In this document: positions 1 through 64,000 of the stretch, piece by piece
How positions within the stretch are numbered: the stretch's first letter is position 1
How the letters are laid out: every line of letters begins with the position of its first letter
Source: Aliiroseovarius halocynthiae
GTDB taxonomy: Bacteria; Pseudomonadota; Alphaproteobacteria; Rhodobacterales; Rhodobacteraceae
DNA: 64,000 nucleotides
Assembly (NCBI RefSeq): GCF_007004645.1
Contig: NZ_ML660021.1
Coordinates: forward strand, 1-64,000
Direction of reading: 5' to 3'
Program-made: the position numbers and the translations under genes
Notes under the pieces: generated by a model
The model's database searches: none
Told to the model about the DNA's origin: nothing
Seen by the model: the letters and a program-made list of their open reading frames with translations, nothing else

Positions 1-2
1 TG

Positions 3-440
3 CTGCGGAAGCTGAAGAAAGCCAATCGCAAGCTAAGCCGTGACGAACTCATTCAGCTTGTCGAAAACAACGATAAGAAGCGCTTCACTCAGTCCGAGGA
101 CGGCTTGTGGATCAGGGCAGCTCAAGGTCACTCAGTCAATGTGGACTTGGGCCTAGAACCGCGACGTCCACCTGACGAGCTATACCACGGCACAGCCAGC
201 GCAAATCTGGATGCAATATTCTCAGACGGACTAAACCCTGGGCGTCGTCATCAAGTTCACCTCTCTTTGGATCCTGACACGGCTAAACGCGTCGGCCAAA
301 GACACGGAAAACCTGTTGTTCTAATAGTCGAGGCGCAACGAATGTTTGAGGACGGGTTTCTGTTCTACTGCGCCGACAACGGCGTTTGGCTCACTGACAA
401 AGTGCCAGCAGTCTACTTGGGATTCGGGAAAACTGCATAG
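3..440 (+). CDS. kptA: RNA 2'-phosphotransferase (Tpt1/KptA family), 5' end outside the window
   Basis: This enzyme transfers an internal RNA 2'-phosphate to NAD+, as in the last step of fungal tRNA splicing; its bacterial role is unclear. The reading frame is open from base 3, so the N-terminus lies before the window; 145 residues are visible. Family hallmarks seen are IRAAQGHSV (the RxxQGHS active-site block), YHGT, the RHQVHLS segment with further NAD+/phosphate contacts, and a C-terminal VWLTDKVPAVYLG. An internal TTG at 105 is not the start, because the conserved DELIQLVENND-type region lies upstream of it in the same frame. The gene lies outside the 49-bp repeat at 622, so it belongs to the host chromosome and not to the mobile element. 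Confidence 0.88.
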   Translation: MRKLKKANRKLSRDELIQLVENNDKKRFTQSEDGLWIRAAQGHSVNVDLGLEPRRPPDELYHGTASANLDAIFSDGLNPGRRHQVHLSLDPDTAKRVGQRHGKPVVLIVEAQRMFEDGFLFYCADNGVWLTDKVPAVYLGFGKTA

Positions 441-621
441 AAACCAGAGCAGCTTGCAAATGGGCAGCTATGAACACTGTTTTTGTCTGAATTCTATCGA
501 GAGTGCCTAAATCTGCGGTGCTCACAAAATTCGCGATGTGCAAAATCCACTGATCTGCGCTAAAAAGCGACAGACTCCTGTCGAAAGAGACAAACTTCGT
601 GTCATCTTTCATTAAGATGAA

Positions 622-670
622 AGTGGTGAGCCGTGAAGGATTCGAACCTTCGACCCACTGATTAAAAGTC
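622..670. repeat. attL: 49-bp direct repeat of the tRNA-Lys 3' half
   Basis: This 49-bp stretch is identical to 13127-13175, which covers the 3' end, T-arm and anticodon region of the intact tRNA-Lys. Sequence diverges immediately on both sides. The 5' half of the tRNA is missing here, so this copy is the duplicated attachment core left by site-specific integration and not a second tRNA gene. It marks the left end of the mobile element. Confidence 0.93.
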
Positions 671-788
671 TCTGGGCTCACTGTTTTCTTGGAATTTCAC
701 CGGGTTGCTTCAAGTATCACATAACCTTGTTATAAATGGATAAAGTGCATATCTTACTTGCATGGGTTTGCATGGGGTTTCAGTTTCC

Positions 789-808
789 GTGGTAGCCTGG
801 TGGTAGCC
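789..808 (+). repeat. tandem GTGGTAGCC pair inside the left end (candidate integrase arm site)
   Basis: The 20-bp sequence GTGGTAGCCTGGTGGTAGCC contains two copies of GTGGTAGCC. The same arrangement, with one base changed, is at 13061-13080 just inside the right end, in the same orientation. Paired direct repeats flanking the two cores of an integrative element are typical of arm-type binding sites for the N-terminal domain of a tyrosine recombinase, or of sites for an excisionase. The function is inferred from position only. Confidence 0.6.
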
Positions 809-824
809 AAGATAGGGGAATGCC

Positions 825-2096
825 ATGACTGACAAGGTGAAGCTAACCAAGCGGTCGGTGGACGCGCTCAAGCCCAGCGAAAAGCGCTTCGTGGCGTGGG
901 ATGCCGAGATTTCCGGCTTTGGTGTCCGTGTGGCTCCCTCTGGGCGGAAAACCTACGTTCTGAAATATCGTGTTGGCGGGGGCCGATCGGGCCGGGTGCG
1001 CTGGGCGGTGATCGGCGCTCATGGAACGCTAACACCGGATCAGGCACGGGAAACCGCGCGGCGCTGGGCATCAGACGTAGCAGCCGGGGGCGATCCGGCG
1101 GGTGCAAAGGCAGAATGGCGCAGCGCGCCCACCGTGAGCGATTTGCTTGACCTGTATCTGACTGACCATGTGGGAAAGAAGAACAAGGGCAGCACCGCCA
1201 AGAATGCTGCCTTGCTGGTGGACAATGTTATCCGCCCAGCGCTGGGGCGGTTTAAGGTCGCTGACGTGACTGTTGGTGATGTGGCACGGTTTCACAACGC
1301 GAACGCAAAGACACCGTATCAGGCCAATCGGGCGCTTGCCGCCTTATCCAAAGCCTTTGGGCTTGCTGAGGTCTGGGGAATGCGTCCGGATGGGTCGAAC
1401 CCGTGTAAAAAGGTTGAACGCTTCAAGGAACAGTCACGCGAACGCTTTTTGTCTGGTGCTGAGTTTCAGCGGCTGGGTGAAGTCCTGGCACAGGCTGAGC
1501 GGGAACCGCTGCGCATTGCCGTTGCCGATGGCAAGGAACGCCTAACAAAGGTGAACCCTCAGGCAATCCGGGCTATCCGCCTGTTGATTTTCACGGGGGC
1601 ACGAGTGGGTGAAATCCTTGGTCTTCGGTGGGAACACATCGACTCGGGCAATGGCCGCGCCAACCTGCCGGATTCCAAGACCGGCAAGAAGGCAATCCAA
1701 CTTCCAGCCCCAGCGCTTGAGGTGTTGGCGGCGGCTGACCGCCCAGAAGATGGCAAAGGCTACGTAATCCGGGGTGGGGATGGATCTGACCCAGAGGTGC
1801 CGCTTGTGAACATCAAGGGGCCGTGGGGTGCAATCCGTCAGACTGCAGGGCTAGATGATGTGCGCCCGCATGATCTTCGTCACGCTTTTGCATCGATCGC
1901 GGTAGCAGGTGGTTTGTCCTTGCCCATGATTGGGGCGCTGCTGGGCCACCGCGAGACCCGCACAACGCAACGCTACGCGCATTTGTCGGATGATCCACAA
2001 CGCGCGGCTGCTGACTTGATTGCTGGCCGGATTTCCGACGCGATGCGCGGGCCGGAAAGCGGCGCTGAGGTGGTTCCACTGCGAAAAGGTCGTTAG
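825..2096 (+). CDS. tyrosine recombinase/integrase of the tRNA-Lys element
   Basis: This site-specific recombinase presumably integrates and excises the element at tRNA-Lys. The 423-residue protein has an N-terminal arm-binding domain of the DUF4102 type (roughly residues 5-90, with the ISGFGVRVAPSGRKTY block), a SAM-like core-binding domain (about 105-200) and the catalytic domain. Catalytic residues are visible as Arg in TGARVGEILGLRW, the HDLRH box, the histidine of LLGHRE and the tyrosine of TQRYAHL, so the enzyme looks intact. The ATG is preceded by AGGGGA at a normal distance. The gene lies 154 bp inside attL and reads into the element, at the end away from the intact tRNA. Confidence 0.95.
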   Translation: MTDKVKLTKRSVDALKPSEKRFVAWDAEISGFGVRVAPSGRKTYVLKYRVGGGRSGRVRWAVIGAHGTLTPDQARETARRWASDVAAGGDPAGAKAEWRSAPTVSDLLDLYLTDHVGKKNKGSTAKNAALLVDNVIRPALGRFKVADVTVGDVARFHNANAKTPYQANRALAALSKAFGLAEVWGMRPDGSNPCKKVERFKEQSRERFLSGAEFQRLGEVLAQAEREPLRIAVADGKERLTKVNPQAIRAIRLLIFTGARVGEILGLRWEHIDSGNGRANLPDSKTGKKAIQLPAPALEVLAAADRPEDGKGYVIRGGDGSDPEVPLVNIKGPWGAIRQTAGLDDVRPHDLRHAFASIAVAGGLSLPMIGALLGHRETRTTQRYAHLSDDPQRAAADLIAGRISDAMRGPESGAEVVPLRKGR

Positions 2097-2132
2097 ACGT
2101 GTTCTTGTGTGTGAGAACATCAAGAGGGCAGC

Positions 2133-2336
2133 ATGAGAAAGCCAAATCCAAGGGAGCAAAAAGTGCTCCGAGGGTTTGCCGGAACCCCTGAGCCATGGGG
2201 GCTCTTTGTCGGTGCGGGCAAGGTTACTTTGGATAGCTTGCTTGCTGAAGGCTGGGTCAGGCCCAACACTGATCCGAATTATCCGGCTGATTACTATGAA
2301 ATCACGCCAGAGGGCGAACAGGCAGCTTACCTTTAA
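2133..2336 (+). CDS. small protein of unknown function
   Basis: This 67-residue reading frame begins 36 bp after the integrase stop, with GAGGGCAGC in front of the ATG as ribosome binding site. The C-terminal half (LLAEGWVRPN through YYEITPEGEQAA) resembles the recognition-helix/wing end of winged-helix proteins, where a GW...YxITxxG pattern is common. No function is assigned. Its position next to the integrase would suit an excision or regulatory accessory factor, but that is inference. Confidence 0.55.
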   Translation: MRKPNPREQKVLRGFAGTPEPWGLFVGAGKVTLDSLLAEGWVRPNTDPNYPADYYEITPEGEQAAYL

Positions 2337-2426
2337 GGTTGGATTCGCGATACAAAAGCCCACCATATCTTGTGCTTGGCGGGTGTCGCATCTGGCTTTT
2401 TGATACTCCTGTATACACCCAAAATT

Positions 2427-2534
2427 CCTGTAACTTTGTAACTTTGTTACGAATGCCCGTAACCGCCAGAAATTACTTGATAAATCAGGTAACAAAAACG
2501 GACGCTACAAGTAACAGCTTTTTGGTTTTGTTAC
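2427..2534. repeat. GTAAC/GTTAC iteron cluster A (candidate replication or regulator site)
   Basis: Seven GTAAC or GTTAC pentamers lie at 2430, 2438, 2446, 2459, 2489, 2511 and 2530. The first three are spaced by exactly 8 bp (GTAACTTT units). Bases 2427-2450 are the exact inverted copy of 12836-12859 in cluster B near the other end of the element. The cluster is in a non-coding stretch. An eighth GTTAC is at 2709. Confidence 0.7.
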
Positions 2535-2690
2535 GTTTTCCGATGCCTTTGTGTTTATCACGGCAACTGGGTGCAATCTGGCGTGGTTTAGGCTCTTTGT
2601 CGGTGCGCCACAAAAAACCACTAAAATCGCCCGTTGACGGCGGTATCGTCCAGAGTTGGCGGCACAAGATGTTGTGTTTCGTTGATTTTC

Positions 2691-2704
2691 GCCCAGCGCT
2701 GGGC
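2691..2704. repeat. perfect 14-bp palindrome GCCCAGCGCTGGGC
   Basis: This is one of two exact copies of the palindrome; the other is at 3654-3667. Both are intergenic and bracket the orphan gene at 2809-3612. Half of the palindrome, GCCCAGCGC, recurs at 14 further places in the element, mostly inside genes. Bases 2337-2808 otherwise hold iteron cluster A and no convincing gene. Confidence 0.85.
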
Positions 2705-2808
2705 GTATGTTACATCTGGGCGGCTAGGTTTAGCGGCTGAACAGTCGGATATCGCACCCGGCCCGCCGCCCGTTTTGCAATGTGCGAGCGCCTGGCGAGG
2801 GCAGCAAG

Positions 2809-3612
2809 ATGCTGAAGTCTATAGACCGTGACCAATCGTTCCTATTAGGCGCAAATGCGCTATATTTGAATCGCTTCAATTTCTTGATCCAGTACGGTGC
2901 CACGCCTCCGGGTTGTCGCGGGCACCTGCGAGGCCTAGACTCAGATGATTTCCATAGTTTTGATAAATTGCGCTCATTCATTTGTTGGCCGGGTCTTATC
3001 GATGATCGGATAGAAGACCCATTTGAGCCATTCGCCAAATTCCCGCAGCACAATGAAGAACTCAAAGCCTTGATCAAGTCGGATGCAGACGTGGCGCGGG
3101 TGGCGCTTAAAGATCTGGCGTTCGATCGAAGTGAGTTGGAGCGCATAGAGCAAGCCAATAAAGATGGCATGGATCGTCTTGACTGGATGCGACCAATTTG
3201 CCGTTGGTCTCCATGTGAGGTAATTTGGACTGCTCGTCATATCGTGGTCGATTACCTCTCTGAGGGAGCAGGTGCTGACGCGGTTGATATCACCAACCTC
3301 AATGGCATATCCGAAGCGCCTGCCAAAGTGGATTGGATGCTGGCGGCAGAGTCTCTTAGCGAATGGAAACGGACACCTGCCAGAAATGGCCCAGCTATCA
3401 AGGAAGCTGTTCGCCGTGTCGTGGATGGCGATGAGGCAAACGCCCATGCCTCTGCGTTACGTCTTGTGCGAGAGTTGGGCTGGGGGCCTAGAGGATCTGC
3501 AAAAAAGGGGCAGATAGTTGCGGCATCCGAAAATGCGGCGAAAGATGCAATATACTTGCCTGCGAGCAAGATATTGAAATCTTTGGAAGACAACGGACTT
3601 TTTCAAAAGTAA
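2809..3612 (+). CDS. hypothetical protein of the mobile element
   Basis: This 267-residue protein is not recognised. The start is the ATG at 2809 (MLKSIDRDQSF), which has GAGGGCAGC in front, the same ribosome binding site as the small gene at 2133; an upstream ATG at 2782 would put that site inside the gene. The N-terminal half is rich in aromatic residues and tryptophan (SFICWPGLIDDRIEDPF, CRWSPCEVIW). The C-terminal third is helical and Lys/Ala-rich. No signal peptide, membrane segment or nucleotide-binding motif is seen. It stands alone between the integrase pair and the alpA-primase operon, with a GCCCAGCGCTGGGC palindrome on each side. Confidence 0.7.
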   Translation: MLKSIDRDQSFLLGANALYLNRFNFLIQYGATPPGCRGHLRGLDSDDFHSFDKLRSFICWPGLIDDRIEDPFEPFAKFPQHNEELKALIKSDADVARVALKDLAFDRSELERIEQANKDGMDRLDWMRPICRWSPCEVIWTARHIVVDYLSEGAGADAVDITNLNGISEAPAKVDWMLAAESLSEWKRTPARNGPAIKEAVRRVVDGDEANAHASALRLVRELGWGPRGSAKKGQIVAASENAAKDAIYLPASKILKSLEDNGLFQK

Positions 3613-3653
3613 CCACATTTTTACTTACTAGTTTCCAAACCTTCCCAAATGAC

Positions 3654-3667
3654 GCCCAGCGCTGGGC
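3654..3667. repeat. perfect 14-bp palindrome GCCCAGCGCTGGGC (second copy)
   Basis: Identical to 2691-2704. It lies 41 bp after the stop of the orphan gene and 45 bp before the AlpA-like start, so it could be part of the control region of the replication operon. Confidence 0.85.
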
Positions 3668-3676
3668 AAGCGCAGA

Positions 3677-3708
3677 TTGCACTCACATTGAAACGAAATG
3701 GAGTGCAA
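3677..3708 (+). promoter_or_regulatory. inverted repeat overlapping the alpA ribosome binding site
   Basis: TTGCACTC (3677-3684) and GAGTGCAA (3701-3708) form an exact 8-bp inverted repeat with a 16-bp spacer. The right arm takes in GAG of the GGAG ribosome binding site of the AlpA-like gene. It could be an operator for an auto-regulator, or a hairpin that hides the ribosome binding site. Neither role is shown by the sequence alone. Confidence 0.5.
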
Positions 3709-3712
3709 GAAT

Positions 3713-3925
3713 ATGCAAGAAAATGATGCTGATAAGCTGCTGACGCGGGCCGAGGTCGAAGCTCGCTTTGGTTTGTCGCGGCGCTTTCTTGAGGTTGCTG
3801 CGGTTAAAGGGGACGGCCCAACAATGGTCCGCTTGGGGCGTGCTGTCCGCTATCGAGTGCAAGATGTGCGGGAATGGATCGAGGCGCGTCGTGTGGCCTC
3901 CACCTCTCAGGAGGTCGGCCAATGA
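3713..3925 (+). CDS. AlpA-like helix-turn-helix regulator
   Basis: This is a 70-residue MerR-like/excisionase-type DNA-binding protein. The LLTRAEVEARFGLSRRFLEVAAVKGDGP helix-turn-helix is followed by VRLGRAVRYRVQDVREWIEARR, the usual wing and closing helix of AlpA/Xis proteins. The start at 3713 has GGAG 9 bp upstream; an ATG at 3698 lacks a suitable site. In satellites of the P4 and PICMI kind, AlpA activates excision or replication genes. Here it is the first gene of a tightly packed operon that includes primase and helicase, which suits that role. Confidence 0.85.
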   Translation: MQENDADKLLTRAEVEARFGLSRRFLEVAAVKGDGPTMVRLGRAVRYRVQDVREWIEARRVASTSQEVGQ

Positions 3926-4128
3926 AGCGCGAAGTTGAAGGCTGGGACGGGGTTCCGCTGCGCAAGCACGTCGAAAACGCCCAACAAACTGCGACTGATG
4001 CACAACAGGTGGCCAGTGATGCGCGAGACCTAGCGGAGGTATGCTGCGATGAGCAAGCCACCCTTTCGGCCCGGTTGGGAGAGATCGAGCGTCGCCTTGC
4101 CGCCTTTGAAGGGGGGAGCGAGGCATGA
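3922..4128 (+). CDS. small coiled-coil protein
   Basis: This 68-residue protein starts at an ATG that overlaps the AlpA stop (ATGA), which indicates translational coupling. From about residue 18 it is Ala/Gln/Glu-rich with a heptad-like pattern (ENAQQTATDAQQVASDARDLAE) and ends in a second helix (LSARLGEIERRLAAFEGG). No family is recognised. Coupling to the primase genes suggests an accessory replication role or a structural small protein. Confidence 0.65.
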   Translation: MKREVEGWDGVPLRKHVENAQQTATDAQQVASDARDLAEVCCDEQATLSARLGEIERRLAAFEGGSEA

Positions 4129-4382
4129 ATGCGAACCGTAAACCTGCAGAGATTCTGAAGGCTCCAAACGGTTGCCTGACGTTTTCGCGGGCTGACCAAG
4201 CCCAGCACGCCCGTCTCGACCTGTCACGACATGACCTCGCCACTCTGGAAAAGGTGGGTTTTGCCGTTGATGCTTTGAACCGCTGGCATGCGTTCGTGCA
4301 ATCTGTCGAGCAAGTTGAAAGCCTTATCAGCAGATATGAGCAAGCCACCCTTCCGGTTCTCGGGGGTGCGCAAGATGACTGA
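4125..4382 (+). CDS. small hypothetical protein of the replication operon
   Basis: This 85-residue helical protein starts at an ATG overlapping the previous stop (ATGA). No motif is recognised; the middle (ADQAQHARLDLSRHDLATLEKVGFAVDALNRW) looks like a helical pair. Its end overlaps the primase start by 8 bp, so the series alpA, coiled-coil, this gene, primase and helicase is read as one operon. Confidence 0.65.
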   Translation: MNANRKPAEILKAPNGCLTFSRADQAQHARLDLSRHDLATLEKVGFAVDALNRWHAFVQSVEQVESLISRYEQATLPVLGGAQDD

Positions 4383-5286
4383 GGCAAGAAATGTGGTGCA
4401 GGCGCTGGGCGGCGAGTGGAAAGGCAACACCGGACTCGCACCCTGCCCGATATGCCAGTCAGAAGGGCGGCGGGATCAGCGTGGCTTGAGCGTGAAGGAT
4501 TCGGGCGGGCGGACGCTGTTGACGTGTCATAAGTCAGGTTGCCCAGCGCCTGATATCTTCACGGAATTGCGCGGGCGCGGGATTGTGCAGGGCAATGGGC
4601 ATAGCATCCAGCGTTCACCCGCTGATATCCAACGCGAAAAAGCGGAGCGCCGCAAAAAGCGAGAAAGGACGTGGGCCTATTGCTATGACTTGTTCTCACA
4701 TGCAGTGCCCATAACGGGAACCCTGGCTGAGGTGTACCTAGAAGGGCGCGGAATTAAAGCGCAATGGCACAAGATGCGCCATACACTGCGCTATCACCCA
4801 GCACTGCCGCATACTGGAACAAAGCAAAAGCTGCCCGCCATGATCGCGCGTCTGCGCGGGCCAGATGGCCGCGCTACTGGTCTGCACCGCACGTATCTGA
4901 AGCCCGATGGATCGGGCAAAGCTGATCTGCCGGGCGGCGCTAAGCTTATGCTTGGAAGCTGCGGGGGTAGTGCAGTGCGCTTCGGGCCAGATCGCCCGGT
5001 GATCGCGCTTGCTGAGGGAATAGAGACCGCTCTGAGCATTGGTGTTGCGTCGCGGCTGACTGTTTGGGCCACATTAAGCACAAGCGGGATGAAAGGTTTG
5101 ATCCTGCCCCCACCACCAGTTGCTGAGGTTGTGGTTATCGCGGCTGACCATGACTCGGCGGGGTTACTGGCGGCTGAAGAAACGGCCTTGAGGTTGGAAG
5201 CCGAGGGCCGTGCGGTCTCAATCATCACACCCCAAGCAGAAGGTATGGACTTCAATGATGTGCTCCGAGGTGGTGCACATGGGTAA
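4375..5286 (+). CDS. zinc-finger/Toprim primase
   Basis: This is a 303-residue DNA primase-like protein that would prime replication of the excised element. The N-terminal zinc finger uses Cys24, Cys27, Cys51 and Cys56 (CPIC ... CHKSGC). The C-terminal Toprim-type domain (from about residue 205) shows IALAEGIETALSIG with its glutamate, then VVIAADHDSAG with the acidic pair, and DFNDVL near the end. This is the arrangement of virE/DUF7146-Toprim primases of phages and plasmids. The start at 4375 follows GGGGG and overlaps the previous gene; upstream ATGs would lie inside that gene. It overlaps the helicase gene by 8 bp. Confidence 0.88.
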   Translation: MTEARNVVQALGGEWKGNTGLAPCPICQSEGRRDQRGLSVKDSGGRTLLTCHKSGCPAPDIFTELRGRGIVQGNGHSIQRSPADIQREKAERRKKRERTWAYCYDLFSHAVPITGTLAEVYLEGRGIKAQWHKMRHTLRYHPALPHTGTKQKLPAMIARLRGPDGRATGLHRTYLKPDGSGKADLPGGAKLMLGSCGGSAVRFGPDRPVIALAEGIETALSIGVASRLTVWATLSTSGMKGLILPPPPVAEVVVIAADHDSAGLLAAEETALRLEAEGRAVSIITPQAEGMDFNDVLRGGAHG

Positions 5287-7135
5287 GGAAGAAATCAAAA
5301 ACGCGATCGATGGCGCAGTAGAGGACGCCAAGTCGAAGGCCAATTCGGGCGCTGGGCGGAACGGAAAGGCCCAGCGCAAAAAGACCAAACGGCCCTTTCC
5401 GTTCAAGGTGGACGAAAATGGCGTTTGGCGACGGGTTGAACGTGAAACCGATGATGGCAGCAAGCGCACAACTTGGCAGCGCTGGGGCAGTGAATTGCGC
5501 GTCATGGCACTCACCCGGAATGATGAGGGCGAAGACTGGGGGCGGCTACTTGAAGTCGTGGACCGTGACGGGGTACGCCACCTCTGGGCAATGCCAGCGG
5601 CGCTTCTGGCTGGATCTGGTGATCCCCTGAGAGGGGAATTGTTTCGCTTGGGTTTTGAGCTTGAGCCGCGCAGGGATGCCAAGGCATGGCTGTTGGAATA
5701 TCTGATATCAGCAGACCCTGAAAAGCGCGCACGGTGTGTTTCCCGCGTTGGATGGCACGGCGAAACATTTGTGCTGCCAGATGGTCCTATAGGCGCAGCC
5801 GAGGGCGGTGAAGAGGTCATTCTGCAATCGGCAGAAAAGCCTGATCATGCCTTTAATGTCGCGGGCACCCTCGAAGAATGGAAAACACAGGTCGCAGCCC
5901 CGGCGCTGGGCAATTCGCGCTTGGTGCTGGCCATATCTGCGGCATTCGCCGCGCCGTTGTTGGCGCTACTGGGCGATGAGGGCGGCGGGTTTCATTTTCG
6001 GGGTGCATCATCCTCCGGCAAGTCAACGGCTCTGACGGTTGCTGGATCGGTCTGGGGCGGTGGCGGGACGCGCGGATTTGTCCGACAATGGCGGGCCACG
6101 GATAACGCGCTGGAAAGCGTAGCTGCGCTGTCATGTGACGCCCTTCTGTGCCTCGATGAGCTGTCACAGGTTGATGCCAAAGCCGCAGGGTCTGCTGCCT
6201 ACATGCTTGCCAATGGCAAAGGTAAGGCCCGCGCTGGGCGCGAGGGTCAAGCTCGCAAAGTGCTGGAATGGCGTGTCCTGTTTCTGTCCAATGGCGAAAT
6301 CGCCCTTGAGGACAAGATCAAAGAAGGTGGCGGGCGCATTGCGGCTGGAATGGAGGTAAGGGTTGTCGATCTACGGGCAGATGCAGGCGCAGGTATGGGG
6401 ATCTTCGAAGACACCCATGAGGCCGCTGACCCAGCCAGTTTCGCCCAGCGCCTAAAGAAGGGTGCAAATAGCTTCTACGGGACGCCGGGGCGCGCTTTTT
6501 TGGCTGGGTTGGTCAATGACTTGGCGGGACACCGTGAAGGGCTGGCAGCGCTTCGTAAGTCCTTCATGGATACCTCTTTGCCACAGGGATCTGATGGGCA
6601 AGTGCGCCGCGTGGCGGATCGCTTCGCTCTGGTGGCTGCGGCGGGTGAGTTGGCAACAAATATCGGTTTGACGGGGTGGCCCGCTGGTGCTGCGCTCAGC
6701 GCCACCCAGCGCTGCTTTCAAGACTGGTTGTCCGAGCGTGGCGGGGTTGGGTCTAGCGAGGTGGCAGAAGCCAAGCGACGCATAGCTGAGGTGCTGCAGC
6801 TACATGGTGCCAGTCGGTTCCAGAAATGGGCGAAAAGCAGCTCTGATCGGATGGTGATCACCAATCGAATGGGGTTCGTGAAAATCGAAGGCGATCCAGA
6901 TATTGAGGAAACAGAAAGCACCTACTTTTTCATGGTGCAGCCCCTCAAACAGGAATTGGCGGGCCTCGATTTTCGGACAGTGGTTTCGGAGCTAGTCGCC
7001 TCTGGCGTTATTGTCGATCAGGATGGCAAGCCAAACAAGGTGTTCCATGTGTCCAGTGGTGGTGGAAAGCACCGCCTATATCAGATCGATCGCGACAAGC
7101 TGAACGCAGAACTTGGAACGGACGATGCCTCGTAA
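5279..7135 (+). CDS. DUF927-domain helicase-like ATPase
   Basis: This 618-residue protein carries a DUF927 domain (about residues 60-400), a family of superfamily III-like helicases usually paired with a Toprim primase in satellites, prophages and plasmids. The Walker A is RGASSSGKST in FHFRGASSSGKSTALTVAG, and the Walker B is DALLCLDEL. An SF3-like sensor asparagine is visible in VLFLSNGE. The N-terminal 35 residues are Lys-rich and probably flexible. The C-terminal part (from about 480) reads like a winged domain ending in VFHVSSGGGKHRLYQID. The start at 5279 has GAGGTGG upstream and overlaps the primase stop. With the primase it forms a complete replication module. Confidence 0.88.
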   Translation: MGKEEIKNAIDGAVEDAKSKANSGAGRNGKAQRKKTKRPFPFKVDENGVWRRVERETDDGSKRTTWQRWGSELRVMALTRNDEGEDWGRLLEVVDRDGVRHLWAMPAALLAGSGDPLRGELFRLGFELEPRRDAKAWLLEYLISADPEKRARCVSRVGWHGETFVLPDGPIGAAEGGEEVILQSAEKPDHAFNVAGTLEEWKTQVAAPALGNSRLVLAISAAFAAPLLALLGDEGGGFHFRGASSSGKSTALTVAGSVWGGGGTRGFVRQWRATDNALESVAALSCDALLCLDELSQVDAKAAGSAAYMLANGKGKARAGREGQARKVLEWRVLFLSNGEIALEDKIKEGGGRIAAGMEVRVVDLRADAGAGMGIFEDTHEAADPASFAQRLKKGANSFYGTPGRAFLAGLVNDLAGHREGLAALRKSFMDTSLPQGSDGQVRRVADRFALVAAAGELATNIGLTGWPAGAALSATQRCFQDWLSERGGVGSSEVAEAKRRIAEVLQLHGASRFQKWAKSSSDRMVITNRMGFVKIEGDPDIEETESTYFFMVQPLKQELAGLDFRTVVSELVASGVIVDQDGKPNKVFHVSSGGGKHRLYQIDRDKLNAELGTDDAS

Positions 7136-7349
7136 GCCTGACTGGGACGCGCTGGGCAAGCTTTTCGCTCCGTCCCTTGATAGCCAGCCCGGCGCCTCAG
7201 AGGGTGACACTGTGAGGTATCTTGGTGAACCCATGCCGAAATGGCTTGCCCTAGATCTTATGCGAGAGCGGGCTGCTATCTATGAGTATGAGGCTGGCAT
7301 GTCACGTGATGAGGCAGAGGCTAAAGCGCGGAAGGCGCTAGAAAAATAA
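7125..7349 (+). CDS. small protein closing the replication operon
   Basis: This 74-residue protein overlaps the end of the DUF927 gene by 11 bp; the ATG at 7125 (MPRKPDWD) is the likely start. The second half (MRERAAIYEYEAGMSRDEAEAKARKALEK) is a helix of a type often found at the C-termini of small phage and plasmid proteins. Function unknown. It is followed directly by a hairpin terminator. Confidence 0.65.
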   Translation: MPRKPDWDALGKLFAPSLDSQPGASEGDTVRYLGEPMPKWLALDLMRERAAIYEYEAGMSRDEAEAKARKALEK

Positions 7350-7384
7350 AGCCCCGCAGGACTTGGTATCGTCTTAGCGGGGCT
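7350..7384 (+). terminator. hairpin terminator after the replication operon
   Basis: AGCCCCGC (7350-7357) pairs with GCGGGGCT (7377-7384) across a 19-base loop. It starts right after the last stop codon of the operon. There is no clear T-run, so efficiency is uncertain. The terminator at 12149 uses nearly the same stem. Confidence 0.6.
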
Positions 7385-7905
7385 ACCACTGGTGTGGTTT
7401 TGAGGCTCAACGCTGGGCGCGAGCTGACAAGGAACATATAGGGTAGAAAACCTATAACGTCAACTTAACGCAGCGCTATAGTGCGGAATATCAGGCGATC
7501 ATGCAGTTCGATCCCACATGGTTGTGGGCCCGATCCTACTAAGGCAGGGCGTACAACCATTTCGCAGTAAGCGGTGCAAAACACCCTACTCACAAGGTCT
7601 TCCAGCTTCAAAATACCAAGCGTATATTGGCGGTACGCCAATTTGGAAGCGAATCTGGGCAGAATCGGCCCATTGCGGACGTTCGCACAGTTTTGGTCAG
7701 CTTCCCGAAAGCTGCCATTGCGATCACATGTGTCAAATACAACGTGAGGCGGGCTCTGTGGACAAACACTGATGGATCCTCCTAACAACTGGAGAGAAGT
7801 TGGGTTTTAGGTCATGAACTTTCCATTCAGTTCTCACTCACGCGTGGTAGACTGGAAGCCGACGTGGTTGACGGCAATATCTAATGTTATGATCGTTTGA
7901 GAGAT
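7385..7905. other. non-coding stretch before the TPR-nuclease gene
   Basis: No convincing gene is seen in these 520 bp. Two overlapping open frames (7518-7772 on plus, 7465-7788 on minus) lack good ribosome binding sites and family features. The only element motif is a weak variant, CGCTGGGCG, at 7411-7419. The region probably holds the promoter of the TPR-nuclease gene and perhaps the left junction of a cargo insertion. Confidence 0.4.
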
Positions 7906-10107
7906 ATGAGCGAAACACCTGAAACATCTGAGAAATACGCTGAAGAAGTTGCGGACGGACGTAAGCTCGAAATCTCGATCCAAATGGACACACGGTCCGG
8001 TCGTTTTTTCGGGCGCCATGATGCAGTGGAGGATAATGAGCTTTCTCGAGACATCGCCGCGAATGTCTTCAAGTCCATCGGCTCCATTGGCCAAAACGAG
8101 GCACGGCTCGCCGAGGAGCTCCAAGCGAAATGCGACGCATACGATCACGAGGAAGCTGCCAGGCTTGCTTTATCGGACGAGGCGCATGTTGCCCTTATGT
8201 TTGCAGAAGGACGCAATCTATTCCACGCAGCTTTGAACGTCGACCACACCCGCGTTAGTGAAGAGCACCGAGAGGAGTTTCTGAAGTTCATCGTCGGTTT
8301 AGCATCCAAGGTTGGCATTTTTGCACCTGTATATCAGCAGACCAAAGAGTTGCTTGCATCGCTCGAAGATCACGACAACGACTTTAAGCATTCCCTAACC
8401 AACATGCTCGGGCTAGCTGAAGCAGAGCGTGGCGCACCAGAAGCTGCGCTTAGAATTTGGCAGAATTTGCTTTCGGAGCATGATGGTATCCGCCCGGGCG
8501 AGCGCGGCTGGATCTACCGTAACATGGGATTTGTCTACCTTCAGATCGATCATCCACGATCTCAAAAACGCGCAGTTGAATGCTTTCAGCAAGCGATAGA
8601 TGCCTTTCTTGAAGCTGGCGATAAGAATGGCGCCATTGATACTTCAGAAAAGCTTGCCAAGCTTCTAGCGAAATCTAGCGCAGGCGAGGCTTTTGATCAG
8701 TTTGATCGAATGCTCGAGCTGTGCAGCAATCACGGGGCTCTAGACGAAGAAATTACAGCCACCGTTCATTATGCAAAAGCTAAACGATTGCTGGACGCCG
8801 GTCGGCACCACGAATGCCAATCCTCTGCGCTTGAAGCTGCGAGAATACGGCGCGGGCTGCATGGCGCAGAAGAGGGCTTGATTTCGAGTCTTCACCTTGC
8901 GGCTATCGCTGCAAACTTTTGCGGAGATGACGAAACGAAAGAAAAATGTGTCGATGAGGCGGCTGAACTGGAACGCATGACAGGCTCTCGACATTTCGCG
9001 TTTGGCAGACGGATAACGAGCTTGATGGAGAGTTTTGATAGATCAGAAGCCGACGCGCTGATTGGGGAAGCAAGAGAAAGCGGGGACACAGAACTGATAG
9101 CCGCCTCTGAGACCGCTGCGGTTCTTGGAGACTCCAAACTCAGCAATGTCGATAAACTTGCGCGTTTTGAAGCGCTTCATACTGAGTTGGAGAAGCTGAG
9201 AACAAAAACCGAGACACTCAAGCCAATAAGAATGGGTGTCGCCGTATGCTTCAAGGAATTGGACGATTTTGAGAATGCAGCGCGATGGTTTCGCAAAATA
9301 TTAGATGACAATCCCTTAGATGTTCAAGCAGCAACATCACTTGTCGACGCTCTCTGGAAAGCCGATCAATGGGGTGACGCTGCAACCGAGTTAGCAGAGC
9401 AGATCGCTAGATTTGGGGAGCAACCAGGTTATGTGTTCGCTTATGGGCGTTCGCTGTTTGAAGCGGGTGATTTGAGCGGGGCGGTTCAGGCTCTGACCAA
9501 ATCCATGAAACTTGCCTCGACAGAATCCGATATTCATCAAACAGCTACGGAGCTCCGTGAACGAGCGCTGCAACTCGGCGGCGTTATGCCGTCAAAGCCC
9601 ATTGATTTGTCGCCACCCTCCCATGTCACTCTGGAACAGGTTGATGCCGCCTTGCGCGAGTTTGGCAATTTCGTTTCCTCTGCCAAACGTATGGAGTTTT
9701 GGCGACGAAAGAAAAAAGAAAAGGGTCACAACTGGGTTCAGAATCCTGAGCGCTTTGGTCAGACTTTGCTGCACACCTTCCTTAAAGCTCGCTTTCTCCA
9801 CAGCGTGCAAATTTTCGAGGAGTTGAATGTTGGGGCAGGCAGACTGGATGTTCTAGCACAGTTCGCTGGTGGCTTGCGGGTGATAATTGAGCTCAAGATA
9901 TGCGGTGGCGGATACTCCACGACATATGCGCAAAGTGGTGATCAGCAAATACAGCACTACATGGAGAACGAAGGCGTCCACATCGGGTTTCTGATGACGT
10001 TTGATGGTCGTATTCGAAAAAAAGGAGAGCTGCTAGTAGCAAACACCGGCTCTCACCACACGATTAGAGAAGTGCTGATCGATATGCGTTCAACGGTTAA
10101 ATCGTGA
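7906..10107 (+). CDS. TPR protein with C-terminal PD-(D/E)XK nuclease domain (candidate defence gene)
   Basis: This 733-residue protein is unlike its neighbours. The middle (about residues 130-570) is a run of helical pairs typical of tetratricopeptide repeats, for example GMAYLQIDHP-type and ENAARWFRKILDDNPLDVQAATSLVDALWK segments. The last 145 residues form a PD-(D/E)XK nuclease fold: GAGRLDVLAQ supplies the aspartate, VIIELKI the ExK, and DQQIQHYMENEGVHIGFLM the following helix and strand, much as in PDDEXK_9-type domains. ATG at 7906 is preferred to a TTG at 7897. The gene stands alone with its own promoter region. Single-gene TPR or repeat proteins with nuclease domains on satellites and islands are often anti-phage systems. 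That role is inference. Confidence 0.8.
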   Translation: MSETPETSEKYAEEVADGRKLEISIQMDTRSGRFFGRHDAVEDNELSRDIAANVFKSIGSIGQNEARLAEELQAKCDAYDHEEAARLALSDEAHVALMFAEGRNLFHAALNVDHTRVSEEHREEFLKFIVGLASKVGIFAPVYQQTKELLASLEDHDNDFKHSLTNMLGLAEAERGAPEAALRIWQNLLSEHDGIRPGERGWIYRNMGFVYLQIDHPRSQKRAVECFQQAIDAFLEAGDKNGAIDTSEKLAKLLAKSSAGEAFDQFDRMLELCSNHGALDEEITATVHYAKAKRLLDAGRHHECQSSALEAARIRRGLHGAEEGLISSLHLAAIAANFCGDDETKEKCVDEAAELERMTGSRHFAFGRRITSLMESFDRSEADALIGEARESGDTELIAASETAAVLGDSKLSNVDKLARFEALHTELEKLRTKTETLKPIRMGVAVCFKELDDFENAARWFRKILDDNPLDVQAATSLVDALWKADQWGDAATELAEQIARFGEQPGYVFAYGRSLFEAGDLSGAVQALTKSMKLASTESDIHQTATELRERALQLGGVMPSKPIDLSPPSHVTLEQVDAALREFGNFVSSAKRMEFWRRKKKEKGHNWVQNPERFGQTLLHTFLKARFLHSVQIFEELNVGAGRLDVLAQFAGGLRVIIELKICGGGYSTTYAQSGDQQIQHYMENEGVHIGFLMTFDGRIRKKGELLVANTGSHHTIREVLIDMRSTVKS

Positions 10108-10437
10108 ACTGCTAGATCAATTGGTATCGGGGATCAGTAACTGTCCGTCATCAAGGTCTATGGGCCTTCGTGCTGCGTGATCTAGCGGGGCGATAGGCTC
10201 ATCTATTTCATGAGCTAACGCAACGTGTAGTCGCGCCGGATGACCGCAATCCGCCCCGTTGAAAAACAACGTATTGCCACTAAAAGAACACCGCTCTGGT
10301 CTGAAGTGCTGCGATGTGTGAGGTCTCAGCACTCCCGGCCAAAGCTAAGTTGCACTGTTTGATGATTCGAACACTTGTCGCTCAGTCTTAGTAGGGCTGG
10401 ACGGCAATGCTACTAAGAATACGGTGGCAATCATGCG
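10108..10437. other. intergenic stretch, possible small decayed gene on minus
   Basis: A 71-codon frame on the minus strand (10117-10332) has protein-like composition at its end but starts with a GTG lacking a proper ribosome binding site and has a stop just upstream. It may be the remnant of a gene. The stretch otherwise holds the 3' sides of the two convergent genes. The 9-mer GCCCAGCGC reappears at 10444, just after this stretch. Confidence 0.3.
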
Positions 10438-10842
10438 CTATAGGCCCAGCGCTACTTTAATGCAGTCAAGAATTTTGGCAAACTCCACTTCGGAAATGCG
10501 GGGTGTCAAATACTTCCGCTTTCCGGTCTGGTCGCGATCGGTCCTGAATAAATCGAGGCGATCAAACCCAACGGTTGCAAGCATATCTGCCTTAACCCAG
10601 CAATTGGTTTCTGGGAAATGCGGCAATTCATATGGCAGTTCAATCTGACAGTGGTGTGGGGCAATCCGATCTGGTGGCGTCGTACTGAGAGGAACAACGG
10701 TTATCAACCCACTGCGATGGCGCAGCCGAGGCGATATTGCTATGACTGGTCGCCGCTTGACCATTTCAGGCGGTTTGAAGCCGCCCTTGCTATAGTCACA
10801 CAACAAAACGGTGCGCTGATTTACGTCATACTTTATCGGCAA
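10438..10842 (-). CDS. PemK/MazF-like toxin
   Basis: This 134-residue protein resembles the PemK/MazF endoribonuclease fold: RTVLLCDYS starts the SH3-like barrel, EMVKRRPVIAISP is the conserved KRRPxxVIS strand, and SGLITVVPLST is the central strand. It ends in a helix (EVEFAKILDCIKVAL). The start is a TTG one base after the stop of the XRE gene, so the two are translationally linked, in the antitoxin-first order. If active it would cleave mRNA or rRNA in the cytoplasm and its partner would neutralise it. Whether this pair works as an addiction module or only as a regulator is not shown. Confidence 0.75.
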   Translation of the reverse strand: MPIKYDVNQRTVLLCDYSKGGFKPPEMVKRRPVIAISPRLRHRSGLITVVPLSTTPPDRIAPHHCQIELPYELPHFPETNCWVKADMLATVGFDRLDLFRTDRDQTGKRKYLTPRISEVEFAKILDCIKVALGL

Positions 10843-10843
10843 G

Positions 10844-11089
10844 TTAGGTGTCCGTCTGTTTGAGCGCTACACCCAGTCCGTTGGCAGTGTCACCGCTTTC
10901 GAGGAACTGAATTCCGTTTGCAACCAAAGCGCCGCGAATAGCCTCAATGGTGCCGTGTCTGCCGGAAAGCTTGCCTTGGGTGGAGTCCAAGCGCTGTACA
11001 GTCGGGTAACTGATTCCGCTTTCTGCCGCCAAATCATTTGCAGTCCAACCAAGCAATGAACGTGCCGCCCGTATCTGTTCACCTGTCAT
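10844..11089 (-). CDS. XRE-family helix-turn-helix regulator, probable antitoxin/repressor
   Basis: This 81-residue protein has a full XRE helix-turn-helix (TGEQIRAARSLLGWTANDLAAESGISYPTVQRLD) followed by a short tail (FLESGDTANGLGVAL), a form common in alphaproteobacterial prophages. The start at 11089 has GAGG eight bases upstream; a longer frame from 11149 would run through the operator region. It is divergent from the gene at 11192. Two similar palindromes in the shared upstream region are likely its binding sites. Confidence 0.82.
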   Translation of the reverse strand: MTGEQIRAARSLLGWTANDLAAESGISYPTVQRLDSTQGKLSGRHGTIEAIRGALVANGIQFLESGDTANGLGVALKQTDT

Positions 11090-11121
11090 CCGCGGCCTCA
11101 ATAGGTAATCTTGCTTTAATG

Positions 11122-11170
11122 ATAGATTATCTATTGAAAGATAGCCCATCCTTTGTTATAGATATTCTAT
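11122..11170. promoter_or_regulatory. twin operator palindromes in the divergent promoter
   Basis: ATAGATTATCTAT (11122-11134) and ATAGATATTCTAT (11158-11170) share the pattern ATAGAtWWTCTAT and lie 36 bp apart, in the AT-rich gap between the XRE gene (minus) and the gene at 11192 (plus). Such spacing and symmetry fit two repressor dimers on the same face region of DNA. The XRE protein is the natural candidate for binding. Confidence 0.65.
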
Positions 11171-11191
11171 CAAAGAAGAAAGGGCAACCCG

Positions 11192-11797
11192 ATGACACTG
11201 AACCGTTCCGAAATTATGAAAGCCGCTTGGAAGGCCACGCAGGAAAGAATGGACACCTTTGGATACGCGCGCCGCCAGCTGCGCAGCGTGTTTGCGTATT
11301 GCCTACGCCGCGCATGGGCAGAAGCAAAAGCCGCCGCAGCGCTATTGGCTCGATCTGCCGCAAGCCTTTGGGCTGAGTTGTTGGAATTGGAAAACCGGGA
11401 CCGCCTTGGTTTTCGGGGTATCGAACGCTTGAGCCAGCTTCGCCGCGCCTATGAAGGTGCAAAGGCTCGAGAAGCTGAGGCCCAGGCTCAAGTTGACCAC
11501 GATGAGAAGCGCGAGCTGATCCAATCAGCGGGTGGCCGCTTTGCCTCTGTGACGTTCATCAAGAAAGATGGCAGTACCTGCGTGATGCTTAATCAGCCTG
11601 CTAAGCTGAAATACCATGTCAAAGGCGATGAGGCTACGCCCAGCGCTCGCAAAGCGATTGAAACACGCAAGGCCCGCCATCCTCACTTGCTGTCTGTGTG
11701 GGATGCGGACAAAGCTGCGCCTCGCTCGGTCAATCTTTCGACGGTCACAGAAATCCGTCTGGATGGTTTGGCACACGTGTTTGAGGTGGCGGCATGA
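11192..11797 (+). CDS. phage/plasmid-type protein of unknown function
   Basis: This 201-residue protein begins with a helical MTLNRSEIMKAAWKATQERMDTFG ... LRRAWAEAKAAAA region seen in many small plasmid and phage proteins, followed by a charged helix and, from about residue 110, a beta-rich domain (RFASVTFIKKDGSTCVMLN). It ends in HLLSVWDADKAAPRSVNLSTVTEIRLDG, an SH3-like end often found in plasmid proteins. No enzyme motif is visible. AAAGGG precedes the ATG. It is the first gene after the XRE-controlled promoter and overlaps the next by 4 bp. Confidence 0.7.
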   Translation: MTLNRSEIMKAAWKATQERMDTFGYARRQLRSVFAYCLRRAWAEAKAAAALLARSAASLWAELLELENRDRLGFRGIERLSQLRRAYEGAKAREAEAQAQVDHDEKRELIQSAGGRFASVTFIKKDGSTCVMLNQPAKLKYHVKGDEATPSARKAIETRKARHPHLLSVWDADKAAPRSVNLSTVTEIRLDGLAHVFEVAA

Positions 11798-12123
11798 CGA
11801 ATACCATTGAGACGCCACAGATCGCGAACAAAGAGAGCTGCATGATTGAACGGACGCAAATTGATCAGTTGAGCGTAGCGGACGCTCGCCGCTTTTGCGA
11901 AGTTATCATTGAAGCACTCGATGCTGGTGTGTGCGATCAAGTGTCGGATTTACTTCTGCCGCTCATCTGGATGATTGAACAATCCTTGATGGAGCGCCCG
12001 GTGCAGGATCTTCAAACTCTTGCAACAAAGGTTTGGGTTGTCTGTCGCACTGTCTCAGAATCCGAACCGGATATGGTTGCGCTGTGGTCTGACGTTGAAG
12101 GAATACTCAGCGCCTCAGCCTGA
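11794..12123 (+). CDS. small acidic hypothetical protein
   Basis: This 109-residue protein starts at an ATGA overlap with the preceding gene. It is acidic and helical (DARRFCEVIIEALDAGVCDQVSDLLLPLIWMIEQSL) with no recognised motif. Translational coupling and the terminator that follows make it the second and last gene of a two-gene unit under the divergent promoter. Confidence 0.65.
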   Translation: MTNTIETPQIANKESCMIERTQIDQLSVADARRFCEVIIEALDAGVCDQVSDLLLPLIWMIEQSLMERPVQDLQTLATKVWVVCRTVSESEPDMVALWSDVEGILSASA

Positions 12124-12148
12124 CCCTTCCATGATTCATGGACCATGT

Positions 12149-12179
12149 AAGCCCCGCGCACTCATGTGTGACGGGGCTT
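12149..12179 (+). terminator. hairpin terminator
   Basis: AAGCCCCG (12149-12156) and CGGGGCTT (12172-12179) form a perfect 8-bp stem 25 bp after the last gene of the element. The stem is nearly the same as that at 7350-7384. Confidence 0.65.
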
Positions 12180-12751
12180 GCTCACACCCCGCGCCCCAGC
12201 ATGGGTAGCACTTATGTCGCGCGGCGGTGTTGATCCCTAAAATGCGCGCGCAATGGCCACCAGAGACGCCATGAAAGGGCTGAGGCCCCGCAAATCTATG
12301 CTGGTAGGCTAAGTGGTGCGCAGTTTCTTTGGGCGCTTATACCTTAGCGCAGAGGCTTTGGCAGGCCGCAGGTCAAGCAAGGGGGGGGCGGTCAAAAGTT
12401 CATAACCACCCGATCCCTAGACCCGCATCCCCCTCAGTCGGAGATTTTTTTCCTGCAAGAGAAGAATTTCAAAATGGGCCAGTTTTTAGGTCTTGTGAGA
12501 GGCTATTTGTTGGCCTCTGAGCGACGGCTCAAAACTGGGTCTGACCTCGATGTTTTTGGGCAGATCAACGCAGTGTCGCCCAACTGCGGGCTTGCACAGA
12601 TCGAGGCAGATAGAAGGGGAATAAGTGCCATTTGACGTGGTATTTTTTCCTGTTTGTGACCTTGGTCCAAAACGGTGCAAAACTACACAGAAAACAGCCT
12701 TTTCCAGATCCTCGAAGAACAGGCGTTCTCAATAAAATCAGTATCGTAGGC
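12180..12751. other. gene-poor right end of the element
   Basis: No convincing gene is seen in this stretch. A G-run of eight bases is at about 12380. A 63-codon plus-strand frame at 12329-12520 has no ribosome binding site or family features. The stretch is transcriptionally downstream of both terminators and may hold a small RNA or a packaging/replication signal, but nothing specific can be read. Confidence 0.35.
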
Positions 12752-12859
12752 GTAACAGATCAAAATTTCTGTTACTTTCTTTGTTACCAAATAAAGAGGT
12801 AATAAGTAAGTAAAATCAATTAGTTATATATATAAGTAACAAAGTTACAAAGTTACAGG
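12752..12859. repeat. GTAAC/GTTAC iteron cluster B
   Basis: Six GTAAC or GTTAC pentamers lie at 12752, 12771, 12783, 12836, 12844 and 12852 in a very AT-rich stretch (TATATATATA at its centre). The span from first to last pentamer, 105 bp, equals that of cluster A. Bases 12836-12859 are the exact inverted copy of 2427-2450. AT-rich DNA beside iterons is the usual build of a replication origin, so this is the better origin candidate of the two. Confidence 0.7.
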
Positions 12860-13060
12860 GGGTTTTGCAGCCTTGCGCCCAGCGCATGGCAACTTCGAAG
12901 GTTTTGCCCCAATCGCCTTCAGCATTCATGGAAAAGTGCGAAATCGCAAATTTTGCGCGACGGGTTCCCCGTCTGCACCCAATGGCGCGCCGAGGGTTGA
13001 TTCTATAGCCCTATGCGCCCAGCGCCCGTCTGAACGTAAAGCGGCGTGAAATTCCAATTG

Positions 13061-13080
13061 GTGGTAGCCCGGTGGTAGCC
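13061..13080 (+). repeat. tandem GTGGTAGCC pair inside the right end
   Basis: GTGGTAGCCCGGTGGTAGCC lies 46 bp inside attR and differs by one base from 789-808 at the left end. It is a candidate arm-type integrase or excisionase site. Confidence 0.6.
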
Positions 13081-13126
13081 ACGCAAAAGGTGGCAATGGT
13101 TCAAAATCAGCTAAGTCATTGATTTC

Positions 13127-13175
13127 AGTGGTGAGCCGTGAAGGATTCGAACCTTCGACCCACTGATTAAAAGTC
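13127..13175. repeat. attR: 49-bp direct repeat within tRNA-Lys
   Basis: Identical to 622-670. It covers the tRNA-Lys 3' end to the anticodon loop, so integration kept the tRNA gene whole and left the duplicate at the far end. This fixes the element's right boundary. Confidence 0.93.
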
Positions 13176-13204
13176 AGTTGCTCTACCAACTGAGCTAACG
13201 GCCC
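13129..13204 (-). tRNA. tRNA-Lys (anticodon UUU)
   Basis: This 76-nt tRNA has a complete cloverleaf on the minus strand: acceptor GGGCCGT pairs with ACGGCTC (one G-U), the anticodon loop is CTTTTAA giving UUU, the T-loop TTCGAATC is present, and CCA is encoded. Its 3' half serves as the attachment site of the element to its left. Confidence 0.97.
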
Positions 13205-13219
13205 ACTCTGTGAGCGCGG

Positions 13220-13248
13220 TGACTAAAGGGACTGGTGGGCGGGGTCAA
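13220..13248 (-). promoter_or_regulatory. promoter of tRNA-Lys
   Basis: On the minus strand TTGACC (13243-13248) and TAGTCA (13220-13225) are 17 bp apart and end 15 bp before the tRNA 5' end, as expected for a sigma-70-type promoter. It lies on the chromosomal side, so integration did not separate the tRNA from its promoter. Confidence 0.55.
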
Positions 13249-13335
13249 CCCCATTTTCGAATGAATCTGCACGATCTCTGGCAAAAGTTTTGCCAAGGGC
13301 TTATATCGCGCCTCATGGCAGATGCGCAGACACAT

Positions 13336-14151
13336 ATGGATGGCCTTGAGTTCATGAAATGGCATGGGGCGGGCAATGACTTCGTGATGATTGATTCACG
13401 GGCGCGCGATGCTGTGGTTCATCGCGAACTTGCCGCTGGGCTGGGCGATCGCAATCGCGGCGTTGGCTTTGATCAGCTGGCCGAGATTCGTAGCTCGGAC
13501 GCGGCCGATATTGATCTGGATTTCTGGAACGCGGATGGCAGCCGGGCTGGGGCGTGTGGAAACGCAACCCGTTGCGTGGCGCAGTACATGATGGATCAGA
13601 CGGGCCGGGATGCCCTGACAATCCGCACCTCGCGCGGAGTGCTTGAGGCGCGGGCCGATGGCGATCTGGTCGCGGTGAATATGGGTCAGCCTCAACTGAC
13701 ATGGGACACGGTTCCCCTGTCGCATGACGTTGATCTGCAACACCTGCCGCTGGACGGCGATCCGGTTGCGGTCGGCATGGGCAATCCCCATTGCGTGTTC
13801 TTTGTGGACGATGCTGACGCTGTGGATGTTGCCGGGATCGGACCGGGGTTCGAGACTAACCCGCTATTCCCCGAAGCCACTAATGTTGAATTTGCCGAAA
13901 TCCGGTCGCGTGACGAGATCCGTATGCGCGTCTGGGAACGCGGCACCGGGATTACGCTGGCCTGCGGCTCGGGCGCTTGTGCCACTGCTGTCGCCGCCCA
14001 TCAGCGCGGTCTGACCGATAAGAAGGTGCGGATGGAGCTGGATGGCGGCTGGCTGATGTTGGATTGGCGCGAAGATGGCGTCTGGATGACCGGCCCCACC
14101 GCCTTTGTATATAGTGGCCAGCTGACCCAAGCCTTCCTGAAAGGTCTGTAA
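13336..14151 (+). CDS. dapF: diaminopimelate epimerase
   Basis: This enzyme converts LL- to meso-diaminopimelate for lysine and peptidoglycan synthesis in the cytoplasm. The 271-residue protein shows the N-terminal [15 protein letters not shown] and the two catalytic cysteine segments, GACGNATRC and [13 protein letters not shown], with the usual [10 protein letters not shown] between them. The start at 13336 ([11 protein letters not shown]) fits the family; a longer frame from 13210 would run back through the tRNA-Lys promoter. mtaB follows after one base. Confidence 0.93.
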
Positions 14152-14152
14152 G

Positions 14153-15415
14153 ATGGGCGCGAACCCCCCAGTATTTGCGACGCTTGGCTGTCGCCTGAAC
14201 GCCTATGAGACCGAGGCGATGAAACGCCTTGCCGATGGGGCCGGCGTCGAGGGCGCGGTGGTGGTGAATACCTGCGCCGTGACCGCCGAGGCTGTGCGCA
14301 AAGCGCGTCAGGAAATTCGAAAGCTGCGGCGCGAGAACCCGGACGCCAAGGTGATTGTCACCGGCTGCGCGGCGCAGACAGAACCCGAGACCTTCGCCAA
14401 CATGGACGAGGTCGACGCTGTTATTGGCAATCATGAGAAGATGTCGCCCGAGACTTGGGCGGGTCTTGCCCCCGACTTGATCGGCCAGACCGAGCGCGTG
14501 CGGGTCAACGACATCATGTCCGTGACCGAAACCGCCAGCCACCTGATCGATGGGTTTGGCACGCGGTCCCGCGCCTATGTGCAGGTTCAGAACGGTTGCG
14601 ATCACCGCTGCACGTTTTGCATTATCCCTTATGGCCGCGGGAACTCGCGTTCTGTCCCGGCTGGTGTCGTCGTCGATCAAATCAAGCGCCTTGTGGATCG
14701 TGGGTTTAACGAGGTCGTTTTGACCGGAGTGGACCTGACCAGCTGGGGCGCTGACCTGCCCGGAGAGCCGCGTTTGGGCGATCTGGTCATGCGGATCCTG
14801 CGTCTGGTGCCCGATCTGCCGCGTCTGCGCATCAGCTCGATCGATTCCATCGAGGCGGATGAGAATCTGATGCTGGCCATCGCGTCTGAACCGCGTTTGA
14901 TGCCGCATCTTCACCTCAGCCTTCAGCACGGGGATGACCTGATTCTGAAGCGGATGAAGCGTCGCCATCTGCGCGACGATGCGATTGCCTTCTGCGATGA
15001 AGCTCGAAAACTGCGCCCCGGCATCACCTTCGGTGCCGACATCATTGCAGGCTTCCCGACCGAGACTGATGCGCATTTCGAGAACAGCCTGAAGCTGGTC
15101 GAGGACTGTGACCTGACATGGCTGCACGTCTTCCCGTATTCGAAGCGCGAAGGCACGCCTGCTGCGAAAATCCCCAGCAAGGTGGATGGCAATGTGATCA
15201 AGGCACGCGCGGCGCGTCTGCGGGCGGCAGGGGATGCGCAGGTGCTGCGGCATTTGCAGGCACAGGTGGGGCAGGAACATCAGATTCTGATGGAGAACCC
15301 CACGATGGGCCGCACCGCCCATTTCGCCGAGGTTCTGTTCGATACCCCTCAGGAAGAAGGGGCGCTGATCACCGCCACGCCCACGCGGATTGTGGACAAA
15401 CAGCTGGTTGTCTGA
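14153..15415 (+). CDS. mtaB: tRNA t6A37 methylthiotransferase
   Basis: This radical-SAM enzyme turns t6A into ms2t6A at position 37 of ANN-decoding tRNAs. The 420-residue protein has the MTTase domain with FATLGCRLNAYETE and its further cysteines (NTCAV, VTGCAAQ), then the radical-SAM motif in NGCDHRCTFCIIPYGRG, and a C-terminal TRAM-like end. The methylthiotransferase family RimO/MiaB differs in its leading motif, and LGCRLN points to MtaB. It is one base from dapF and surely cotranscribed. Confidence 0.93.
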   Translation: MGANPPVFATLGCRLNAYETEAMKRLADGAGVEGAVVVNTCAVTAEAVRKARQEIRKLRRENPDAKVIVTGCAAQTEPETFANMDEVDAVIGNHEKMSPETWAGLAPDLIGQTERVRVNDIMSVTETASHLIDGFGTRSRAYVQVQNGCDHRCTFCIIPYGRGNSRSVPAGVVVDQIKRLVDRGFNEVVLTGVDLTSWGADLPGEPRLGDLVMRILRLVPDLPRLRISSIDSIEADENLMLAIASEPRLMPHLHLSLQHGDDLILKRMKRRHLRDDAIAFCDEARKLRPGITFGADIIAGFPTETDAHFENSLKLVEDCDLTWLHVFPYSKREGTPAAKIPSKVDGNVIKARAARLRAAGDAQVLRHLQAQVGQEHQILMENPTMGRTAHFAEVLFDTPQEEGALITATPTRIVDKQLVV

Positions 15416-15447
15416 TCCTCTGCCCTCAGCACGTCCGAGGATCAGCC

Positions 15448-16056
15448 ATGCACCCCAATCCAGTCTTTCGCGGCAGCCAGCGCGACCAGAACATCGCTTT
15501 CGCCCAGACGCGTGCCTTTGGCACGCTTTGCGTTGCAGGGGAAACGCCGCTTCTGTCTCATGTTCCGTTTCTGTTGTCCGATGACGGAGCGCAGGCCGAG
15601 CTTCATCTGGTGCGTTCGAACCCTATTGCGCGGGTTGGCGCTACGAATGCTGTGATCTCAGTCACCGGGCCCGACGGCTATGTTTCGCCCGATTGGTATG
15701 GTGCGGCGGATCAGGTGCCCACATGGAACTATGTGGCTGTGCATCTGCGTGGGCGGCTGGTGCCGCTGGAGCAGGATGCGCTGCACGACATTCTGGTCCG
15801 TCAGGCGGCTGCATACGAGGCACGGATTGCCGGTAAGGCCCCGTGGACATTCGACAAGATGACGCCCGATGTCATCACCAAGATGGAACGTATGATCGTT
15901 CCGATGCGGTTCGAGGTCGAGACGATCGACGGCACATGGAAGCTGGGTCAGAACAAGGACAATCCGGTGCGCGAAGCTGCGGCGGCGCAAATGCACACGG
16001 GTTTTGGGCAAGAGCTTGCTGAAATCGCGAAATTGATGGCTGATCCGCCCGCGTAA
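15448..16056 (+). CDS. PaiB-like FMN-binding negative transcriptional regulator
   Basis: This 202-residue protein matches the PaiB/FMN-binding split-barrel family: MHPNPVFR start, LLSHVPFLL, LHLVRSNPIAR, YVSPDWYG and VPTWNYVAVHLRG are in family order. PaiB represses sporulation genes in Bacillus; in proteobacteria the role is unknown and a flavin-linked function is likely. GAGG lies eight bases before the ATG at 15448. It follows mtaB after 32 bp. Confidence 0.88.
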   Translation: MHPNPVFRGSQRDQNIAFAQTRAFGTLCVAGETPLLSHVPFLLSDDGAQAELHLVRSNPIARVGATNAVISVTGPDGYVSPDWYGAADQVPTWNYVAVHLRGRLVPLEQDALHDILVRQAAAYEARIAGKAPWTFDKMTPDVITKMERMIVPMRFEVETIDGTWKLGQNKDNPVREAAAAQMHTGFGQELAEIAKLMADPPA

Positions 16057-16105
16057 GTGGACATAAGCGTGCGGCCTTCCTACATTTATACGTAAGGAGG
16101 ATCTT

Positions 16106-16396
16106 ATGGCTTTACCGCTTGCCCCAATTGCTGTTGTTGCGCTGCGCTATGGCGCTGTCGCCCTGACCACCTATGCTATCGCGCGTTCGGTTGAACGTGG
16201 ACGGCGGGATCAGCGCGTGGAAGACGCGTTTGATGAAATGCCCGAGGGGCTGACCGCCCATCGCGAAAAAGCTCAGGAACATGAACAGGTGAACGCCACA
16301 GCGCGGATGCGTCGCGTGATCCGTCTGGGTGAAAACGGTCCGGGGATCGAGGTTGACGCCGTCGGCCTGACCCGCATTCGATTTAAGAAAGTTTAG
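16106..16396 (+). CDS. small membrane-associated hypothetical protein
   Basis: This 96-residue protein has a strong AAGGAGGATCTT ribosome binding site and an N-terminal hydrophobic helix (LPLAPIAVVALRYGAVALTTYAIA), followed by a charged cytoplasmic tail with a central MPEGLTAHREKAQ segment. It is three bases before the GST-like gene, so probably cotranscribed. Function not known. Confidence 0.75.
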   Translation: MALPLAPIAVVALRYGAVALTTYAIARSVERGRRDQRVEDAFDEMPEGLTAHREKAQEHEQVNATARMRRVIRLGENGPGIEVDAVGLTRIRFKKV

Positions 16397-16399
16397 AAT

Positions 16400-17002
16400 A
16401 TGCAGCTGATTTCGTCCGTGACCTCGCCTTTCGTGCGCAAAGTGCGCGTGGTGTTGAAAGAGACTGATCAGGAAGGCGATGTGGAAGAGATCACAGTCGC
16501 CACGCTTCCCACCGCGCCCGATCCAAAGGTCAGCGCAGCCAATCCCCTGTCTAAAATCCCAGCGCTGATCCGGCCTGACGGCCCGGCGCTGTATGACAGC
16601 CGTGTCATAACTCGCTTTCTGGACGCCCGCAGTGGCGGGACGCTTTATCCCGACAATCAGATCTGGGATGTCCTGACACTGGAAGCGACAGCGGATGCGA
16701 TGATGGATGCGGCCGTTCTGATGGCCTATGAACTCCGCCTGCGGCCCGAAGGAATGCGGTTCGAGGATTGGATCGAAGGCCAGTGGGGCAAGGTTGATGG
16801 TGCGCTGGACGCGCTGAACACCCGCTGGATGAGCCACCTGTCCGGCCCGTTGGACATGGGGCAAATCGCCGTCGGCTGCGCGCTGGGCTATCTGGATTTC
16901 CGCCACGATGATCGCGGCTGGCGCAAAGGCCGTGACGCGCTGGACGATTGGTTTGCTGTGTTTTGCGAGCGGGACAGCATGAGGGCGACGAAGCCAGTTT
17001 AG
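16400..17002 (+). CDS. glutathione S-transferase family protein
   Basis: This 200-residue protein shows the thioredoxin-like N-terminal domain: SSVTSPFVRKVRVVLKE carries the active-site Ser/Thr region, ANPLSKIPALIR is the cis-proline loop, and YDSRVITRFLD holds the Glu/Asp-Ser type glutathione contact. An all-helical C-terminal domain follows. The substrate is unknown. Its end overlaps the convergent next gene by 4 bp. Confidence 0.88.
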   Translation: MQLISSVTSPFVRKVRVVLKETDQEGDVEEITVATLPTAPDPKVSAANPLSKIPALIRPDGPALYDSRVITRFLDARSGGTLYPDNQIWDVLTLEATADAMMDAAVLMAYELRLRPEGMRFEDWIEGQWGKVDGALDALNTRWMSHLSGPLDMGQIAVGCALGYLDFRHDDRGWRKGRDALDDWFAVFCERDSMRATKPV

Positions 17003-17496
17003 GCGTCGCGGTCCTTCCCGTCATCAGACCTGTCGATCGCAATCCATCGTTTACGCAGTAGTGCGCAGAATGCATCATCATATCCGCGCGGGAAAATATG
17101 CGTCTCGATGAACTCTTGATCGCGATGCATCAGGGCGGCTTGATTGTCCAATTCTCGGTCAACATCTGCCATGTCCAGAAAGTGGTTCTGCGCGGCAATC
17201 CACATATTGTATGGCACGTTCAGCTTGATGAAATAGATGCACATCTTCTTCACTTCGAAACTGCTAAGCCCTTCGAACAGATGGTTACCTGCTTCGATGG
17301 TCTGAAGATCCTGATCCCCTAGAACCGCAAGATTGTAGTCGCGCCAGTCATTTTGAATACCGCGTGTGATTTCGTTCTTCTCGGCCTTTTGTGTCCAGTG
17401 AAAGATTACATAGGTCAAAACGACTGTCGCCATCGCGCTGACCAAGCCGACAAGCAGAGTAAGCCAATCAATCAAAGGTGCGCCCAGTATGGTCAT
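16999..17496 (-). CDS. hypothetical protein with one N-terminal membrane helix
   Basis: This 165-residue protein has a hydrophobic segment near the N-terminus (IDWLTLLVGLVSAMATVVLTYVIF) and a soluble part with DUF4760-like helical character (TRGIQNDWRDYNLAVLGDQD). No enzyme motif is seen. It is convergent with the GST-like gene and sits upstream of the petABC promoter region in the opposite direction. Confidence 0.65.
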   Translation of the reverse strand: MTILGAPLIDWLTLLVGLVSAMATVVLTYVIFHWTQKAEKNEITRGIQNDWRDYNLAVLGDQDLQTIEAGNHLFEGLSSFEVKKMCIYFIKLNVPYNMWIAAQNHFLDMADVDRELDNQAALMHRDQEFIETHIFPRGYDDAFCALLRKRWIAIDRSDDGKDRDA

Positions 17497-17727
17497 CAGA
17501 TAAGCTCCGTCTTGGTTCGATGGGGGTATGATGGCCCAACGACTCAGCTTTTCAAAACACCGAATTCACGGCGGCGCAGCGACGTAGAAGTCATCGCTTT
17601 CAACATGTTCGCGCCAACATGTCAGAAATATGTGTTGATTCAGGGTATGACATTCTTGAAAACCGCACCCTGCGTCCCAATGACTTCTGGACTGGGCGCG
17701 TTTCCTTAGCTAAACAGCCGCGAAACG

Positions 17728-17747
17728 GACCGCTTTCGCAAGCGGTC
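17728..17747 (+). promoter_or_regulatory. stem-loop in the petABC leader
   Basis: GACCGCTT (17728-17735) and AAGCGGTC (17740-17747) form a perfect 8-bp stem with a TCGC tetraloop, 49 bp upstream of the petA start. No T-run follows. It may stabilise the leader or act in control of petABC; the 17497-17796 gap otherwise holds the promoter and no gene. Confidence 0.5.
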
Positions 17748-17796
17748 TTCAGTCGTGTCGGTTGCCATATTGCAACCTAGCTAGGGAGATGCGCTC

Positions 17797-18363
17797 GTGT
17801 CACACGCCGACGACCACGAAGGGACCCGCCGGGATTTCCTTTATTATGCGACCGGTGGCGCCGCAGCCGTAACGGCTGGTGCTGCTGTATGGCCGCTCGT
17901 CAACCAAATGAACCCCTCTGCCGACGTTCGGGCGCTTAGCTCGATCCGCGTTGATATTGCTGACGTCGCCGTCGGCAGCCAGATCACCGTGAAATGGCTG
18001 GGTAAGCCGGTGTTCATTCGCCGCCGTACCGCAGAAGAAATTGAACAGGCCCGCGCGGACAACACCGCCGACAACCTGATCGATGGTTTCGCACGTAACG
18101 ACAACCGCGCAGCGGATCTGTCGGCTGACGACCAAAACCGCGCCATGGACGAAACCGGCGAATGGCTGGTGATGATGGGTGTGTGTACCCACCTTGGCTG
18201 TGTGCCCTTGGGTGACGGCGCTGGCGAATTCGGCGGCTGGTATTGCCCTTGCCACGGTTCGCACTACGACACCTCGGGCCGTATCCGCAAAGGTCCAGCA
18301 CCTGAAAACCTGCCCGTTCCCGTCGCCGAGTTCGTCGACGAAACGACGATCAAACTGGGATAA
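17797..18363 (+). CDS. petA: ubiquinol-cytochrome c reductase Rieske iron-sulfur subunit
   Basis: This is the [2Fe-2S] subunit of the cytochrome bc1 complex, which takes electrons from ubiquinol to cytochrome c1. The 188-residue protein starts at GTG with a GGGAGA-type site. It has a twin-arginine signal-anchor ([19 protein letters not shown]) and the cluster motifs CTHLGC and CPCHGSHYD. Length and motifs are normal for alphaproteobacteria. First gene of petABC. Confidence 0.96.
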
Positions 18364-18374
18364 GGGAGGCTTAC

Positions 18375-19688
18375 ATGTCTGGAATTCCTCACGACCATTA
18401 CGAGCCCAAGTCGGGCTTTGAAAAGTGGCTGGACGAACGTCTGCCCATCGTTGGCCTTGCCTATGGCACGCTGATGATCCCCACACCGAAAAACCTGAAC
18501 TGGTGGTGGATCTGGGGCATCGTTCTGGCCTTCTGCCTGGTCATGCAGATCGTGACCGGTATCATTCTGGTGATGCACTATACTCCGCATGTTGATCTGG
18601 CCTTTGCTTCGATCGAACACATCATGCGTGACGTAAATGGCGGTCACATGATCCGCTACATCCATATGAACGGCGCGTCGCTGTTCTTCCTAGCTGTTTA
18701 CATCCACATCTTCCGTGGCCTGTTCTATGGCTCGTACAAGGCCCCCCGCGAGATCACATGGATCGTCGGCATGATCATCTATCTTCTGATGATGGCCACC
18801 GGCTTTATGGGTTACGTTCTGCCTTGGGGCCAGATGTCCTTCTGGGGCGCAACCGTTATTACCGGCCTGTTCGGTGCGATCCCATTCATCGGCGAGCCGC
18901 TGCAGACCTTCCTTCTGGGCGGACCTGCTGTGGACAACGCCACGCTGAACCGCTTCTTCTCGCTTCACTATCTGCTGCCCTTCGTGATCGCCGCGCTTGT
19001 CGCCGTTCACATCTGGGCCTTCCACACCACGGGCAACAACAACCCGACCGGTGTTGAAGTGCGCCGCGGGTCGAAAGAAGAAGCCAAGAAAGACACCCTG
19101 CCGTTCTGGCCCTATTTCGTGATCAAAGACTTGTTCGCGCTGGGCCTGATCCTGATCGGTTTCTTCGCGATTGTCGGCTTCATGCCCAACTACTTGGGTC
19201 ACCCCGACAACTATATCGAGGCAAACGCCCTGGCGACGCCCGCACACATCGTGCCCGAATGGTACTTCCTGCCGTTCTACGCGATCCTGCGTGCCTTCAC
19301 TGCGGACGTTTGGGTTGTGCAGCTGGTCAGCTTCGTGACCGGTGGCATCATCGACGCCAAGTTCTTTGGTGTTCTGGCGATGTTCGGTGCGATCCTTGTG
19401 ATGGCTCTGGCGCCGTGGCTGGACACCTCGTCGGTACGTTCGGGTCAGTATCGCCCCGCGTTCAAGTGGTGGTATCGCCTGCTGCTGATCGACTTCATCG
19501 TTCTGATGTGGGTTGGTGCGCGTCCGACGGATCCGCCCTATGACTGGATCTCGCTGATCGCGTCTGCCTATTGGTTCGCCTACTTCCTGGTTATCCTGCC
19601 GCTTCTGGGTCTGTTCGAAAAACCGACCACACCCCCGGCAACGATCGAGGAAGATTTCAACGCCCACTATCCCGGCGCAGCCGAGTGA
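18375..19688 (+). CDS. petB: cytochrome b of the bc1 complex
   Basis: This 437-residue inner-membrane subunit holds both b hemes and the Qo and Qi sites. It has eight transmembrane helices, the [11 protein letters not shown] segment, heme-ligand histidine pairs ([12 protein letters not shown] and [18 protein letters not shown]) and the Qo-site PEWYFLP motif. It begins 11 bp after petA with GGGAGG upstream. Confidence 0.97.
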
Positions 19689-19702
19689 GAGGATCGAAAA
19701 CA

Positions 19703-20500
19703 ATGATCAAACAACTCACAGCAACCGCTATCATCGCTCTGGGTCTCGCCACTGGCGCGGCTCAGGCCGCAGGCGCCGGCGGTGAAGTCCATGACACGGC
19801 CTTCTCGTTCGAGGGTCCGTTCGGCAAGTACGACAAAGAACAGCTGCGTCGTGGCCTGAAAGTGTACACCGAGGTCTGCTCGGCGTGTCACGGTCTGCGC
19901 TACGTGCCGCTGCGCACCCTGTCGGACAAAGGTGGCCCCGAGTACACCGAGGACGAAGTACGCGCTTATGCGGCCGAAAACTTCACCATCTACGATCCGG
20001 AACTGGATGATGATCGCGCCCGCGTGCCGGCTGACTTCTTCCCGACCGTATCTGGTGAAGGCATGGGTCCTGACCTGTCGCTGATGGCCAAAGCCCGCGC
20101 TGGCTTCCACGGTCCTGCTGGTACCGGCATCAACCAGCTGGTCAAAGGCATGGGTGGCGCTGAATACATCGCTTCGTTCCTGACGGCCTTTAACGGCAAA
20201 GAGCAGGAAGTCGCTGGCCAGTACCTGAACGGAAACGACGTGTTCCCGGGCGGCTGGACATCCATGCCTCCGCAGCTGGAAGACGGCACCGTCGAGTATG
20301 ATGACGGCCACAACAACTCGGCCCATCACTTGGCCGAAGATGTGTCTGCCTTCCTGATGTGGACTGCTGAACCCAAGATGATGGCCCGCAAACAGACCGG
20401 CTTTATCTCGGTCATCATGCTGGTCCTGCTGACCTCGCTTCTGTACCTGACGAACAAGAAGCTATGGGCGCCGCACAAGGGCAAAAAATTCGACGCATAA
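19703..20500 (+). CDS. petC: cytochrome c1
   Basis: This 265-residue heme protein passes electrons to cytochrome c. It has a Sec signal peptide ([22 protein letters not shown]), the CSACH heme-binding motif, a methionine-ligand region late in the protein, and a C-terminal membrane anchor ([18 protein letters not shown]). The start at 19703 follows AGAGGA. It ends petABC and is followed by a strong terminator. Confidence 0.96.
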
Positions 20501-20526
20501 GCGTTGGGTTTCGATAGAATAGAGAA

Positions 20527-20551
20527 GGGCGCCGCAAGGCGCCCTTTTTTT
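20527..20551 (+). terminator. rho-independent terminator of petABC
   Basis: GGGCGCC, loop GCAA, GGCGCCC and a run of seven T. Textbook structure, 26 bp after the petC stop. Confidence 0.92.
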
Positions 20552-20666
20552 GTGTTGGTGACTGAAGGGCTTCTTACTTTAAGATAAGAACTAGAAACGC
20601 CTTGAAGAAGCAGGGAAATTCATCAATTCTACTTAAGGTATTTTAATCAACGCTTAGGAAGAAGGT

Positions 20667-21266
20667 ATGAGAATTAGAGTTAATCAGTTTGTTGAATTTG
20701 CATATGGAGACAAACGACGCGACAAGGCTAAAGTAAAAAGTATTATTACCGAACTTGAAGATCAATATGACATTGCCAAGGATCGTTATAGAAAATTTCG
20801 AGATGCTATGAGGGCATTTGAAAGCAAAAAACTGTCGGAAAAGAGTTTTTTAGATCTGTACAAATCGGTGTCCGCCAATAAGTCTGCGGGCTACGAAGTT
20901 CTTTCTCGTAACTACTTGGCCCTGAAAGAAGATCATGGGCTGATATGGGAAGGCCACAAGCGCGTAGAGGCAGAAATTTCGGACCTAAAGATATCCACAG
21001 CTTGGTATCTTCGGACAGAAGCAAGTAACCAGAGAAGAATTATTTGTCTCCATTTCGGTAAAGAACAATTACCCAGAAAGAAAGAGCGAGGATTGCTAAC
21101 AGTTTTGCAGATGGCGGAACCGGAATCTGCGGGTGTTGGCATTCTCTCTATCCAACCGGGAACCCTTACAGCAGTTACACGGCTGGATCACACAGAAGCG
21201 GAATACCTTCGCAAGCGTGCCGCCAAGTTCATGGCGATTGCCAATGATCTTAATACGGGGTCATAG
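20667..21266 (+). CDS. AT-rich hypothetical protein
   Basis: This 199-residue protein has a basic helical N-terminal half (GDKRRDKAKVKSIITELEDQYDIAKDRYRKFRD, probably coiled-coil) and a mixed C-terminal half. No family is recognised. Its base composition and that of the leader before it (20552-20666) are clearly more AT-rich than the flanking pet and thi genes, which suggests recent acquisition as a single-gene insertion between two operons. GAAGAAGG precedes the ATG. Confidence 0.65.
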   Translation: MRIRVNQFVEFAYGDKRRDKAKVKSIITELEDQYDIAKDRYRKFRDAMRAFESKKLSEKSFLDLYKSVSANKSAGYEVLSRNYLALKEDHGLIWEGHKRVEAEISDLKISTAWYLRTEASNQRRIICLHFGKEQLPRKKERGLLTVLQMAEPESAGVGILSIQPGTLTAVTRLDHTEAEYLRKRAAKFMAIANDLNTGS

Positions 21267-21286
21267 TCACCTGCTAGTCAGTTCCG

Positions 21287-21965
<679 letters not shown>

Positions 21966-21979
<14 letters not shown>

Positions 21980-23525
21980 TCACGCGACCTCCTTTATCGA
22001 AGATCCAGAACAGCAGCAGCGACAGGGATAAAAGCAGCAGCGCAGCGGCGGCGGCGTCCTCCATCCGATAGGCCGCCATCAGGCGAAACAGCTGCAAGGG
22101 CAGCGTGGCGTTGTCCCCGTCGGCAAACAGAGTAATGACGCCAAGGTCTCCCATCGACAGCGCGGCAGCCAGTCCCAGCGCAAACCCCATGGGGCGACGC
22201 AGGCGGGGCAGCCACAGGTGGCGCAGGCGCGTCCAGCCGGTCATGCCAAGACCATCCGCCAGCTTGCCGTAATCTCGCTCTACTGCAGCCAAGGCCGGCA
22301 CCAGCGCGCGCAGGGTAAAGGGCAGGCTGAGGGCCGCGTTCACCACGGCGGTGATGGGCAACGCAAGGTCGGATGGCTTCACGAAGGGGAAGGTGATGAT
22401 GAACAGCCCTGTGCCGATGACAAGCGGAGAGGCGGCGATGGTTAGATAGCCCAATGCCTCGACCACGCGCGAGTTGTGGCGCACGGCGAGGGCGGCGATG
22501 GGCAGGGACAGGGCAAGGGTCAGCAAGGCCGAGATCAACGCGACGATGACGGACCGAAGAGCTGCGCCAAAGACGACCTGAGGCAGGTGCAGAAGGCGGG
22601 GGAGGCCGTCCAGCACCACCATTCCCAGTGGGAGCAACAGGAACAGCGTCGCCAGTGTGATCGCGACAATGTCCTGCACCAACAGGGCAGGGCGGTCGTC
22701 CCAGCGGGTGACGGCGCGATCCAGCCCCGCGCCCATGTCGGACGGCATGGCGACGCGTAGGGCGATCAGGGCTAGCGCCGCGCCCAGTCCGAACTGCACC
22801 AGCGCCAGCAGAGACGCGCGGATAAGGTCAAAGTCGAAACGGAACGCTTCGTAGATGGCGAGTTCCACGGTGGTGGCTTTTGGTCCGCCGCCAAGGGCAA
22901 GCGCGACGGCAAACGACGTCAGGCAGATCAGGAAGATGACTAGGAACGCGCCGGGAACGACCTCGCGCAGCATGGGGCGTTCCAGCGTGCGTGCGATGTC
23001 GGAGGGGGCCATGCCCAGTGATGCCGCCAGACGGAACCGTTCTGACGGGATCGCCAGCCAGCCTTGCAGGATGAGGCGGGTGGCGAGTGGTAGGTTAAAG
23101 AACACATGGGCGAGGATGACGCCGTGATAGCCGTAGACCGAGATCGGCTCGATCCCGAACAGGCCCAAGACTTGGCTGATCAGCCCAGTGCGGCCAAAGA
23201 CGGCGATCAGGCCCAGAATAGCGACGATGACTGGCAGGATAAACGGTGCACCCAGAAGGGTGATCAGCACAGAACGACCCGGAAAGCTGCGGCGTGCCAA
23301 GGCGCGTGCCACGGGGATCGCAAATAGAATACTCAGGCCCGCTGACAAAGCCGCCTGCCACAGCGTGAAGCGAATGGCGGCCCAGTCACGCGGAAGTAGG
23401 CCCTGACCCGGTTCGGCACGCAACGCCACAGCGGCCAGCGTGCCAAGGGTCAAGGCAAGCACCACCCCCAAAGCCAAAAGGCCGGGGACGGTGCATTTGT
23501 TTATTTCCAGTCGACGGACAGCCAT
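21966..23525 (-). CDS. thiP: thiamine ABC transporter permease
   Basis: This 519-residue inner-membrane protein is a fused two-part permease of the ThiP/FbpB type, with about twelve membrane helices and an EAA-like loop in each half (SLGMAPSDIARTLERPMLREVVPGAF and GLGMTGWTRLRHLWLPRLRRPMGFAL). It overlaps the end of thiB by 25 bp with the given start; a slightly later start is possible. Confidence 0.93.
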
Positions 23526-24490
23526 TCGTCCAACGCCGGTTTACGCAGGGCTTCCGCTTCGGTTTCCGAATAGAAGATGGCTTTGCCCGGCACGCCCAGC
23601 AGGCTGAACTTTTCGGGCAGCTTGCTGTCGTCCAGCTTGGCCGGGTACGACCAGTTGCTGGTGGGGATCATCGACTGGAACTCTTCGCTCAGGATATAAT
23701 CCATGAACTGGTCTGCCAGTTCCGGCTGGTCGGTTCCTGCGATTTTACCCGCAAGTTCGACCATGAAATAATGGCCCTCGTCGAAAATCGCGGCGGACTT
23801 GGTCATGTCCTCTTCAGCGATGATGTGATAGGCGGGCGATGTCGTATAGGACAAAACCATGTCGGCTTCGCCGTCGGTAAACATGCCATAGCTTTCCGAC
23901 CACCCTTTGGTGACGGTCAGAATTTTTGGCGCAAGTTTTGCCCAAGCATCAAGCGCCTTGTCGCCATAGATCGACTTGACCCACAACATCAACGCAAGGC
24001 CAGAGATTGAACTGCGCGGGTCCTGCACAACGATTTTTATGTCGTCGGGCATATCCAGCAGTTCGTCGAATGTCTTTGGCGGATTGTCCATCTTTGTGTT
24101 GTCATAGATGAACGCCGTGTAACCATAGTTGAACGGCAGAAAGACCTCGTCCGTCCATTCAATGGGCATGGTTAGATCATCGGTCTTCTGGCCGTGAGGC
24201 GCAAAAAGACCCGAAGCACGGGCGCGGGCGGTCACGTCGGTATTCAGTCCGATTACCAGATCTGCTTCAGTACGCTCGCCTTCCAGCAAAAGACGCGGCA
24301 GTACGTCGCCAGTGATGAACTGCAAATCGCAGTTGCACTGTGCTTCGAACCCCTTTTCGATTCCGGGACCAGGGCCCCATTCGGATCCGAAATAGTCAGG
24401 GGCATAGACTTGCAGCACGGGTTTATCCGCAGCCAGGGCGGCGGTCGTGGTCAAAGCAAGTCCTGCGACAAATGAAAGGGCTGTCTTCAT
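23501..24490 (-). CDS. thiB: thiamine-binding periplasmic protein
   Basis: This 329-residue solute-binding protein has a Sec signal peptide (MKTALSFVAGLALTTTAALAAD) and the conserved mature start LQVYAPDYFGSEWGPGPGIEKGFEAQC, a ThiB trait. The start at 24490 follows GGAGG-like GGACCC; the preceding in-frame ATGs lie between the riboswitch and this site. It is the first gene of thiBPQ and is controlled by the TPP riboswitch upstream. Confidence 0.93.
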   Translation of the reverse strand: MKTALSFVAGLALTTTAALAADKPVLQVYAPDYFGSEWGPGPGIEKGFEAQCNCDLQFITGDVLPRLLLEGERTEADLVIGLNTDVTARARASGLFAPHGQKTDDLTMPIEWTDEVFLPFNYGYTAFIYDNTKMDNPPKTFDELLDMPDDIKIVVQDPRSSISGLALMLWVKSIYGDKALDAWAKLAPKILTVTKGWSESYGMFTDGEADMVLSYTTSPAYHIIAEEDMTKSAAIFDEGHYFMVELAGKIAGTDQPELADQFMDYILSEEFQSMIPTSNWSYPAKLDDSKLPEKFSLLGVPGKAIFYSETEAEALRKPALDEWLSVDWK

Positions 24491-24542
24491 TGGGTCCTCC
24501 ATATGCGCCGAACGGATGGGGGCATTTGGGGCATCCAAATCA

Positions 24543-24632
24543 CCTTCCCTCCGCCGGTGTTAGCCGGTTCAGGTTCTACGGGTCCGCGCATTGCGCATCT
24601 CAGCTGTGGGAACACAGCACCCCGAGGTAGGG
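24543..24632 (-). promoter_or_regulatory. TPP riboswitch (thi element) before thiBPQ
   Basis: Read on the minus strand it shows the conserved pieces in order: CTCGGGGTGC, CTGAGATG, ACCCGTAGAACCTGAACCGG and TAACACCGGCGGAGGGAAG. These are the pyrimidine- and pyrophosphate-sensing helices of the thi box. It ends about 50 bp before the thiB start and should switch the operon off when thiamine pyrophosphate is plentiful. Confidence 0.95.
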
Positions 24633-24827
24633 CCGTAAGACCATATTTCGGTTAACGTTGGCAAGGGAATTCGGGGGTCTTGATAAGTCCAGTCGCGGCG
24701 CTTAGTCTGTCCACAACCAAGGAGTAGGTCCAGTGATCAACTGACACGGCACAGCCGAGAACATGTTCACCCGTCGCGTACGGGATGACGTCATTTGACA
24801 CAACAACACCTATTTCAAGGATATCCC

Positions 24828-25619
24828 ATGAAACGAATGGACAAGAAGACATGCGTCGTGACCGGCGCAGGGCGCGGTATTGGTGCCGCAATCGCAACGG
24901 CTTTTGCTCGTGAAGGGGCGGATGTGATCGTTACCGATAAGGATCTGGACAGTGCACAGGATGTGGCGGGCCAGATCGGTGGTCAGGCGCGGCTTTTGGA
25001 CGTGGAAGTCGAAGCCCATTGGGCCTCGCTTGCAGACGAATTCCCGCAGATCGACGTGATGGTGAACAATGCAGGCGTCACTGGATTTGAAGACGGGATA
25101 GCCCCGCACGACCCAGAAAACGCGACGTTAGAGACTTGGCGTGCCGTGCATCGTGTCAATCTGGACGGTACCTTTCTGGGCTGCCGCTATGCCATCGCGG
25201 CGATGCGGGCGAAAAGGGCCGGGTCGATCATCAACATCTCGTCCCGATCGGGGCTGGTGGGTATCCCGGCGGCGGCGGCCTATGCGTCCAGTAAGGCCGC
25301 GATCCGCAATCACACCAAAACTGTGGCGCTTTATTGCGCCGAGCAAGGGCTGAACATCCGCTGTAACTCGGTCCATCCCGCCGCGATCCTGACCCCAATG
25401 TGGGAGCCTTTGCTGGGCACCGGCCCCGACCGCGCGGCGCGCATGAAGGCGTTTGTGGCGGATACGCCCATGCAGCGGTTCGGAGAGGCCGATGAAGTCG
25501 CCGCCATCTGCCTTCTGCTTGGTTCGGACGAGGCTGCCTATATGACAGGTGCTGAAATCAACGTGGATGGCGGGCTTCTGGCAGGAAGCGCGGCACCACC
25601 GGCACCCGCTGATGCGTGA
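24828..25619 (+). CDS. short-chain dehydrogenase/reductase
   Basis: This 263-residue oxidoreductase has the classical SDR features: the cofactor motif [12 protein letters not shown], catalytic Ser in NISSRSG and YASSK with the Tyr and Lys. An Asp at the end of the second strand (VTDKD) points to NAD(H). It has AAGGA in front of the ATG at 24828. The substrate is unknown, and neighbours give no pathway hint. Confidence 0.88.
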
Positions 25620-25713
25620 ATTACGGGGGGCGGGCCATCCCGCCCCTTGACGTCGCGTCTTGAATCCGCAATGTCAGCGATAACACCCGACATGATTTAG
25701 GATGGAGTTGGCT

Positions 25714-26679
25714 ATGACCGACACCCCACGCACTTCTGTTGCTGGACTTGGCTATGCCTTTGCAGGTTTTGCGATTTTTGCCACCCATGATGCGGTGATC
25801 AAAGCTCTGGGCGTGAACTATTCGGTGTTTCAGATCATCTTCTTTGCGATGCTTTTTGCTTTCGTGCCGATGTCGGTGATGATGCTTGCGGATCGGCAGG
25901 TCGACAATTTCCGCCCACACCATCCGTGGTTGATCCTTATGCGATCCGTTGCCACTGTGGTGGCAATGTCGTCTGCCTTCTATGCGTTCACGGTTTTGCC
26001 GCTGGCCGAGGTCTATGCGCTGTTGTTTGCAACGCCTTTGTTGATCACAGCCCTGTCCGCATGGCTGTTGGGGGAAAAGGTTCGCGCACAACGTTGGGCT
26101 GCCGTTCTTGTGGGGCTTGTGGGTGTGATCGTGGTGTTGCGTCCCGGTGTAACCCAAATCAGCTTTGGACATATCGCAGCACTGACGGCGGCGGTGATGT
26201 CATCGCTTGGCTCGGTCATCATGCGTAAGATCGGCGGGGAGGAGCGGACAGCGGTGATGATCCTGTATCCCATGCTATCGTCGATCCTGTTCATGGGGGC
26301 GGCTTTGCCCTTTGTCTATGTCCCGATGCAGATCAATGATCTGGGTCTTGCGGCATCCGTTGGGCTGATGTCCGTCTTGGCGCAGATCGCGATCATTATT
26401 GCCTATCGTTCGGCACCCGCCGCAGTGGTGGCCCCGACGCAATACAGTCAGATCCTGTGGGCGACGGCCTTCGGTGCGCTGTTCTTTGGTGAATTTCCGG
26501 ACATGTGGGTCGGTGTTGGCGCTGCGATTATCATCGCATCGGGCGTCTTCATCGTCTGGCGCGAAAGCCGCCCCCAAGTGTCCGAGCGCAATCCGATCCT
26601 GCGCAACCCGAATATGCGCTATGACGCTGGTGTCAGCCCGAAACCAAAACATCGCAGGCCTCAACAAAGCGGATCGTGA
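25714..26679 (+). CDS. EamA/DMT-family transporter
   Basis: This 321-residue inner-membrane protein has ten predicted helices in two EamA repeats (for example YALLFATPLLITALSAWLLGE and AVVAPTQYSQILWATAFGALFFGE, the two GE-type ends). Start at 25714 with GGAG seven bases before; the ATG at 25702 overlaps that site. A metabolite exporter is likely; substrate unknown. Confidence 0.88.
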   Translation: MTDTPRTSVAGLGYAFAGFAIFATHDAVIKALGVNYSVFQIIFFAMLFAFVPMSVMMLADRQVDNFRPHHPWLILMRSVATVVAMSSAFYAFTVLPLAEVYALLFATPLLITALSAWLLGEKVRAQRWAAVLVGLVGVIVVLRPGVTQISFGHIAALTAAVMSSLGSVIMRKIGGEERTAVMILYPMLSSILFMGAALPFVYVPMQINDLGLAASVGLMSVLAQIAIIIAYRSAPAAVVAPTQYSQILWATAFGALFFGEFPDMWVGVGAAIIIASGVFIVWRESRPQVSERNPILRNPNMRYDAGVSPKPKHRRPQQSGS

Positions 26680-26745
26680 CGCGCCGGGGCGCTTCCCTTT
26701 CGTTCCCCCCTTCGCTATCACGCGTGGGAATGAAGGAGCGTCCCC

Positions 26746-27855
26746 ATGTCGATGAACAGCTTTGGTCACATCTTCCGCGTCACCACTTGGGGTGAAAGCC
26801 ACGGTCCTGCTTTGGGCGCAACCGTGGATGGGTGTCCCCCCGGTGTGCCGCTGGAACCCGAGATGCTTCAGGTCTGGCTGGACAAGCGCCGTCCGGGTCA
26901 GAACAAGAATACCACGGCCCGCAACGAGCCCGATCAGGTGCGTATTCTGTCGGGTGTTTATGAGGGCAAAACGACCGGCACGCCGATCCAGCTGATGATT
27001 GAAAACACCGATCAGCGCTCGAAGGATTATGGCGAGATTGAAAAGACCTTCCGCCCTGGTCACGCTGACATCACCTATTGGCAGAAATACGGGATCCGTG
27101 ATCCGCGCGGCGGAGGGCGGTCCTCGGCCCGTGAAACGGCGGCGCGTGTGGCTGCAGGTGGCGTCGCCCGCGAAGCGTTGAAGGCACTGGTGCCGGGGCT
27201 TGAGATCAAGGGATATATGACCCAGATGGGCGAAAAGCATCTGGATCGGTCGAAGTTCGATTGGGATGCCATTGATGACAATCCCTTCTGGCTGCCAGAT
27301 GCCAGCGCCGTTCAGGACTGGGAAGATTACCTTCAATATCTGCGCGTCAAGGAAAATGACAGCGTCGGTGCCGCGATCGAGGTCTGCGTGCGCGGCGCGC
27401 CTGTTGGCCTTGGGGCACCTGTTTATGCCAAGTTAGACACTGATTTGGCGGCTGCGATGATGTCGATCAATGCCGTGAAAGGCGTCGAGATTGGCGAAGG
27501 TATGGCCGCAGCTGGCCTGCGCGGAACCGAAAACGCTGACGAGATATTCCTTGGGAACGATGGAAAGCCTGTCTTTTCGTCGAACCATGCCGGGGGCATT
27601 TTGGGCGGCATCTCGTCGGGTCAGGACATCGTTGTGCGGTTCGCTGTGAAGCCCACAAGCTCGATCCTGACGCCGCGCCAGTCGATCACCAAGACAGGCG
27701 AGCCGATTGAGGTGATCACCAAGGGGCGCCACGATCCCTGTGTCGGCATTCGCGCCGTTCCCGTAGGCGAGGCGATGGCCGCCTGCGTGATCCTTGATCA
27801 CCTGATGCTGCATCGCGCGCAGATCGGCGAAGGTCCACGCGGCCAGATTGGCTAG
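26746..27855 (+). CDS. aroC: chorismate synthase
   Basis: This enzyme makes chorismate from EPSP with reduced FMN, the last shikimate-pathway step. The 369-residue protein has [18 protein letters not shown] at the N-terminus, the [36 protein letters not shown] region and the [13 protein letters not shown] and [17 protein letters not shown] blocks that are diagnostic. Confidence 0.97.
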
Positions 27856-27888
27856 GGCGCGGTCCCCAGCCAATCCAAGCGCTTTCAA

Positions 27889-28299
27889 TTACGCGGTTGC
27901 AGCGGTTAGCGCGGTATCCATCAGGGCTTTAATATCGCTTTTTGACGTGCCGGCCACGATGCGACCCAGTTCTTGGTCCCCTTTCAGTACGACAAGGGTC
28001 GAACGGCGCGGAATGCGCAGGGATTGGGTCAATTTCGACTTTCCATGCTGGTCCCAGTCGACATCAATAAAGGTGATCGCGTCGTCATAAGCAGGGTTTT
28101 CGGCTTTCAGCGCGTTGATCACACGTTCCTGAGCGGCACAGGTGCCACACCAGCTGGCTTTGAAGTCCAGAAACACGGTTTCCCCGTTTTCCAGCGCTTT
28201 GGTAACAAGCCCGGGGGCATAGTCCATAGCGCCCGCTCGGGCCAAGGCAGGCACAAGCGATACGGCCGCGGTGAGGGACAGGAAATCTCGACGGTTCAT
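27889..28299 (-). CDS. periplasmic thioredoxin-like protein
   Basis: This 136-residue protein has a twin-arginine-type leader (MNRRDFLSLTAAVSLVPALARAGA) and a thioredoxin fold with the FKASWCGTCAAQERV redox site and a cis-proline (IPRRSTLVVLKG). It lies 12 bp downstream of a ccdA gene. That pairing suggests it receives electrons from CcdA and reduces periplasmic disulfides, as in cytochrome c maturation or SoxV/SoxW systems. Confidence 0.88.
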   Translation of the reverse strand: MNRRDFLSLTAAVSLVPALARAGAMDYAPGLVTKALENGETVFLDFKASWCGTCAAQERVINALKAENPAYDDAITFIDVDWDQHGKSKLTQSLRIPRRSTLVVLKGDQELGRIVAGTSKSDIKALMDTALTAATA

Positions 28300-28311
28300 G
28301 GTTGTCTCCTT

Positions 28312-29025
28312 TCAGAGGGATACAGAGAAGTCATTCAGCCAGGCGGGCAGTGTTTGCACGGCCCAGGCTTCTAAAACGTGGTGAAAACGGAACAGGATCA
28401 TCAGGCCGACTGCGACAAAGATCACCCCCATGATGGGGCGGGATTTCTGCGCAATCCGCCGCATTAGAGCCTGTCTGCGCATGATCGCCGCCCGTGCGCC
28501 ATAGCCCAATGCGATGATGATTGTGGACACACCCAATGCGAAGGCGATCATGATGGCAGCAGCCCACGGGATCGACTTGCCTTGCGACGCCAGCGATATC
28601 GCGCCACCCAATGTTGGGCCGATACAGGGGCTCCAAACTGCGCCAAGCAACATGCCGCCAAGGAACTGCCCTGACAGGCCGCCCCGATCTATGTCGTCCA
28701 GCGACGTGTCCGCGTGCGACGAAACCCCCGCCGTGGCGGTGGCAAAGCGTTCAGACAGGACCGGGGTCATCAGGATCAGCCCGAAGCCCACCATCAAGAT
28801 GGCCCCCGCCCGCGCGACCATGTCTTCGGTCAACCCGATGGTATATCCAAGCACGGTGACCAGCAGACCCAACGTGACGAAAGACACGCTCATCCCGGCG
28901 GCGACGGCCAAGGGGCCAAAGCGACTGGCCTGAAGCGCGGTGGCCAGCACGATGTGAAGCACCGGCAAAACGCAGGGGTTGATCAGGGTCAGAAGCCCGG
29001 CAAGATATCCAAACACAAGTTCCAT
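28312..29025 (-). CDS. ccdA: CcdA-family thiol:disulfide transporter
   Basis: This 237-residue inner-membrane protein has six helices. Redox cysteines sit in TLINPCVLPVLHIV and GAVWSPCIGPTLGGA, the pair that carries electrons from cytoplasmic thioredoxin across the membrane. It is cotranscribed with the thioredoxin-like gene. No cytochrome c maturation genes are in the window. Confidence 0.9.
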   Translation of the reverse strand: MELVFGYLAGLLTLINPCVLPVLHIVLATALQASRFGPLAVAAGMSVSFVTLGLLVTVLGYTIGLTEDMVARAGAILMVGFGLILMTPVLSERFATATAGVSSHADTSLDDIDRGGLSGQFLGGMLLGAVWSPCIGPTLGGAISLASQGKSIPWAAAIMIAFALGVSTIIIALGYGARAAIMRRQALMRRIAQKSRPIMGVIFVAVGLMILFRFHHVLEAWAVQTLPAWLNDFSVSL

Positions 29026-29082
29026 GCTTGGAATGTCCCGGATATCGCTGCGAATGTCATCTCACGAAGCGGGCAAGCGGCT

Positions 29083-29958
29083 TCACGTCTCTGTGGGAAT
29101 TTGTTTCGAAAGCTGCACGGCAAGGATACCAACGGTGATGATGGCAACACCGATGAAGTCGACCACACTAAGCGCTTCGCCAAGCAGCAACCACGCAATC
29201 GCCACGCCGAAAAACGGGTTCAGGAAGTGGAACGTCGCGGCTTTGACCGCGCCAATGCGCCCGACAAGGGAAAACCAAACCCACGTCGCCAACAAGCCGG
29301 GGACAAGAACGGTATAGGTAAACGCCATCCCCAGTCGCAGGCTTGGCGTGAAGGACGGGTTTTCAAGGAACAGGGCGGCGATAAAGAGCGCTCCGGCCCC
29401 GACAAACATCTGCAAGCCGACGATCATCATTAGGTTGCCGCCCGAAGATGCCGTGCGCACCGATAGGGTGGCAGCCGTCAGCGCGGCGGCCGCGATGAAG
29501 CACAGGATGACCCCGGTGATATCCACGCCACCAGATAGGCGCGATCCCATGATCAGCGTCACGCCAACGACACCGGCAAACAGGCCAGCGACCGCCATTG
29601 GGCGCAAGCGATCCCCCAAAAGGATCCAGCCAGCGAAGGCGACCATCAGCGGCATGGTCGATGCGATGATCGACGCCAGCCCGGCTTCGACCCACTGCAT
29701 GGCAACGAAGTTTAGACCCAAATACAGCGCGTTTTGACAAAAACCGAAGATGATGACGGCCCGCCACTGGTTCCGGGTCAGCCGCCAGCTTTGCCCCAAC
29801 GCGCGCGCGATGAGAACGCCAAGGATGCCTGAGATCAGAAATCTTAGAGAAAGAGAATACAAAGGAGGGGCGTCAGAAACGATGATCCGGGCCGATGTGA
29901 AGGCCGAGCTCCACATCAGGGCGAAAGCTAGCCCCATGAAAATTGCGCGCAGATCCAT
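29083..29958 (-). CDS. EamA/DMT-family transporter
   Basis: This 291-residue protein with ten helices in two EamA repeats has the typical AFALMWSSAFTSARI start and ends LNPFFGVAIAWLLLGEALS. It is a probable drug or metabolite exporter. The HU terminator lies directly before its start. Confidence 0.88.
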   Translation of the reverse strand: MDLRAIFMGLAFALMWSSAFTSARIIVSDAPPLYSLSLRFLISGILGVLIARALGQSWRLTRNQWRAVIIFGFCQNALYLGLNFVAMQWVEAGLASIIASTMPLMVAFAGWILLGDRLRPMAVAGLFAGVVGVTLIMGSRLSGGVDITGVILCFIAAAALTAATLSVRTASSGGNLMMIVGLQMFVGAGALFIAALFLENPSFTPSLRLGMAFTYTVLVPGLLATWVWFSLVGRIGAVKAATFHFLNPFFGVAIAWLLLGEALSVVDFIGVAIITVGILAVQLSKQIPTET

Positions 29959-29966
29959 GTCGTCTC

Positions 29967-29997
29967 CAAAAGAAAAGGGCCGCCAACTTGGCGACCC
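29967..29997 (-). terminator. rho-independent terminator of the HU gene
   Basis: On the minus strand GGGTCGCC pairs with GGCGGCCC (one G-U) followed by TTTTCTTTT. It lies 43 bp after the HU stop and just before the EamA gene in the same direction. Confidence 0.85.
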
Positions 29998-30039
29998 TTT
30001 CCGAATTCTGGCAGCGGGGCAAGACCCCTTGTGACCAGA

Positions 30040-30327
30040 TCAGCCGTTTACGCTGTCTTTCAGCGCTTTGGCGATGGTCATCTTGACGACCTTGTCGGCT
30101 TCTTTCTGGATCTGCTCGCCGGTGGCGGGGTTGCGCACCATGCGTGCCGGACGCTCGCGGCAATAGATTTTGCCAACGCCGGGCAGGGTCACAGCGCCAC
30201 CGCCCGAAACTTCGCGGGTGATGATGTTGATGATACCTTCCAGAGCACCGGTTGCAGACTTCTTGTCCGAGCCCATTTCTTCAGCCAAAGCGGCTACCAG
30301 CTGGGTCTTCGTCATCGGTTTCGACAT
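30040..30327 (-). CDS. HU family DNA-binding protein
   Basis: This 95-residue nucleoid protein has a helical N-terminal dimerisation part (TKTQLVAALAEEMGSDKKSATGALEGI) and the arm region, in which the usual GRNP loop reads RPARMVRNPATGEQI. The ATG at 30327 has GAGGAG upstream; a GTG at 30336 is less likely. HU bends and compacts DNA. Confidence 0.93.
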   Translation of the reverse strand: MSKPMTKTQLVAALAEEMGSDKKSATGALEGIINIITREVSGGGAVTLPGVGKIYCRERPARMVRNPATGEQIQKEADKVVKMTIAKALKDSVNG

Positions 30328-30481
30328 GTATAACACTCCTCACAATTGCCCATTGGTTGGGCTTCATTGCGGGCATTTAACTGTATGTAGAGGTGCGACA
30401 CAATCGTTTGTTGCTCATATTTCCCTAGGAAATAGCGCTTTTTCGCTAAAAAATGGCGCGTCTTCCCTAGGGTCAGGTTTG

Positions 30482-30504
30482 AAATGGCCGCCAAAAGGCC
30501 ATTT
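30482..30504 (-). terminator. hairpin after the AMP nucleosidase gene
   Basis: AAATGGCC (30482-30489) and GGCCATTT (30497-30504) form an 8-bp stem, 10 bp beyond the amn stop on the minus strand. No T-run, so termination strength is uncertain. Confidence 0.5.
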
Positions 30505-30513
30505 GGGCCCGAT

Positions 30514-31998
30514 TTACAAGAATGCCGTTTCCTCGAAGCTGCGCAGTTTCCGGCTGTGAATTCGCTCGATCGGCATGTCGCGCAGGGTTTCCATCGCATG
30601 GATCCCAATCTGCAAGTGGCGTGCCACCTGCGTCTTGTAGAAATCAGACGCCATGCCGGGCAGCTTCAGCTCTCCGTGCAGAGGTTTGTCTGAGACACAT
30701 AGAAGCGTGCCATAAGGCACACGGAAGCGGAAACCGTTTGCGGCAATGGTGGCGCTTTCCATGTCCAGCGCGATGGCGCGGGATTGCGACAGGCGCTGCA
30801 CAGGGCCGGACTGGTCGCGCAGCTCCCAGTTGCGGTTGTCCAGCGTGGCGACGGTCCCTGTCCGCATGATGCGCTTCAGTTCGAACCCTTCGTATTCGGT
30901 CACTTTCGCCACAGCCTGTTCCAGCGCGATCTGGATTTCAGCCAGCGGGGGGATCGGCACCCAAATCGGCAGATCGTCATCCAGCACCTTGTCTTCACGC
31001 AGATAGGCATGCGCCAGAACGAAGTCACCCAGGCGCTGACTGTTGCGCAGTCCGGCGCAGTGACCCACCATCAGCCAAGCATGCGGGCGCAGCACGGCGA
31101 TATGGTCGGTTGCGGTCTTTGCATTGGACGGCCCGACGCCGATATTCACCAAGGTAATTCCCGATCCATCCGGACGGGTCAGGTGATAGCTGGGCATCTG
31201 CGGCAGTTTCGCCGGGATCGGCATGTCCGCGTCTGCCGAGGTGATCCGGTGGTAACCCGGCCCCACAAACCCATCATAGCCGCTGTCAGGATCTGCCAGC
31301 ATCTGGCGGGCATAGGCCTCGAACTCCTCGACATAGAACTGATAGTTGGTGAACAGAACGTGGTTCTGGAAATCCTCGGGCAGGGTCGCGGTGTAATGCG
31401 ACAGGCGCGCCAGCGAATAATCGACACGCTGCGCGGTGAAAGGCGCCAAGGGCGAGGCGCCGCTGTCATCGGGCTCGGCCACGCCATTTACAATGTCATC
31501 ATTGGTTGTCGACAGGTCCGGCACGTCGAATACATCGCGCAAGGGATAGGTCATCGCCCCTTCCTGCGGCACGGTGATGTCTGGATTACGCGACACAGCG
31601 AAATGCACCGGGATCGGCGTGGTGGAATATCCGACCTGCACGGGCACCCCGTGATTGCGCATCAATAGCGCGATCTGCTGTTCCAGATAGTTTTCAAACA
31701 AATCCGGGCGGGTGATTGTGCTGGCATAGGTACCGGGGGATGAAACGTGACCGAAGCTTAGCCGGCTGTCGCGCTGCGCGTGGCTGGTCGTGGTAAGGCG
31801 GATCTCGGGGTAAAACGCACGGAACCGGTTGGGCGGCTGCGCACCGCTGGCGTTTTGTTCAAACGTGTCACACAGAAAGACACAGGCCTTTTCATAAAGT
31901 GATTTCAGCTCGTCCACCGCGGCTTTGGGGTCGGTAAAAACCTGATAGTCGCCGCCATCGGGGCTGACCACGGGGATAGAGGGTGCGCTGGGGGTCAT
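30514..31998 (-). CDS. amn: AMP nucleosidase
   Basis: This enzyme splits AMP into adenine and ribose 5-phosphate. The 494-residue protein has the N-terminal AMN domain (NRFRAFYPEIRLTT) and a C-terminal nucleoside-phosphorylase-like domain with VNIGVGPSNAKTATDHIAVLRPHAWLMVGHCAGLR and DMESATIAANG. Its ATG overlaps the stop of the adenine deaminase gene, so the two are coupled and work in sequence: AMP to adenine to hypoxanthine. Confidence 0.94.
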   Translation of the reverse strand: MTPSAPSIPVVSPDGGDYQVFTDPKAAVDELKSLYEKACVFLCDTFEQNASGAQPPNRFRAFYPEIRLTTTSHAQRDSRLSFGHVSSPGTYASTITRPDLFENYLEQQIALLMRNHGVPVQVGYSTTPIPVHFAVSRNPDITVPQEGAMTYPLRDVFDVPDLSTTNDDIVNGVAEPDDSGASPLAPFTAQRVDYSLARLSHYTATLPEDFQNHVLFTNYQFYVEEFEAYARQMLADPDSGYDGFVGPGYHRITSADADMPIPAKLPQMPSYHLTRPDGSGITLVNIGVGPSNAKTATDHIAVLRPHAWLMVGHCAGLRNSQRLGDFVLAHAYLREDKVLDDDLPIWVPIPPLAEIQIALEQAVAKVTEYEGFELKRIMRTGTVATLDNRNWELRDQSGPVQRLSQSRAIALDMESATIAANGFRFRVPYGTLLCVSDKPLHGELKLPGMASDFYKTQVARHLQIGIHAMETLRDMPIERIHSRKLRSFEETAFL

Positions 31999-33800
31999 TA
32001 ATTTTCCTTCAACAAATCGGTCAGTTCGAATTTGGTCACATCCACCAATCCCAGATCAGAGATCCGTAACTCGGGTATGACGACCAAGGCCAAGAAACTG
32101 TGTTGGATCGAGGCATTATTCAAGGTGCAGCCGCAGGTCTCCATCGCGTCAATGATGTTTTTGGCTTTTTCGGCGACCTCGGTGGCAGGGGCGTCGGACA
32201 TTAGGCCTGCAACGGGAAGCTCGACCAAAGCCAGCTCTTTTCCGCCTTGATAGACACACATTCCGCCGCCAACCTCGGCCAGACGATTGGCTGCCAGCGC
32301 CATGTCGTCATGCGAGGTTCCGACCACGATCATGTGGTGACTGTCATGCGCGACCGTGGACGCCATGGCCATCTGACCCGTGTATCCAAATCCGTTCACG
32401 AACCCGTTGACCACGCCGCCGGTGCCTTTGTGACGCTCGACCAACGCAACCTGCGCAACGTCCTGTGTTTCGTCCGTCTGGACGATGCCGTCAGACACCG
32501 AAAGATCCCGCGTCAGCGCTTTGGTCGGTGCTTGGTTTTCTACAATGCCAATGACCTTGGCGGTGACCGAATTCGCCCCCTCGGGTGCTTCCACGATGAA
32601 GTCATCCGGCACGATCTCTTTACCCATATGCATCGTAGCCTTTGCGTGGGCAGGCCAGTCCAGATGCGGGCAGTCCACGGTGATCTTTCCAGCCTCGGCA
32701 ACGCTGACACCACGGGCGAAAACGCGGTTGATCGGCAGGGTGGTCAGATCGCCGGTCAGGATCACATCCGCGCGTCTTCCCGGTGTAATAGAGCCTAATT
32801 CCCGCTCTAACCCGAAATGGGTCGCGGTGTTGATCGTCGCCATTTGCAGCGCAATCAAAGGGTCACAGCCATAGCTGATCGCATAGCGCAGGGCGCGATT
32901 TACGTGGCCTTCCTCGACCAATGTTCCGGAATGGCAATCATCGGTGCAGATGATGAAGTTGCGCGGGTCCAGGCCCTTTTCGGTCACGGCAGTGATCTGC
33001 TTTTCGACGTCAAACCACGCGGATCCCAACCGCATCATCGACCGCATCCCCTGACGGACACGGGCAATCGCGTCGGTTTCGCAGGTGCCTTCGTGGTCAT
33101 CCGCAGGTCCGCCTGCCGCATAAGCATGGAAATTCGGGCCAAGATCAGGGCTGGCATAGTGCCCGCCGATGGTTTTTCCGGCGTTTTGTGTCGCGGCCAT
33201 CTCGGCCAGCATCTTGGGATCGCTATGAATCACGCCGGGGAAATTCATCATCTCGCCCAGCCCAATGATGCCGGGCCATGTCATCGCCTCGGCCACGTCC
33301 TCGGGGGTGATTTCAAAGCCCGTGGTCTCAAGCCCCGGCGCAGAGGGCGCGCAGGACGGCATCTGCGTAAAGATGTTAACTGGCTGGATCAGAGCCTCGT
33401 CATGCATCAAGCGGACACCTTCCAGCCCCAGCACGTTGGCGATCTCGTGCGGGTCGGTGAACATGGTGGTGGTGCCGTGGGGGATAACGGCGCGGGTAAA
33501 TTCAGCAGGGGTCAGCATCCCGCTTTCGATGTGCATATGCCCATCGCACAGACCGGGGATTAGGTATTGCCCACCCGCGTCGATGACTTCGGTGTCCGAC
33601 CCTATGCAATGGCGCGCGTCCGGTCCGACATAGGCGAAACGGCCATTGGACATGGCAATATGCCAGTTCAAAACCTCGCGCGTGTGAACATTCACAACGC
33701 GTCCATTTTGAATGACGGTATCGGCGGGCTTGCGGCCAGCTGCCACGGCGATCAACCGCGCGGCGCTTTCAGGCCATGATGTAAGCTTGTGACTTTCCAT
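31998..33800 (-). CDS. ade: adenine deaminase
   Basis: This 600-residue amidohydrolase converts adenine to hypoxanthine and ammonia. The metal site is seen in CDGHMHIESGMLTPAEF, FTDPHEIANVLG, GHYA and CTDDCHSGTL. The C-terminal adenine deaminase domain ends in SFLALVVIPELRISDLGLVDV. The start at 33800 (MESHKLTSWPES) gives the usual family length; the open frame continues 87 codons upstream without family similarity. Confidence 0.94.
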   Translation of the reverse strand: MESHKLTSWPESAARLIAVAAGRKPADTVIQNGRVVNVHTREVLNWHIAMSNGRFAYVGPDARHCIGSDTEVIDAGGQYLIPGLCDGHMHIESGMLTPAEFTRAVIPHGTTTMFTDPHEIANVLGLEGVRLMHDEALIQPVNIFTQMPSCAPSAPGLETTGFEITPEDVAEAMTWPGIIGLGEMMNFPGVIHSDPKMLAEMAATQNAGKTIGGHYASPDLGPNFHAYAAGGPADDHEGTCETDAIARVRQGMRSMMRLGSAWFDVEKQITAVTEKGLDPRNFIICTDDCHSGTLVEEGHVNRALRYAISYGCDPLIALQMATINTATHFGLERELGSITPGRRADVILTGDLTTLPINRVFARGVSVAEAGKITVDCPHLDWPAHAKATMHMGKEIVPDDFIVEAPEGANSVTAKVIGIVENQAPTKALTRDLSVSDGIVQTDETQDVAQVALVERHKGTGGVVNGFVNGFGYTGQMAMASTVAHDSHHMIVVGTSHDDMALAANRLAEVGGGMCVYQGGKELALVELPVAGLMSDAPATEVAEKAKNIIDAMETCGCTLNNASIQHSFLALVVIPELRISDLGLVDVTKFELTDLLKEN

Positions 33801-33896
33801 GTACCAATTGTTCTGAAATACGATGTTAGCGCAAGCCCTAAACGAGAGCGCCGGGTTTGCGCTTTTCATTCGCCCTGTCAGATGGATACTGCGCCC

Positions 33897-34733
33897 ATGA
33901 AAAAGACACTGTTTGTATTTGGATTTGGCTATTCCGCCCGCGCGTTGGCGCGTGAGTTGCCAGACGATTTCACCGTCATCGGTACCTCGCGCAATGGCGG
34001 GCCGGACGTGATCGAGTGGCCGGGATCTGACATTAAGGATGCGCTGTCGCGGGCGACGCATCTGCTGATTTCAGCCGGGCCAGATGCGGATGGAGATCCC
34101 GTTTTGCGCCGGGTTAGAGACGATATTGTCGTGATTGCGCCGCAGTTGGAGTGGGTGGGCTATTTGTCTACAACTGGCGTCTATGGCGATCACCAAGGCG
34201 GTTGGGTGGACGAGGATACTGCGCTGACACCCTCGACCAAGCGTGGGCAGTTGCGTGTTCAGGCCGAGGCTGCGTGGCAGGCGCTGGCCGAAGACGCCGG
34301 TTTCCCCCTCCACATCTTCCGGTTGGCGGGCATCTATGGCCCCGGTCGCGGACCGTTTTCCAAAGTCCGCAAGGGCACCGCGCGCCGGATCATCAAGAAG
34401 GATCAGGTGTTCTCGCGTATCCATGTCGAGGATATCGCGCAGGTGCTTGCAGCTTCGATCGCGCAACCTAATCCGGGGCGGATCTATAATGTCTGCGACG
34501 ACAACGCCGCACCGCCCGAGGATGTGCTGGCCCATGCCGCCGAATTACTTGGCCTTCCCATCCCACCGTCCGAGGATTTTGAGACAGCCGAGATGACCCC
34601 GATGGCACGCAGTTTCTATGCAGAAAGCAAACGCGTGAAAAATGACCGCATCAAGGGTGAATTGGGGGTGAAATTGCACTTCCCCGACTATAAGTCCGGT
34701 CTGACCGCATTGATGAAGCAGGAGACTCCATGA
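33897..34733 (+). CDS. NAD(P)-binding SDR-type epimerase-like protein (YeeZ group)
   Basis: This 278-residue protein has an N-terminal Rossmann motif (LFVFGFGYSARALAREL), the YLSTTGVYGDHQGGWVDE segment typical of YeeZ-like extended SDRs, and VCDDNAAPPEDVLAHAAELLG near the end. The canonical YxxxK is not plainly seen. Substrate unknown. It overlaps the channel gene that follows by 4 bp. Confidence 0.82.
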   Translation: MKKTLFVFGFGYSARALARELPDDFTVIGTSRNGGPDVIEWPGSDIKDALSRATHLLISAGPDADGDPVLRRVRDDIVVIAPQLEWVGYLSTTGVYGDHQGGWVDEDTALTPSTKRGQLRVQAEAAWQALAEDAGFPLHIFRLAGIYGPGRGPFSKVRKGTARRIIKKDQVFSRIHVEDIAQVLAASIAQPNPGRIYNVCDDNAAPPEDVLAHAAELLGLPIPPSEDFETAEMTPMARSFYAESKRVKNDRIKGELGVKLHFPDYKSGLTALMKQETP

Positions 34734-35530
34734 CCCATATTTCGGTTCAGCCCGACGGACTGCGCGCGCGCGTTCAAGAGATTGTCGAGCGCCCGATCGT
34801 TCAAAATGTGATCATCGGCGTTATTCTGTTTAATGCGATTACGCTTGGATTAGAGACATCTAAAAGCGTGATGGCCTCGTCCTTCGGGCCGCTGGTCACG
34901 ATACTGGATACGCTTTGCTTGATGATCTTCGTGGTCGAGCTTCTGGCCAAACTTTTCGCCTATCGCCTGCGGTTCTTCACCAATGGTTGGAACTTGTTTG
35001 ATTTCATCATTGTGGGCATCTCGTTGGCGCCGGGGGCCGCGGCCTTCAGCGTATTGCGCGCCCTTCGAATCTTGCGTGTGCTACGCGTCATCTCGGTCGC
35101 GCCACGCTTGCGCCGGGTGGTCGAGGGCTTCGTCACCGCGCTTCCCGGCATGGGCAGCGTGTTTTTGCTGATGGCGGTGATCTTCTATATCGGTTCGGTC
35201 ATGGCCACGAAGCTGTTCGGCGACAGTTTCCCCGATTGGTTCGGATCCCTAGGGCTGTCCGCCTATACGCTGTTTCAGATCATGACGCTGGAAAGCTGGT
35301 CTATGGGGATCGTGCGCCCTGTGATGGCGGCTTATTCCTATGCGTGGCTGTTTTTTGTTCCGTTCATTCTGCTGACAACATTTGCCGTCGTGAACCTGCT
35401 GGTGGGTTTGATCGTGAACTCGATGCAGGACGCCCATCACGAGGAGGACGTCGCCAAAACGGATAGCTATCGCGATGATGTGCTGGCGCGGCTGGACGAG
35501 ATTGAGCGATTGATCCGTGAGCGGAAATAG
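34730..35530 (+). CDS. voltage-gated sodium channel of the NaChBac (BacNav) type
   Basis: This 266-residue channel subunit has six membrane helices and would act as a tetramer. S4 is seen as VLRALRILRVLRVISVAPRLRRV, with an arginine every third position. The selectivity filter TLESWS matches the LESW signature of bacterial sodium channels. A C-terminal cytoplasmic helix (DDVLARLDEIERLIRER) supplies the usual four-helix bundle. Coupled by ATGA to the preceding gene. Likely roles are sodium homeostasis, motility or pH response. Confidence 0.9.
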   Translation: MTHISVQPDGLRARVQEIVERPIVQNVIIGVILFNAITLGLETSKSVMASSFGPLVTILDTLCLMIFVVELLAKLFAYRLRFFTNGWNLFDFIIVGISLAPGAAAFSVLRALRILRVLRVISVAPRLRRVVEGFVTALPGMGSVFLLMAVIFYIGSVMATKLFGDSFPDWFGSLGLSAYTLFQIMTLESWSMGIVRPVMAAYSYAWLFFVPFILLTTFAVVNLLVGLIVNSMQDAHHEEDVAKTDSYRDDVLARLDEIERLIRERK

Positions 35531-35631
35531 GGGCCTCGCCCACGGCTCGGGTGTTTGGTAGCTCACTTCGTGAGCCACGCCCAAGCGTGATGACCAAAGC
35601 GAAGAGTGCGCGGGAGCGTGTTTGAGTGAGA

Positions 35632-35883
35632 TTACCGAGGTTTCTCAAAGACGAACAAATACCCAGTTGATAGGGTCCAAAGGCCCAATGTGAGCATCAG
35701 AAGCAAAAGGCGGAGAACATAGATAATCAGGTTTGGCTGATCCGGAATATACTCGACAAAATTCCAGCCTTCTGCATTTTCATCCATGATTGCTTTCTGG
35801 ATTTTCCCCTTCGAGCTTCCTGCAATCAGTCCGATTAGTCCGCCTGCGAAATTGACGCGTGTTACTTTGTTTATGCGATTCAT
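35632..35883 (-). CDS. small membrane protein, hypothetical
   Basis: This 83-residue protein has a glycine-rich N-terminal segment (FAGGLIGLIAGSSKGKI) and one strong membrane helix near the end (VLRLLLLMLTLGLWTLSTGYLFVF). No family is recognised. The ATG at 35883 is chosen; a longer frame from 35898 would overlap the inverted repeat upstream. Confidence 0.5.
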   Translation of the reverse strand: MNRINKVTRVNFAGGLIGLIAGSSKGKIQKAIMDENAEGWNFVEYIPDQPNLIIYVLRLLLLMLTLGLWTLSTGYLFVFEKPR

Positions 35884-35891
35884 AGAAATAC

Positions 35892-35908
35892 CTATCACTT
35901 ATTGATAG
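35892..35908. promoter_or_regulatory. CTATCA/TGATAG inverted repeat
   Basis: CTATCA and TGATAG, separated by five bases, sit 8 bp upstream of the small membrane gene (minus) in an AT-rich gap. Possible operator; no partner is known. Confidence 0.35.
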
Positions 35909-35938
35909 ATGCATTTCCTATACAGCAACCTTTGGTTG

Positions 35939-37867
35939 TCAAGCCCGCTTTTCGCCGATCTGCGCGACGCCCAGCACGTCCAGCACTTTGGCCTCGATGT
36001 CTTTGGCGGACAGCTTGGCATCTTCGTACATTCGCGCAGGCGATGCATGGTCAATGAACGTGTCAGGCAGCACCATCGAGCGATACTTCAGGCCCGTGTC
36101 GAACACGCCCTCTTCGGCCAAAAGCTGCGCGACATGGCTGCCAAAGCCGCCGATTGCGCCCTCTTCGATGGTGATCAGGGCTTCGTGGTTTTCAGCCAGT
36201 GACAGGATCATGTCCCGATCCAGCGGTTTGGCGAAGCGGGCATCGGCAACGGTTGGGCTGATGCCACGCGCTGTCAGTGCCTCGGCCGCCGCTTCGGCTT
36301 CGGACAGGCGGGTGCCAAAGGACAGGATCGCCACGCGCGCACCTTCACGGATCATGCGGCCTTTGCCAATTTGCAGCACCTCGCCCTGTTCGGGCAGCTC
36401 AACGCCCACGCCTTCACCGCGTGGATAGCGGAAGGCCGAGGGGCGGTCGTTGATCGAGTGCGCCGTGGCGACCATGTGCATTAGCTCGGCCTCGTCCGCC
36501 GCCGCCATCAAGACGATGTCTGGCAGATTGGCCAGATATGCAATGTCGAATGATCCTGCATGCGTTGCCCCATCCGCGCCGACAAGTCCGGCGCGGTCAA
36601 TGGCGAAGCGCACGGGCAGGCGTTGCACGGCCACGTCATGCACAACTTGGTCATACCCGCGCTGCAAGAAGGTTGAATACATGGCGCAGAAGGGCTTCAT
36701 TCCGCCTGCAGCCAGCGCTGCGGCGAAGGTTACGCCATGCTGTTCGGCGATTCCCACGTCGAAACAGCGCGACGGATAGCGTTCTGCCATCAGGTTCAGC
36801 CCGGTTCCGTCCGGCATCGCAGCCGTCACGGCGCAGACCTTGTCGTCTTCAGCGGCTAGTCGGGTCAGTTCCTTCCCGAAGATCGATGTGTAGCTGGGCG
36901 CATTCGATGGCGCTTTGTGTTGCTTGCCTGTGGGCACGTCGAATTTTGCCGTAGCATGGCCGCGATCACGGGCAGCTTCGGCGGGCGCGTATCCTTTGCC
37001 CTTCTTCGTGATCACGTGGATCAGCATTGGGCCGGTGGCGCGTTCGTGCACCGTGCGCAGGACGGACAGAAGGCTGTCCATATCGTGCCCGTCGATGGGG
37101 CCGACATAGGAAAAGCCAAGCTCTTCGAACAGGGTGCCGCCGACGGTCATGGATTTCACCATTTCCTTCGCCCGACGTGCGCCTTCCTGGAAGGGCGCGG
37201 GCAGCAGGCTGACCGCGCCTTTGGCAGCGGCCTTTAGCTCTTGAAACGGTTCTTCGGCGTAAAGGCGGCTGAGATAGCTGGACAGCGCCCCGACCGGAGG
37301 CGCAATCGACATGTCATTGTCGTTCAGGATCACGAACAGCCGGCGGTTCAAATGGCCCGCATTGTTCATCGCTTCGAATGCCATGCCAGCCGACATGGAT
37401 CCGTCACCGATGACAGCCACTGCGTCGCCGATCCCGTGTTCAGGTGCACCGCCCAGATCGCGGGCGACCGAAAAGCCAAGTGCTGCCGAGATCGAGGTTG
37501 AACTATGCCCCGCGCCGAACGGGTCAAACGGGCTTTCCGAACGTTTGGTGAAACCGGACAGCCCGCCCTCGCAGCGAAGGGTGCGGATGCGATCCCGGCG
37601 TCCGGTCAGAATCTTATGCGGATAGCATTGATGGCCGACATCCCAGACGATCCGGTCTTTTGGGGCGTCAAAGACAGCGTGCAGCGCCACGGTCAGCTCG
37701 ACAACGCCAAGACCTGCGCCCAAATGGCCACCGGTTTCGGACACGGCCGAGATCGTCTCGGCCCGGACCTCTTGGGCCAGCTGCTCAAGCTCGCGATCCG
37801 ACAATGGTTTCATGTCGGCGGGGACTGCAATGCGGTCCAGAATGGGTGTGTCGGGTCGGTCGGCCAT
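35939..37867 (-). CDS. dxs: 1-deoxy-D-xylulose-5-phosphate synthase
   Basis: First enzyme of the MEP pathway to isoprenoids, joining pyruvate and glyceraldehyde 3-phosphate with thiamine diphosphate. The 642-residue protein has [21 protein letters not shown], the ThDP motif [27 protein letters not shown] and [20 protein letters not shown]. The start at 37867 has GGGGT before it; upstream in-frame ATGs lie in ispA. It is last in the gene series xseB-ispA-dxs. Confidence 0.96.
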
Positions 37868-37883
37868 AATTACCCCGGTTTTC

Positions 37884-38738
37884 CTATCTATCCCGCTGGA
37901 TAACGAAGCGCGCGGCCTCTCGCAAGGTTTCGGCGTCGTTACCATAGGGGGAAAGTGCGTCACAGGCTTGATTTACAAGTTCTTTTGCGCGGGATTTTGC
38001 TGCTTCTAGTCCAAGAAGCGATACGAAGGTGGCTTTCCCGGCGTCCTGGTCTTTCCCGACAGCTTTTCCAACGGCGGTTGCATCCCCTTCGACATCCAGA
38101 ATGTCGTCGGCAATTTGGAAGGCCAGACCCAATGCGGTGGAGTAATCTTGCAAAGGGGTAATATCCGCACCTGCCAGAACGGCACCCGCTTCGCCAGACC
38201 ACCGGATCAATGCGCCAGTTTTGCCAGCTTGAAGTTCAGTGATTTCTTCAAGCGTCAAGGGGGAAGCGGCAGATTCTGCTGCGATGTCCAAAGCTTGCCC
38301 ATGCACCATTCCCAATTGCCCAGCAGCACGGGCCATCGAAGCAACAAGCGGCACACGAGCGTCTGCGACGTCATCATGGGTCAACAGCTCGAACGCAAGG
38401 GTTTGCAGTGCATCGCCTACCAAAACGGCTGTGGCGTCATCCCATTTCTTATGCACGGTTGGCAGGCCACGCCGCAGGTCGTCATCATCCATGCAGGGAA
38501 GGTCATCATGAACCAGAGAGTAGGACTGGATGGCTTCAATTGCGGCGGCTGGCCAAAGCGCGCGGGTTTCGGGAACGCCATGAATGCGGGCGCCCTCGAT
38601 GACCAGGAAGGCGCGCAATCCTTTGCCGCCTGCGGTGGCATAGCGCATGGGCTCCGCCAAAGCGCCCTTATCGGAAATCGCTGCGTGCAGATGCGCCCGC
38701 GCAGCCCGCGCAGTGTCGTCCAATCGGGTCTTGAACAT
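37884..38738 (-). CDS. ispA: farnesyl diphosphate synthase (polyprenyl synthetase)
   Basis: This 284-residue enzyme condenses isopentenyl and dimethylallyl units. The first aspartate-rich motif is [14 protein letters not shown], the second DDILD, with the KTGALI segment between. Its ATG overlaps the xseB stop, and dxs follows after 16 bp. The arrangement is a common proteobacterial cluster that puts two isoprenoid steps under one promoter. Confidence 0.95.
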
Positions 38739-38980
38739 TACAGCCCTTCGACTGGAGTGGTGCCGGTGGGGGTGCCGTTCTGATCCAACGTGATCGCGGC
38801 AACTTTTTCTTCGGCTTCTTTCAGCTTCGTTTCGCAACGCGCCTTCAGCTCGGCCCCGCGCTCGTACAGCTTGATCGAATCCTCAAGCGCCACGTCACCG
38901 CGTTCAAGCTGTCCTACGACGGCCTCAAGTTCGCGCATCGCCTCTTCAAAGGACATTTCGGTTACCGGTTTGTCGCTCAT
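38738..38980 (-). CDS. xseB: exodeoxyribonuclease VII small subunit
   Basis: This 80-residue protein has the XseB hallmark FEEAMRELEAVVGQLERGDVALEDSIKLYERG and a C-terminal coiled helix. It associates with XseA, which is not in this window. It overlaps the preceding deacetylase-family gene by 4 bp and ispA by 1 bp. Confidence 0.95.
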   Translation of the reverse strand: MSDKPVTEMSFEEAMRELEAVVGQLERGDVALEDSIKLYERGAELKARCETKLKEAEEKVAAITLDQNGTPTGTTPVEGL

Positions 38981-39912
38981 GCGCCCCGCTCCATCATCAC
39001 GTTGACATAGGCCCCGACGCTGTCGCCAAGGGCTTCCAGATCATAACCGCCCTCAAGCGACGATACCACCCGTCCATCGCAGCATTTATCCGCCAGATCG
39101 CAAATGCGATGCGCAAGCCACGCGAAATCCTCGGTCTCCCATTGAAGGCCAGCCAATGGATCGCGGCGGTGGGCGTCAAAACCGGCAGAGACCAGCACAA
39201 GCTGCGGTTCATAAGGCTCTATTTCAGCTGAAATGACCCTTTCCCACGCCTCTTGCATCACCTCGCCACCGGTTGCTTCTTCAAGCGGGATGTTGATCAC
39301 CTGACCAAAAGCGCCTTTCTGGTGAATGCCACCCGATCCCGGATAAAGCGGCATTTGATGCGATGACACAAAGCGCACCCGACTTTCATGCCACAGCACA
39401 TCCTGCGTGCCGTTGCCGTGATGGACGTCGAAATCCAGCACGGCGATGCGATCAAGCCCATGGGCGTTGGCCGCGTGAATGGCGGCGATAGCCACGGTCG
39501 AGAACAGGCAAAAACCCATCGGTGTTGCCTTTTCCGCGTGATGTCCCGGAGGGCGGCAGGCGACAAACGCGTTTCGCGCTTCGCCTGCTATGACGCGGTC
39601 AACGGCATCGACGTTTCCACCGATGGCACGTAATGCGGCCTCGAAAGATCCGGGGGCCATGAACGTGTCGCCATCCAACTGTGCCCAACCGTCGGTCGGT
39701 TGCGCGTTTTCGATCCGCTCGAAATAGGTGCGGGAATGGCCAAGGCGCACGTGATCCAGCGTTGCAATTGGCGGTTCGGGCCGGATTAGAGACTGAAACG
39801 GAGGGGCGGAAAGGGCGGTTTCGATCGCTTCCAACCTTGCCACCTGCTCGGGGTGGCCGGGCGGGGTGATGTGGTCGAAGCTGACCGGGTGTGTGTATAG
39901 CAGCGTTGTCAT
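38977..39912 (-). CDS. histone-deacetylase-family zinc hydrolase
   Basis: This 311-residue protein is a bacterial class II HDAC-like amidohydrolase. Family blocks seen are HPEQVARL, CRPPGHHAEK (catalytic histidine pair), VLDFDVHHGNGTQDVLW (zinc ligands) and VLVSAGFDAHRRDPLAGL. Substrates in bacteria are probably acetylated polyamines or proteins. It leads the xseB-ispA-dxs series. Confidence 0.9.
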   Translation of the reverse strand: MTTLLYTHPVSFDHITPPGHPEQVARLEAIETALSAPPFQSLIRPEPPIATLDHVRLGHSRTYFERIENAQPTDGWAQLDGDTFMAPGSFEAALRAIGGNVDAVDRVIAGEARNAFVACRPPGHHAEKATPMGFCLFSTVAIAAIHAANAHGLDRIAVLDFDVHHGNGTQDVLWHESRVRFVSSHQMPLYPGSGGIHQKGAFGQVINIPLEEATGGEVMQEAWERVISAEIEPYEPQLVLVSAGFDAHRRDPLAGLQWETEDFAWLAHRICDLADKCCDGRVVSSLEGGYDLEALGDSVGAYVNVMMERGA

Positions 39913-39958
39913 GGCGCGACGCTAGGGCAATACTGACCCGACAACAAGAGAGGTTCCG

Positions 39959-40501
39959 ATGCGCTGGATTGTCCCATTTCTTTTGGCCGCACCCCCTGCC
40001 ATAGCCGAGGGGTTTACGACACAAGTTACCGCCGATTTCGATGCAAATGGTATCGCCGATCACGTCGCGCTGGTCGAGTTTGGGGACCATGGCCAAGCCG
40101 ATCTGCTTCTAAAGATGGGTGGTAAATTGCAGACCATTTGGTTGCACAACCTTATTTGGGTCGGTGGGATCGGGCAGCAGCCATCGCTTACTGTTACTCC
40201 CAATGGTTCACTTCAGATGATGTCCCACAACAGCTCCATCGGTCGGAACCGGTGGGAGCAGATCCATACACTTGCCTGGCGGGACGGCGCGATGCGGGTC
40301 GTTGGATACACGTATCGCTGGTATGACACGCTGAACTTGGAAGACAGCGGAAGTTGTGATCTGAATTTGCTTACTGGGAAAGGCGAAATCTCGGAAGGGC
40401 AGGACGGCGCATCCCGTTCGATATCCGTCTCGTCTCCGGCTTTTGCCGTTCAGGATTGGCTGTTTGAGATGCCGCCGGAATGCCAGGCGCTTTTCGACTA
40501 A
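39959..40501 (+). CDS. secreted hypothetical protein
   Basis: This 180-residue protein has a short signal peptide (MRWIVPFLLAAPPAIA) and an early VTADFDANGIADHVALVEFGD segment like an FG-GAP or EF-hand-like calcium loop. The rest is beta-rich. It is probably periplasmic. It reads away from the deacetylase-family gene and toward petR. Confidence 0.7.
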   Translation: MRWIVPFLLAAPPAIAEGFTTQVTADFDANGIADHVALVEFGDHGQADLLLKMGGKLQTIWLHNLIWVGGIGQQPSLTVTPNGSLQMMSHNSSIGRNRWEQIHTLAWRDGAMRVVGYTYRWYDTLNLEDSGSCDLNLLTGKGEISEGQDGASRSISVSSPAFAVQDWLFEMPPECQALFD

Positions 40502-40508
40502 CTGCCCG

Positions 40509-41210
40509 TTAATCCGGCGCCAGCATATATCCCGCACCACGTACCGTTTGCAGGTATCGCGGTTGTTTAGGGTCTATTTCAAGCTTTCGACGCAACCGCG
40601 TGATCTGTACATCCACAGCACGTTCCTGCGCCTGCCCCTGATCCCGACCCAGTTGTTCCACCAGTGACGTCCGGCTGACGGGCTCGGACAATGTGGCCGA
40701 GAAAATCTGCATCAGCTTCGCTTCGGTCGCGGTTAAGCGTATCAGAGTTTCGCCCTGCCACAGCTCGCCCCGCTCGACGTCATAAGTCTTGTCACCAAGG
40801 GTCAGGGATCTTGGGCTCTCGTCTTCGGTGGTGGTGGGCATCCGTCGCAGAATGGCATTGATCCGCAACAACAGCTCTTTGGGTTCAAAGGGTTTCGCCA
40901 GATAATCATCCGCGCCAGCCTCAAGCCCTTTGATGCGATCTTCGGTTTCACCTTTTGCCGTCAAAAGCAGAATTGGTGTGGTCAGGGTTTCGCGCAGCGA
41001 TCGGGTCAGGCTGATCCCGTCTTCGCCGGGCATCATTACGTCGGTCACGATCAGGTCGAAATCCAACCCGGCCAACAAGCGGCGGGCGTGGGCCGCGTCA
41101 CGCGCGGCACTGACCCAAAAGCCGTTGCGCACCAAGAATTTCTGCAACAGCCCACGAATGCGTTCGTCATCGTCGATGATCAGAAGATGTGCTTCAGGAA
41201 CATCAGTCAT
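40509..41210 (-). CDS. petR: OmpR-family response regulator PetR
   Basis: This 233-residue regulator has a receiver domain with IDDDERIRG, phospho-acceptor Asp in LIVTDVMMPGEDG, LLLTAKGE and KPFEPKELLLRI, then a winged-helix domain ending in RRKLEIDPKQPRYLQTVRGAGYML. Gene order with the MarR gene before it matches petPR of Rhodobacter, where PetR is essential. Both the ATG at 41210 and the AAGGAA in front support the start. No histidine kinase gene is adjacent. Confidence 0.9.
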   Translation of the reverse strand: MTDVPEAHLLIIDDDERIRGLLQKFLVRNGFWVSAARDAAHARRLLAGLDFDLIVTDVMMPGEDGISLTRSLRETLTTPILLLTAKGETEDRIKGLEAGADDYLAKPFEPKELLLRINAILRRMPTTTEDESPRSLTLGDKTYDVERGELWQGETLIRLTATEAKLMQIFSATLSEPVSRTSLVEQLGRDQGQAQERAVDVQITRLRRKLEIDPKQPRYLQTVRGAGYMLAPD

Positions 41211-41709
41211 TTGCACTTTCCTTCATCCGGGTGAAATGGCGCTGCAGATCCGGGTCCATCATTGCCTCAAGCACAGTGCGGAACCCTTGCACCGCTTCGG
41301 GTCCTGCCTCGCGATAGGCCTGCCGCATGCGTTCGCGTTGGGCGTTCGACAGTTCCTGTTCCAACACTGCCCCTTTATCGGTCAGAAACAAGTGCCGTTC
41401 GCGCTTGTCACGGGTGCCGACGCGACTTTCGACCAGCTCGTCCTTGATCAACGTCCGCAACACGCGATTCAGCGACTGTTTGGTGACGCCAAGGATGGAC
41501 AGCAGGTTGTTCACAGTTGTGCCTGGGGCGCGGCTGATGAAATGCAGCGCACGGTGATGGGCGCGGCCATAGCCATATTTGTTCAAAATACGATCCGGGT
41601 CAGCAGTAAAGCCGCGATAAGCAAAGAACATCGCTTCGATGCCTTTGCGCAGCTGTTCATCCGTTAGAAACAGAAGGCCTTGCCCGCTGGGGGGCTGCCG
41701 ATCACTCAT
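41203..41709 (-). CDS. petP: MarR-family regulator PetP
   Basis: This 168-residue protein carries a MarR winged helix: GYGRAHHRALHFI, LLSILGVTKQSLNRVLRTLIKDELVES and the wing RVGTRDKRERHLFLT. The start at 41709 follows GAGGATG. The end overlaps petR by 8 bp. In Rhodobacter the pair sits next to petABC, but here petABC is about 20 kb away. Confidence 0.9.
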   Translation of the reverse strand: MSDRQPPSGQGLLFLTDEQLRKGIEAMFFAYRGFTADPDRILNKYGYGRAHHRALHFISRAPGTTVNNLLSILGVTKQSLNRVLRTLIKDELVESRVGTRDKRERHLFLTDKGAVLEQELSNAQRERMRQAYREAGPEAVQGFRTVLEAMMDPDLQRHFTRMKESAND

Positions 41710-41813
41710 GACATCCTCATCACAAATCATGTTACAGTTTTCAGTTTTATGTCAGTGTTGTTGACTTTCCAAGAATCAATTGTTAGCGATTTGCGGATTT
41801 TGCGAAATATTAT

Positions 41814-41840
41814 GTCCGAACCGGACTGATATTGCGCAAT
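41814..41840. promoter_or_regulatory. two palindromes in the petP-ilvE divergent promoter region
   Basis: GTCCGAACCGGAC (41814-41826) and ATTGCGCAAT (41831-41840) are perfect or near-perfect inverted repeats in the gap between petP (minus) and ilvE (plus). One may be the site of the PetP MarR protein, which commonly acts on its own promoter, the other of an ilvE regulator. Confidence 0.4.
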
Positions 41841-41895
41841 AATTGCAAAAATCTACGGGATGATCCTGTGGCTCAGAACTGGAAAGGACGGAAAC

Positions 41896-42762
41896 ATGAG
41901 CGGATATGATGATCGCGACGGCAAGATCTGGATGGACGGCCAATTGGTCGAATGGCGCGATGCAAACGTCCATATTCTCAGCCACGCGCTGCACTATGCA
42001 TCGTCGGTTTTTGAAGGCGAGCGCCTGTATGACGGGAAGATTTTCCTTAGCCGTAAACACTCGGAACGCCTGCTAAAGTCGGGCGAGTTGATGGACATGC
42101 CGATCCCCTACACCGTGGATGAAATTGAAGCCGCCAAGCGTGCGGTTGTCGAGGCAAACGGTCTGACCAACGCCTATGTTCGCGTTGTTGCGTGGCGCGG
42201 TGCGGGCGAAGATATGGGTGTTAGTTCCGCCAAGAACCCGGCCCGTATGGCCGTGGCCGCGTGGGCCTGGGGTGATTACTATGGTGACGCCAAGATGAAA
42301 GGCGCCAAGCTGGATATCGCCAAGTGGAAGCGTCCGTCGCCCGAAACCATCCCGACGGCAGCCAAAGCCGCTGGTCTTTACATGATCTGCACCATGTCCA
42401 AGCACGCGGCCGAGGCCAAGGGCTGCTCGGATGCGCTGTTCATGGACTATCGCGGTTATGTTGCCGAGGCGACCGGTGCCAACGTCTTTTTTGTGAAAGA
42501 CGGAGAGGTCCACACCCCGATTCCTGACGCGATCTTGAACGGACTGACGCGCCAGACCGTGATCGGCATGTTGAAAGAAAAGGGAATCACCGTACGCGAG
42601 CGTCATATCATGCCCGAAGAACTGGCCGATTTTGAACAGTGCTGGCTGACGGGATCAGCAGCCGAGGTCACGCCGGTCGGTCAAATCGGAGACTATACCT
42701 TCGAAGTAGGCGCGCTGACCCGTGATATCGCGCAAAGTTACGAAAAACTTGTCAGAAGCTAA
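41896..42762 (+). CDS. ilvE: branched-chain amino acid aminotransferase
   Basis: This PLP-dependent transaminase makes valine, leucine and isoleucine from their keto acids. The 288-residue protein has HALHYASSVFEGER, the PLP-lysine region in YMICTMSKHAAEAKGCSDALF, EATGANVFFV and LTGSAAEVTPV. The ATG at 41896 follows AAGGACGG; an in-frame upstream ATG lacks a site. Confidence 0.94.
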   Translation: MSGYDDRDGKIWMDGQLVEWRDANVHILSHALHYASSVFEGERLYDGKIFLSRKHSERLLKSGELMDMPIPYTVDEIEAAKRAVVEANGLTNAYVRVVAWRGAGEDMGVSSAKNPARMAVAAWAWGDYYGDAKMKGAKLDIAKWKRPSPETIPTAAKAAGLYMICTMSKHAAEAKGCSDALFMDYRGYVAEATGANVFFVKDGEVHTPIPDAILNGLTRQTVIGMLKEKGITVRERHIMPEELADFEQCWLTGSAAEVTPVGQIGDYTFEVGALTRDIAQSYEKLVRS

Positions 42763-42781
42763 GACATCTTAACGCCTTGTG

Positions 42782-42830
42782 AACACCCGCCCCCTAGCGT
42801 TCAGCTATCTTTAAAGGGGGCGGGTGTTTT
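42782..42830 (+). terminator. ilvE terminator whose 3' arm is the ribosome binding site of the next gene
   Basis: AACACCCGCCCCCT (42782-42795) pairs exactly with AGGGGGCGGGTGTT (42815-42828), a 14-bp stem, and TT follows. The 3' arm holds the only purine-rich site (GGGGGCGGG) before the TTG start of the next gene at 42829. The hairpin would therefore both end ilvE transcription and hide that site. Confidence 0.75.
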
Positions 42831-43257
42831 GCTGTCCAAGAACGTTAAGATACTGATAGCCATTATCGTAATCGTTGTGCTGCCCACTGCGGGCGCATTG
42901 ACGTGGTATTTTGTGACCAAAGATCCAACAATCCGGCCCTTGGGTATCACCAAGCGTGCGCTGATGGCGCGTACGACAGATGAAAGCGGAATGCTGATCA
43001 TCTGGATCGAATACGACCCCAGCGAAGATCAGCAGGCCAGCAAGGCGCTGGGCAACACAATCATGTTTTCGCTTGAAGCAAAGGGTGTTGTCGGAGTCGT
43101 CAAACGGCATCCCATGCCGGGGCAGGACATGTCCGTGGCCTTCGTGTTTGGGGCGTCAACCATCGGGCCCTTTCCCGCATCGAAAGCGTCATTGGGAATT
43201 AGCGCAGCCGTTGGCGCATATCGCATGGTCATCCCGCCGGAAGGCCTTGGCGGCTAG
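42829..43257 (+). CDS. membrane-anchored hypothetical protein
   Basis: This 142-residue protein begins with a strong membrane helix ([24 protein letters not shown]) and continues with a periplasmic part without recognised motif. The frame is open back to the ilvE stop, but the only usable start is TTG at 42829, inside the terminator T-run. A real gene is likely from the membrane helix and codon use, but its expression may depend on read-through. Confidence 0.6.
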
Positions 43258-44336
43258 GGCATCAGAAGCCGTTCTTTGGCCCAACGTGCGGCGTCGGCGA
43301 CGATGGGGTGTGGATCACGCAAATGAGGCTCTAACTTGGCCAAAAACGCGCTATCGCCCGAGTTTCCCACCGCATAAAGCACATTGCGCAAGAACCGGTC
43401 GCGGCCAATCCGCTTGATCGGGCTGCCGGAAAACTTGGCGCGAAACGCGGTGTCGTCCAGATCCAGCAGCTCGCCCAGTTTTGGCGCGACCAAGTCATCG
43501 CGTGCGGCATAGCGGATTTCCTGTGCCTCGACCGCGAACTTGTTCCACGGGCAGGCGGCCAGACAATCGTCACAGCCATAAATCCGGTTGCCCATCTTGG
43601 CGCGCAACTCTTCGGGCACGGGACCATTATGTTCAATGGTCAGATAGGAAATGCAGCGCCGCGCATCCAATTGAAACGGGGCGGGGAACGCATCGGTTGG
43701 GCAAGCATCCAGACACGAGGTGCAGGACCCGCAATTTTCCCGCCCCGGTTCATCTTCCGGCAACTCCAGCGTGGTGAAAATCGCCCCCAGAAAGAACCAG
43801 TTCCCCAGCTCGCGCGACAGAAGATTGGTGTGCTTCCCTTGCCAGCCAAGCCCGGCAGCCGCTCCCAAGGGTTTTTCCATCACGGGGGCGGTGTCGACGA
43901 AGACTTTGATTTCGCCGCCGAAGCGCTCGATCATCCATCGTCCAACGCGCTTCAGCCGCTTCTTAACGATGTCATGATAGTCTCTATTTTGGGCATAAAC
44001 GCTGATTGCGGCCCGATCTGGCTGCTCAACTACCTCCATCGGATCGTGACTTGGGGTATAGGGCTCGGCCAGCATGATCACCGATTTTGCCTCGGACCAC
44101 AGGGCGGCGGGGTTGCCGCGCCAATGCATCCGATCCTTCATCCAGCCCATGTCGCCATGCCGACCCTCGGCCACGAACTGCTCAAGCCGAGCGGCGATAT
44201 CGGGCACCGAATCTGGCCTGCAAATGCGCGCCATGGCAAAGCCCTCGGCCTGAGCCTGCGCTATGATCTCGGCCTTGCGCGATGCGCTGTCTTCAGAAGG
44301 GGGGACGCGGCGCGGTTTGCCGCCGCGCCGGTTCAA
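43254..44336 (-). CDS. queG: epoxyqueuosine reductase
   Basis: This cobalamin and iron-sulfur enzyme makes queuosine from epoxyqueuosine in tRNA. The 360-residue protein shows [26 protein letters not shown], two 4Fe-4S motifs ([12 protein letters not shown] and [10 protein letters not shown]) and a C-terminal HEAT-like tail. A TTG at 44336 overlaps the stop of the GST gene upstream (TTGA), so the two are coupled; an open frame further upstream lies within that GST gene. Confidence 0.9.
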
Positions 44337-44998
44337 AAGTCCAGATCCGCGTAATGCGCGGGCTGGGGGAAGCCTGGGATTTGATCCGCTAGAATCGACC
44401 GGAAGGCCGGGCGGGATTTGATCTTGGCGTACCAGTCCCGCACATTCGCGTTCCGGTTCCAATCCACGTCGCAGATATAGTCCAGTGATGACAAATGCGC
44501 CGCCGCAGCAAAGTCGGCCAGCGTCATTGTGTTTCCAGCCAGCCAGCGTCGCTGATCCAGAAGCCAACCCAAATAATCCAGATGGTATTTGATCGCCTTT
44601 GCACCAGCTTTCACGTTTTTGCTTTCGGGATATCCGGCGCCCATGACTTTCTTATTCACACGCTCGTAAAGCAGGTTTGCGGTGACTTCGTTATGAAACT
44701 TATCGTCAAACCAACTGACCAAACGGCGCACTTCGTAACGCCCTTCAGGGTCGCGCGGCAGCAGGGCAGGTTCAGGGAATTTTTCTTCCAGATATTCGCA
44801 AATTGCGGCGCTTTCGGTCAGAAGCTGCCCGTCAATTTTCAAGATCGGCACTTTGCCCGCTGGATTTCGGCGCAGAAACTCGGCACTGCGTTCCCAATAT
44901 CGTTCCTCGACAAGCTCGACCTCGACCTTTTTTTCGGCAAGAGACAACCGCACTTTGCGGCAGAACGGAGAGAGCGGAACGTGGAAAAGTCGGTTCAT
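44333..44998 (-). CDS. glutathione S-transferase family protein
   Basis: This 221-residue protein has a thioredoxin-like domain with [32 protein letters not shown] (cis-proline) and [16 protein letters not shown], followed by a helical domain ([18 protein letters not shown]). The active residue is probably Ser or Cys in SPFCRK. Coupled to queG. Substrate not known. Confidence 0.9.
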
Positions 44999-45051
44999 GG
45001 GGTGCTTCTGGCTTGGGATATGTTCCGTATTGCCCTGAACGGGCTTCGGGA

Positions 45052-45792
45052 TCAATCCTCGAAGCAATCGGCACGCCCATCCGCGCGGATCGTGGCCGCC
45101 CCATCTCGGATTGACTGAGCGCGTTTTCGCACGAAAGGAGAGGGCCGCGACGCAGAGCGTTCTTTCGGGTTTGGCAAAAGTGCTGCCAGTCTGGCGGCTT
45201 GTGTTGCGCTCAGGTCTTCCGGTCCAACGCCGAAATAGTGGCGTGCCGCGGCTTCGACGCCAAACACACCTTCGTCAAACTCGGCAATGTTCAGATAGAC
45301 CTCGACGATTCGCCGCTTGGTCCAGATCAGTTCGACCGCTGGCGTCAGTCCGGCCTCAAGCAGTTTGCGAAACCATGATCGACCGTGCCACAGAAAGGTG
45401 TTCTTCACGACTTGTTGGGTTAACGTGGACGCCCCGCGATTTCCGCCATCTTCGATTGCGGCGCGGATTGCCCCCATATCAAAGCCCCAATGCCGACAGA
45501 AATTCGCGTCTTCGGCAGCCACGACCGAACGCGCCATGACTGGCGCGATTTCATCAAAGTCGACCCATTGCCGATCCGCATACCCCAAGCGCATCTTTTC
45601 CGAGATAATGTAGGGTGTGGTGGGTGGTGCCACAAAGGCATACAGCGTCACCCACAGCGCCATCAGACCGATCACACAGAACAAGACGCGTCTGATCCAC
45701 CAGCGCAATCCCCGCCGCGGCTTTACCGCTTTGCTGGTCTTGCGTTTGGTTCCGGTCTTTCTGCTCGTTTTTTTCTTCGTTTTCCGGGTCAC
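45052..45792 (-). CDS. mtgA: monofunctional peptidoglycan transglycosylase
   Basis: This enzyme polymerises lipid II into glycan strands at the inner membrane. The 246-residue protein has a basic N-terminal tail, one membrane helix (VLFCVIGLMALWVTLYAFVA) and a GT51 domain with VAAEDANFCRHWGFD (catalytic Glu), GASTLTQQVVKNTF and KRRIVEVYLNIAEFDEGVFG. The GTG at 45792 is likely the start. Confidence 0.92.
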   Translation of the reverse strand: MTRKTKKKTSRKTGTKRKTSKAVKPRRGLRWWIRRVLFCVIGLMALWVTLYAFVAPPTTPYIISEKMRLGYADRQWVDFDEIAPVMARSVVAAEDANFCRHWGFDMGAIRAAIEDGGNRGASTLTQQVVKNTFLWHGRSWFRKLLEAGLTPAVELIWTKRRIVEVYLNIAEFDEGVFGVEAAARHYFGVGPEDLSATQAARLAALLPNPKERSASRPSPFVRKRAQSIRDGAATIRADGRADCFED

Positions 45793-45873
45793 GCTTGGGT
45801 TGTCCCATACCCTGCGGGGGTGGTCAACGTTCGGCAAACAGAGACAGCCACATGTCGGCGTGCGGCGATCCAA

Positions 45874-45902
45874 TAAAAAACGCCCGCAAGATCTGCGGGC
45901 GC
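45874..45902 (-). terminator. rho-independent terminator of gltB
   Basis: On the minus strand TGCGGGCG and CGCCCGCA form an 8-bp stem, with a run of T directly after it. It lies 20 bp past the gltB stop. Confidence 0.9.
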
Positions 45903-45921
45903 TTTTGGTTTCATCTGGCGT

Positions 45922-50460
<4,539 letters not shown>

Positions 50461-50530
50461 TTCGGCTCTCCTTGCGGATGGGCGTGGGCGACACGATGGT
50501 TTGGGGTGCCCGGCATGCCCAGAGGTGTGA

Positions 50531-51964
50531 TTATTCGGCGGCGACAGCGGTGCGTGCGTTCAGGCTGTCCAGAATGCTGGCACCTGCTTCGCGACCGTCA
50601 CGGATGGCCCAAACGACCAGCGAAGCACCGCGTACGATGTCACCGACGGCCCAGACGCCATCCAGATCAGTCTTATGCGTGCCAAAGGCGGCTTTCACGG
50701 TGCCCCAGCGGGTCACGGGAAGATCCTTTTCGCCCCACAGGGTCGGCAGGTCTTCGGGCTCGAAACCCAGCGCCTTGATCACCAGATCGGCCTCTTCCGT
50801 GTAATCCGAGCTTTCGATCACTTCCGGGCTGCGACGGCCCGAGGCATCCGGTGCGCCAAGACGCATCTTCTGCACAATCACCCCATTCACCGGATTGCCC
50901 GAGAAGCCCTTCGGAGCCGACAGCCAGACGAATTCCACGCCTTCTTCTTCGGCATTCTGCGTTTCGCGTTGCGAGCCGGGCATGTTGGCGCGGTCGCGGC
51001 GATACAGACATTTCACCGACTTGGCGCCCTGACGAATCGCTGTGCGCACACAGTCCATTGCGGTGTCACCGCCGCCGATGACGACAATGTTCTTGCCTTC
51101 GGCATTCAGCGCGCCGCTTTCGAATTCCGGCACGGTGTCGCCAAAGCTCAGCTTGTTCGAGCAGGTCAGATAGTCCAACGCGGGCACGATACCCTGCGCG
51201 CCTGCACCCGGTCCCGACAGGTCACGGCCTTTATAAACGCCGGTGGCCAGCAGAACCGCGTCGTTCTGGGCGCGAATGTCTTGGAAGGTGATGTCGCCGC
51301 CGACATTGCAGTTCAGAACGAACTCAACACCCGCATCTTCCAGCAACTTCACACGGCGCATAACCACGTCTTTTTCCAGCTTGAAACCGGGGATGCCATA
51401 GGTCAGCAGCCCGCCCGCGCGGTCGTGGCGGTCATAGACGGTGACTTTCACGCCAGCGCGTACCAGAACGTCAGCCGCAGCAAGACCACCGGGGCCTGCG
51501 CCAATGATGGCAACCTTTTCGGACCGGTCCGCAACCGGTGTAATGTCTTCGACCCAGCCGTTTTCCCAAGCCGTGTCGGTGATGTATTTCTCGACCGCGC
51601 CGATGGTGACGGTGCCGTGGCCGGACTGTTCAATCACGCAATTGCCTTCGCACAGACGGTCCTGCGGGCAGATGCGGCCGCAGATCTCGGGGAAGGTGTT
51701 GGTGGATTGGCTGAGGGCATATGCCTCTTTCAACCGGCCTGTCGCGGTCATGCGCAGCCAATCGGGGATGTTGTTGTGCAGCGGGCAATGCGACTGGCAA
51801 TAAGGTACACCACATTGGCTGCAGCGGCTGGCCTGCTCTTCAGCCTTCTGGGCGGCAAATTCGGCGTAGATTTCGTTGAAATCTTCTTTGCGGGTTTCAG
51901 CGGTGCGTTTCGAGGGCATATCCCGATCGACCGACACGAATTTCAACATTGGCTGCTTTGCCAT
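50531..51964 (-). CDS. gltD: glutamate synthase small subunit
   Basis: This 477-residue flavoprotein passes electrons from NADPH to GltB. Two cysteine clusters for 4Fe-4S binding are at RCSQCGVPYCQSHCPLHN and GRICPQDRLCEGNC; FAD and NADPH Rossmann motifs are VAIIGAGPGGLAAADVL and IVVIGGGDTAMDCVRTAI. The gene order is gltD first, gltB second. Confidence 0.96.
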   Translation of the reverse strand: MAKQPMLKFVSVDRDMPSKRTAETRKEDFNEIYAEFAAQKAEEQASRCSQCGVPYCQSHCPLHNNIPDWLRMTATGRLKEAYALSQSTNTFPEICGRICPQDRLCEGNCVIEQSGHGTVTIGAVEKYITDTAWENGWVEDITPVADRSEKVAIIGAGPGGLAAADVLVRAGVKVTVYDRHDRAGGLLTYGIPGFKLEKDVVMRRVKLLEDAGVEFVLNCNVGGDITFQDIRAQNDAVLLATGVYKGRDLSGPGAGAQGIVPALDYLTCSNKLSFGDTVPEFESGALNAEGKNIVVIGGGDTAMDCVRTAIRQGAKSVKCLYRRDRANMPGSQRETQNAEEEGVEFVWLSAPKGFSGNPVNGVIVQKMRLGAPDASGRRSPEVIESSDYTEEADLVIKALGFEPEDLPTLWGEKDLPVTRWGTVKAAFGTHKTDLDGVWAVGDIVRGASLVVWAIRDGREAGASILDSLNARTAVAAE

Positions 51965-52207
51965 CCTGGCTCTCCCTCGGCTGGCCCTTTGCGGGCAGGT
52001 CGTTGGCTTGGAGTTTGGCTTGTAAGGGGACTCGGAAAAAAAGAAAAGTCAATAATGCTGACATAAATGCAGAAATATTTGCTAATTTCCAGAAAATTCC
52101 GGTCAGTCATACAAATAATAGGTCATAATATCTTACCTACAATAGCTCTTTCCTTTCCGACCCGCTGCGTTAGCTTGCCGCCAATCACCATTTCCAAGGA
52201 TCCGAGC

Positions 52208-53011
52208 ATGTCGCTTGCCCACATTCTTTTGGTCGCCATCATTCAGGGAATCACCGAGTTTTTGCCGGTCTCGTCATCGGGCCATCTGGTGTTGGTCCCG
52301 CATTTGACGGGTCTTCCGGATCAGGGGTTGGCGATTGATGTGGCCGTCCATATCGGCACGTTGGTTGCGGTTGTGGTGTATTTCTGGCGCGATGTGCGGA
52401 TCGGGTTGGCTGGTATTCCCCGAATGCTGATAGGCAAAATCGATACGCCGGGGGCAAAGCTTGCGTTCTTGTTGGTCGTCGCCACCATTCCAGCGATCGT
52501 GCTTGGGCTGATCTTTAAGGTGTCCGGGCTGAGTGATCAAATGCGGTCGATTAAGGTGATTGCGTGGACGATGATCATTTTCGGACTCGTGCTGTATTGG
52601 GTCGATCAGAAGGGTGCCGAGCAGAAACAGGCAGGTGATTGGAGCTTGCGTGACGCGGTCATCATGGGGCTTTGGCAGGCGCTTGCGCTGATCCCCGGCA
52701 CGTCACGATCTGGGGCGACAATCTCGGGTGCGCGGGCGCTGGGGTATACGCGTGCAGATGGGGCGAAGCTTGCAATGCTGATGTCGATCCCGACGATTAT
52801 TGCGTCGGGCGTTCTGTTGGGGGCCGAGGTTGCAGCCAATGCCGACGCACAGATTGCCCGTGATGGCGCGATTGCGGCGGTGTTTTCATGTGTTGCTGCG
52901 CTCTTGGCGCTCAGCCTGATGATGCGGCTGCTGCAATCCGTCAGCTTCACGCCTTACGTGATTTACCGGATCGCGCTGGGCGTGCTGCTGCTGGGCATTG
53001 CCTATCTCTAG
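52208..53011 (+). CDS. uppP: undecaprenyl-diphosphatase
   Basis: This 267-residue inner-membrane enzyme recycles the lipid carrier for cell-wall synthesis. It has the two family motifs, GITEFLPVSSSGHLVL and PGTSRSGATISGA, and about eight helices. The ATG at 52208 follows AAGGA; an upstream in-frame ATG at 52067 gives an unsupported extension. Confidence 0.95.
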   Translation: MSLAHILLVAIIQGITEFLPVSSSGHLVLVPHLTGLPDQGLAIDVAVHIGTLVAVVVYFWRDVRIGLAGIPRMLIGKIDTPGAKLAFLLVVATIPAIVLGLIFKVSGLSDQMRSIKVIAWTMIIFGLVLYWVDQKGAEQKQAGDWSLRDAVIMGLWQALALIPGTSRSGATISGARALGYTRADGAKLAMLMSIPTIIASGVLLGAEVAANADAQIARDGAIAAVFSCVAALLALSLMMRLLQSVSFTPYVIYRIALGVLLLGIAYL

Positions 53012-53042
53012 CAAAAAAGGCGCGGAAGACCGCGCCCTTTTG
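53012..53042. terminator. bidirectional terminator between uppP and the NDUFA9-like gene
   Basis: AAAAAA, GGCGCGG (53019-53025), loop, CCGCGCC (53030-53036), then CTTTT. Both flanks suit convergent genes. Confidence 0.88.
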
Positions 53043-53061
53043 TATCTGATGCTCCGTCGGC

Positions 53062-54048
53062 TTAACCGTCGGTGCGCAGGTTCTTTGCCGAGCTTTGGAT
53101 TTCGGCGTACTGCCCGCCAGCGCGGAAACGCCACAAATAGTCCGGTAGGATCGCAGCCATGGCACGTGGGGTGATGCCCAGATCGGCAAAGCCCTTGGCG
53201 TCCTCCGCAACCACATTGTCATAGCCCAAGCTGGTCACCTGATCACGGGTCAGTGGCGATGCAATCAGCCCGCCCGAGATCCACTGGATCATGTCAAAGA
53301 TACCGGCCTGAAGCCGCGCGATGCCGAAAGGCAGGTTCAGAACCAGACGACGGCGCTGCGTGATTTTCAGCATCCGGTCGATCGACTGGCGCAACGTCTC
53401 GACGTCCGGGCCGCCCAGTTCATAGATCCCAGCCTCGACCTGCCCCAGAACGGCAGCCTCGGCAGCTTTGGCCACGTCGTCGACGTGAACCGGCTGGAAC
53501 TTGGTGTTGCCGCCGGTGATCGGAAGGATCGGCCCGAAGCGGGTCATGTTAGCGAAGCGGTTGAAGAACTGGTCTTCGCTTCCGAAGATGACCGACGGGC
53601 GCAAGATCACAGCCTTAGGGAAGGCGGCTTTCACATCGGCCTCGCCTTTCGCCTTGGTCTGCGCATATTCGCTTTTGCTGTTTTCATCGGCGCCAATGGC
53701 AGACAGCTGAACCAGCTGGCCCACGTTTTCTTCGATCGCGATGCGGGCCACACGGCCAGCGCCATCGTGATGCACCGCATCAAAGCTGTTCTTCCCGATC
53801 GAGTTCAGGACGCCCACGCAGTTCACAACCGCATCCGCGCCTTGCATCGCGGCGCGGACTGAATCGTCGTCGCGGATGTTGCACAGGATCGGCTCGACCT
53901 GACCCACGGCGCCATAGGGTTTCACAAACAGCGCTTCGTTTGGGCGGCGGACAGCGACGCGCACGCGCCAGCCCTGTTTGGCCATGCGGCGGGCGATATA
54001 GCGCCCGACAAAGCCCGAACCGCCATAAATCGTGACCAGCTTAGACAT
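53062..54048 (-). CDS. NDUFA9-like NAD(P)-binding protein (complex I NDUFA9 subunit family)
   Basis: This 328-residue atypical SDR has the cofactor motif TIYGGSGFVGRYIARRMAKQG, VVNCVGVL and RPSVIFGSEDQFFNRFANM, all usual in the NDUFA9-related family that is found as complex I accessory protein in alphaproteobacteria and mitochondria. The start at 54048 has AAGGAGAG before it. Confidence 0.88.
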   Translation of the reverse strand: MSKLVTIYGGSGFVGRYIARRMAKQGWRVRVAVRRPNEALFVKPYGAVGQVEPILCNIRDDDSVRAAMQGADAVVNCVGVLNSIGKNSFDAVHHDGAGRVARIAIEENVGQLVQLSAIGADENSKSEYAQTKAKGEADVKAAFPKAVILRPSVIFGSEDQFFNRFANMTRFGPILPITGGNTKFQPVHVDDVAKAAEAAVLGQVEAGIYELGGPDVETLRQSIDRMLKITQRRRLVLNLPFGIARLQAGIFDMIQWISGGLIASPLTRDQVTSLGYDNVVAEDAKGFADLGITPRAMAAILPDYLWRFRAGGQYAEIQSSAKNLRTDG

Positions 54049-54188
54049 GGAAACTCTCCTTGAATTCCTTGGCTTTTGAATAGCTTTCCACGCGCGTTTG
54101 GGCAAGGTGCAAACGGAATCGAAGAAAAGCAGCGAAATGCGGTTGACACTCTTCACCCGCCACACTAAATCCCCCTTCACCAACCCGT

Positions 54189-54275
54189 GCCCAGATGGCG
54201 GAATTGGTAGACGCGCTAGCTTCAGGTGCTAGTGTCCGTATGGACGTGGAGGTTCGAGTCCTCTTCTGGGCACCA
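54189..54275 (+). tRNA. tRNA-Leu (anticodon CAG)
   Basis: This 87-nt tRNA has acceptor GCCCAGA pairing with TCTGGGC, an anticodon loop TTCAGGT giving CAG, a long variable arm, T-loop TTCGAGTC, and an encoded CCA. A decayed integrase gene lies directly downstream, so it was an integration site. Confidence 0.96.
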
Positions 54276-54423
54276 CAAAACTTCGCAAGAGCTTAGTTTT
54301 GAACGGTTTTTCAAATCCCAAAATCAGCCCACCTTTTAGACCACCTGATAGCTTGCCCGCTTTCGCCACGGAAAAACTATTCTCACTCCAAGTCTGTTTG
54401 GCGTTTCGCGGGATCGCGACGAC

Positions 54424-55743
54424 TTACACCCCCAGTACCTCCCCTAACTTTTGCGTCACAGGTCTCAATGGATCAACAAATCCCAAATCGTAGATCAAGG
54501 TCGTATCAAGATTTCCACGATGATCCACATAGTGCGACACATCTTCTCGTCGCACGCCTTGTCCGACCATCATCATGGATATCGCCATGCGTTTGAGATC
54601 GTAGAGCTGGAAATGGCTCGGCACGCCGTCTAGCTGTTTGAACCGCTTGATGGCCCGTTGGAAGTTGTCGCGTGGTTGCATTTGATCAGCGTGATTGGGA
54701 AAGAGGAGATCGCTCTCCGGCCATCGCGCACGTTGATGCCGTACCAGTTCGGCGACTTTTGGATGGATTGGCACGGATCTAAACGCATATTCATATGTCG
54801 AGCGGGAGAGTTTGATCCCCTTGGTGTTGTGCTTGTGCCAGATGAGTCTGTCTAAATCGAAATGTTCAAACCGGGCTGTTTTGACCTCTATTGGCCGCGC
54901 CATTGTGAGGAACAATATGCCCATGTAATTGCATAGCTCGACAAGCTGATCGTGATTTTGCGTTGCATGACCTGCTTTGAGCGCTGCGACTTGCTTCTCA
55001 CGCCCCGACAGTCCCTCTAGGCTTACAACCTGCCGCATCGGTGGGTTGAACACATGCCTTGCAATCTCTTTCACTTGTTCTGGCGTATAGTCGCGCCGCT
55101 GCTTGATCATTTTTCGCATTTGAAATGGCGAGCATGGATTGCGCATATCCACGATTTGCATGCGGATCACCCAATTGAACAAAGCCCGCAACTGGCGCAG
55201 TGTGTTGTTTGCGATGCTGTCTGCTGAGATCCGCTGCAAGTATGGACCAATATGCTGGGGGGTTAGATCGGCCACTAACGTGTCCCGATACATCTCACCA
55301 AGGGTTAAGCGAGTTGAGCGCTTTGCCCCTCGGTTCCGGTTTTTGGGTGTTGCGCGGGTCCATGGAGCGATAAGCCTGCTGAACTCTGCATGATGTGACG
55401 GTGCTTTGGATGGGAGGTGTTGCTCAAAATAAGCGTCGATGACGTCGCCGAGCGTTTCGCCATATTTCTTCCGATAGTCGGTCTTCATGTTTTCATCCGG
55501 GTCGATCCCTGCCGCAATATCGTTGTTGCGCTGCAAAACCATAAACCGTGCAGATGTCACATTCATCGTGTCTGGGCAGCCAATCACGCTGCGCCGATGC
55601 TTGCCGTTGAATCTGAAGGAATGAACAAAAGACTTTGCGCCATGCGCAGTTACTCGCAGCCCCAGCCCGGAAACCGACCCGTTGCGGGTTTTCCGTCGAT
55701 CCCCTGGACCAGTCACGGTTTGATGCCGCTCTGTTTGCTCACT
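54424..55743 (-). pseudogene. degenerate tyrosine recombinase at tRNA-Leu
   Basis: The last 430 or so codons resemble a tRNA-targeting integrase: arm-binding piece SVSGLGLRVTAHGAKSFVHSF, core-binding region, MARPIEVKTARFEHFDLD with the first catalytic Arg, and HYVDHRGNLDTTLIYDLGF with the late His and Tyr. The usual HxLR box reads YDLKR, so the histidine is replaced. The extreme N-terminus is missing or replaced: family-like sequence begins at GDRRKTRNG, and the frame runs back without stop through an IS3 fragment. A TTG at 55743 could still start translation. I read it as a truncated relic of an element that used tRNA-Leu. Confidence 0.7.
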
Positions 55744-55936
55744 CAAGCAGCCTTTTTTCAAAAACCAAGGGGCTTTTCCCGCCGAGGGCTGAGTGCCTGC
55801 GTCGTAGATTGTAGAAGCCGTTAATGTATTCGAAGGTGGCCATTTCAGCATCGCGTCGTGCCCGCCAAGACCTCTTCCACAGCAGTTCAGCCTTGATTGC
55901 TTTGTAGAACGTCTCGACAGCTGCGTTGTCGGGTGA
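55739..55936 (-). pseudogene. 3' fragment of an IS3-family transposase (orfB)
   Basis: On the minus strand bases 55936-55739 encode DNAAVETFYKAIKAELLWKR ... EYINGFYNLRRRHSALG ... SPLVFEKRLLE and a stop. This is the C-terminal end of IS3-group OrfB, in a different frame from the integrase, with which it overlaps by a few bases at its stop. Everything upstream of DNA is gone. No intact inverted repeats can be defined by eye. Confidence 0.85.
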
Positions 55937-56396
55937 TTGTGAGGGGAAGTGATGGGTGGAATCATGAAGTTCTTATGCGGGAAACGAACTGATCGCAATG
56001 CGGAGCCGGCCAACATCATATCGGTTTCCACGCGCTTTGTGTGTGCAGAAAACAAACTCTGTGGGCTGATGGTTTGGTGGGTCATACTCCATAAATTCGA
56101 GTTGGAGATCCGATGCGGGTAGCTTATTTCCTTGATGCTTTCAAAACTGCTAGTAAGACTTGCGCGAGGGTCACTCTGATCTGCGTCACAGTTTTCCTTA
56201 AGCTTGATATGCAGCTTATAGGTCCTCCCGATTGAGGGAGGTGAGCCTCTCGGTAAGTAAAAAACCTTTATTATCAATATTTTACCAATTTATCATTTAG
56301 TGCATGCGCCCTGTGCATACCTTATTCGATATCGGCATTTGCGCCCATCTTCCCAGGCGGCTAGCGTTCTGGTCACAACCACAGGGGAGTAAATCC
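55937..56396. other. relic sequence between the IS3 fragment and the ABC transporter
   Basis: No gene can be supported here. The region is presumably the remains of the decayed element plus the promoter of the downstream operon. A second copy of the tRNA-Leu 3' end, which would mark the far attachment site, was looked for and not found. Confidence 0.4.
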
Positions 56397-57953
56397 ATGA
56401 CAAAATTTGTCCGTAGCCTTGCGGCCGTAGCCGCAGTGGCAACGTTGGCATCGGCAGCAAATGCCGAAACCACCGTGCGCGTTGCTTATGACGCTGACCC
56501 GGTATCGATGGACCCGCATGAACAGCTGTCTGGCGGCACGCTTCAGCTGTCGCACATGGTCTTTGACCCGCTGGTGCGCTGGACCAAGGATCTTCAGTTC
56601 GAAGCCCGTCTGGCCGAAAGCTGGGAACAGATCGACGACACCACCATGCGCTTCAAGCTGAAGAACGGCGTGAAGTTCCACTCGGGCAACATGTTGACCG
56701 CGAAAGACGTGGACTGGACCTTCGACCGCTTGAAGGCCAGTGACGATTTCAAAGGCATCTTCGCACCCTTCACGGATGTTGAAGTTGTCGATGACATGAC
56801 CTTCGACCTGAAAACAGCCGAGCCTTATCCGCTGGTGCTGCACACCGCGACATACATCTTCCCGATGGACAGCGCGTTTTATACCGGCACCACCGATGAC
56901 GGCAAAGACAAGTCGGAAATCGTGAAGCACGGCGACAGCTTCGCATCGCGCAACATCTCGGGTACTGGCCCGTTTGTTGTGTCCGAGCGTGAGCAGGGCG
57001 TTAAAGTGGTCTTCGATCGTTTTGACGGTTACTGGGATACTGAAACAGCTGGCAACGTCGACAAGATCATCCTGACCCCGATTAAAGAAGACCCGACCCG
57101 TGTGGCCGCGCTTCTGTCGGGCGATGTAGACTTCATCGCGCCGGTTCCGCCGACCGATCTGAAACGCGTTGGCGATGCTGACGGTGTTGATCTGATCACC
57201 ATGGCTGGCACGCGTATCATCACGTTCCAGATGAACCAGAACCGCGTTGAAGCTCTGAAAGATCCGAAGGTGCGTCTGGCGATCGACTATGCCGTGAACA
57301 ACGCAGGTATCGTTGACCGCATCATGCGTGGCTTCGGCACCGTTGGTGCACAGGCATCGCCCGCTGGTTATCTGGGTCACGACCCAGCAATCACGCCGCG
57401 TTTCGATCTGGAAAAAGCGAAGGCCTTGATGGCTGAAGCTGGTTATGCTGACGGTTTCTCGATCACTATGATGGCGCCGAACAACCGCTATGTGAACGAC
57501 GACAAGATCGCACAGGCTGTTGCGTCGATGCTGTCTCAGATCAACATCAAGGTTGACCTGCAGACCATGCCGAAAGCCCAATACTGGCCCAAGTTCGACG
57601 AGCGCGCTGCTGACATGATGATGATCGGCTGGCACGCAGATACCGAAGATTCGGCGAACTTCCACCAGTTCCTGTCGGCCTGCCCAGATGAAGCGACCGG
57701 CAACGGTCAGTACAACTCGGGTGCATATTGCAACGCAGAAGCTGATGCGCTGATGAACGCGTCGAACAGCGAAACCGATCCGGCAAAACGTGCAGAGCAA
57801 CTGCAGAAGCTGGAAAATATCCTGTACGATGAAGCAGCCTTCATTCCGCTGCACTGGCAGAACCTGGCTTGGGGATCGAAGTCGAACATGAACTCGACTG
57901 ACATCGTCAACGCTCTGAACTTCCCCTACTTCGGCGATCTGGTCGTCCAGTAA
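56397..57953 (+). CDS. peptide/oligopeptide ABC transporter substrate-binding protein
   Basis: This 518-residue periplasmic protein is of the SBP family 5 (DppA/OppA). It has a signal peptide (FVRSLAAVAAVATLASAANA), the family start VRVAYDADPVSMDPHEQLSGGT and the lobe sequences LAESWEQIDDTTMRFKLKNGVKFHSG. ATG at 56397 follows GGGGAG. It is the first gene of a complete operon and sets its specificity; glutathione, dipeptides or other small peptides are all possible. Confidence 0.92.
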   Translation: MTKFVRSLAAVAAVATLASAANAETTVRVAYDADPVSMDPHEQLSGGTLQLSHMVFDPLVRWTKDLQFEARLAESWEQIDDTTMRFKLKNGVKFHSGNMLTAKDVDWTFDRLKASDDFKGIFAPFTDVEVVDDMTFDLKTAEPYPLVLHTATYIFPMDSAFYTGTTDDGKDKSEIVKHGDSFASRNISGTGPFVVSEREQGVKVVFDRFDGYWDTETAGNVDKIILTPIKEDPTRVAALLSGDVDFIAPVPPTDLKRVGDADGVDLITMAGTRIITFQMNQNRVEALKDPKVRLAIDYAVNNAGIVDRIMRGFGTVGAQASPAGYLGHDPAITPRFDLEKAKALMAEAGYADGFSITMMAPNNRYVNDDKIAQAVASMLSQINIKVDLQTMPKAQYWPKFDERAADMMMIGWHADTEDSANFHQFLSACPDEATGNGQYNSGAYCNAEADALMNASNSETDPAKRAEQLQKLENILYDEAAFIPLHWQNLAWGSKSNMNSTDIVNALNFPYFGDLVVQ

Positions 57954-57964
57954 GGAGAATACAT

Positions 57965-57989
57965 CCGGGCCAGCCATGTGTTGGCCCGG
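57965..57989 (+). promoter_or_regulatory. intercistronic stem-loop
   Basis: CCGGGCCA and TGGCCCGG form an 8-bp stem with a 9-base loop, 11 bp after the binding-protein gene, without a T-run. Such hairpins after binding-protein genes commonly stabilise the upstream message so that this protein is made in excess of the permeases. Confidence 0.65.
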
Positions 57990-58094
57990 ACCCACATCCG
58001 CTTGCGCGTGTGAACCCCTTCGGCCCTGCAGATTGGCCAGCCACCTGACATTTCGGGCAGCGCGCAACAGAAAACGTCTACAAAGGTCAATACG

Positions 58095-59075
58095 ATGTTT
58101 GCCTATCTCGTAAAGCGAGTATTTCAGGCGATTGCGGTGATGTTTGTCATCTCGCTGATCGGCTTTGCCATCCAGGGCAATCTGGGCGACCCTCTGCGAG
58201 AGCTGGTCGGACAATCCGTATCCGAGGAAACCCGACAGCAGTTGCGGGATGAGCTGGGGCTGAATGACAGCTTCATGACCCAGTACCTGCGTTTTGCAGG
58301 CAATGCGCTTCAGGGCGATCTGGGGACCTCGTACTTCTTCAAAGAACCCGCGCTGGACGTCATCTTGAAAAAGCTGCCCGCCACGCTTGAGCTGGTGATG
58401 GGCGCGACGCTGATCATTGTTGGCCTTTCGGTTCCGCTGGGCGTTTATACGGCCATCAAGCCTGACACGATCCTAAGCCGGTTGATCATGGGCCTGTCGA
58501 TTGTCGGCATCTCGATCCCGGTCTTCCTGACCGCCATCATGATGATCTTCGTCTTCTCGGTGCATTATGGTTGGTTCCCGTCATTTGGACGTGGCGATGT
58601 CGTGCATGTCTGGGGTTATTGGGAGACGAACTTCCTGACCGCCGATGGTTGGATGCATATCATTCTGCCATCCTTCGCACTTGCGTCGATCATGTTGCCG
58701 CTTTTCATCCGGCTGATCCGTTCGGAAATGATGGAAGTGCTGCAATCCGAATATGTGAAATTTGCCAAGGCGAAGGGCATCAACCCGCGCCGCATCTATT
58801 TCCTGCACGCGCTGAAAAATACGCTGCTGCCAGTCATCACCGTGGGTGGTGTGCAGATCGGGACCATGGTGGCCTATACCATCCTGACCGAGACCGTGTT
58901 CCAGTGGCCGGGCATGGGCTTCATGTTCCTTGAGGCCGTGAACCGCGTCGATACGCCCCTGATCGTGGCCTATCTGATCGTCGTGGGCTTTATCTTCGTG
59001 GTGACGAACACCATCGTTGATCTGATCTATGGCCTTGTGAACCCAACCGTGAATATTGCGAGGATGGGCGCATGA
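58095..59075 (+). CDS. peptide ABC transporter permease (DppB type)
   Basis: This 326-residue inner-membrane protein has six helices, the N-terminal segment MFAYLVKRVFQAIAVMFVISLIGF and the EAA loop YVKFAKAKGINPRRIYFLHALKNTLLPVITVGG. It overlaps the next permease gene by 4 bp. Confidence 0.92.
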   Translation: MFAYLVKRVFQAIAVMFVISLIGFAIQGNLGDPLRELVGQSVSEETRQQLRDELGLNDSFMTQYLRFAGNALQGDLGTSYFFKEPALDVILKKLPATLELVMGATLIIVGLSVPLGVYTAIKPDTILSRLIMGLSIVGISIPVFLTAIMMIFVFSVHYGWFPSFGRGDVVHVWGYWETNFLTADGWMHIILPSFALASIMLPLFIRLIRSEMMEVLQSEYVKFAKAKGINPRRIYFLHALKNTLLPVITVGGVQIGTMVAYTILTETVFQWPGMGFMFLEAVNRVDTPLIVAYLIVVGFIFVVTNTIVDLIYGLVNPTVNIARMGA

Positions 59076-60022
59076 GCACTGAAAGCCTGAACCCCACCGC
59101 CGAGCCATCGCGCTGGACGAAAATCTGGAACTCGAACATGGGCTATAGCTTCCGGAAGAACCCGGTGGCAGTGGTCAGCATGATCATCTTCCTGATGATT
59201 GCAGTAGCCGCGTTTTTCGCCCCGCTGATCGCGCCCTATGATCCCTATGATCCAGCGTCGATTGACATCATGAACTCGGAATATCCGCCTTTCTGGGTGG
59301 ATGGGTCTTTGCCTGACTTCTCGCTTGGCACCGACGACCAGGGCCGCGACTTGTGGTCGACGATCCTGTACGGCACGCGCCTGTCACTTCTGATCGGCGT
59401 CTGTGCCGTTGCGCTGCAAGCCTTCCTTGGGATCTCGATCGGTCTGATCGCGGGCTATGTCGGGGGGCGTCTGGACAGCCTTCTGATGCGTCTGGCAGAT
59501 ATTCAGCTAAGCTTCTCGACCCTGATGGTCGCGATCATCTTCCTTGCTGTGACGCAGGCGATGTTTGGGTCCGAGACGTTCAACCAATACGCTGTTTTCT
59601 TCCTGATCGCCGTGATCGGGGTTGCCGAATGGCCGCAATATGCGCGGACTGTGCGGGCGACCGTGCTGGCTGAGAAGAAGAAAGAATACGTGGACAGCGC
59701 CCGCGTGCTGGGCTTTGGGCCGGGCCGCATCATGGTGCGGCACATCCTGCCGAATTCGCTGTCGCCGATCTTTGTGATCTCGACCGTTCAGGTGGCGAAC
59801 GCGATTATCTCTGAGGCGTCGCTGAGCTTTCTTGGTCTGGGCATGCCACCCAGCCAGCCCTCGCTTGGGTCGCTGATCTCGTCGGGCTTCGACTATATCT
59901 TTTCGGGCAGCTGGTGGATCACCGTCATTCCGGGTGTGATTCTGGTCGTGTTGGTCCTTGTCATTAACCTGCTGGGCGACTGGATGCGTGATGTCCTGAA
60001 CCCGAAACTTTACAAGGGGTGA
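59072..60022 (+). CDS. peptide ABC transporter permease (DppC type)
   Basis: This 316-residue protein has the typical FRKNPVAVVSMIIFLMIAVAAFFAPLIAPYDPYDP start, LGTDDQGRDLWSTILYGTRLSL and EAA-loop YVDSARVLGFGPGRIMVRHILPNSLSPIFV. It forms the channel with the DppB-type protein. Confidence 0.92.
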   Translation: MSTESLNPTAEPSRWTKIWNSNMGYSFRKNPVAVVSMIIFLMIAVAAFFAPLIAPYDPYDPASIDIMNSEYPPFWVDGSLPDFSLGTDDQGRDLWSTILYGTRLSLLIGVCAVALQAFLGISIGLIAGYVGGRLDSLLMRLADIQLSFSTLMVAIIFLAVTQAMFGSETFNQYAVFFLIAVIGVAEWPQYARTVRATVLAEKKKEYVDSARVLGFGPGRIMVRHILPNSLSPIFVISTVQVANAIISEASLSFLGLGMPPSQPSLGSLISSGFDYIFSGSWWITVIPGVILVVLVLVINLLGDWMRDVLNPKLYKG

Positions 60023-60026
60023 CGAG

Positions 60027-61022
60027 ATGAGCCTTCTTTCCGTCCGTGACCTGACCGTGAAATTCGCGATGCGCGAGAATACGGTCACCGCTTTGAACGG
60101 CATTTCCTTCGACGTGGCCAAAGGCGAACGCCTTGGCATCGTTGGGGAAAGCGGTGCAGGTAAGTCGATCACCGGCTTTGCCCTGATGAACCTGCTCAGC
60201 CGTCCGGGCTTCATTGACAGTGGTCAGATTATGTTCGAGGGCGAAGATGTCGTCGGCATGAATGACAAGCAGTTGCGCGGCATGCGCGGCAACCGCATGG
60301 CGATGATCTTTCAGGATCCAATGGTGACGCTGAACCCGGTTCTGACCATCGGCCAGCAGATGATCGAGACCTTGATGGCGCACCGCAAACTGTCGCGCGA
60401 AGAAGCGCGTCAGATCGCCATCGTAAAGCTGCGCGAGGTCTATATTCCATCGCCCGAAGATCGTCTGGACCAATACCCGCACGAGCTGTCGGGAGGTATG
60501 CGCCAACGGATCATCATCGCGATTGCGCTGCTTCTGGATCCGCAGTTGATCATCGCAGACGAGCCCACCACTGCGCTGGATGTGACCATTCAGGCGGACA
60601 TCATGGAGCTGCTGCTTGAGCTGTGCCAGTCCAACCAAGTTGGGCTGATCCTGATCACCCACGATCTGGGTGTGGTCAGCCAGATGACCGAGCGCACGCT
60701 GGTTATGTATGCGGGCCGCATCATCGAAAGCGGTCGCACGCGCGAGATCATCAACGATCCGCAACACCCATATACGCAGGGCCTGATCAACGCCTTGCCA
60801 CAACAGACACTGCCGGGCCAAAGGCTCAAGCAGATCCCGGGGAACATGCCATCACTCACGAATATCCCCCCGGGATGCCCATTCAACCCGCGTTGCGAAT
60901 ATGCGACCGACCTGTGCCGCTCGCGCATCCCCGAGATCTCGCATTTCGGCGAGGTCGAGGTGGCCTGCCACGAGGTTCAGCGCCTGCAATCCAATGACGC
61001 ACGGCAGGAGGCAAAAGCATGA
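60027..61022 (+). CDS. peptide ABC transporter ATP-binding protein (DppD type)
   Basis: This 331-residue ATPase has Walker A GESGAGKS, signature LSGGMRQRIIIAIALL, Walker B LIIADEPTTALDV and the oligopeptide-transporter C-terminal cysteines (CPFNPRCEYATDLCRSRIP) that often hold an iron-sulfur cluster. Overlaps the next gene by ATGA. Confidence 0.93.
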   Translation: MSLLSVRDLTVKFAMRENTVTALNGISFDVAKGERLGIVGESGAGKSITGFALMNLLSRPGFIDSGQIMFEGEDVVGMNDKQLRGMRGNRMAMIFQDPMVTLNPVLTIGQQMIETLMAHRKLSREEARQIAIVKLREVYIPSPEDRLDQYPHELSGGMRQRIIIAIALLLDPQLIIADEPTTALDVTIQADIMELLLELCQSNQVGLILITHDLGVVSQMTERTLVMYAGRIIESGRTREIINDPQHPYTQGLINALPQQTLPGQRLKQIPGNMPSLTNIPPGCPFNPRCEYATDLCRSRIPEISHFGEVEVACHEVQRLQSNDARQEAKA

Positions 61023-62065
61023 AGGATATGGCAACGCAAACACTCCTGCTGGAAATCAAGGGGCTGGAAAAGCGCTTCGATCTGGACAAGGGCTTTCTTG
61101 AGACCGTCAAGTTCAAAGATGGGCGTCTGACGCGTGAGACACGTTCGGTCCATGCGGTGAACAACGTGAATCTCGACGTTGCGAAGGGCGAGGCCTTGTG
61201 TGTGGTTGGTGAAAGTGGCTGTGGGAAGTCCACGGTTGCGCGGCTGGTGGCGGGGCTTCTGGCCCCAAGTGCTGGCGAGATCCACTATGAAGGGCAGCGC
61301 ATTGATGATCTGTCGCGCAATGAAATGCTTCCCTTGCGCAAGAAGATCCAGATGATCTTTCAGAACCCCTATGCGTCGCTGAACCCGCGCATGACTATTC
61401 TGCAGGCGTTGGAAGAGCCTGTGCGCCATCACAACCCGAAATTCTCGGCCGCCGAAGTGCGGGACAAGGTGACTGAGGTGATGATGTCGGTGGGTGTCGA
61501 TCCCACGTGGATCAAACGCTATCCGCATGAATTTTCTGGCGGACAACGTCAGCGAATCGCCATTGCGCGCGCGCTGACGGTGGATCCCGAGTTCATCATC
61601 GCGGACGAGCCAATCAGCGCATTGGACGTGTCTATTCAGGCGCAAGTTTTGAACTTGATGCTGGAAGCCAAGGAAAGCCGCGGGCTGACTTATCTGTTCA
61701 TCACGCATGATTTAAGCGTGGTCGAGCATTTCGGCACACGGGTTGCGGTTTTGTATCTGGGAACCGTCTGCGAGGTTGCCGATACGGCAACCCTGTTTTC
61801 GAATCCAAAACACCCCTATACTAAAGCCTTGCTGTCCGCAGTTCCGCAGTTGAAGGATGACCGGCCGAACCATATCCGCCTGAAGGGCGAGATTCCGACG
61901 CCGATCAATCTGCCGCAAGGTTGCCCCTTCGAAAGCCGCTGTATTTTTGCGAATGGCAGATGCAAAAGTGAAAAGCCGCGCGCCATTCACCAGCCAGACG
62001 GCAGCATTGTTGCCTGTCACGCCCTTGAAGAAGGTCGGTTGGATGCGGACGCGCCCGGCCTCTAA
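61019..62065 (+). CDS. peptide ABC transporter ATP-binding protein (DppF type)
   Basis: This 348-residue partner ATPase has Walker A GESGCGKST, FQNPYASLNPRMTI, signature FSGGQRQRIAIARAL, Walker B FIIADEPISALDV and CPFESRCIFANGRCKSEKP. The preceding gene overlap supports the start. Confidence 0.93.
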   Translation: MKDMATQTLLLEIKGLEKRFDLDKGFLETVKFKDGRLTRETRSVHAVNNVNLDVAKGEALCVVGESGCGKSTVARLVAGLLAPSAGEIHYEGQRIDDLSRNEMLPLRKKIQMIFQNPYASLNPRMTILQALEEPVRHHNPKFSAAEVRDKVTEVMMSVGVDPTWIKRYPHEFSGGQRQRIAIARALTVDPEFIIADEPISALDVSIQAQVLNLMLEAKESRGLTYLFITHDLSVVEHFGTRVAVLYLGTVCEVADTATLFSNPKHPYTKALLSAVPQLKDDRPNHIRLKGEIPTPINLPQGCPFESRCIFANGRCKSEKPRAIHQPDGSIVACHALEEGRLDADAPGL

Positions 62066-62079
62066 GGGCGAGCCGATCC

Positions 62080-63042
62080 GTGGACATAGTTTGGTTGAAA
62101 GATTTTGAGGCCTTGGTCGCGTGTCGAAACTTTTCGCGCGCGGCTGAGGATCGCAATGTCAGCCAACCGGCGTTTTCGCGCCGAATCCGAGCGCTTGAGA
62201 ATGATATCGGCGTACGCCTGATCAATCGCGAGACGTTGCCGTTAACATTGACCCCGGCAGGGGACGTATTCCTGTCGCAGGCGCGCCTTATGCTGCGGAC
62301 CTATGAAGAAACGATCGAGCGCTGTCAGACCATTGATGCGGCCAAGGAAAACGTGATCCGGATTGCCGCGTCGCAGTCGCTTTACATGACGCATTACAAG
62401 CAATTGATTGCGCCACTGGCGACCGAAGGCGGGGTTGAGACGGATCTGAATTCGACCTCGTGGGCGGCCGATCAGTTTGTGAGTGCGCTTCAACAGCATT
62501 ATTGCGATGCGTTTCTGACCTATTGGCATCCGTCGATGGATTATCTTGGCCCGCTTGAGGTCGCCAATTTCGAGCACATGACACTTGCCCGTGACCGGTT
62601 CGTGCCTGTGTCGCGCTGTAAGCCCGGTGGTAGTGCCGAGTTCACCTTCAGTAATACTGCCAAAGAAGCGATGCCGTTGCTGTCTTACGGTGCGGTGTCA
62701 GCGCTGCGATCGGTGCAAGACTTTGTGGTCGAGCAGATTGTCAGCCCGCGCAAGGTGTTCGTCGTCAACCAAAATGCATTGGCCAACAGTGTGAAGGCGA
62801 TGATCCTTGAGGGGTTCGGGATGGGGTGGCTTCCGCTCAGCCTGTGCCGATCCGAAATCGATGCCGGGATGCTTACCATCGTGGATAGTCGCCTGACCAC
62901 GGATCTTGAGATCCGCATCTATCGCGATCCCAAAAATAGCAAGGGCACGTTAAACGGTCTTTGGGATCGGTTATCGGATTTGAATACAAACGCTGTGCCG
63001 TTCTCGTCGGTTGCTGCGCAACAGAGCGTTCGGACTGGTTAA
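62080..63042 (+). CDS. LysR-family transcriptional regulator
   Basis: This 320-residue regulator has the N-terminal helix-turn-helix WLKDFEALVACRNFSRAAEDRNVSQPAFSRRIRALENDIGVRLINR and a ligand-binding domain of the usual length. The start is a GTG, 14 bp after the transporter operon, in the same direction. LysR genes are often divergent from their targets, so here it may be carried on the operon transcript and control it or another gene. Confidence 0.9.
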   Translation: MDIVWLKDFEALVACRNFSRAAEDRNVSQPAFSRRIRALENDIGVRLINRETLPLTLTPAGDVFLSQARLMLRTYEETIERCQTIDAAKENVIRIAASQSLYMTHYKQLIAPLATEGGVETDLNSTSWAADQFVSALQQHYCDAFLTYWHPSMDYLGPLEVANFEHMTLARDRFVPVSRCKPGGSAEFTFSNTAKEAMPLLSYGAVSALRSVQDFVVEQIVSPRKVFVVNQNALANSVKAMILEGFGMGWLPLSLCRSEIDAGMLTIVDSRLTTDLEIRIYRDPKNSKGTLNGLWDRLSDLNTNAVPFSSVAAQQSVRTG

Positions 63043-63140
63043 GGCTTCTTCAACCTCTCTGCTTAGAAAGCTCGACATCCCATCACGTGGGGTGACCGTC
63101 TCTGGTTGCCTGATGCGTGTGAACTTGCCAGGAGCTTGCT

Positions 63141-63407
63141 ATGTCCAACCCCTTCGAGAACCGCTCGCCATCCCTGCGCGGCCCTGCCACCGATATCGAG
63201 CCGGTCTTGCCGTCCGATGTGACTGATCTGCCTAATGTTGCCGTGTCGCTTTATGTTGAAGCTGGCGGTGTGATCACGTTTGAAAGCGTGGTGGGCGCGA
63301 CGCGTTCCGTAACGGTTGCAGATAACTCGATTTTGCCAGTTGGCGTGCGAAAAGTGCTGTCAACCGGAACTACCGCATCGGGCATCCACGCGTTTGTACT
63401 TGTCTGA
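63141..63407 (+). CDS. GTA head-spike base protein (RCAP_rcc01079 family)
   Basis: This 88-residue protein resembles the spike base protein of gene transfer agent particles of Rhodobacterales (rcc01079 of R. capsulatus). Family-like segments are RSPSLRGPATDIEPVLPSD, DLPNVAVSLYVEAGG, TRSVTVADNSILPVGVRKVLSTGTTA and GIHAFVLV. In Rhodobacter this and the following gene (rcc01080) make capsid spikes that help bind the host capsule. The unit is outside the main GTA cluster, as here. Confidence 0.75.
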   Translation: MSNPFENRSPSLRGPATDIEPVLPSDVTDLPNVAVSLYVEAGGVITFESVVGATRSVTVADNSILPVGVRKVLSTGTTASGIHAFVLV

Positions 63408-64000
63408 TGCTTAGTTATGGATTCGAGTTACCGGCGGTGGCCCTGCGACCAGCAGGGGCGTCGTCGTCATCGCCACCGGCATTCTCACCCTTGCAATTAG
63501 CGCCGTCGGCTATGTTCGATCCGGCAGATACTGCAAAATTGTACCAAGATTCAGCCGGCGCGACCCCTGTGATTGGAGACAACCAGCCCGTGGGGCTTTG
63601 GCAGGATGAAACGACAAATGGTCTGGATTTGCGTCAGGCAGTGAGTGCCGCCCGTCCAAGTTACCGTACAGATGGCGCACATCACTGGATTGAGATGGAT
63701 GGTGTGGACGATAGTTTGGCTACGGACCCGATTCTGAAGCTGGGAAACCCTCTGACCATTGTTATTGGGTATCAAATGATTTCTGCGATCGGTACGCAAC
63801 GCGTTAATTTTGTTGAGATCAGCAAAGATAATAAGAATGCGACTTCTTTCGGGGCACAGCCACTTAATGATCGGCTGCAGTTCTTTAGCCGTATTGATGA
63901 TCAAGGGGTGGGCATTAGCCACATCAAAGCTCTTGGCGCGTTGGGGGGGCACACAAGGCACGTTGCCACGCTTCAGGCGACATCAGGTCAGGTTGTCATT
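63407..64000 (+). CDS. GTA spike/tail-fibre-like protein, 3' end outside the window
   Basis: The frame opens with an ATG that overlaps the spike-base stop (TGATG) and runs without a stop to the end of the window (198 codons). Residues 36-85 (FDPADTAKLYQDSAGATPVIGDNQPVGLWQDETTNGLDLRQ and HHWIEMDGVDDSLATD) are typical of concanavalin-like/LamG modules at the start of fibre and spike proteins. This matches the place of rcc01080, the capsule-binding spike. Partial. Confidence 0.7.
   Translation, partial: MLSYGFELPAVALRPAGASSSSPPAFSPLQLAPSAMFDPADTAKLYQDSAGATPVIGDNQPVGLWQDETTNGLDLRQAVSAARPSYRTDGAHHWIEMDGVDDSLATDPILKLGNPLTIVIGYQMISAIGTQRVNFVEISKDNKNATSFGAQPLNDRLQFFSRIDDQGVGISHIKALGALGGHTRHVATLQATSGQVVI

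Follow-up and report, generated by a model that had tools for sequence, protein, structure and literature searches.

The 9-mer GCGCTGGGC (reverse complement GCCCAGCGC), which is densely carried in both orientations by a 12.5-kb element located at tRNA-Lys in the marine bacterium Aliiroseovarius halocynthiae, is proposed here as a candidate Chi sequence of the host lineage (Rhodobacterales), that is, a word that would attenuate the activity of AddAB; given its enrichment, strand bias and placement, we consider this reading probable. The element shares the word with the host chromosome, with some phages and with a probable second satellite, and because of this sharing it is most likely read by the host machinery, not by the primase, the DUF927 protein or a helper terminase. 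It looks like a borrowed host DNA-protection signal, since the host carries it one-way along much of the chromosome and some phages cluster it beside their replication genes. The initial annotation of the window (the whole analysed stretch of 64,000 nucleotides) had suggested a packaging, replication, uptake or protection signal tied to the backbone of the element and missing from its cargo. A selected signal is what our data point to, and protection is the best supported of those four guesses, but the word turned out not to be element-specific and its contrast with the cargo is weak.

Enrichment of the word in the element

The genes of the element and the positions of the word are listed in Table 1. 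Among the element proteins scanned, no recombinase or nuclease inhibitor was recognised, and neither a capsid-size nor a helper-interaction gene was recognised among the scanned proteins with Pfam and PHROGs; the same databases gave zero matches to the terminase large subunit or capsid among the scanned proteins of the window. The element also contains a separate repeat family, TAACTTTGT/ACAAAGTTA.

The word occupies 17 places in the element (998-13025), corresponding to 19 oriented copies, and both orientations occur even inside genes running one way, besides the palindromes. All 16 places reported previously proved correct, the one at 998 being new; likewise, the eight-letter matches at 1709, 5479 and 6705 were all present, and the approximately four copies reported for the rest of the window were exactly four (16880, 19137, 43045 and 52973, all in the 50.8 kb that follow the element on its right side). 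The window total of 23 oriented matches exceeds the expected 1.5, and none of 100 dinucleotide shuffles reached it. Under an order-2 Markov model, with the element taken as 1-13130, the word was the top 9-mer (19 copies versus 0.52 expected) and scored highest among the listed words of 6-11 letters, so the excess withstood the Markov-corrected count set beforehand as a check.

No copy lies between 7158 and 10443, and the probability that this particular stretch would be left empty is 0.006. The gap across the cargo gene is real. However, when 17 places were distributed at random, a gap of at least the same length arose somewhere in 10% of cases, so the proposed absence of the word from the cargo is weakly supported, and cargo avoidance as a strong signal was discarded.

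Table 1. Features of the element and copies of the word; for the word copies the strand is that of GCCCAGCGC, as stated for the copy at 998. L009 and L010 are relatives of the element.
Feature	Position	Strand	Remarks
att repeat, left	622-670		49-bp exact match to tRNA-Lys 3' end
att repeat, right	13127-13175		overlaps tRNA-Lys(ttt) 13129-13204
Tyrosine integrase	825-2096	+	PF00589, 5e-19; phrog_1
HTH_17/AlpA-like excisionase-regulator	3698-3925	+	Pfam and PHROGs matches
Toprim_3 primase (DUF7146)	4378-5286	+	Pfam and PHROGs; phrog_510
DUF927 protein (helicase-type)	5282-7135	+	phrog_1139, DNA primase; phrog_8841, primase/helicase
TPR-repeat cargo gene	7897-10107	+	no word copies; no PADLOC match
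Word copy	998-1006	-	integrase gene; absent from the initial annotation
Word copy	1061-1069	-	integrase gene
Word copy	1234-1242	+	integrase gene
14-bp palindrome GCCCAGCGCTGGGC	2691-2704		two copies
14-bp palindrome	3654-3667		two copies
Word copy	4402-4410	-	primase gene; kept in L010
Word copy	4541-4549	+	primase gene; kept in L009
Word copy	5349-5357	-	DUF927 gene; kept in L010
Word copy	5369-5377	+	DUF927 gene; kept in L009 and L010
Word copy	5903-5911	-	DUF927 gene; kept in L010
Word copy	6231-6239	-	DUF927 gene; kept in L010
Word copy	6443-6451	+	DUF927 gene; kept in L009 and L010
Word copy	7149-7157	-	small ORF after DUF927; kept in L009 and L010
Word copy	10444-10452	+	3' end of PemK/MazF-like toxin gene
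Word copy	11638-11646	+	ORF 11192-11797
Word copy	12877-12885	+	near right end of the element
Word copy	13017-13025	+	110 bp from right att

Conservation of the word in related elements

Eight relatives of the element were found by means of its DUF927 protein, and conservation in them, likewise set beforehand as a check, was partial. The word is the top 9-mer in five of them (L009, 15 copies; L010, 29; L012, 7; L013, 10; L014, 13), while the other three (L011, L015 and L016) contain 0-3 copies, though their hosts exceed the control. When the L009 locus was cut differently (L204), GCCCAGCGC ranked third, not first, among 9-mers (15 versus 0.64). In four relatives, the density was 0.9-2.8 copies per kb in both orientations, and all 29 copies of L010 lie inside the element, with none in 11.6 kb of its flank. 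L010 keeps seven of eight sites of the window at 72% nucleotide identity, whereas equally GC-rich 9-mers are kept at 18% (P = 4e-5). L014 has six sites, one of them shared, and where two relatives are 61-63% identical, 0-2 sites are kept, which does not exceed the background. Judging from the five word-rich relatives and the seven sites kept in L010, the word has the character of a signal under selection in mobile elements.

Such a signal might be an iteron-like site bound by one of the element's own proteins (the primase, the DUF927 protein or an HTH regulator), since many of the copies are found within or close to the replication genes and five relatives with the same DUF927 protein share the word; the alpha protein of phage P4 reportedly binds iterons. 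Against this, the copies are scattered over 12 kb and form no array, and the word recurs in phages with another initiator and beside another helicase, as well as being strand-biased in the host. Only 0-3 copies were found in each of 11 distant DUF927 loci and in the viral relatives of the primase (eight loci, L283-L290); a search of viral contigs with the DUF927 protein gave zero matches. An iteron role would better suit the TAACTTTGT/ACAAAGTTA repeats. Considering the dispersion of the word and its presence in elements with other initiators, an element-specific iteron is improbable.

Strand bias in the host chromosome

In the host genome the word is sparse, with 215 copies in 3.39 Mb against 80 for the reversed word. 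Its density is thus far lower than in the element, as the initial proposal demanded, but its use in the host is polar. With strands assigned by GC skew, the leading strand of contig C1 (0-1.016 Mb) carries 60 of 65 copies, and away from the terminus two genomes of the genus contain 68 leading and 10 lagging copies (21.8 leading expected under order 3). The bias flips at the origin, for the location of which parS was also used (7/2 on the left, 10/1 on the right). These biases were taken from contigs covered in full or from direct reading of the sequence, the position lists of G000 contig C2, G014 contig C1, G336 and G372 being left out. When 9-mers are ranked on excess and bias together, GCGCTGGGC is surpassed solely by two members of the FtsK-orienting (KOPS) GGGCAGGG family; by strand bias alone, over 800 kb including the terminus, the word is 21st. 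None of its 27 one-letter variants matches it in both count and bias (28/4), the nearest being GCGTTGGGC (15/4) and GCGCTGCGC (27/11), and the leading count is not raised over a maximal-order Markov model (28 versus 26.6). In G381, a further genome of the class in which the word is in excess overall, contig C1 displayed no bias (9:9). As candidates for the host's Chi, the words AGCGG (937 leading, 815 lagging), GCGGTGGT (43/24 away from the terminus, and zero copies in the element) and E. coli GCTGGTGG were rejected, none being as strand-biased as GCGCTGGGC.

A bias of this kind could stem from codon usage or composition, if GCG-CTG-GGC (Ala-Leu-Gly) were simply a frequent codon string; among the 60 scored copies of the host, 38 read in frame 0 along the coding strand. 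Yet synonymous Ala-Leu-Gly 9-mers lack that degree of strand bias, and, along with the ratio of 40:1 for leading copies in leading-strand genes, leading copies still prevail at 11:8 in lagging-strand genes, where coding sense favours the lagging strand. Moreover, in the element the copies face both ways in one-way genes and form palindromes, and nearer relatives keep the word above equally GC-rich words. A coding artefact was therefore rejected as the whole cause, and we regard this explanation as very improbable.

Near the terminus, no leading-strand copies were found in the two genomes (0/10): the terminus region of G000 (1.016-1.575 Mb) has 0 leading and 6 lagging copies, and a 320-kb sample of that of G014 has 0 and 8, the limits of both regions having been set after the data were seen. 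E. coli Chi behaves differently, with 18 leading and 8 lagging copies in 200 kb of the terminus region. The KOPS role was rejected for our word, as GGGCAGGG, the FtsK-orienting word here, stays dense at the terminus, where leading GCGCTGGGC is absent. The word might instead be some other polar signal of the host chromosome (for segregation, condensation, replication or nucleoid occlusion) purged near the terminus, and phages and satellites might use it to replicate or to remain with the nucleoid; the leading-strand bias, the copies close to the origin, the lack of leading copies at the terminus of two genomes and the persistence of E. coli Chi there all favour it. We nevertheless hold it to be rather unlikely, as the clustering at the initiation gene and the terminase-ward direction in phages (see below) correspond to the behaviour of Chi in lambdoids, as reported in the accessible text of PMC3784561. 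Somewhat broader, and likewise rather unlikely, is a new chromosome-polarity signal, maybe common to many Alphaproteobacteria, that is neither KOPS nor plain Chi: it would be present on the leading strand up to the origin, its leading orientation would be forbidden within ~300 kb of the terminus, and it would have been adopted by satellites and by lambda-like phages.

Phages, prophages and a second satellite

In one group of phages the word is both clustered and directed. Fourteen distinct, interrelated phage contigs, fetched by their replication-initiation protein, contain 5-10 copies within 3.5 kb of the initiation gene versus 0.2-0.4 expected, and their non-palindromic copies point toward the terminase at 89:20; a terminase gene was located in 10 of the 14 contigs, each time downstream. 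Direction was scored relative to the terminase gene, with the active orientation assumed. The group was first picked as word-rich, the best three of at least 120 stretches in a scan with the 14-bp palindrome having led to it, and at least four of the 14 contigs are also in the palindrome list, relatives having been fetched by protein; the prophage L210 was found independently, by its terminase. A candidate second satellite with another helicase (G022, contig C32) has six copies in 6.5 kb. The two orientations are equal in the satellite, while one direction is favoured in the phages.

Dispersed copies in both orientations, tied to mobile DNA, would also be expected of a packaging or uptake signal (for a helper terminase, a gene transfer agent or competence). 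A packaging signal, however, explains neither the leading-strand bias in the host nor the scarcity of the word in prophages of the genus, where six terminase matches were obtained and, of the five loci fetched, three contain 0-2 copies; uptake words, in turn, are not known to be strand-polar. This explanation appears extremely improbable.

AddAB and the proposed role of the word

The host carries both AddA (1233 bits) and AddB (E = 7e-262). Out of 115 genomes of the class, 103 gave an AddB match, so its presence is uninformative with respect to the excess of the word; among the 12 genomes without an AddB match, only G373 (92% complete) has enough copies to judge, and the word is still in excess there (100 versus 24). 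Across the 64 of 115 genomes with at least 20 control words, the median ratio of motif to control (the reversed word, which is not codon-matched) was 2.1, with 46 genomes above 1.5 and 11 below 1, of which four were below 0.8.

If the word is Chi, it would make the AddAB helicase-nuclease halt the destruction of a DNA end and begin RecA-dependent recombination. AddAB entering a broken or linear copy of the element from either side would soon meet the word, as the backbone carries it densely in both orientations; the element would thereby borrow a host word to survive the repair enzyme of the host that degrades DNA ends. We infer that recognition by AddAB, the resulting protection or recombination of the element, and selection for these underlie the pattern. 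The reason for its exclusion from the replication terminus then becomes a question: on a rather unlikely variant of this reading, Chi purged where forks meet would let AddAB break down terminus DNA that has been over-replicated, and mobile elements would have armed themselves with the word. The exact 9-mer with its predicted orientation makes AddAB recognition in Rhodobacterales directly testable.

Comparison with known systems

P4-like satellites combine an integrase at a tRNA gene, an AlpA-like regulator, a primase, a helicase-type protein and short cargo genes. All of these are shared by the present element; it differs in its replication protein, which is of the DUF927 family, and in that no capsid-size or helper-interaction genes were recognised among the proteins scanned. 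Our literature searches turned up no paper linking satellites with DUF927, nothing on satellites and Chi, and no experimentally supported Chi of Rhodobacterales.

In Caulobacter, an alphaproteobacterium with AddAB, Chi is GCGGTGGT, active one way and strand-biased, according to the accessible text of PMC5443536. The present case shares the class, the enzyme and the strand bias of the word, for which one-way activity is predicted, but the word itself is another, GCGGTGGT being weakly biased here. For Paracoccus, the B. subtilis word AGCGG was taken over as Chi in a genome paper (consulted part of PMC3925955). KOPS and Architecture Imparting Sequences are strand-biased on leading strands and rise toward the terminus, and Chi is set apart from the latter as strand-biased without such a rise (relevant sections of PMC5993296). 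Our word shares the leading-strand bias with KOPS, but its leading form vanishes at the terminus and the KOPS-like word of the host is GGGCAGGG.

The closest likeness is to lambdoid phages without their own recombinase, in which, as far as the accessible text goes, Chi is concentrated near the replication origin and between the replication genes and the terminase, and not in the cargo (Bobay, Touchon and Rocha, 2013, PMC3784561). Both cases involve an oriented, non-palindromic host word, strand-biased in the host and over-represented in mobile DNA at the replication genes and before the terminase and, weakly so here, not in cargo; the likeness is one of placement and direction of the word, while here the 9-mer is different and the host enzyme is AddAB. 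Four relatives of our element carry it in both orientations at the density given above, against 0.2 per kb in those lambdoids (same source). If our reading is true, the borrowing of host Chi, described for lambdoid phages, would also apply to small satellites that carry a primase, in which the word is up to fourteen times as dense.

Density of the word in the mobile element

The word GCCCAGCGC, counted on either strand, occurs 23 times in the window against 1.5 expected, and 19 of these copies, at 17 places, fall within 998-13025, which bears out the packing through the mobile element described in the initial annotation. The claim also withstood Markov correction, as no other 9-mer is so strongly over-represented in the element (19 copies versus 0.52 expected). 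Its orientations are balanced there (9 versus 10), and the copies are both intergenic and located within genes that all run one way. As for the proposed avoidance of the cargo gene, the absence of the word from it is real, but a gap of that length arises in 10% of random placements.

The element encodes an integrase, an AlpA-like HTH protein, a Toprim primase, a DUF927 protein, a PemK/MazF-like toxin and a TPR-rich cargo protein, the last having no PADLOC match. The toxin and the neighboring HTH gene, whose product is a weak match, probably constitute a toxin-antitoxin pair. No recombinase or nuclease inhibitor was recognized among the element proteins scanned. The element also carries a second repeat family, the 11-mer TAACTTTGT/ACAAAGTTACA, in four copies; related words are present in the relative L009, and these repeats are candidate origin iterons or arm sites.

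Features of the mobile element and copies of the word in its relatives
Feature	Position in the window	Strand	Remark
Element-bounding repeats, 49 bp	622 and 13127		Right repeat overlaps tRNA-Lys
TAACTTTGT/ACAAAGTTACA repeats	2430-2452 and 12838-12857		Two copies each
TPR protein, cargo	7897-10107		C-terminal part called nuclease in the initial annotation
PemK/MazF-like toxin and adjacent HTH gene	10438-11149	-	
Relative L009			15 word copies
Relative L010 (Thalassovita litoralis)			29 word copies
Relative L012			7 word copies
Relative L013			10 word copies
Relative L014			13 word copies
Relatives L011, L015, L016			3, 1 and 0 word copies, respectively

Conservation in related elements

Eight relatives of the element were retrieved with the DUF927 protein (best-segment identity 56-91%). 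The word proved to be the top 9-mer in the element-centered stretches of five of them, so that its conservation in related elements held for these, but not for L011, L015 and L016. L016 may be a remnant, since no integrase-sized ORF was seen upstream of its DUF927 gene in the ORF listing. Within approximate element limits, the word reaches a density of 0.9 to 2.8 copies per kb in four of the five word-rich relatives, whose flanks contain 0-2 copies.

In the primase-DUF927 region, L010 (72% identity) keeps 7 of 8 window sites versus 18% of equally GC-rich 9-mers (P = 4e-5), while 4 of 7 sites are kept in L012 (P = 0.005) and 4 of 8 in L009 (P = 0.04). Comparisons at 61-63% identity gave 0-2 kept sites, i.e., background, and L014 possesses six sites of its own in this region despite background-level sharing. 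Therefore, the word is conserved between near relatives and occurs at other positions in far ones. In the family, a further 11 DUF927 loci, more distantly related, contain 0-3 copies each. Two distant DUF927 loci have other, strongly repeated words of their own: CGGACCAGT (L194, 11 copies in 14 kb) and TCCCACGGT (L195, 8 copies).

Strand bias in host chromosomes

The host genome contains 215 copies of the word versus 80 of the reversed word, and the word exceeds this control in 20/20 other genomes of the genus. On host contig C1 (0-1.016 Mb), 60 of 65 copies are on the leading strand, as defined by G>C skew. The skew flip near 1.32 Mb of this contig marks the terminus, and the origin was placed on contig C5 by parS and a second skew flip, where the word bias flips as well. 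Away from the terminus (36 stretches of the host and 12 of its congener G014), 68 leading and 10 lagging copies were counted, with 21.8 leading expected.

In these stretches the word ranks third among 9-mers by excess plus bias, behind two GGGCAGGG-family words; by bias alone it is 21st (800 kb including the terminus). None of its 27 one-letter variants matches it in both count and bias, and synonymous Ala-Leu-Gly strings display weaker strand bias. The oriented form GCGCTGGGC is on the coding strand in 48 of the 60 copies scored; leading copies outnumber lagging ones by 40:1 within leading-strand genes and still by 11:8 within lagging-strand ones, and therefore the replication strand counts beyond the coding strand.

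The word looks strand-biased in Pseudovibrio and on the larger Thalassovita contigs outside the element (C1 9:1, C2 0:5, C3 3:0), the Thalassovita genome having no overall excess (99 versus 108 control; 29 of the 99 in the element). In a more distant genome (G381) it is unbiased on the first contig (9:9). At 0-157 kb of G014 contig C1, 27 copies among the matches listed lie within 150 kb, 14 in one orientation and 13 in the other, perhaps marking an origin region or an integrated element.

Near the terminus, within limits set after the data were seen, no leading-strand copies were found among the 6 on host C1 (1.016-1.575 Mb) or the 8 on G014 C1 (about 1.32-1.98 Mb, 320 kb sampled); all are lagging. 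E. coli Chi, by contrast, shows 18 leading and 8 lagging copies in 200 kb near the terminus (arms 13/7 in 100 kb), with strands assigned from the ori and dif positions. The KOPS-like word of the genus, GGGCAGGG (130 leading and 7 lagging in 800 kb; host stretches among L019-L058 and L218-L263), is, unlike our word, still dense near the terminus and keeps its leading-strand bias. The few terminus-region copies of the word are mostly paired, 0.1-15 kb apart.

Other mobile DNA

On Thalassovita contig C32, six copies of either orientation lie within 6.5 kb surrounding a helicase gene from a different family (phrog_2373); with its integrase-like and primase-like ORFs, recognized by eye, it is probably a second satellite. 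A prophage survey of the genus (five loci, four genomes) revealed 9 copies in 4.7 kb across an O-like replication gene in G020 and 12 copies in 40 kb in G010 (2.2 expected), 11 of them in one direction; the remaining three loci have 0, 2 and 1 copies.

The best three of at least 120 viral stretches with the 14-bp palindrome, which comprises two word copies, are phages. Two of the three were annotated, and they share a lambda-like gene order: methyltransferase, replication initiator (phrog_270; O-like in one), Holliday junction resolvase, late activator. The two initiator proteins retrieved 16 phage loci on 14 distinct contigs, all 14 having 5-10 copies within 3.5 kb of the initiator gene versus 0.2-0.4 expected, although these counts are not independent because the contigs are related. 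Non-palindromic copies point toward the terminase in 89 cases and away in 20 (near the initiator gene, 64 and 20). Ten of the 14 contigs show the terminase, on the downstream side; in the remaining four it was not reached. Two AT-rich viral stretches from IMG/VR (L086 and L159, 43% and 42% GC) contain 5 and 4 copies at similar positions, with the palindrome counted as two (0.02-0.03 expected), and perhaps represent another phage group using the word.

The word as a putative Chi

RecBCD is stopped by Chi only when it encounters Chi from the 3' side. A nuclease entering at a broken fork and heading to the origin would meet GCGCTGGGC in one sense, and a nuclease entering at the cut end near the terminase and heading to the initiator gene would meet it in the same sense. 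Both AddA and AddB are encoded by the host. The Chi effect on Caulobacter AddAB is orientation-dependent, according to PMC5443536. In lambdoid phages lacking recombinases, Bobay et al. (PMC3784561) found Chi to be over-represented and concentrated around the replication origin and in the interval from the replication genes to the terminase, but not in cargo. This layout resembles the pattern seen here.

Several facts speak against Chi. Host copies of the word are sparse, none of them was seen on the leading strand near the terminus, and their number is not raised over a maximal-order Markov model (800 kb including the terminus). The word is not the Caulobacter Chi, GCGGTGGT, and it is missing in part of the relatives and prophages, even though their hosts seem to employ it. 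It is in excess in G373, a genome elsewhere in the class, which yet has no detectable AddB. We regard a polar signal other than Chi as rather unlikely. Chi explains the data best because of the shared encounter sense in the fork and phage settings, the lambdoid likeness and the host AddA and AddB. It thus seems fairly probable that this lineage uses GCGCTGGGC as its Chi, carried densely in both orientations by the satellite against AddAB, which we infer to recognize it. Such an arrangement would counter AddAB whichever end it entered, and might also help to build RecA-dependent multimers.

Chi-rich mobile elements are already known. In the literature searched, what appears new is the word, distinct from that of Caulobacter, together with the bacterial order, the AddAB setting, the satellites and their word density.
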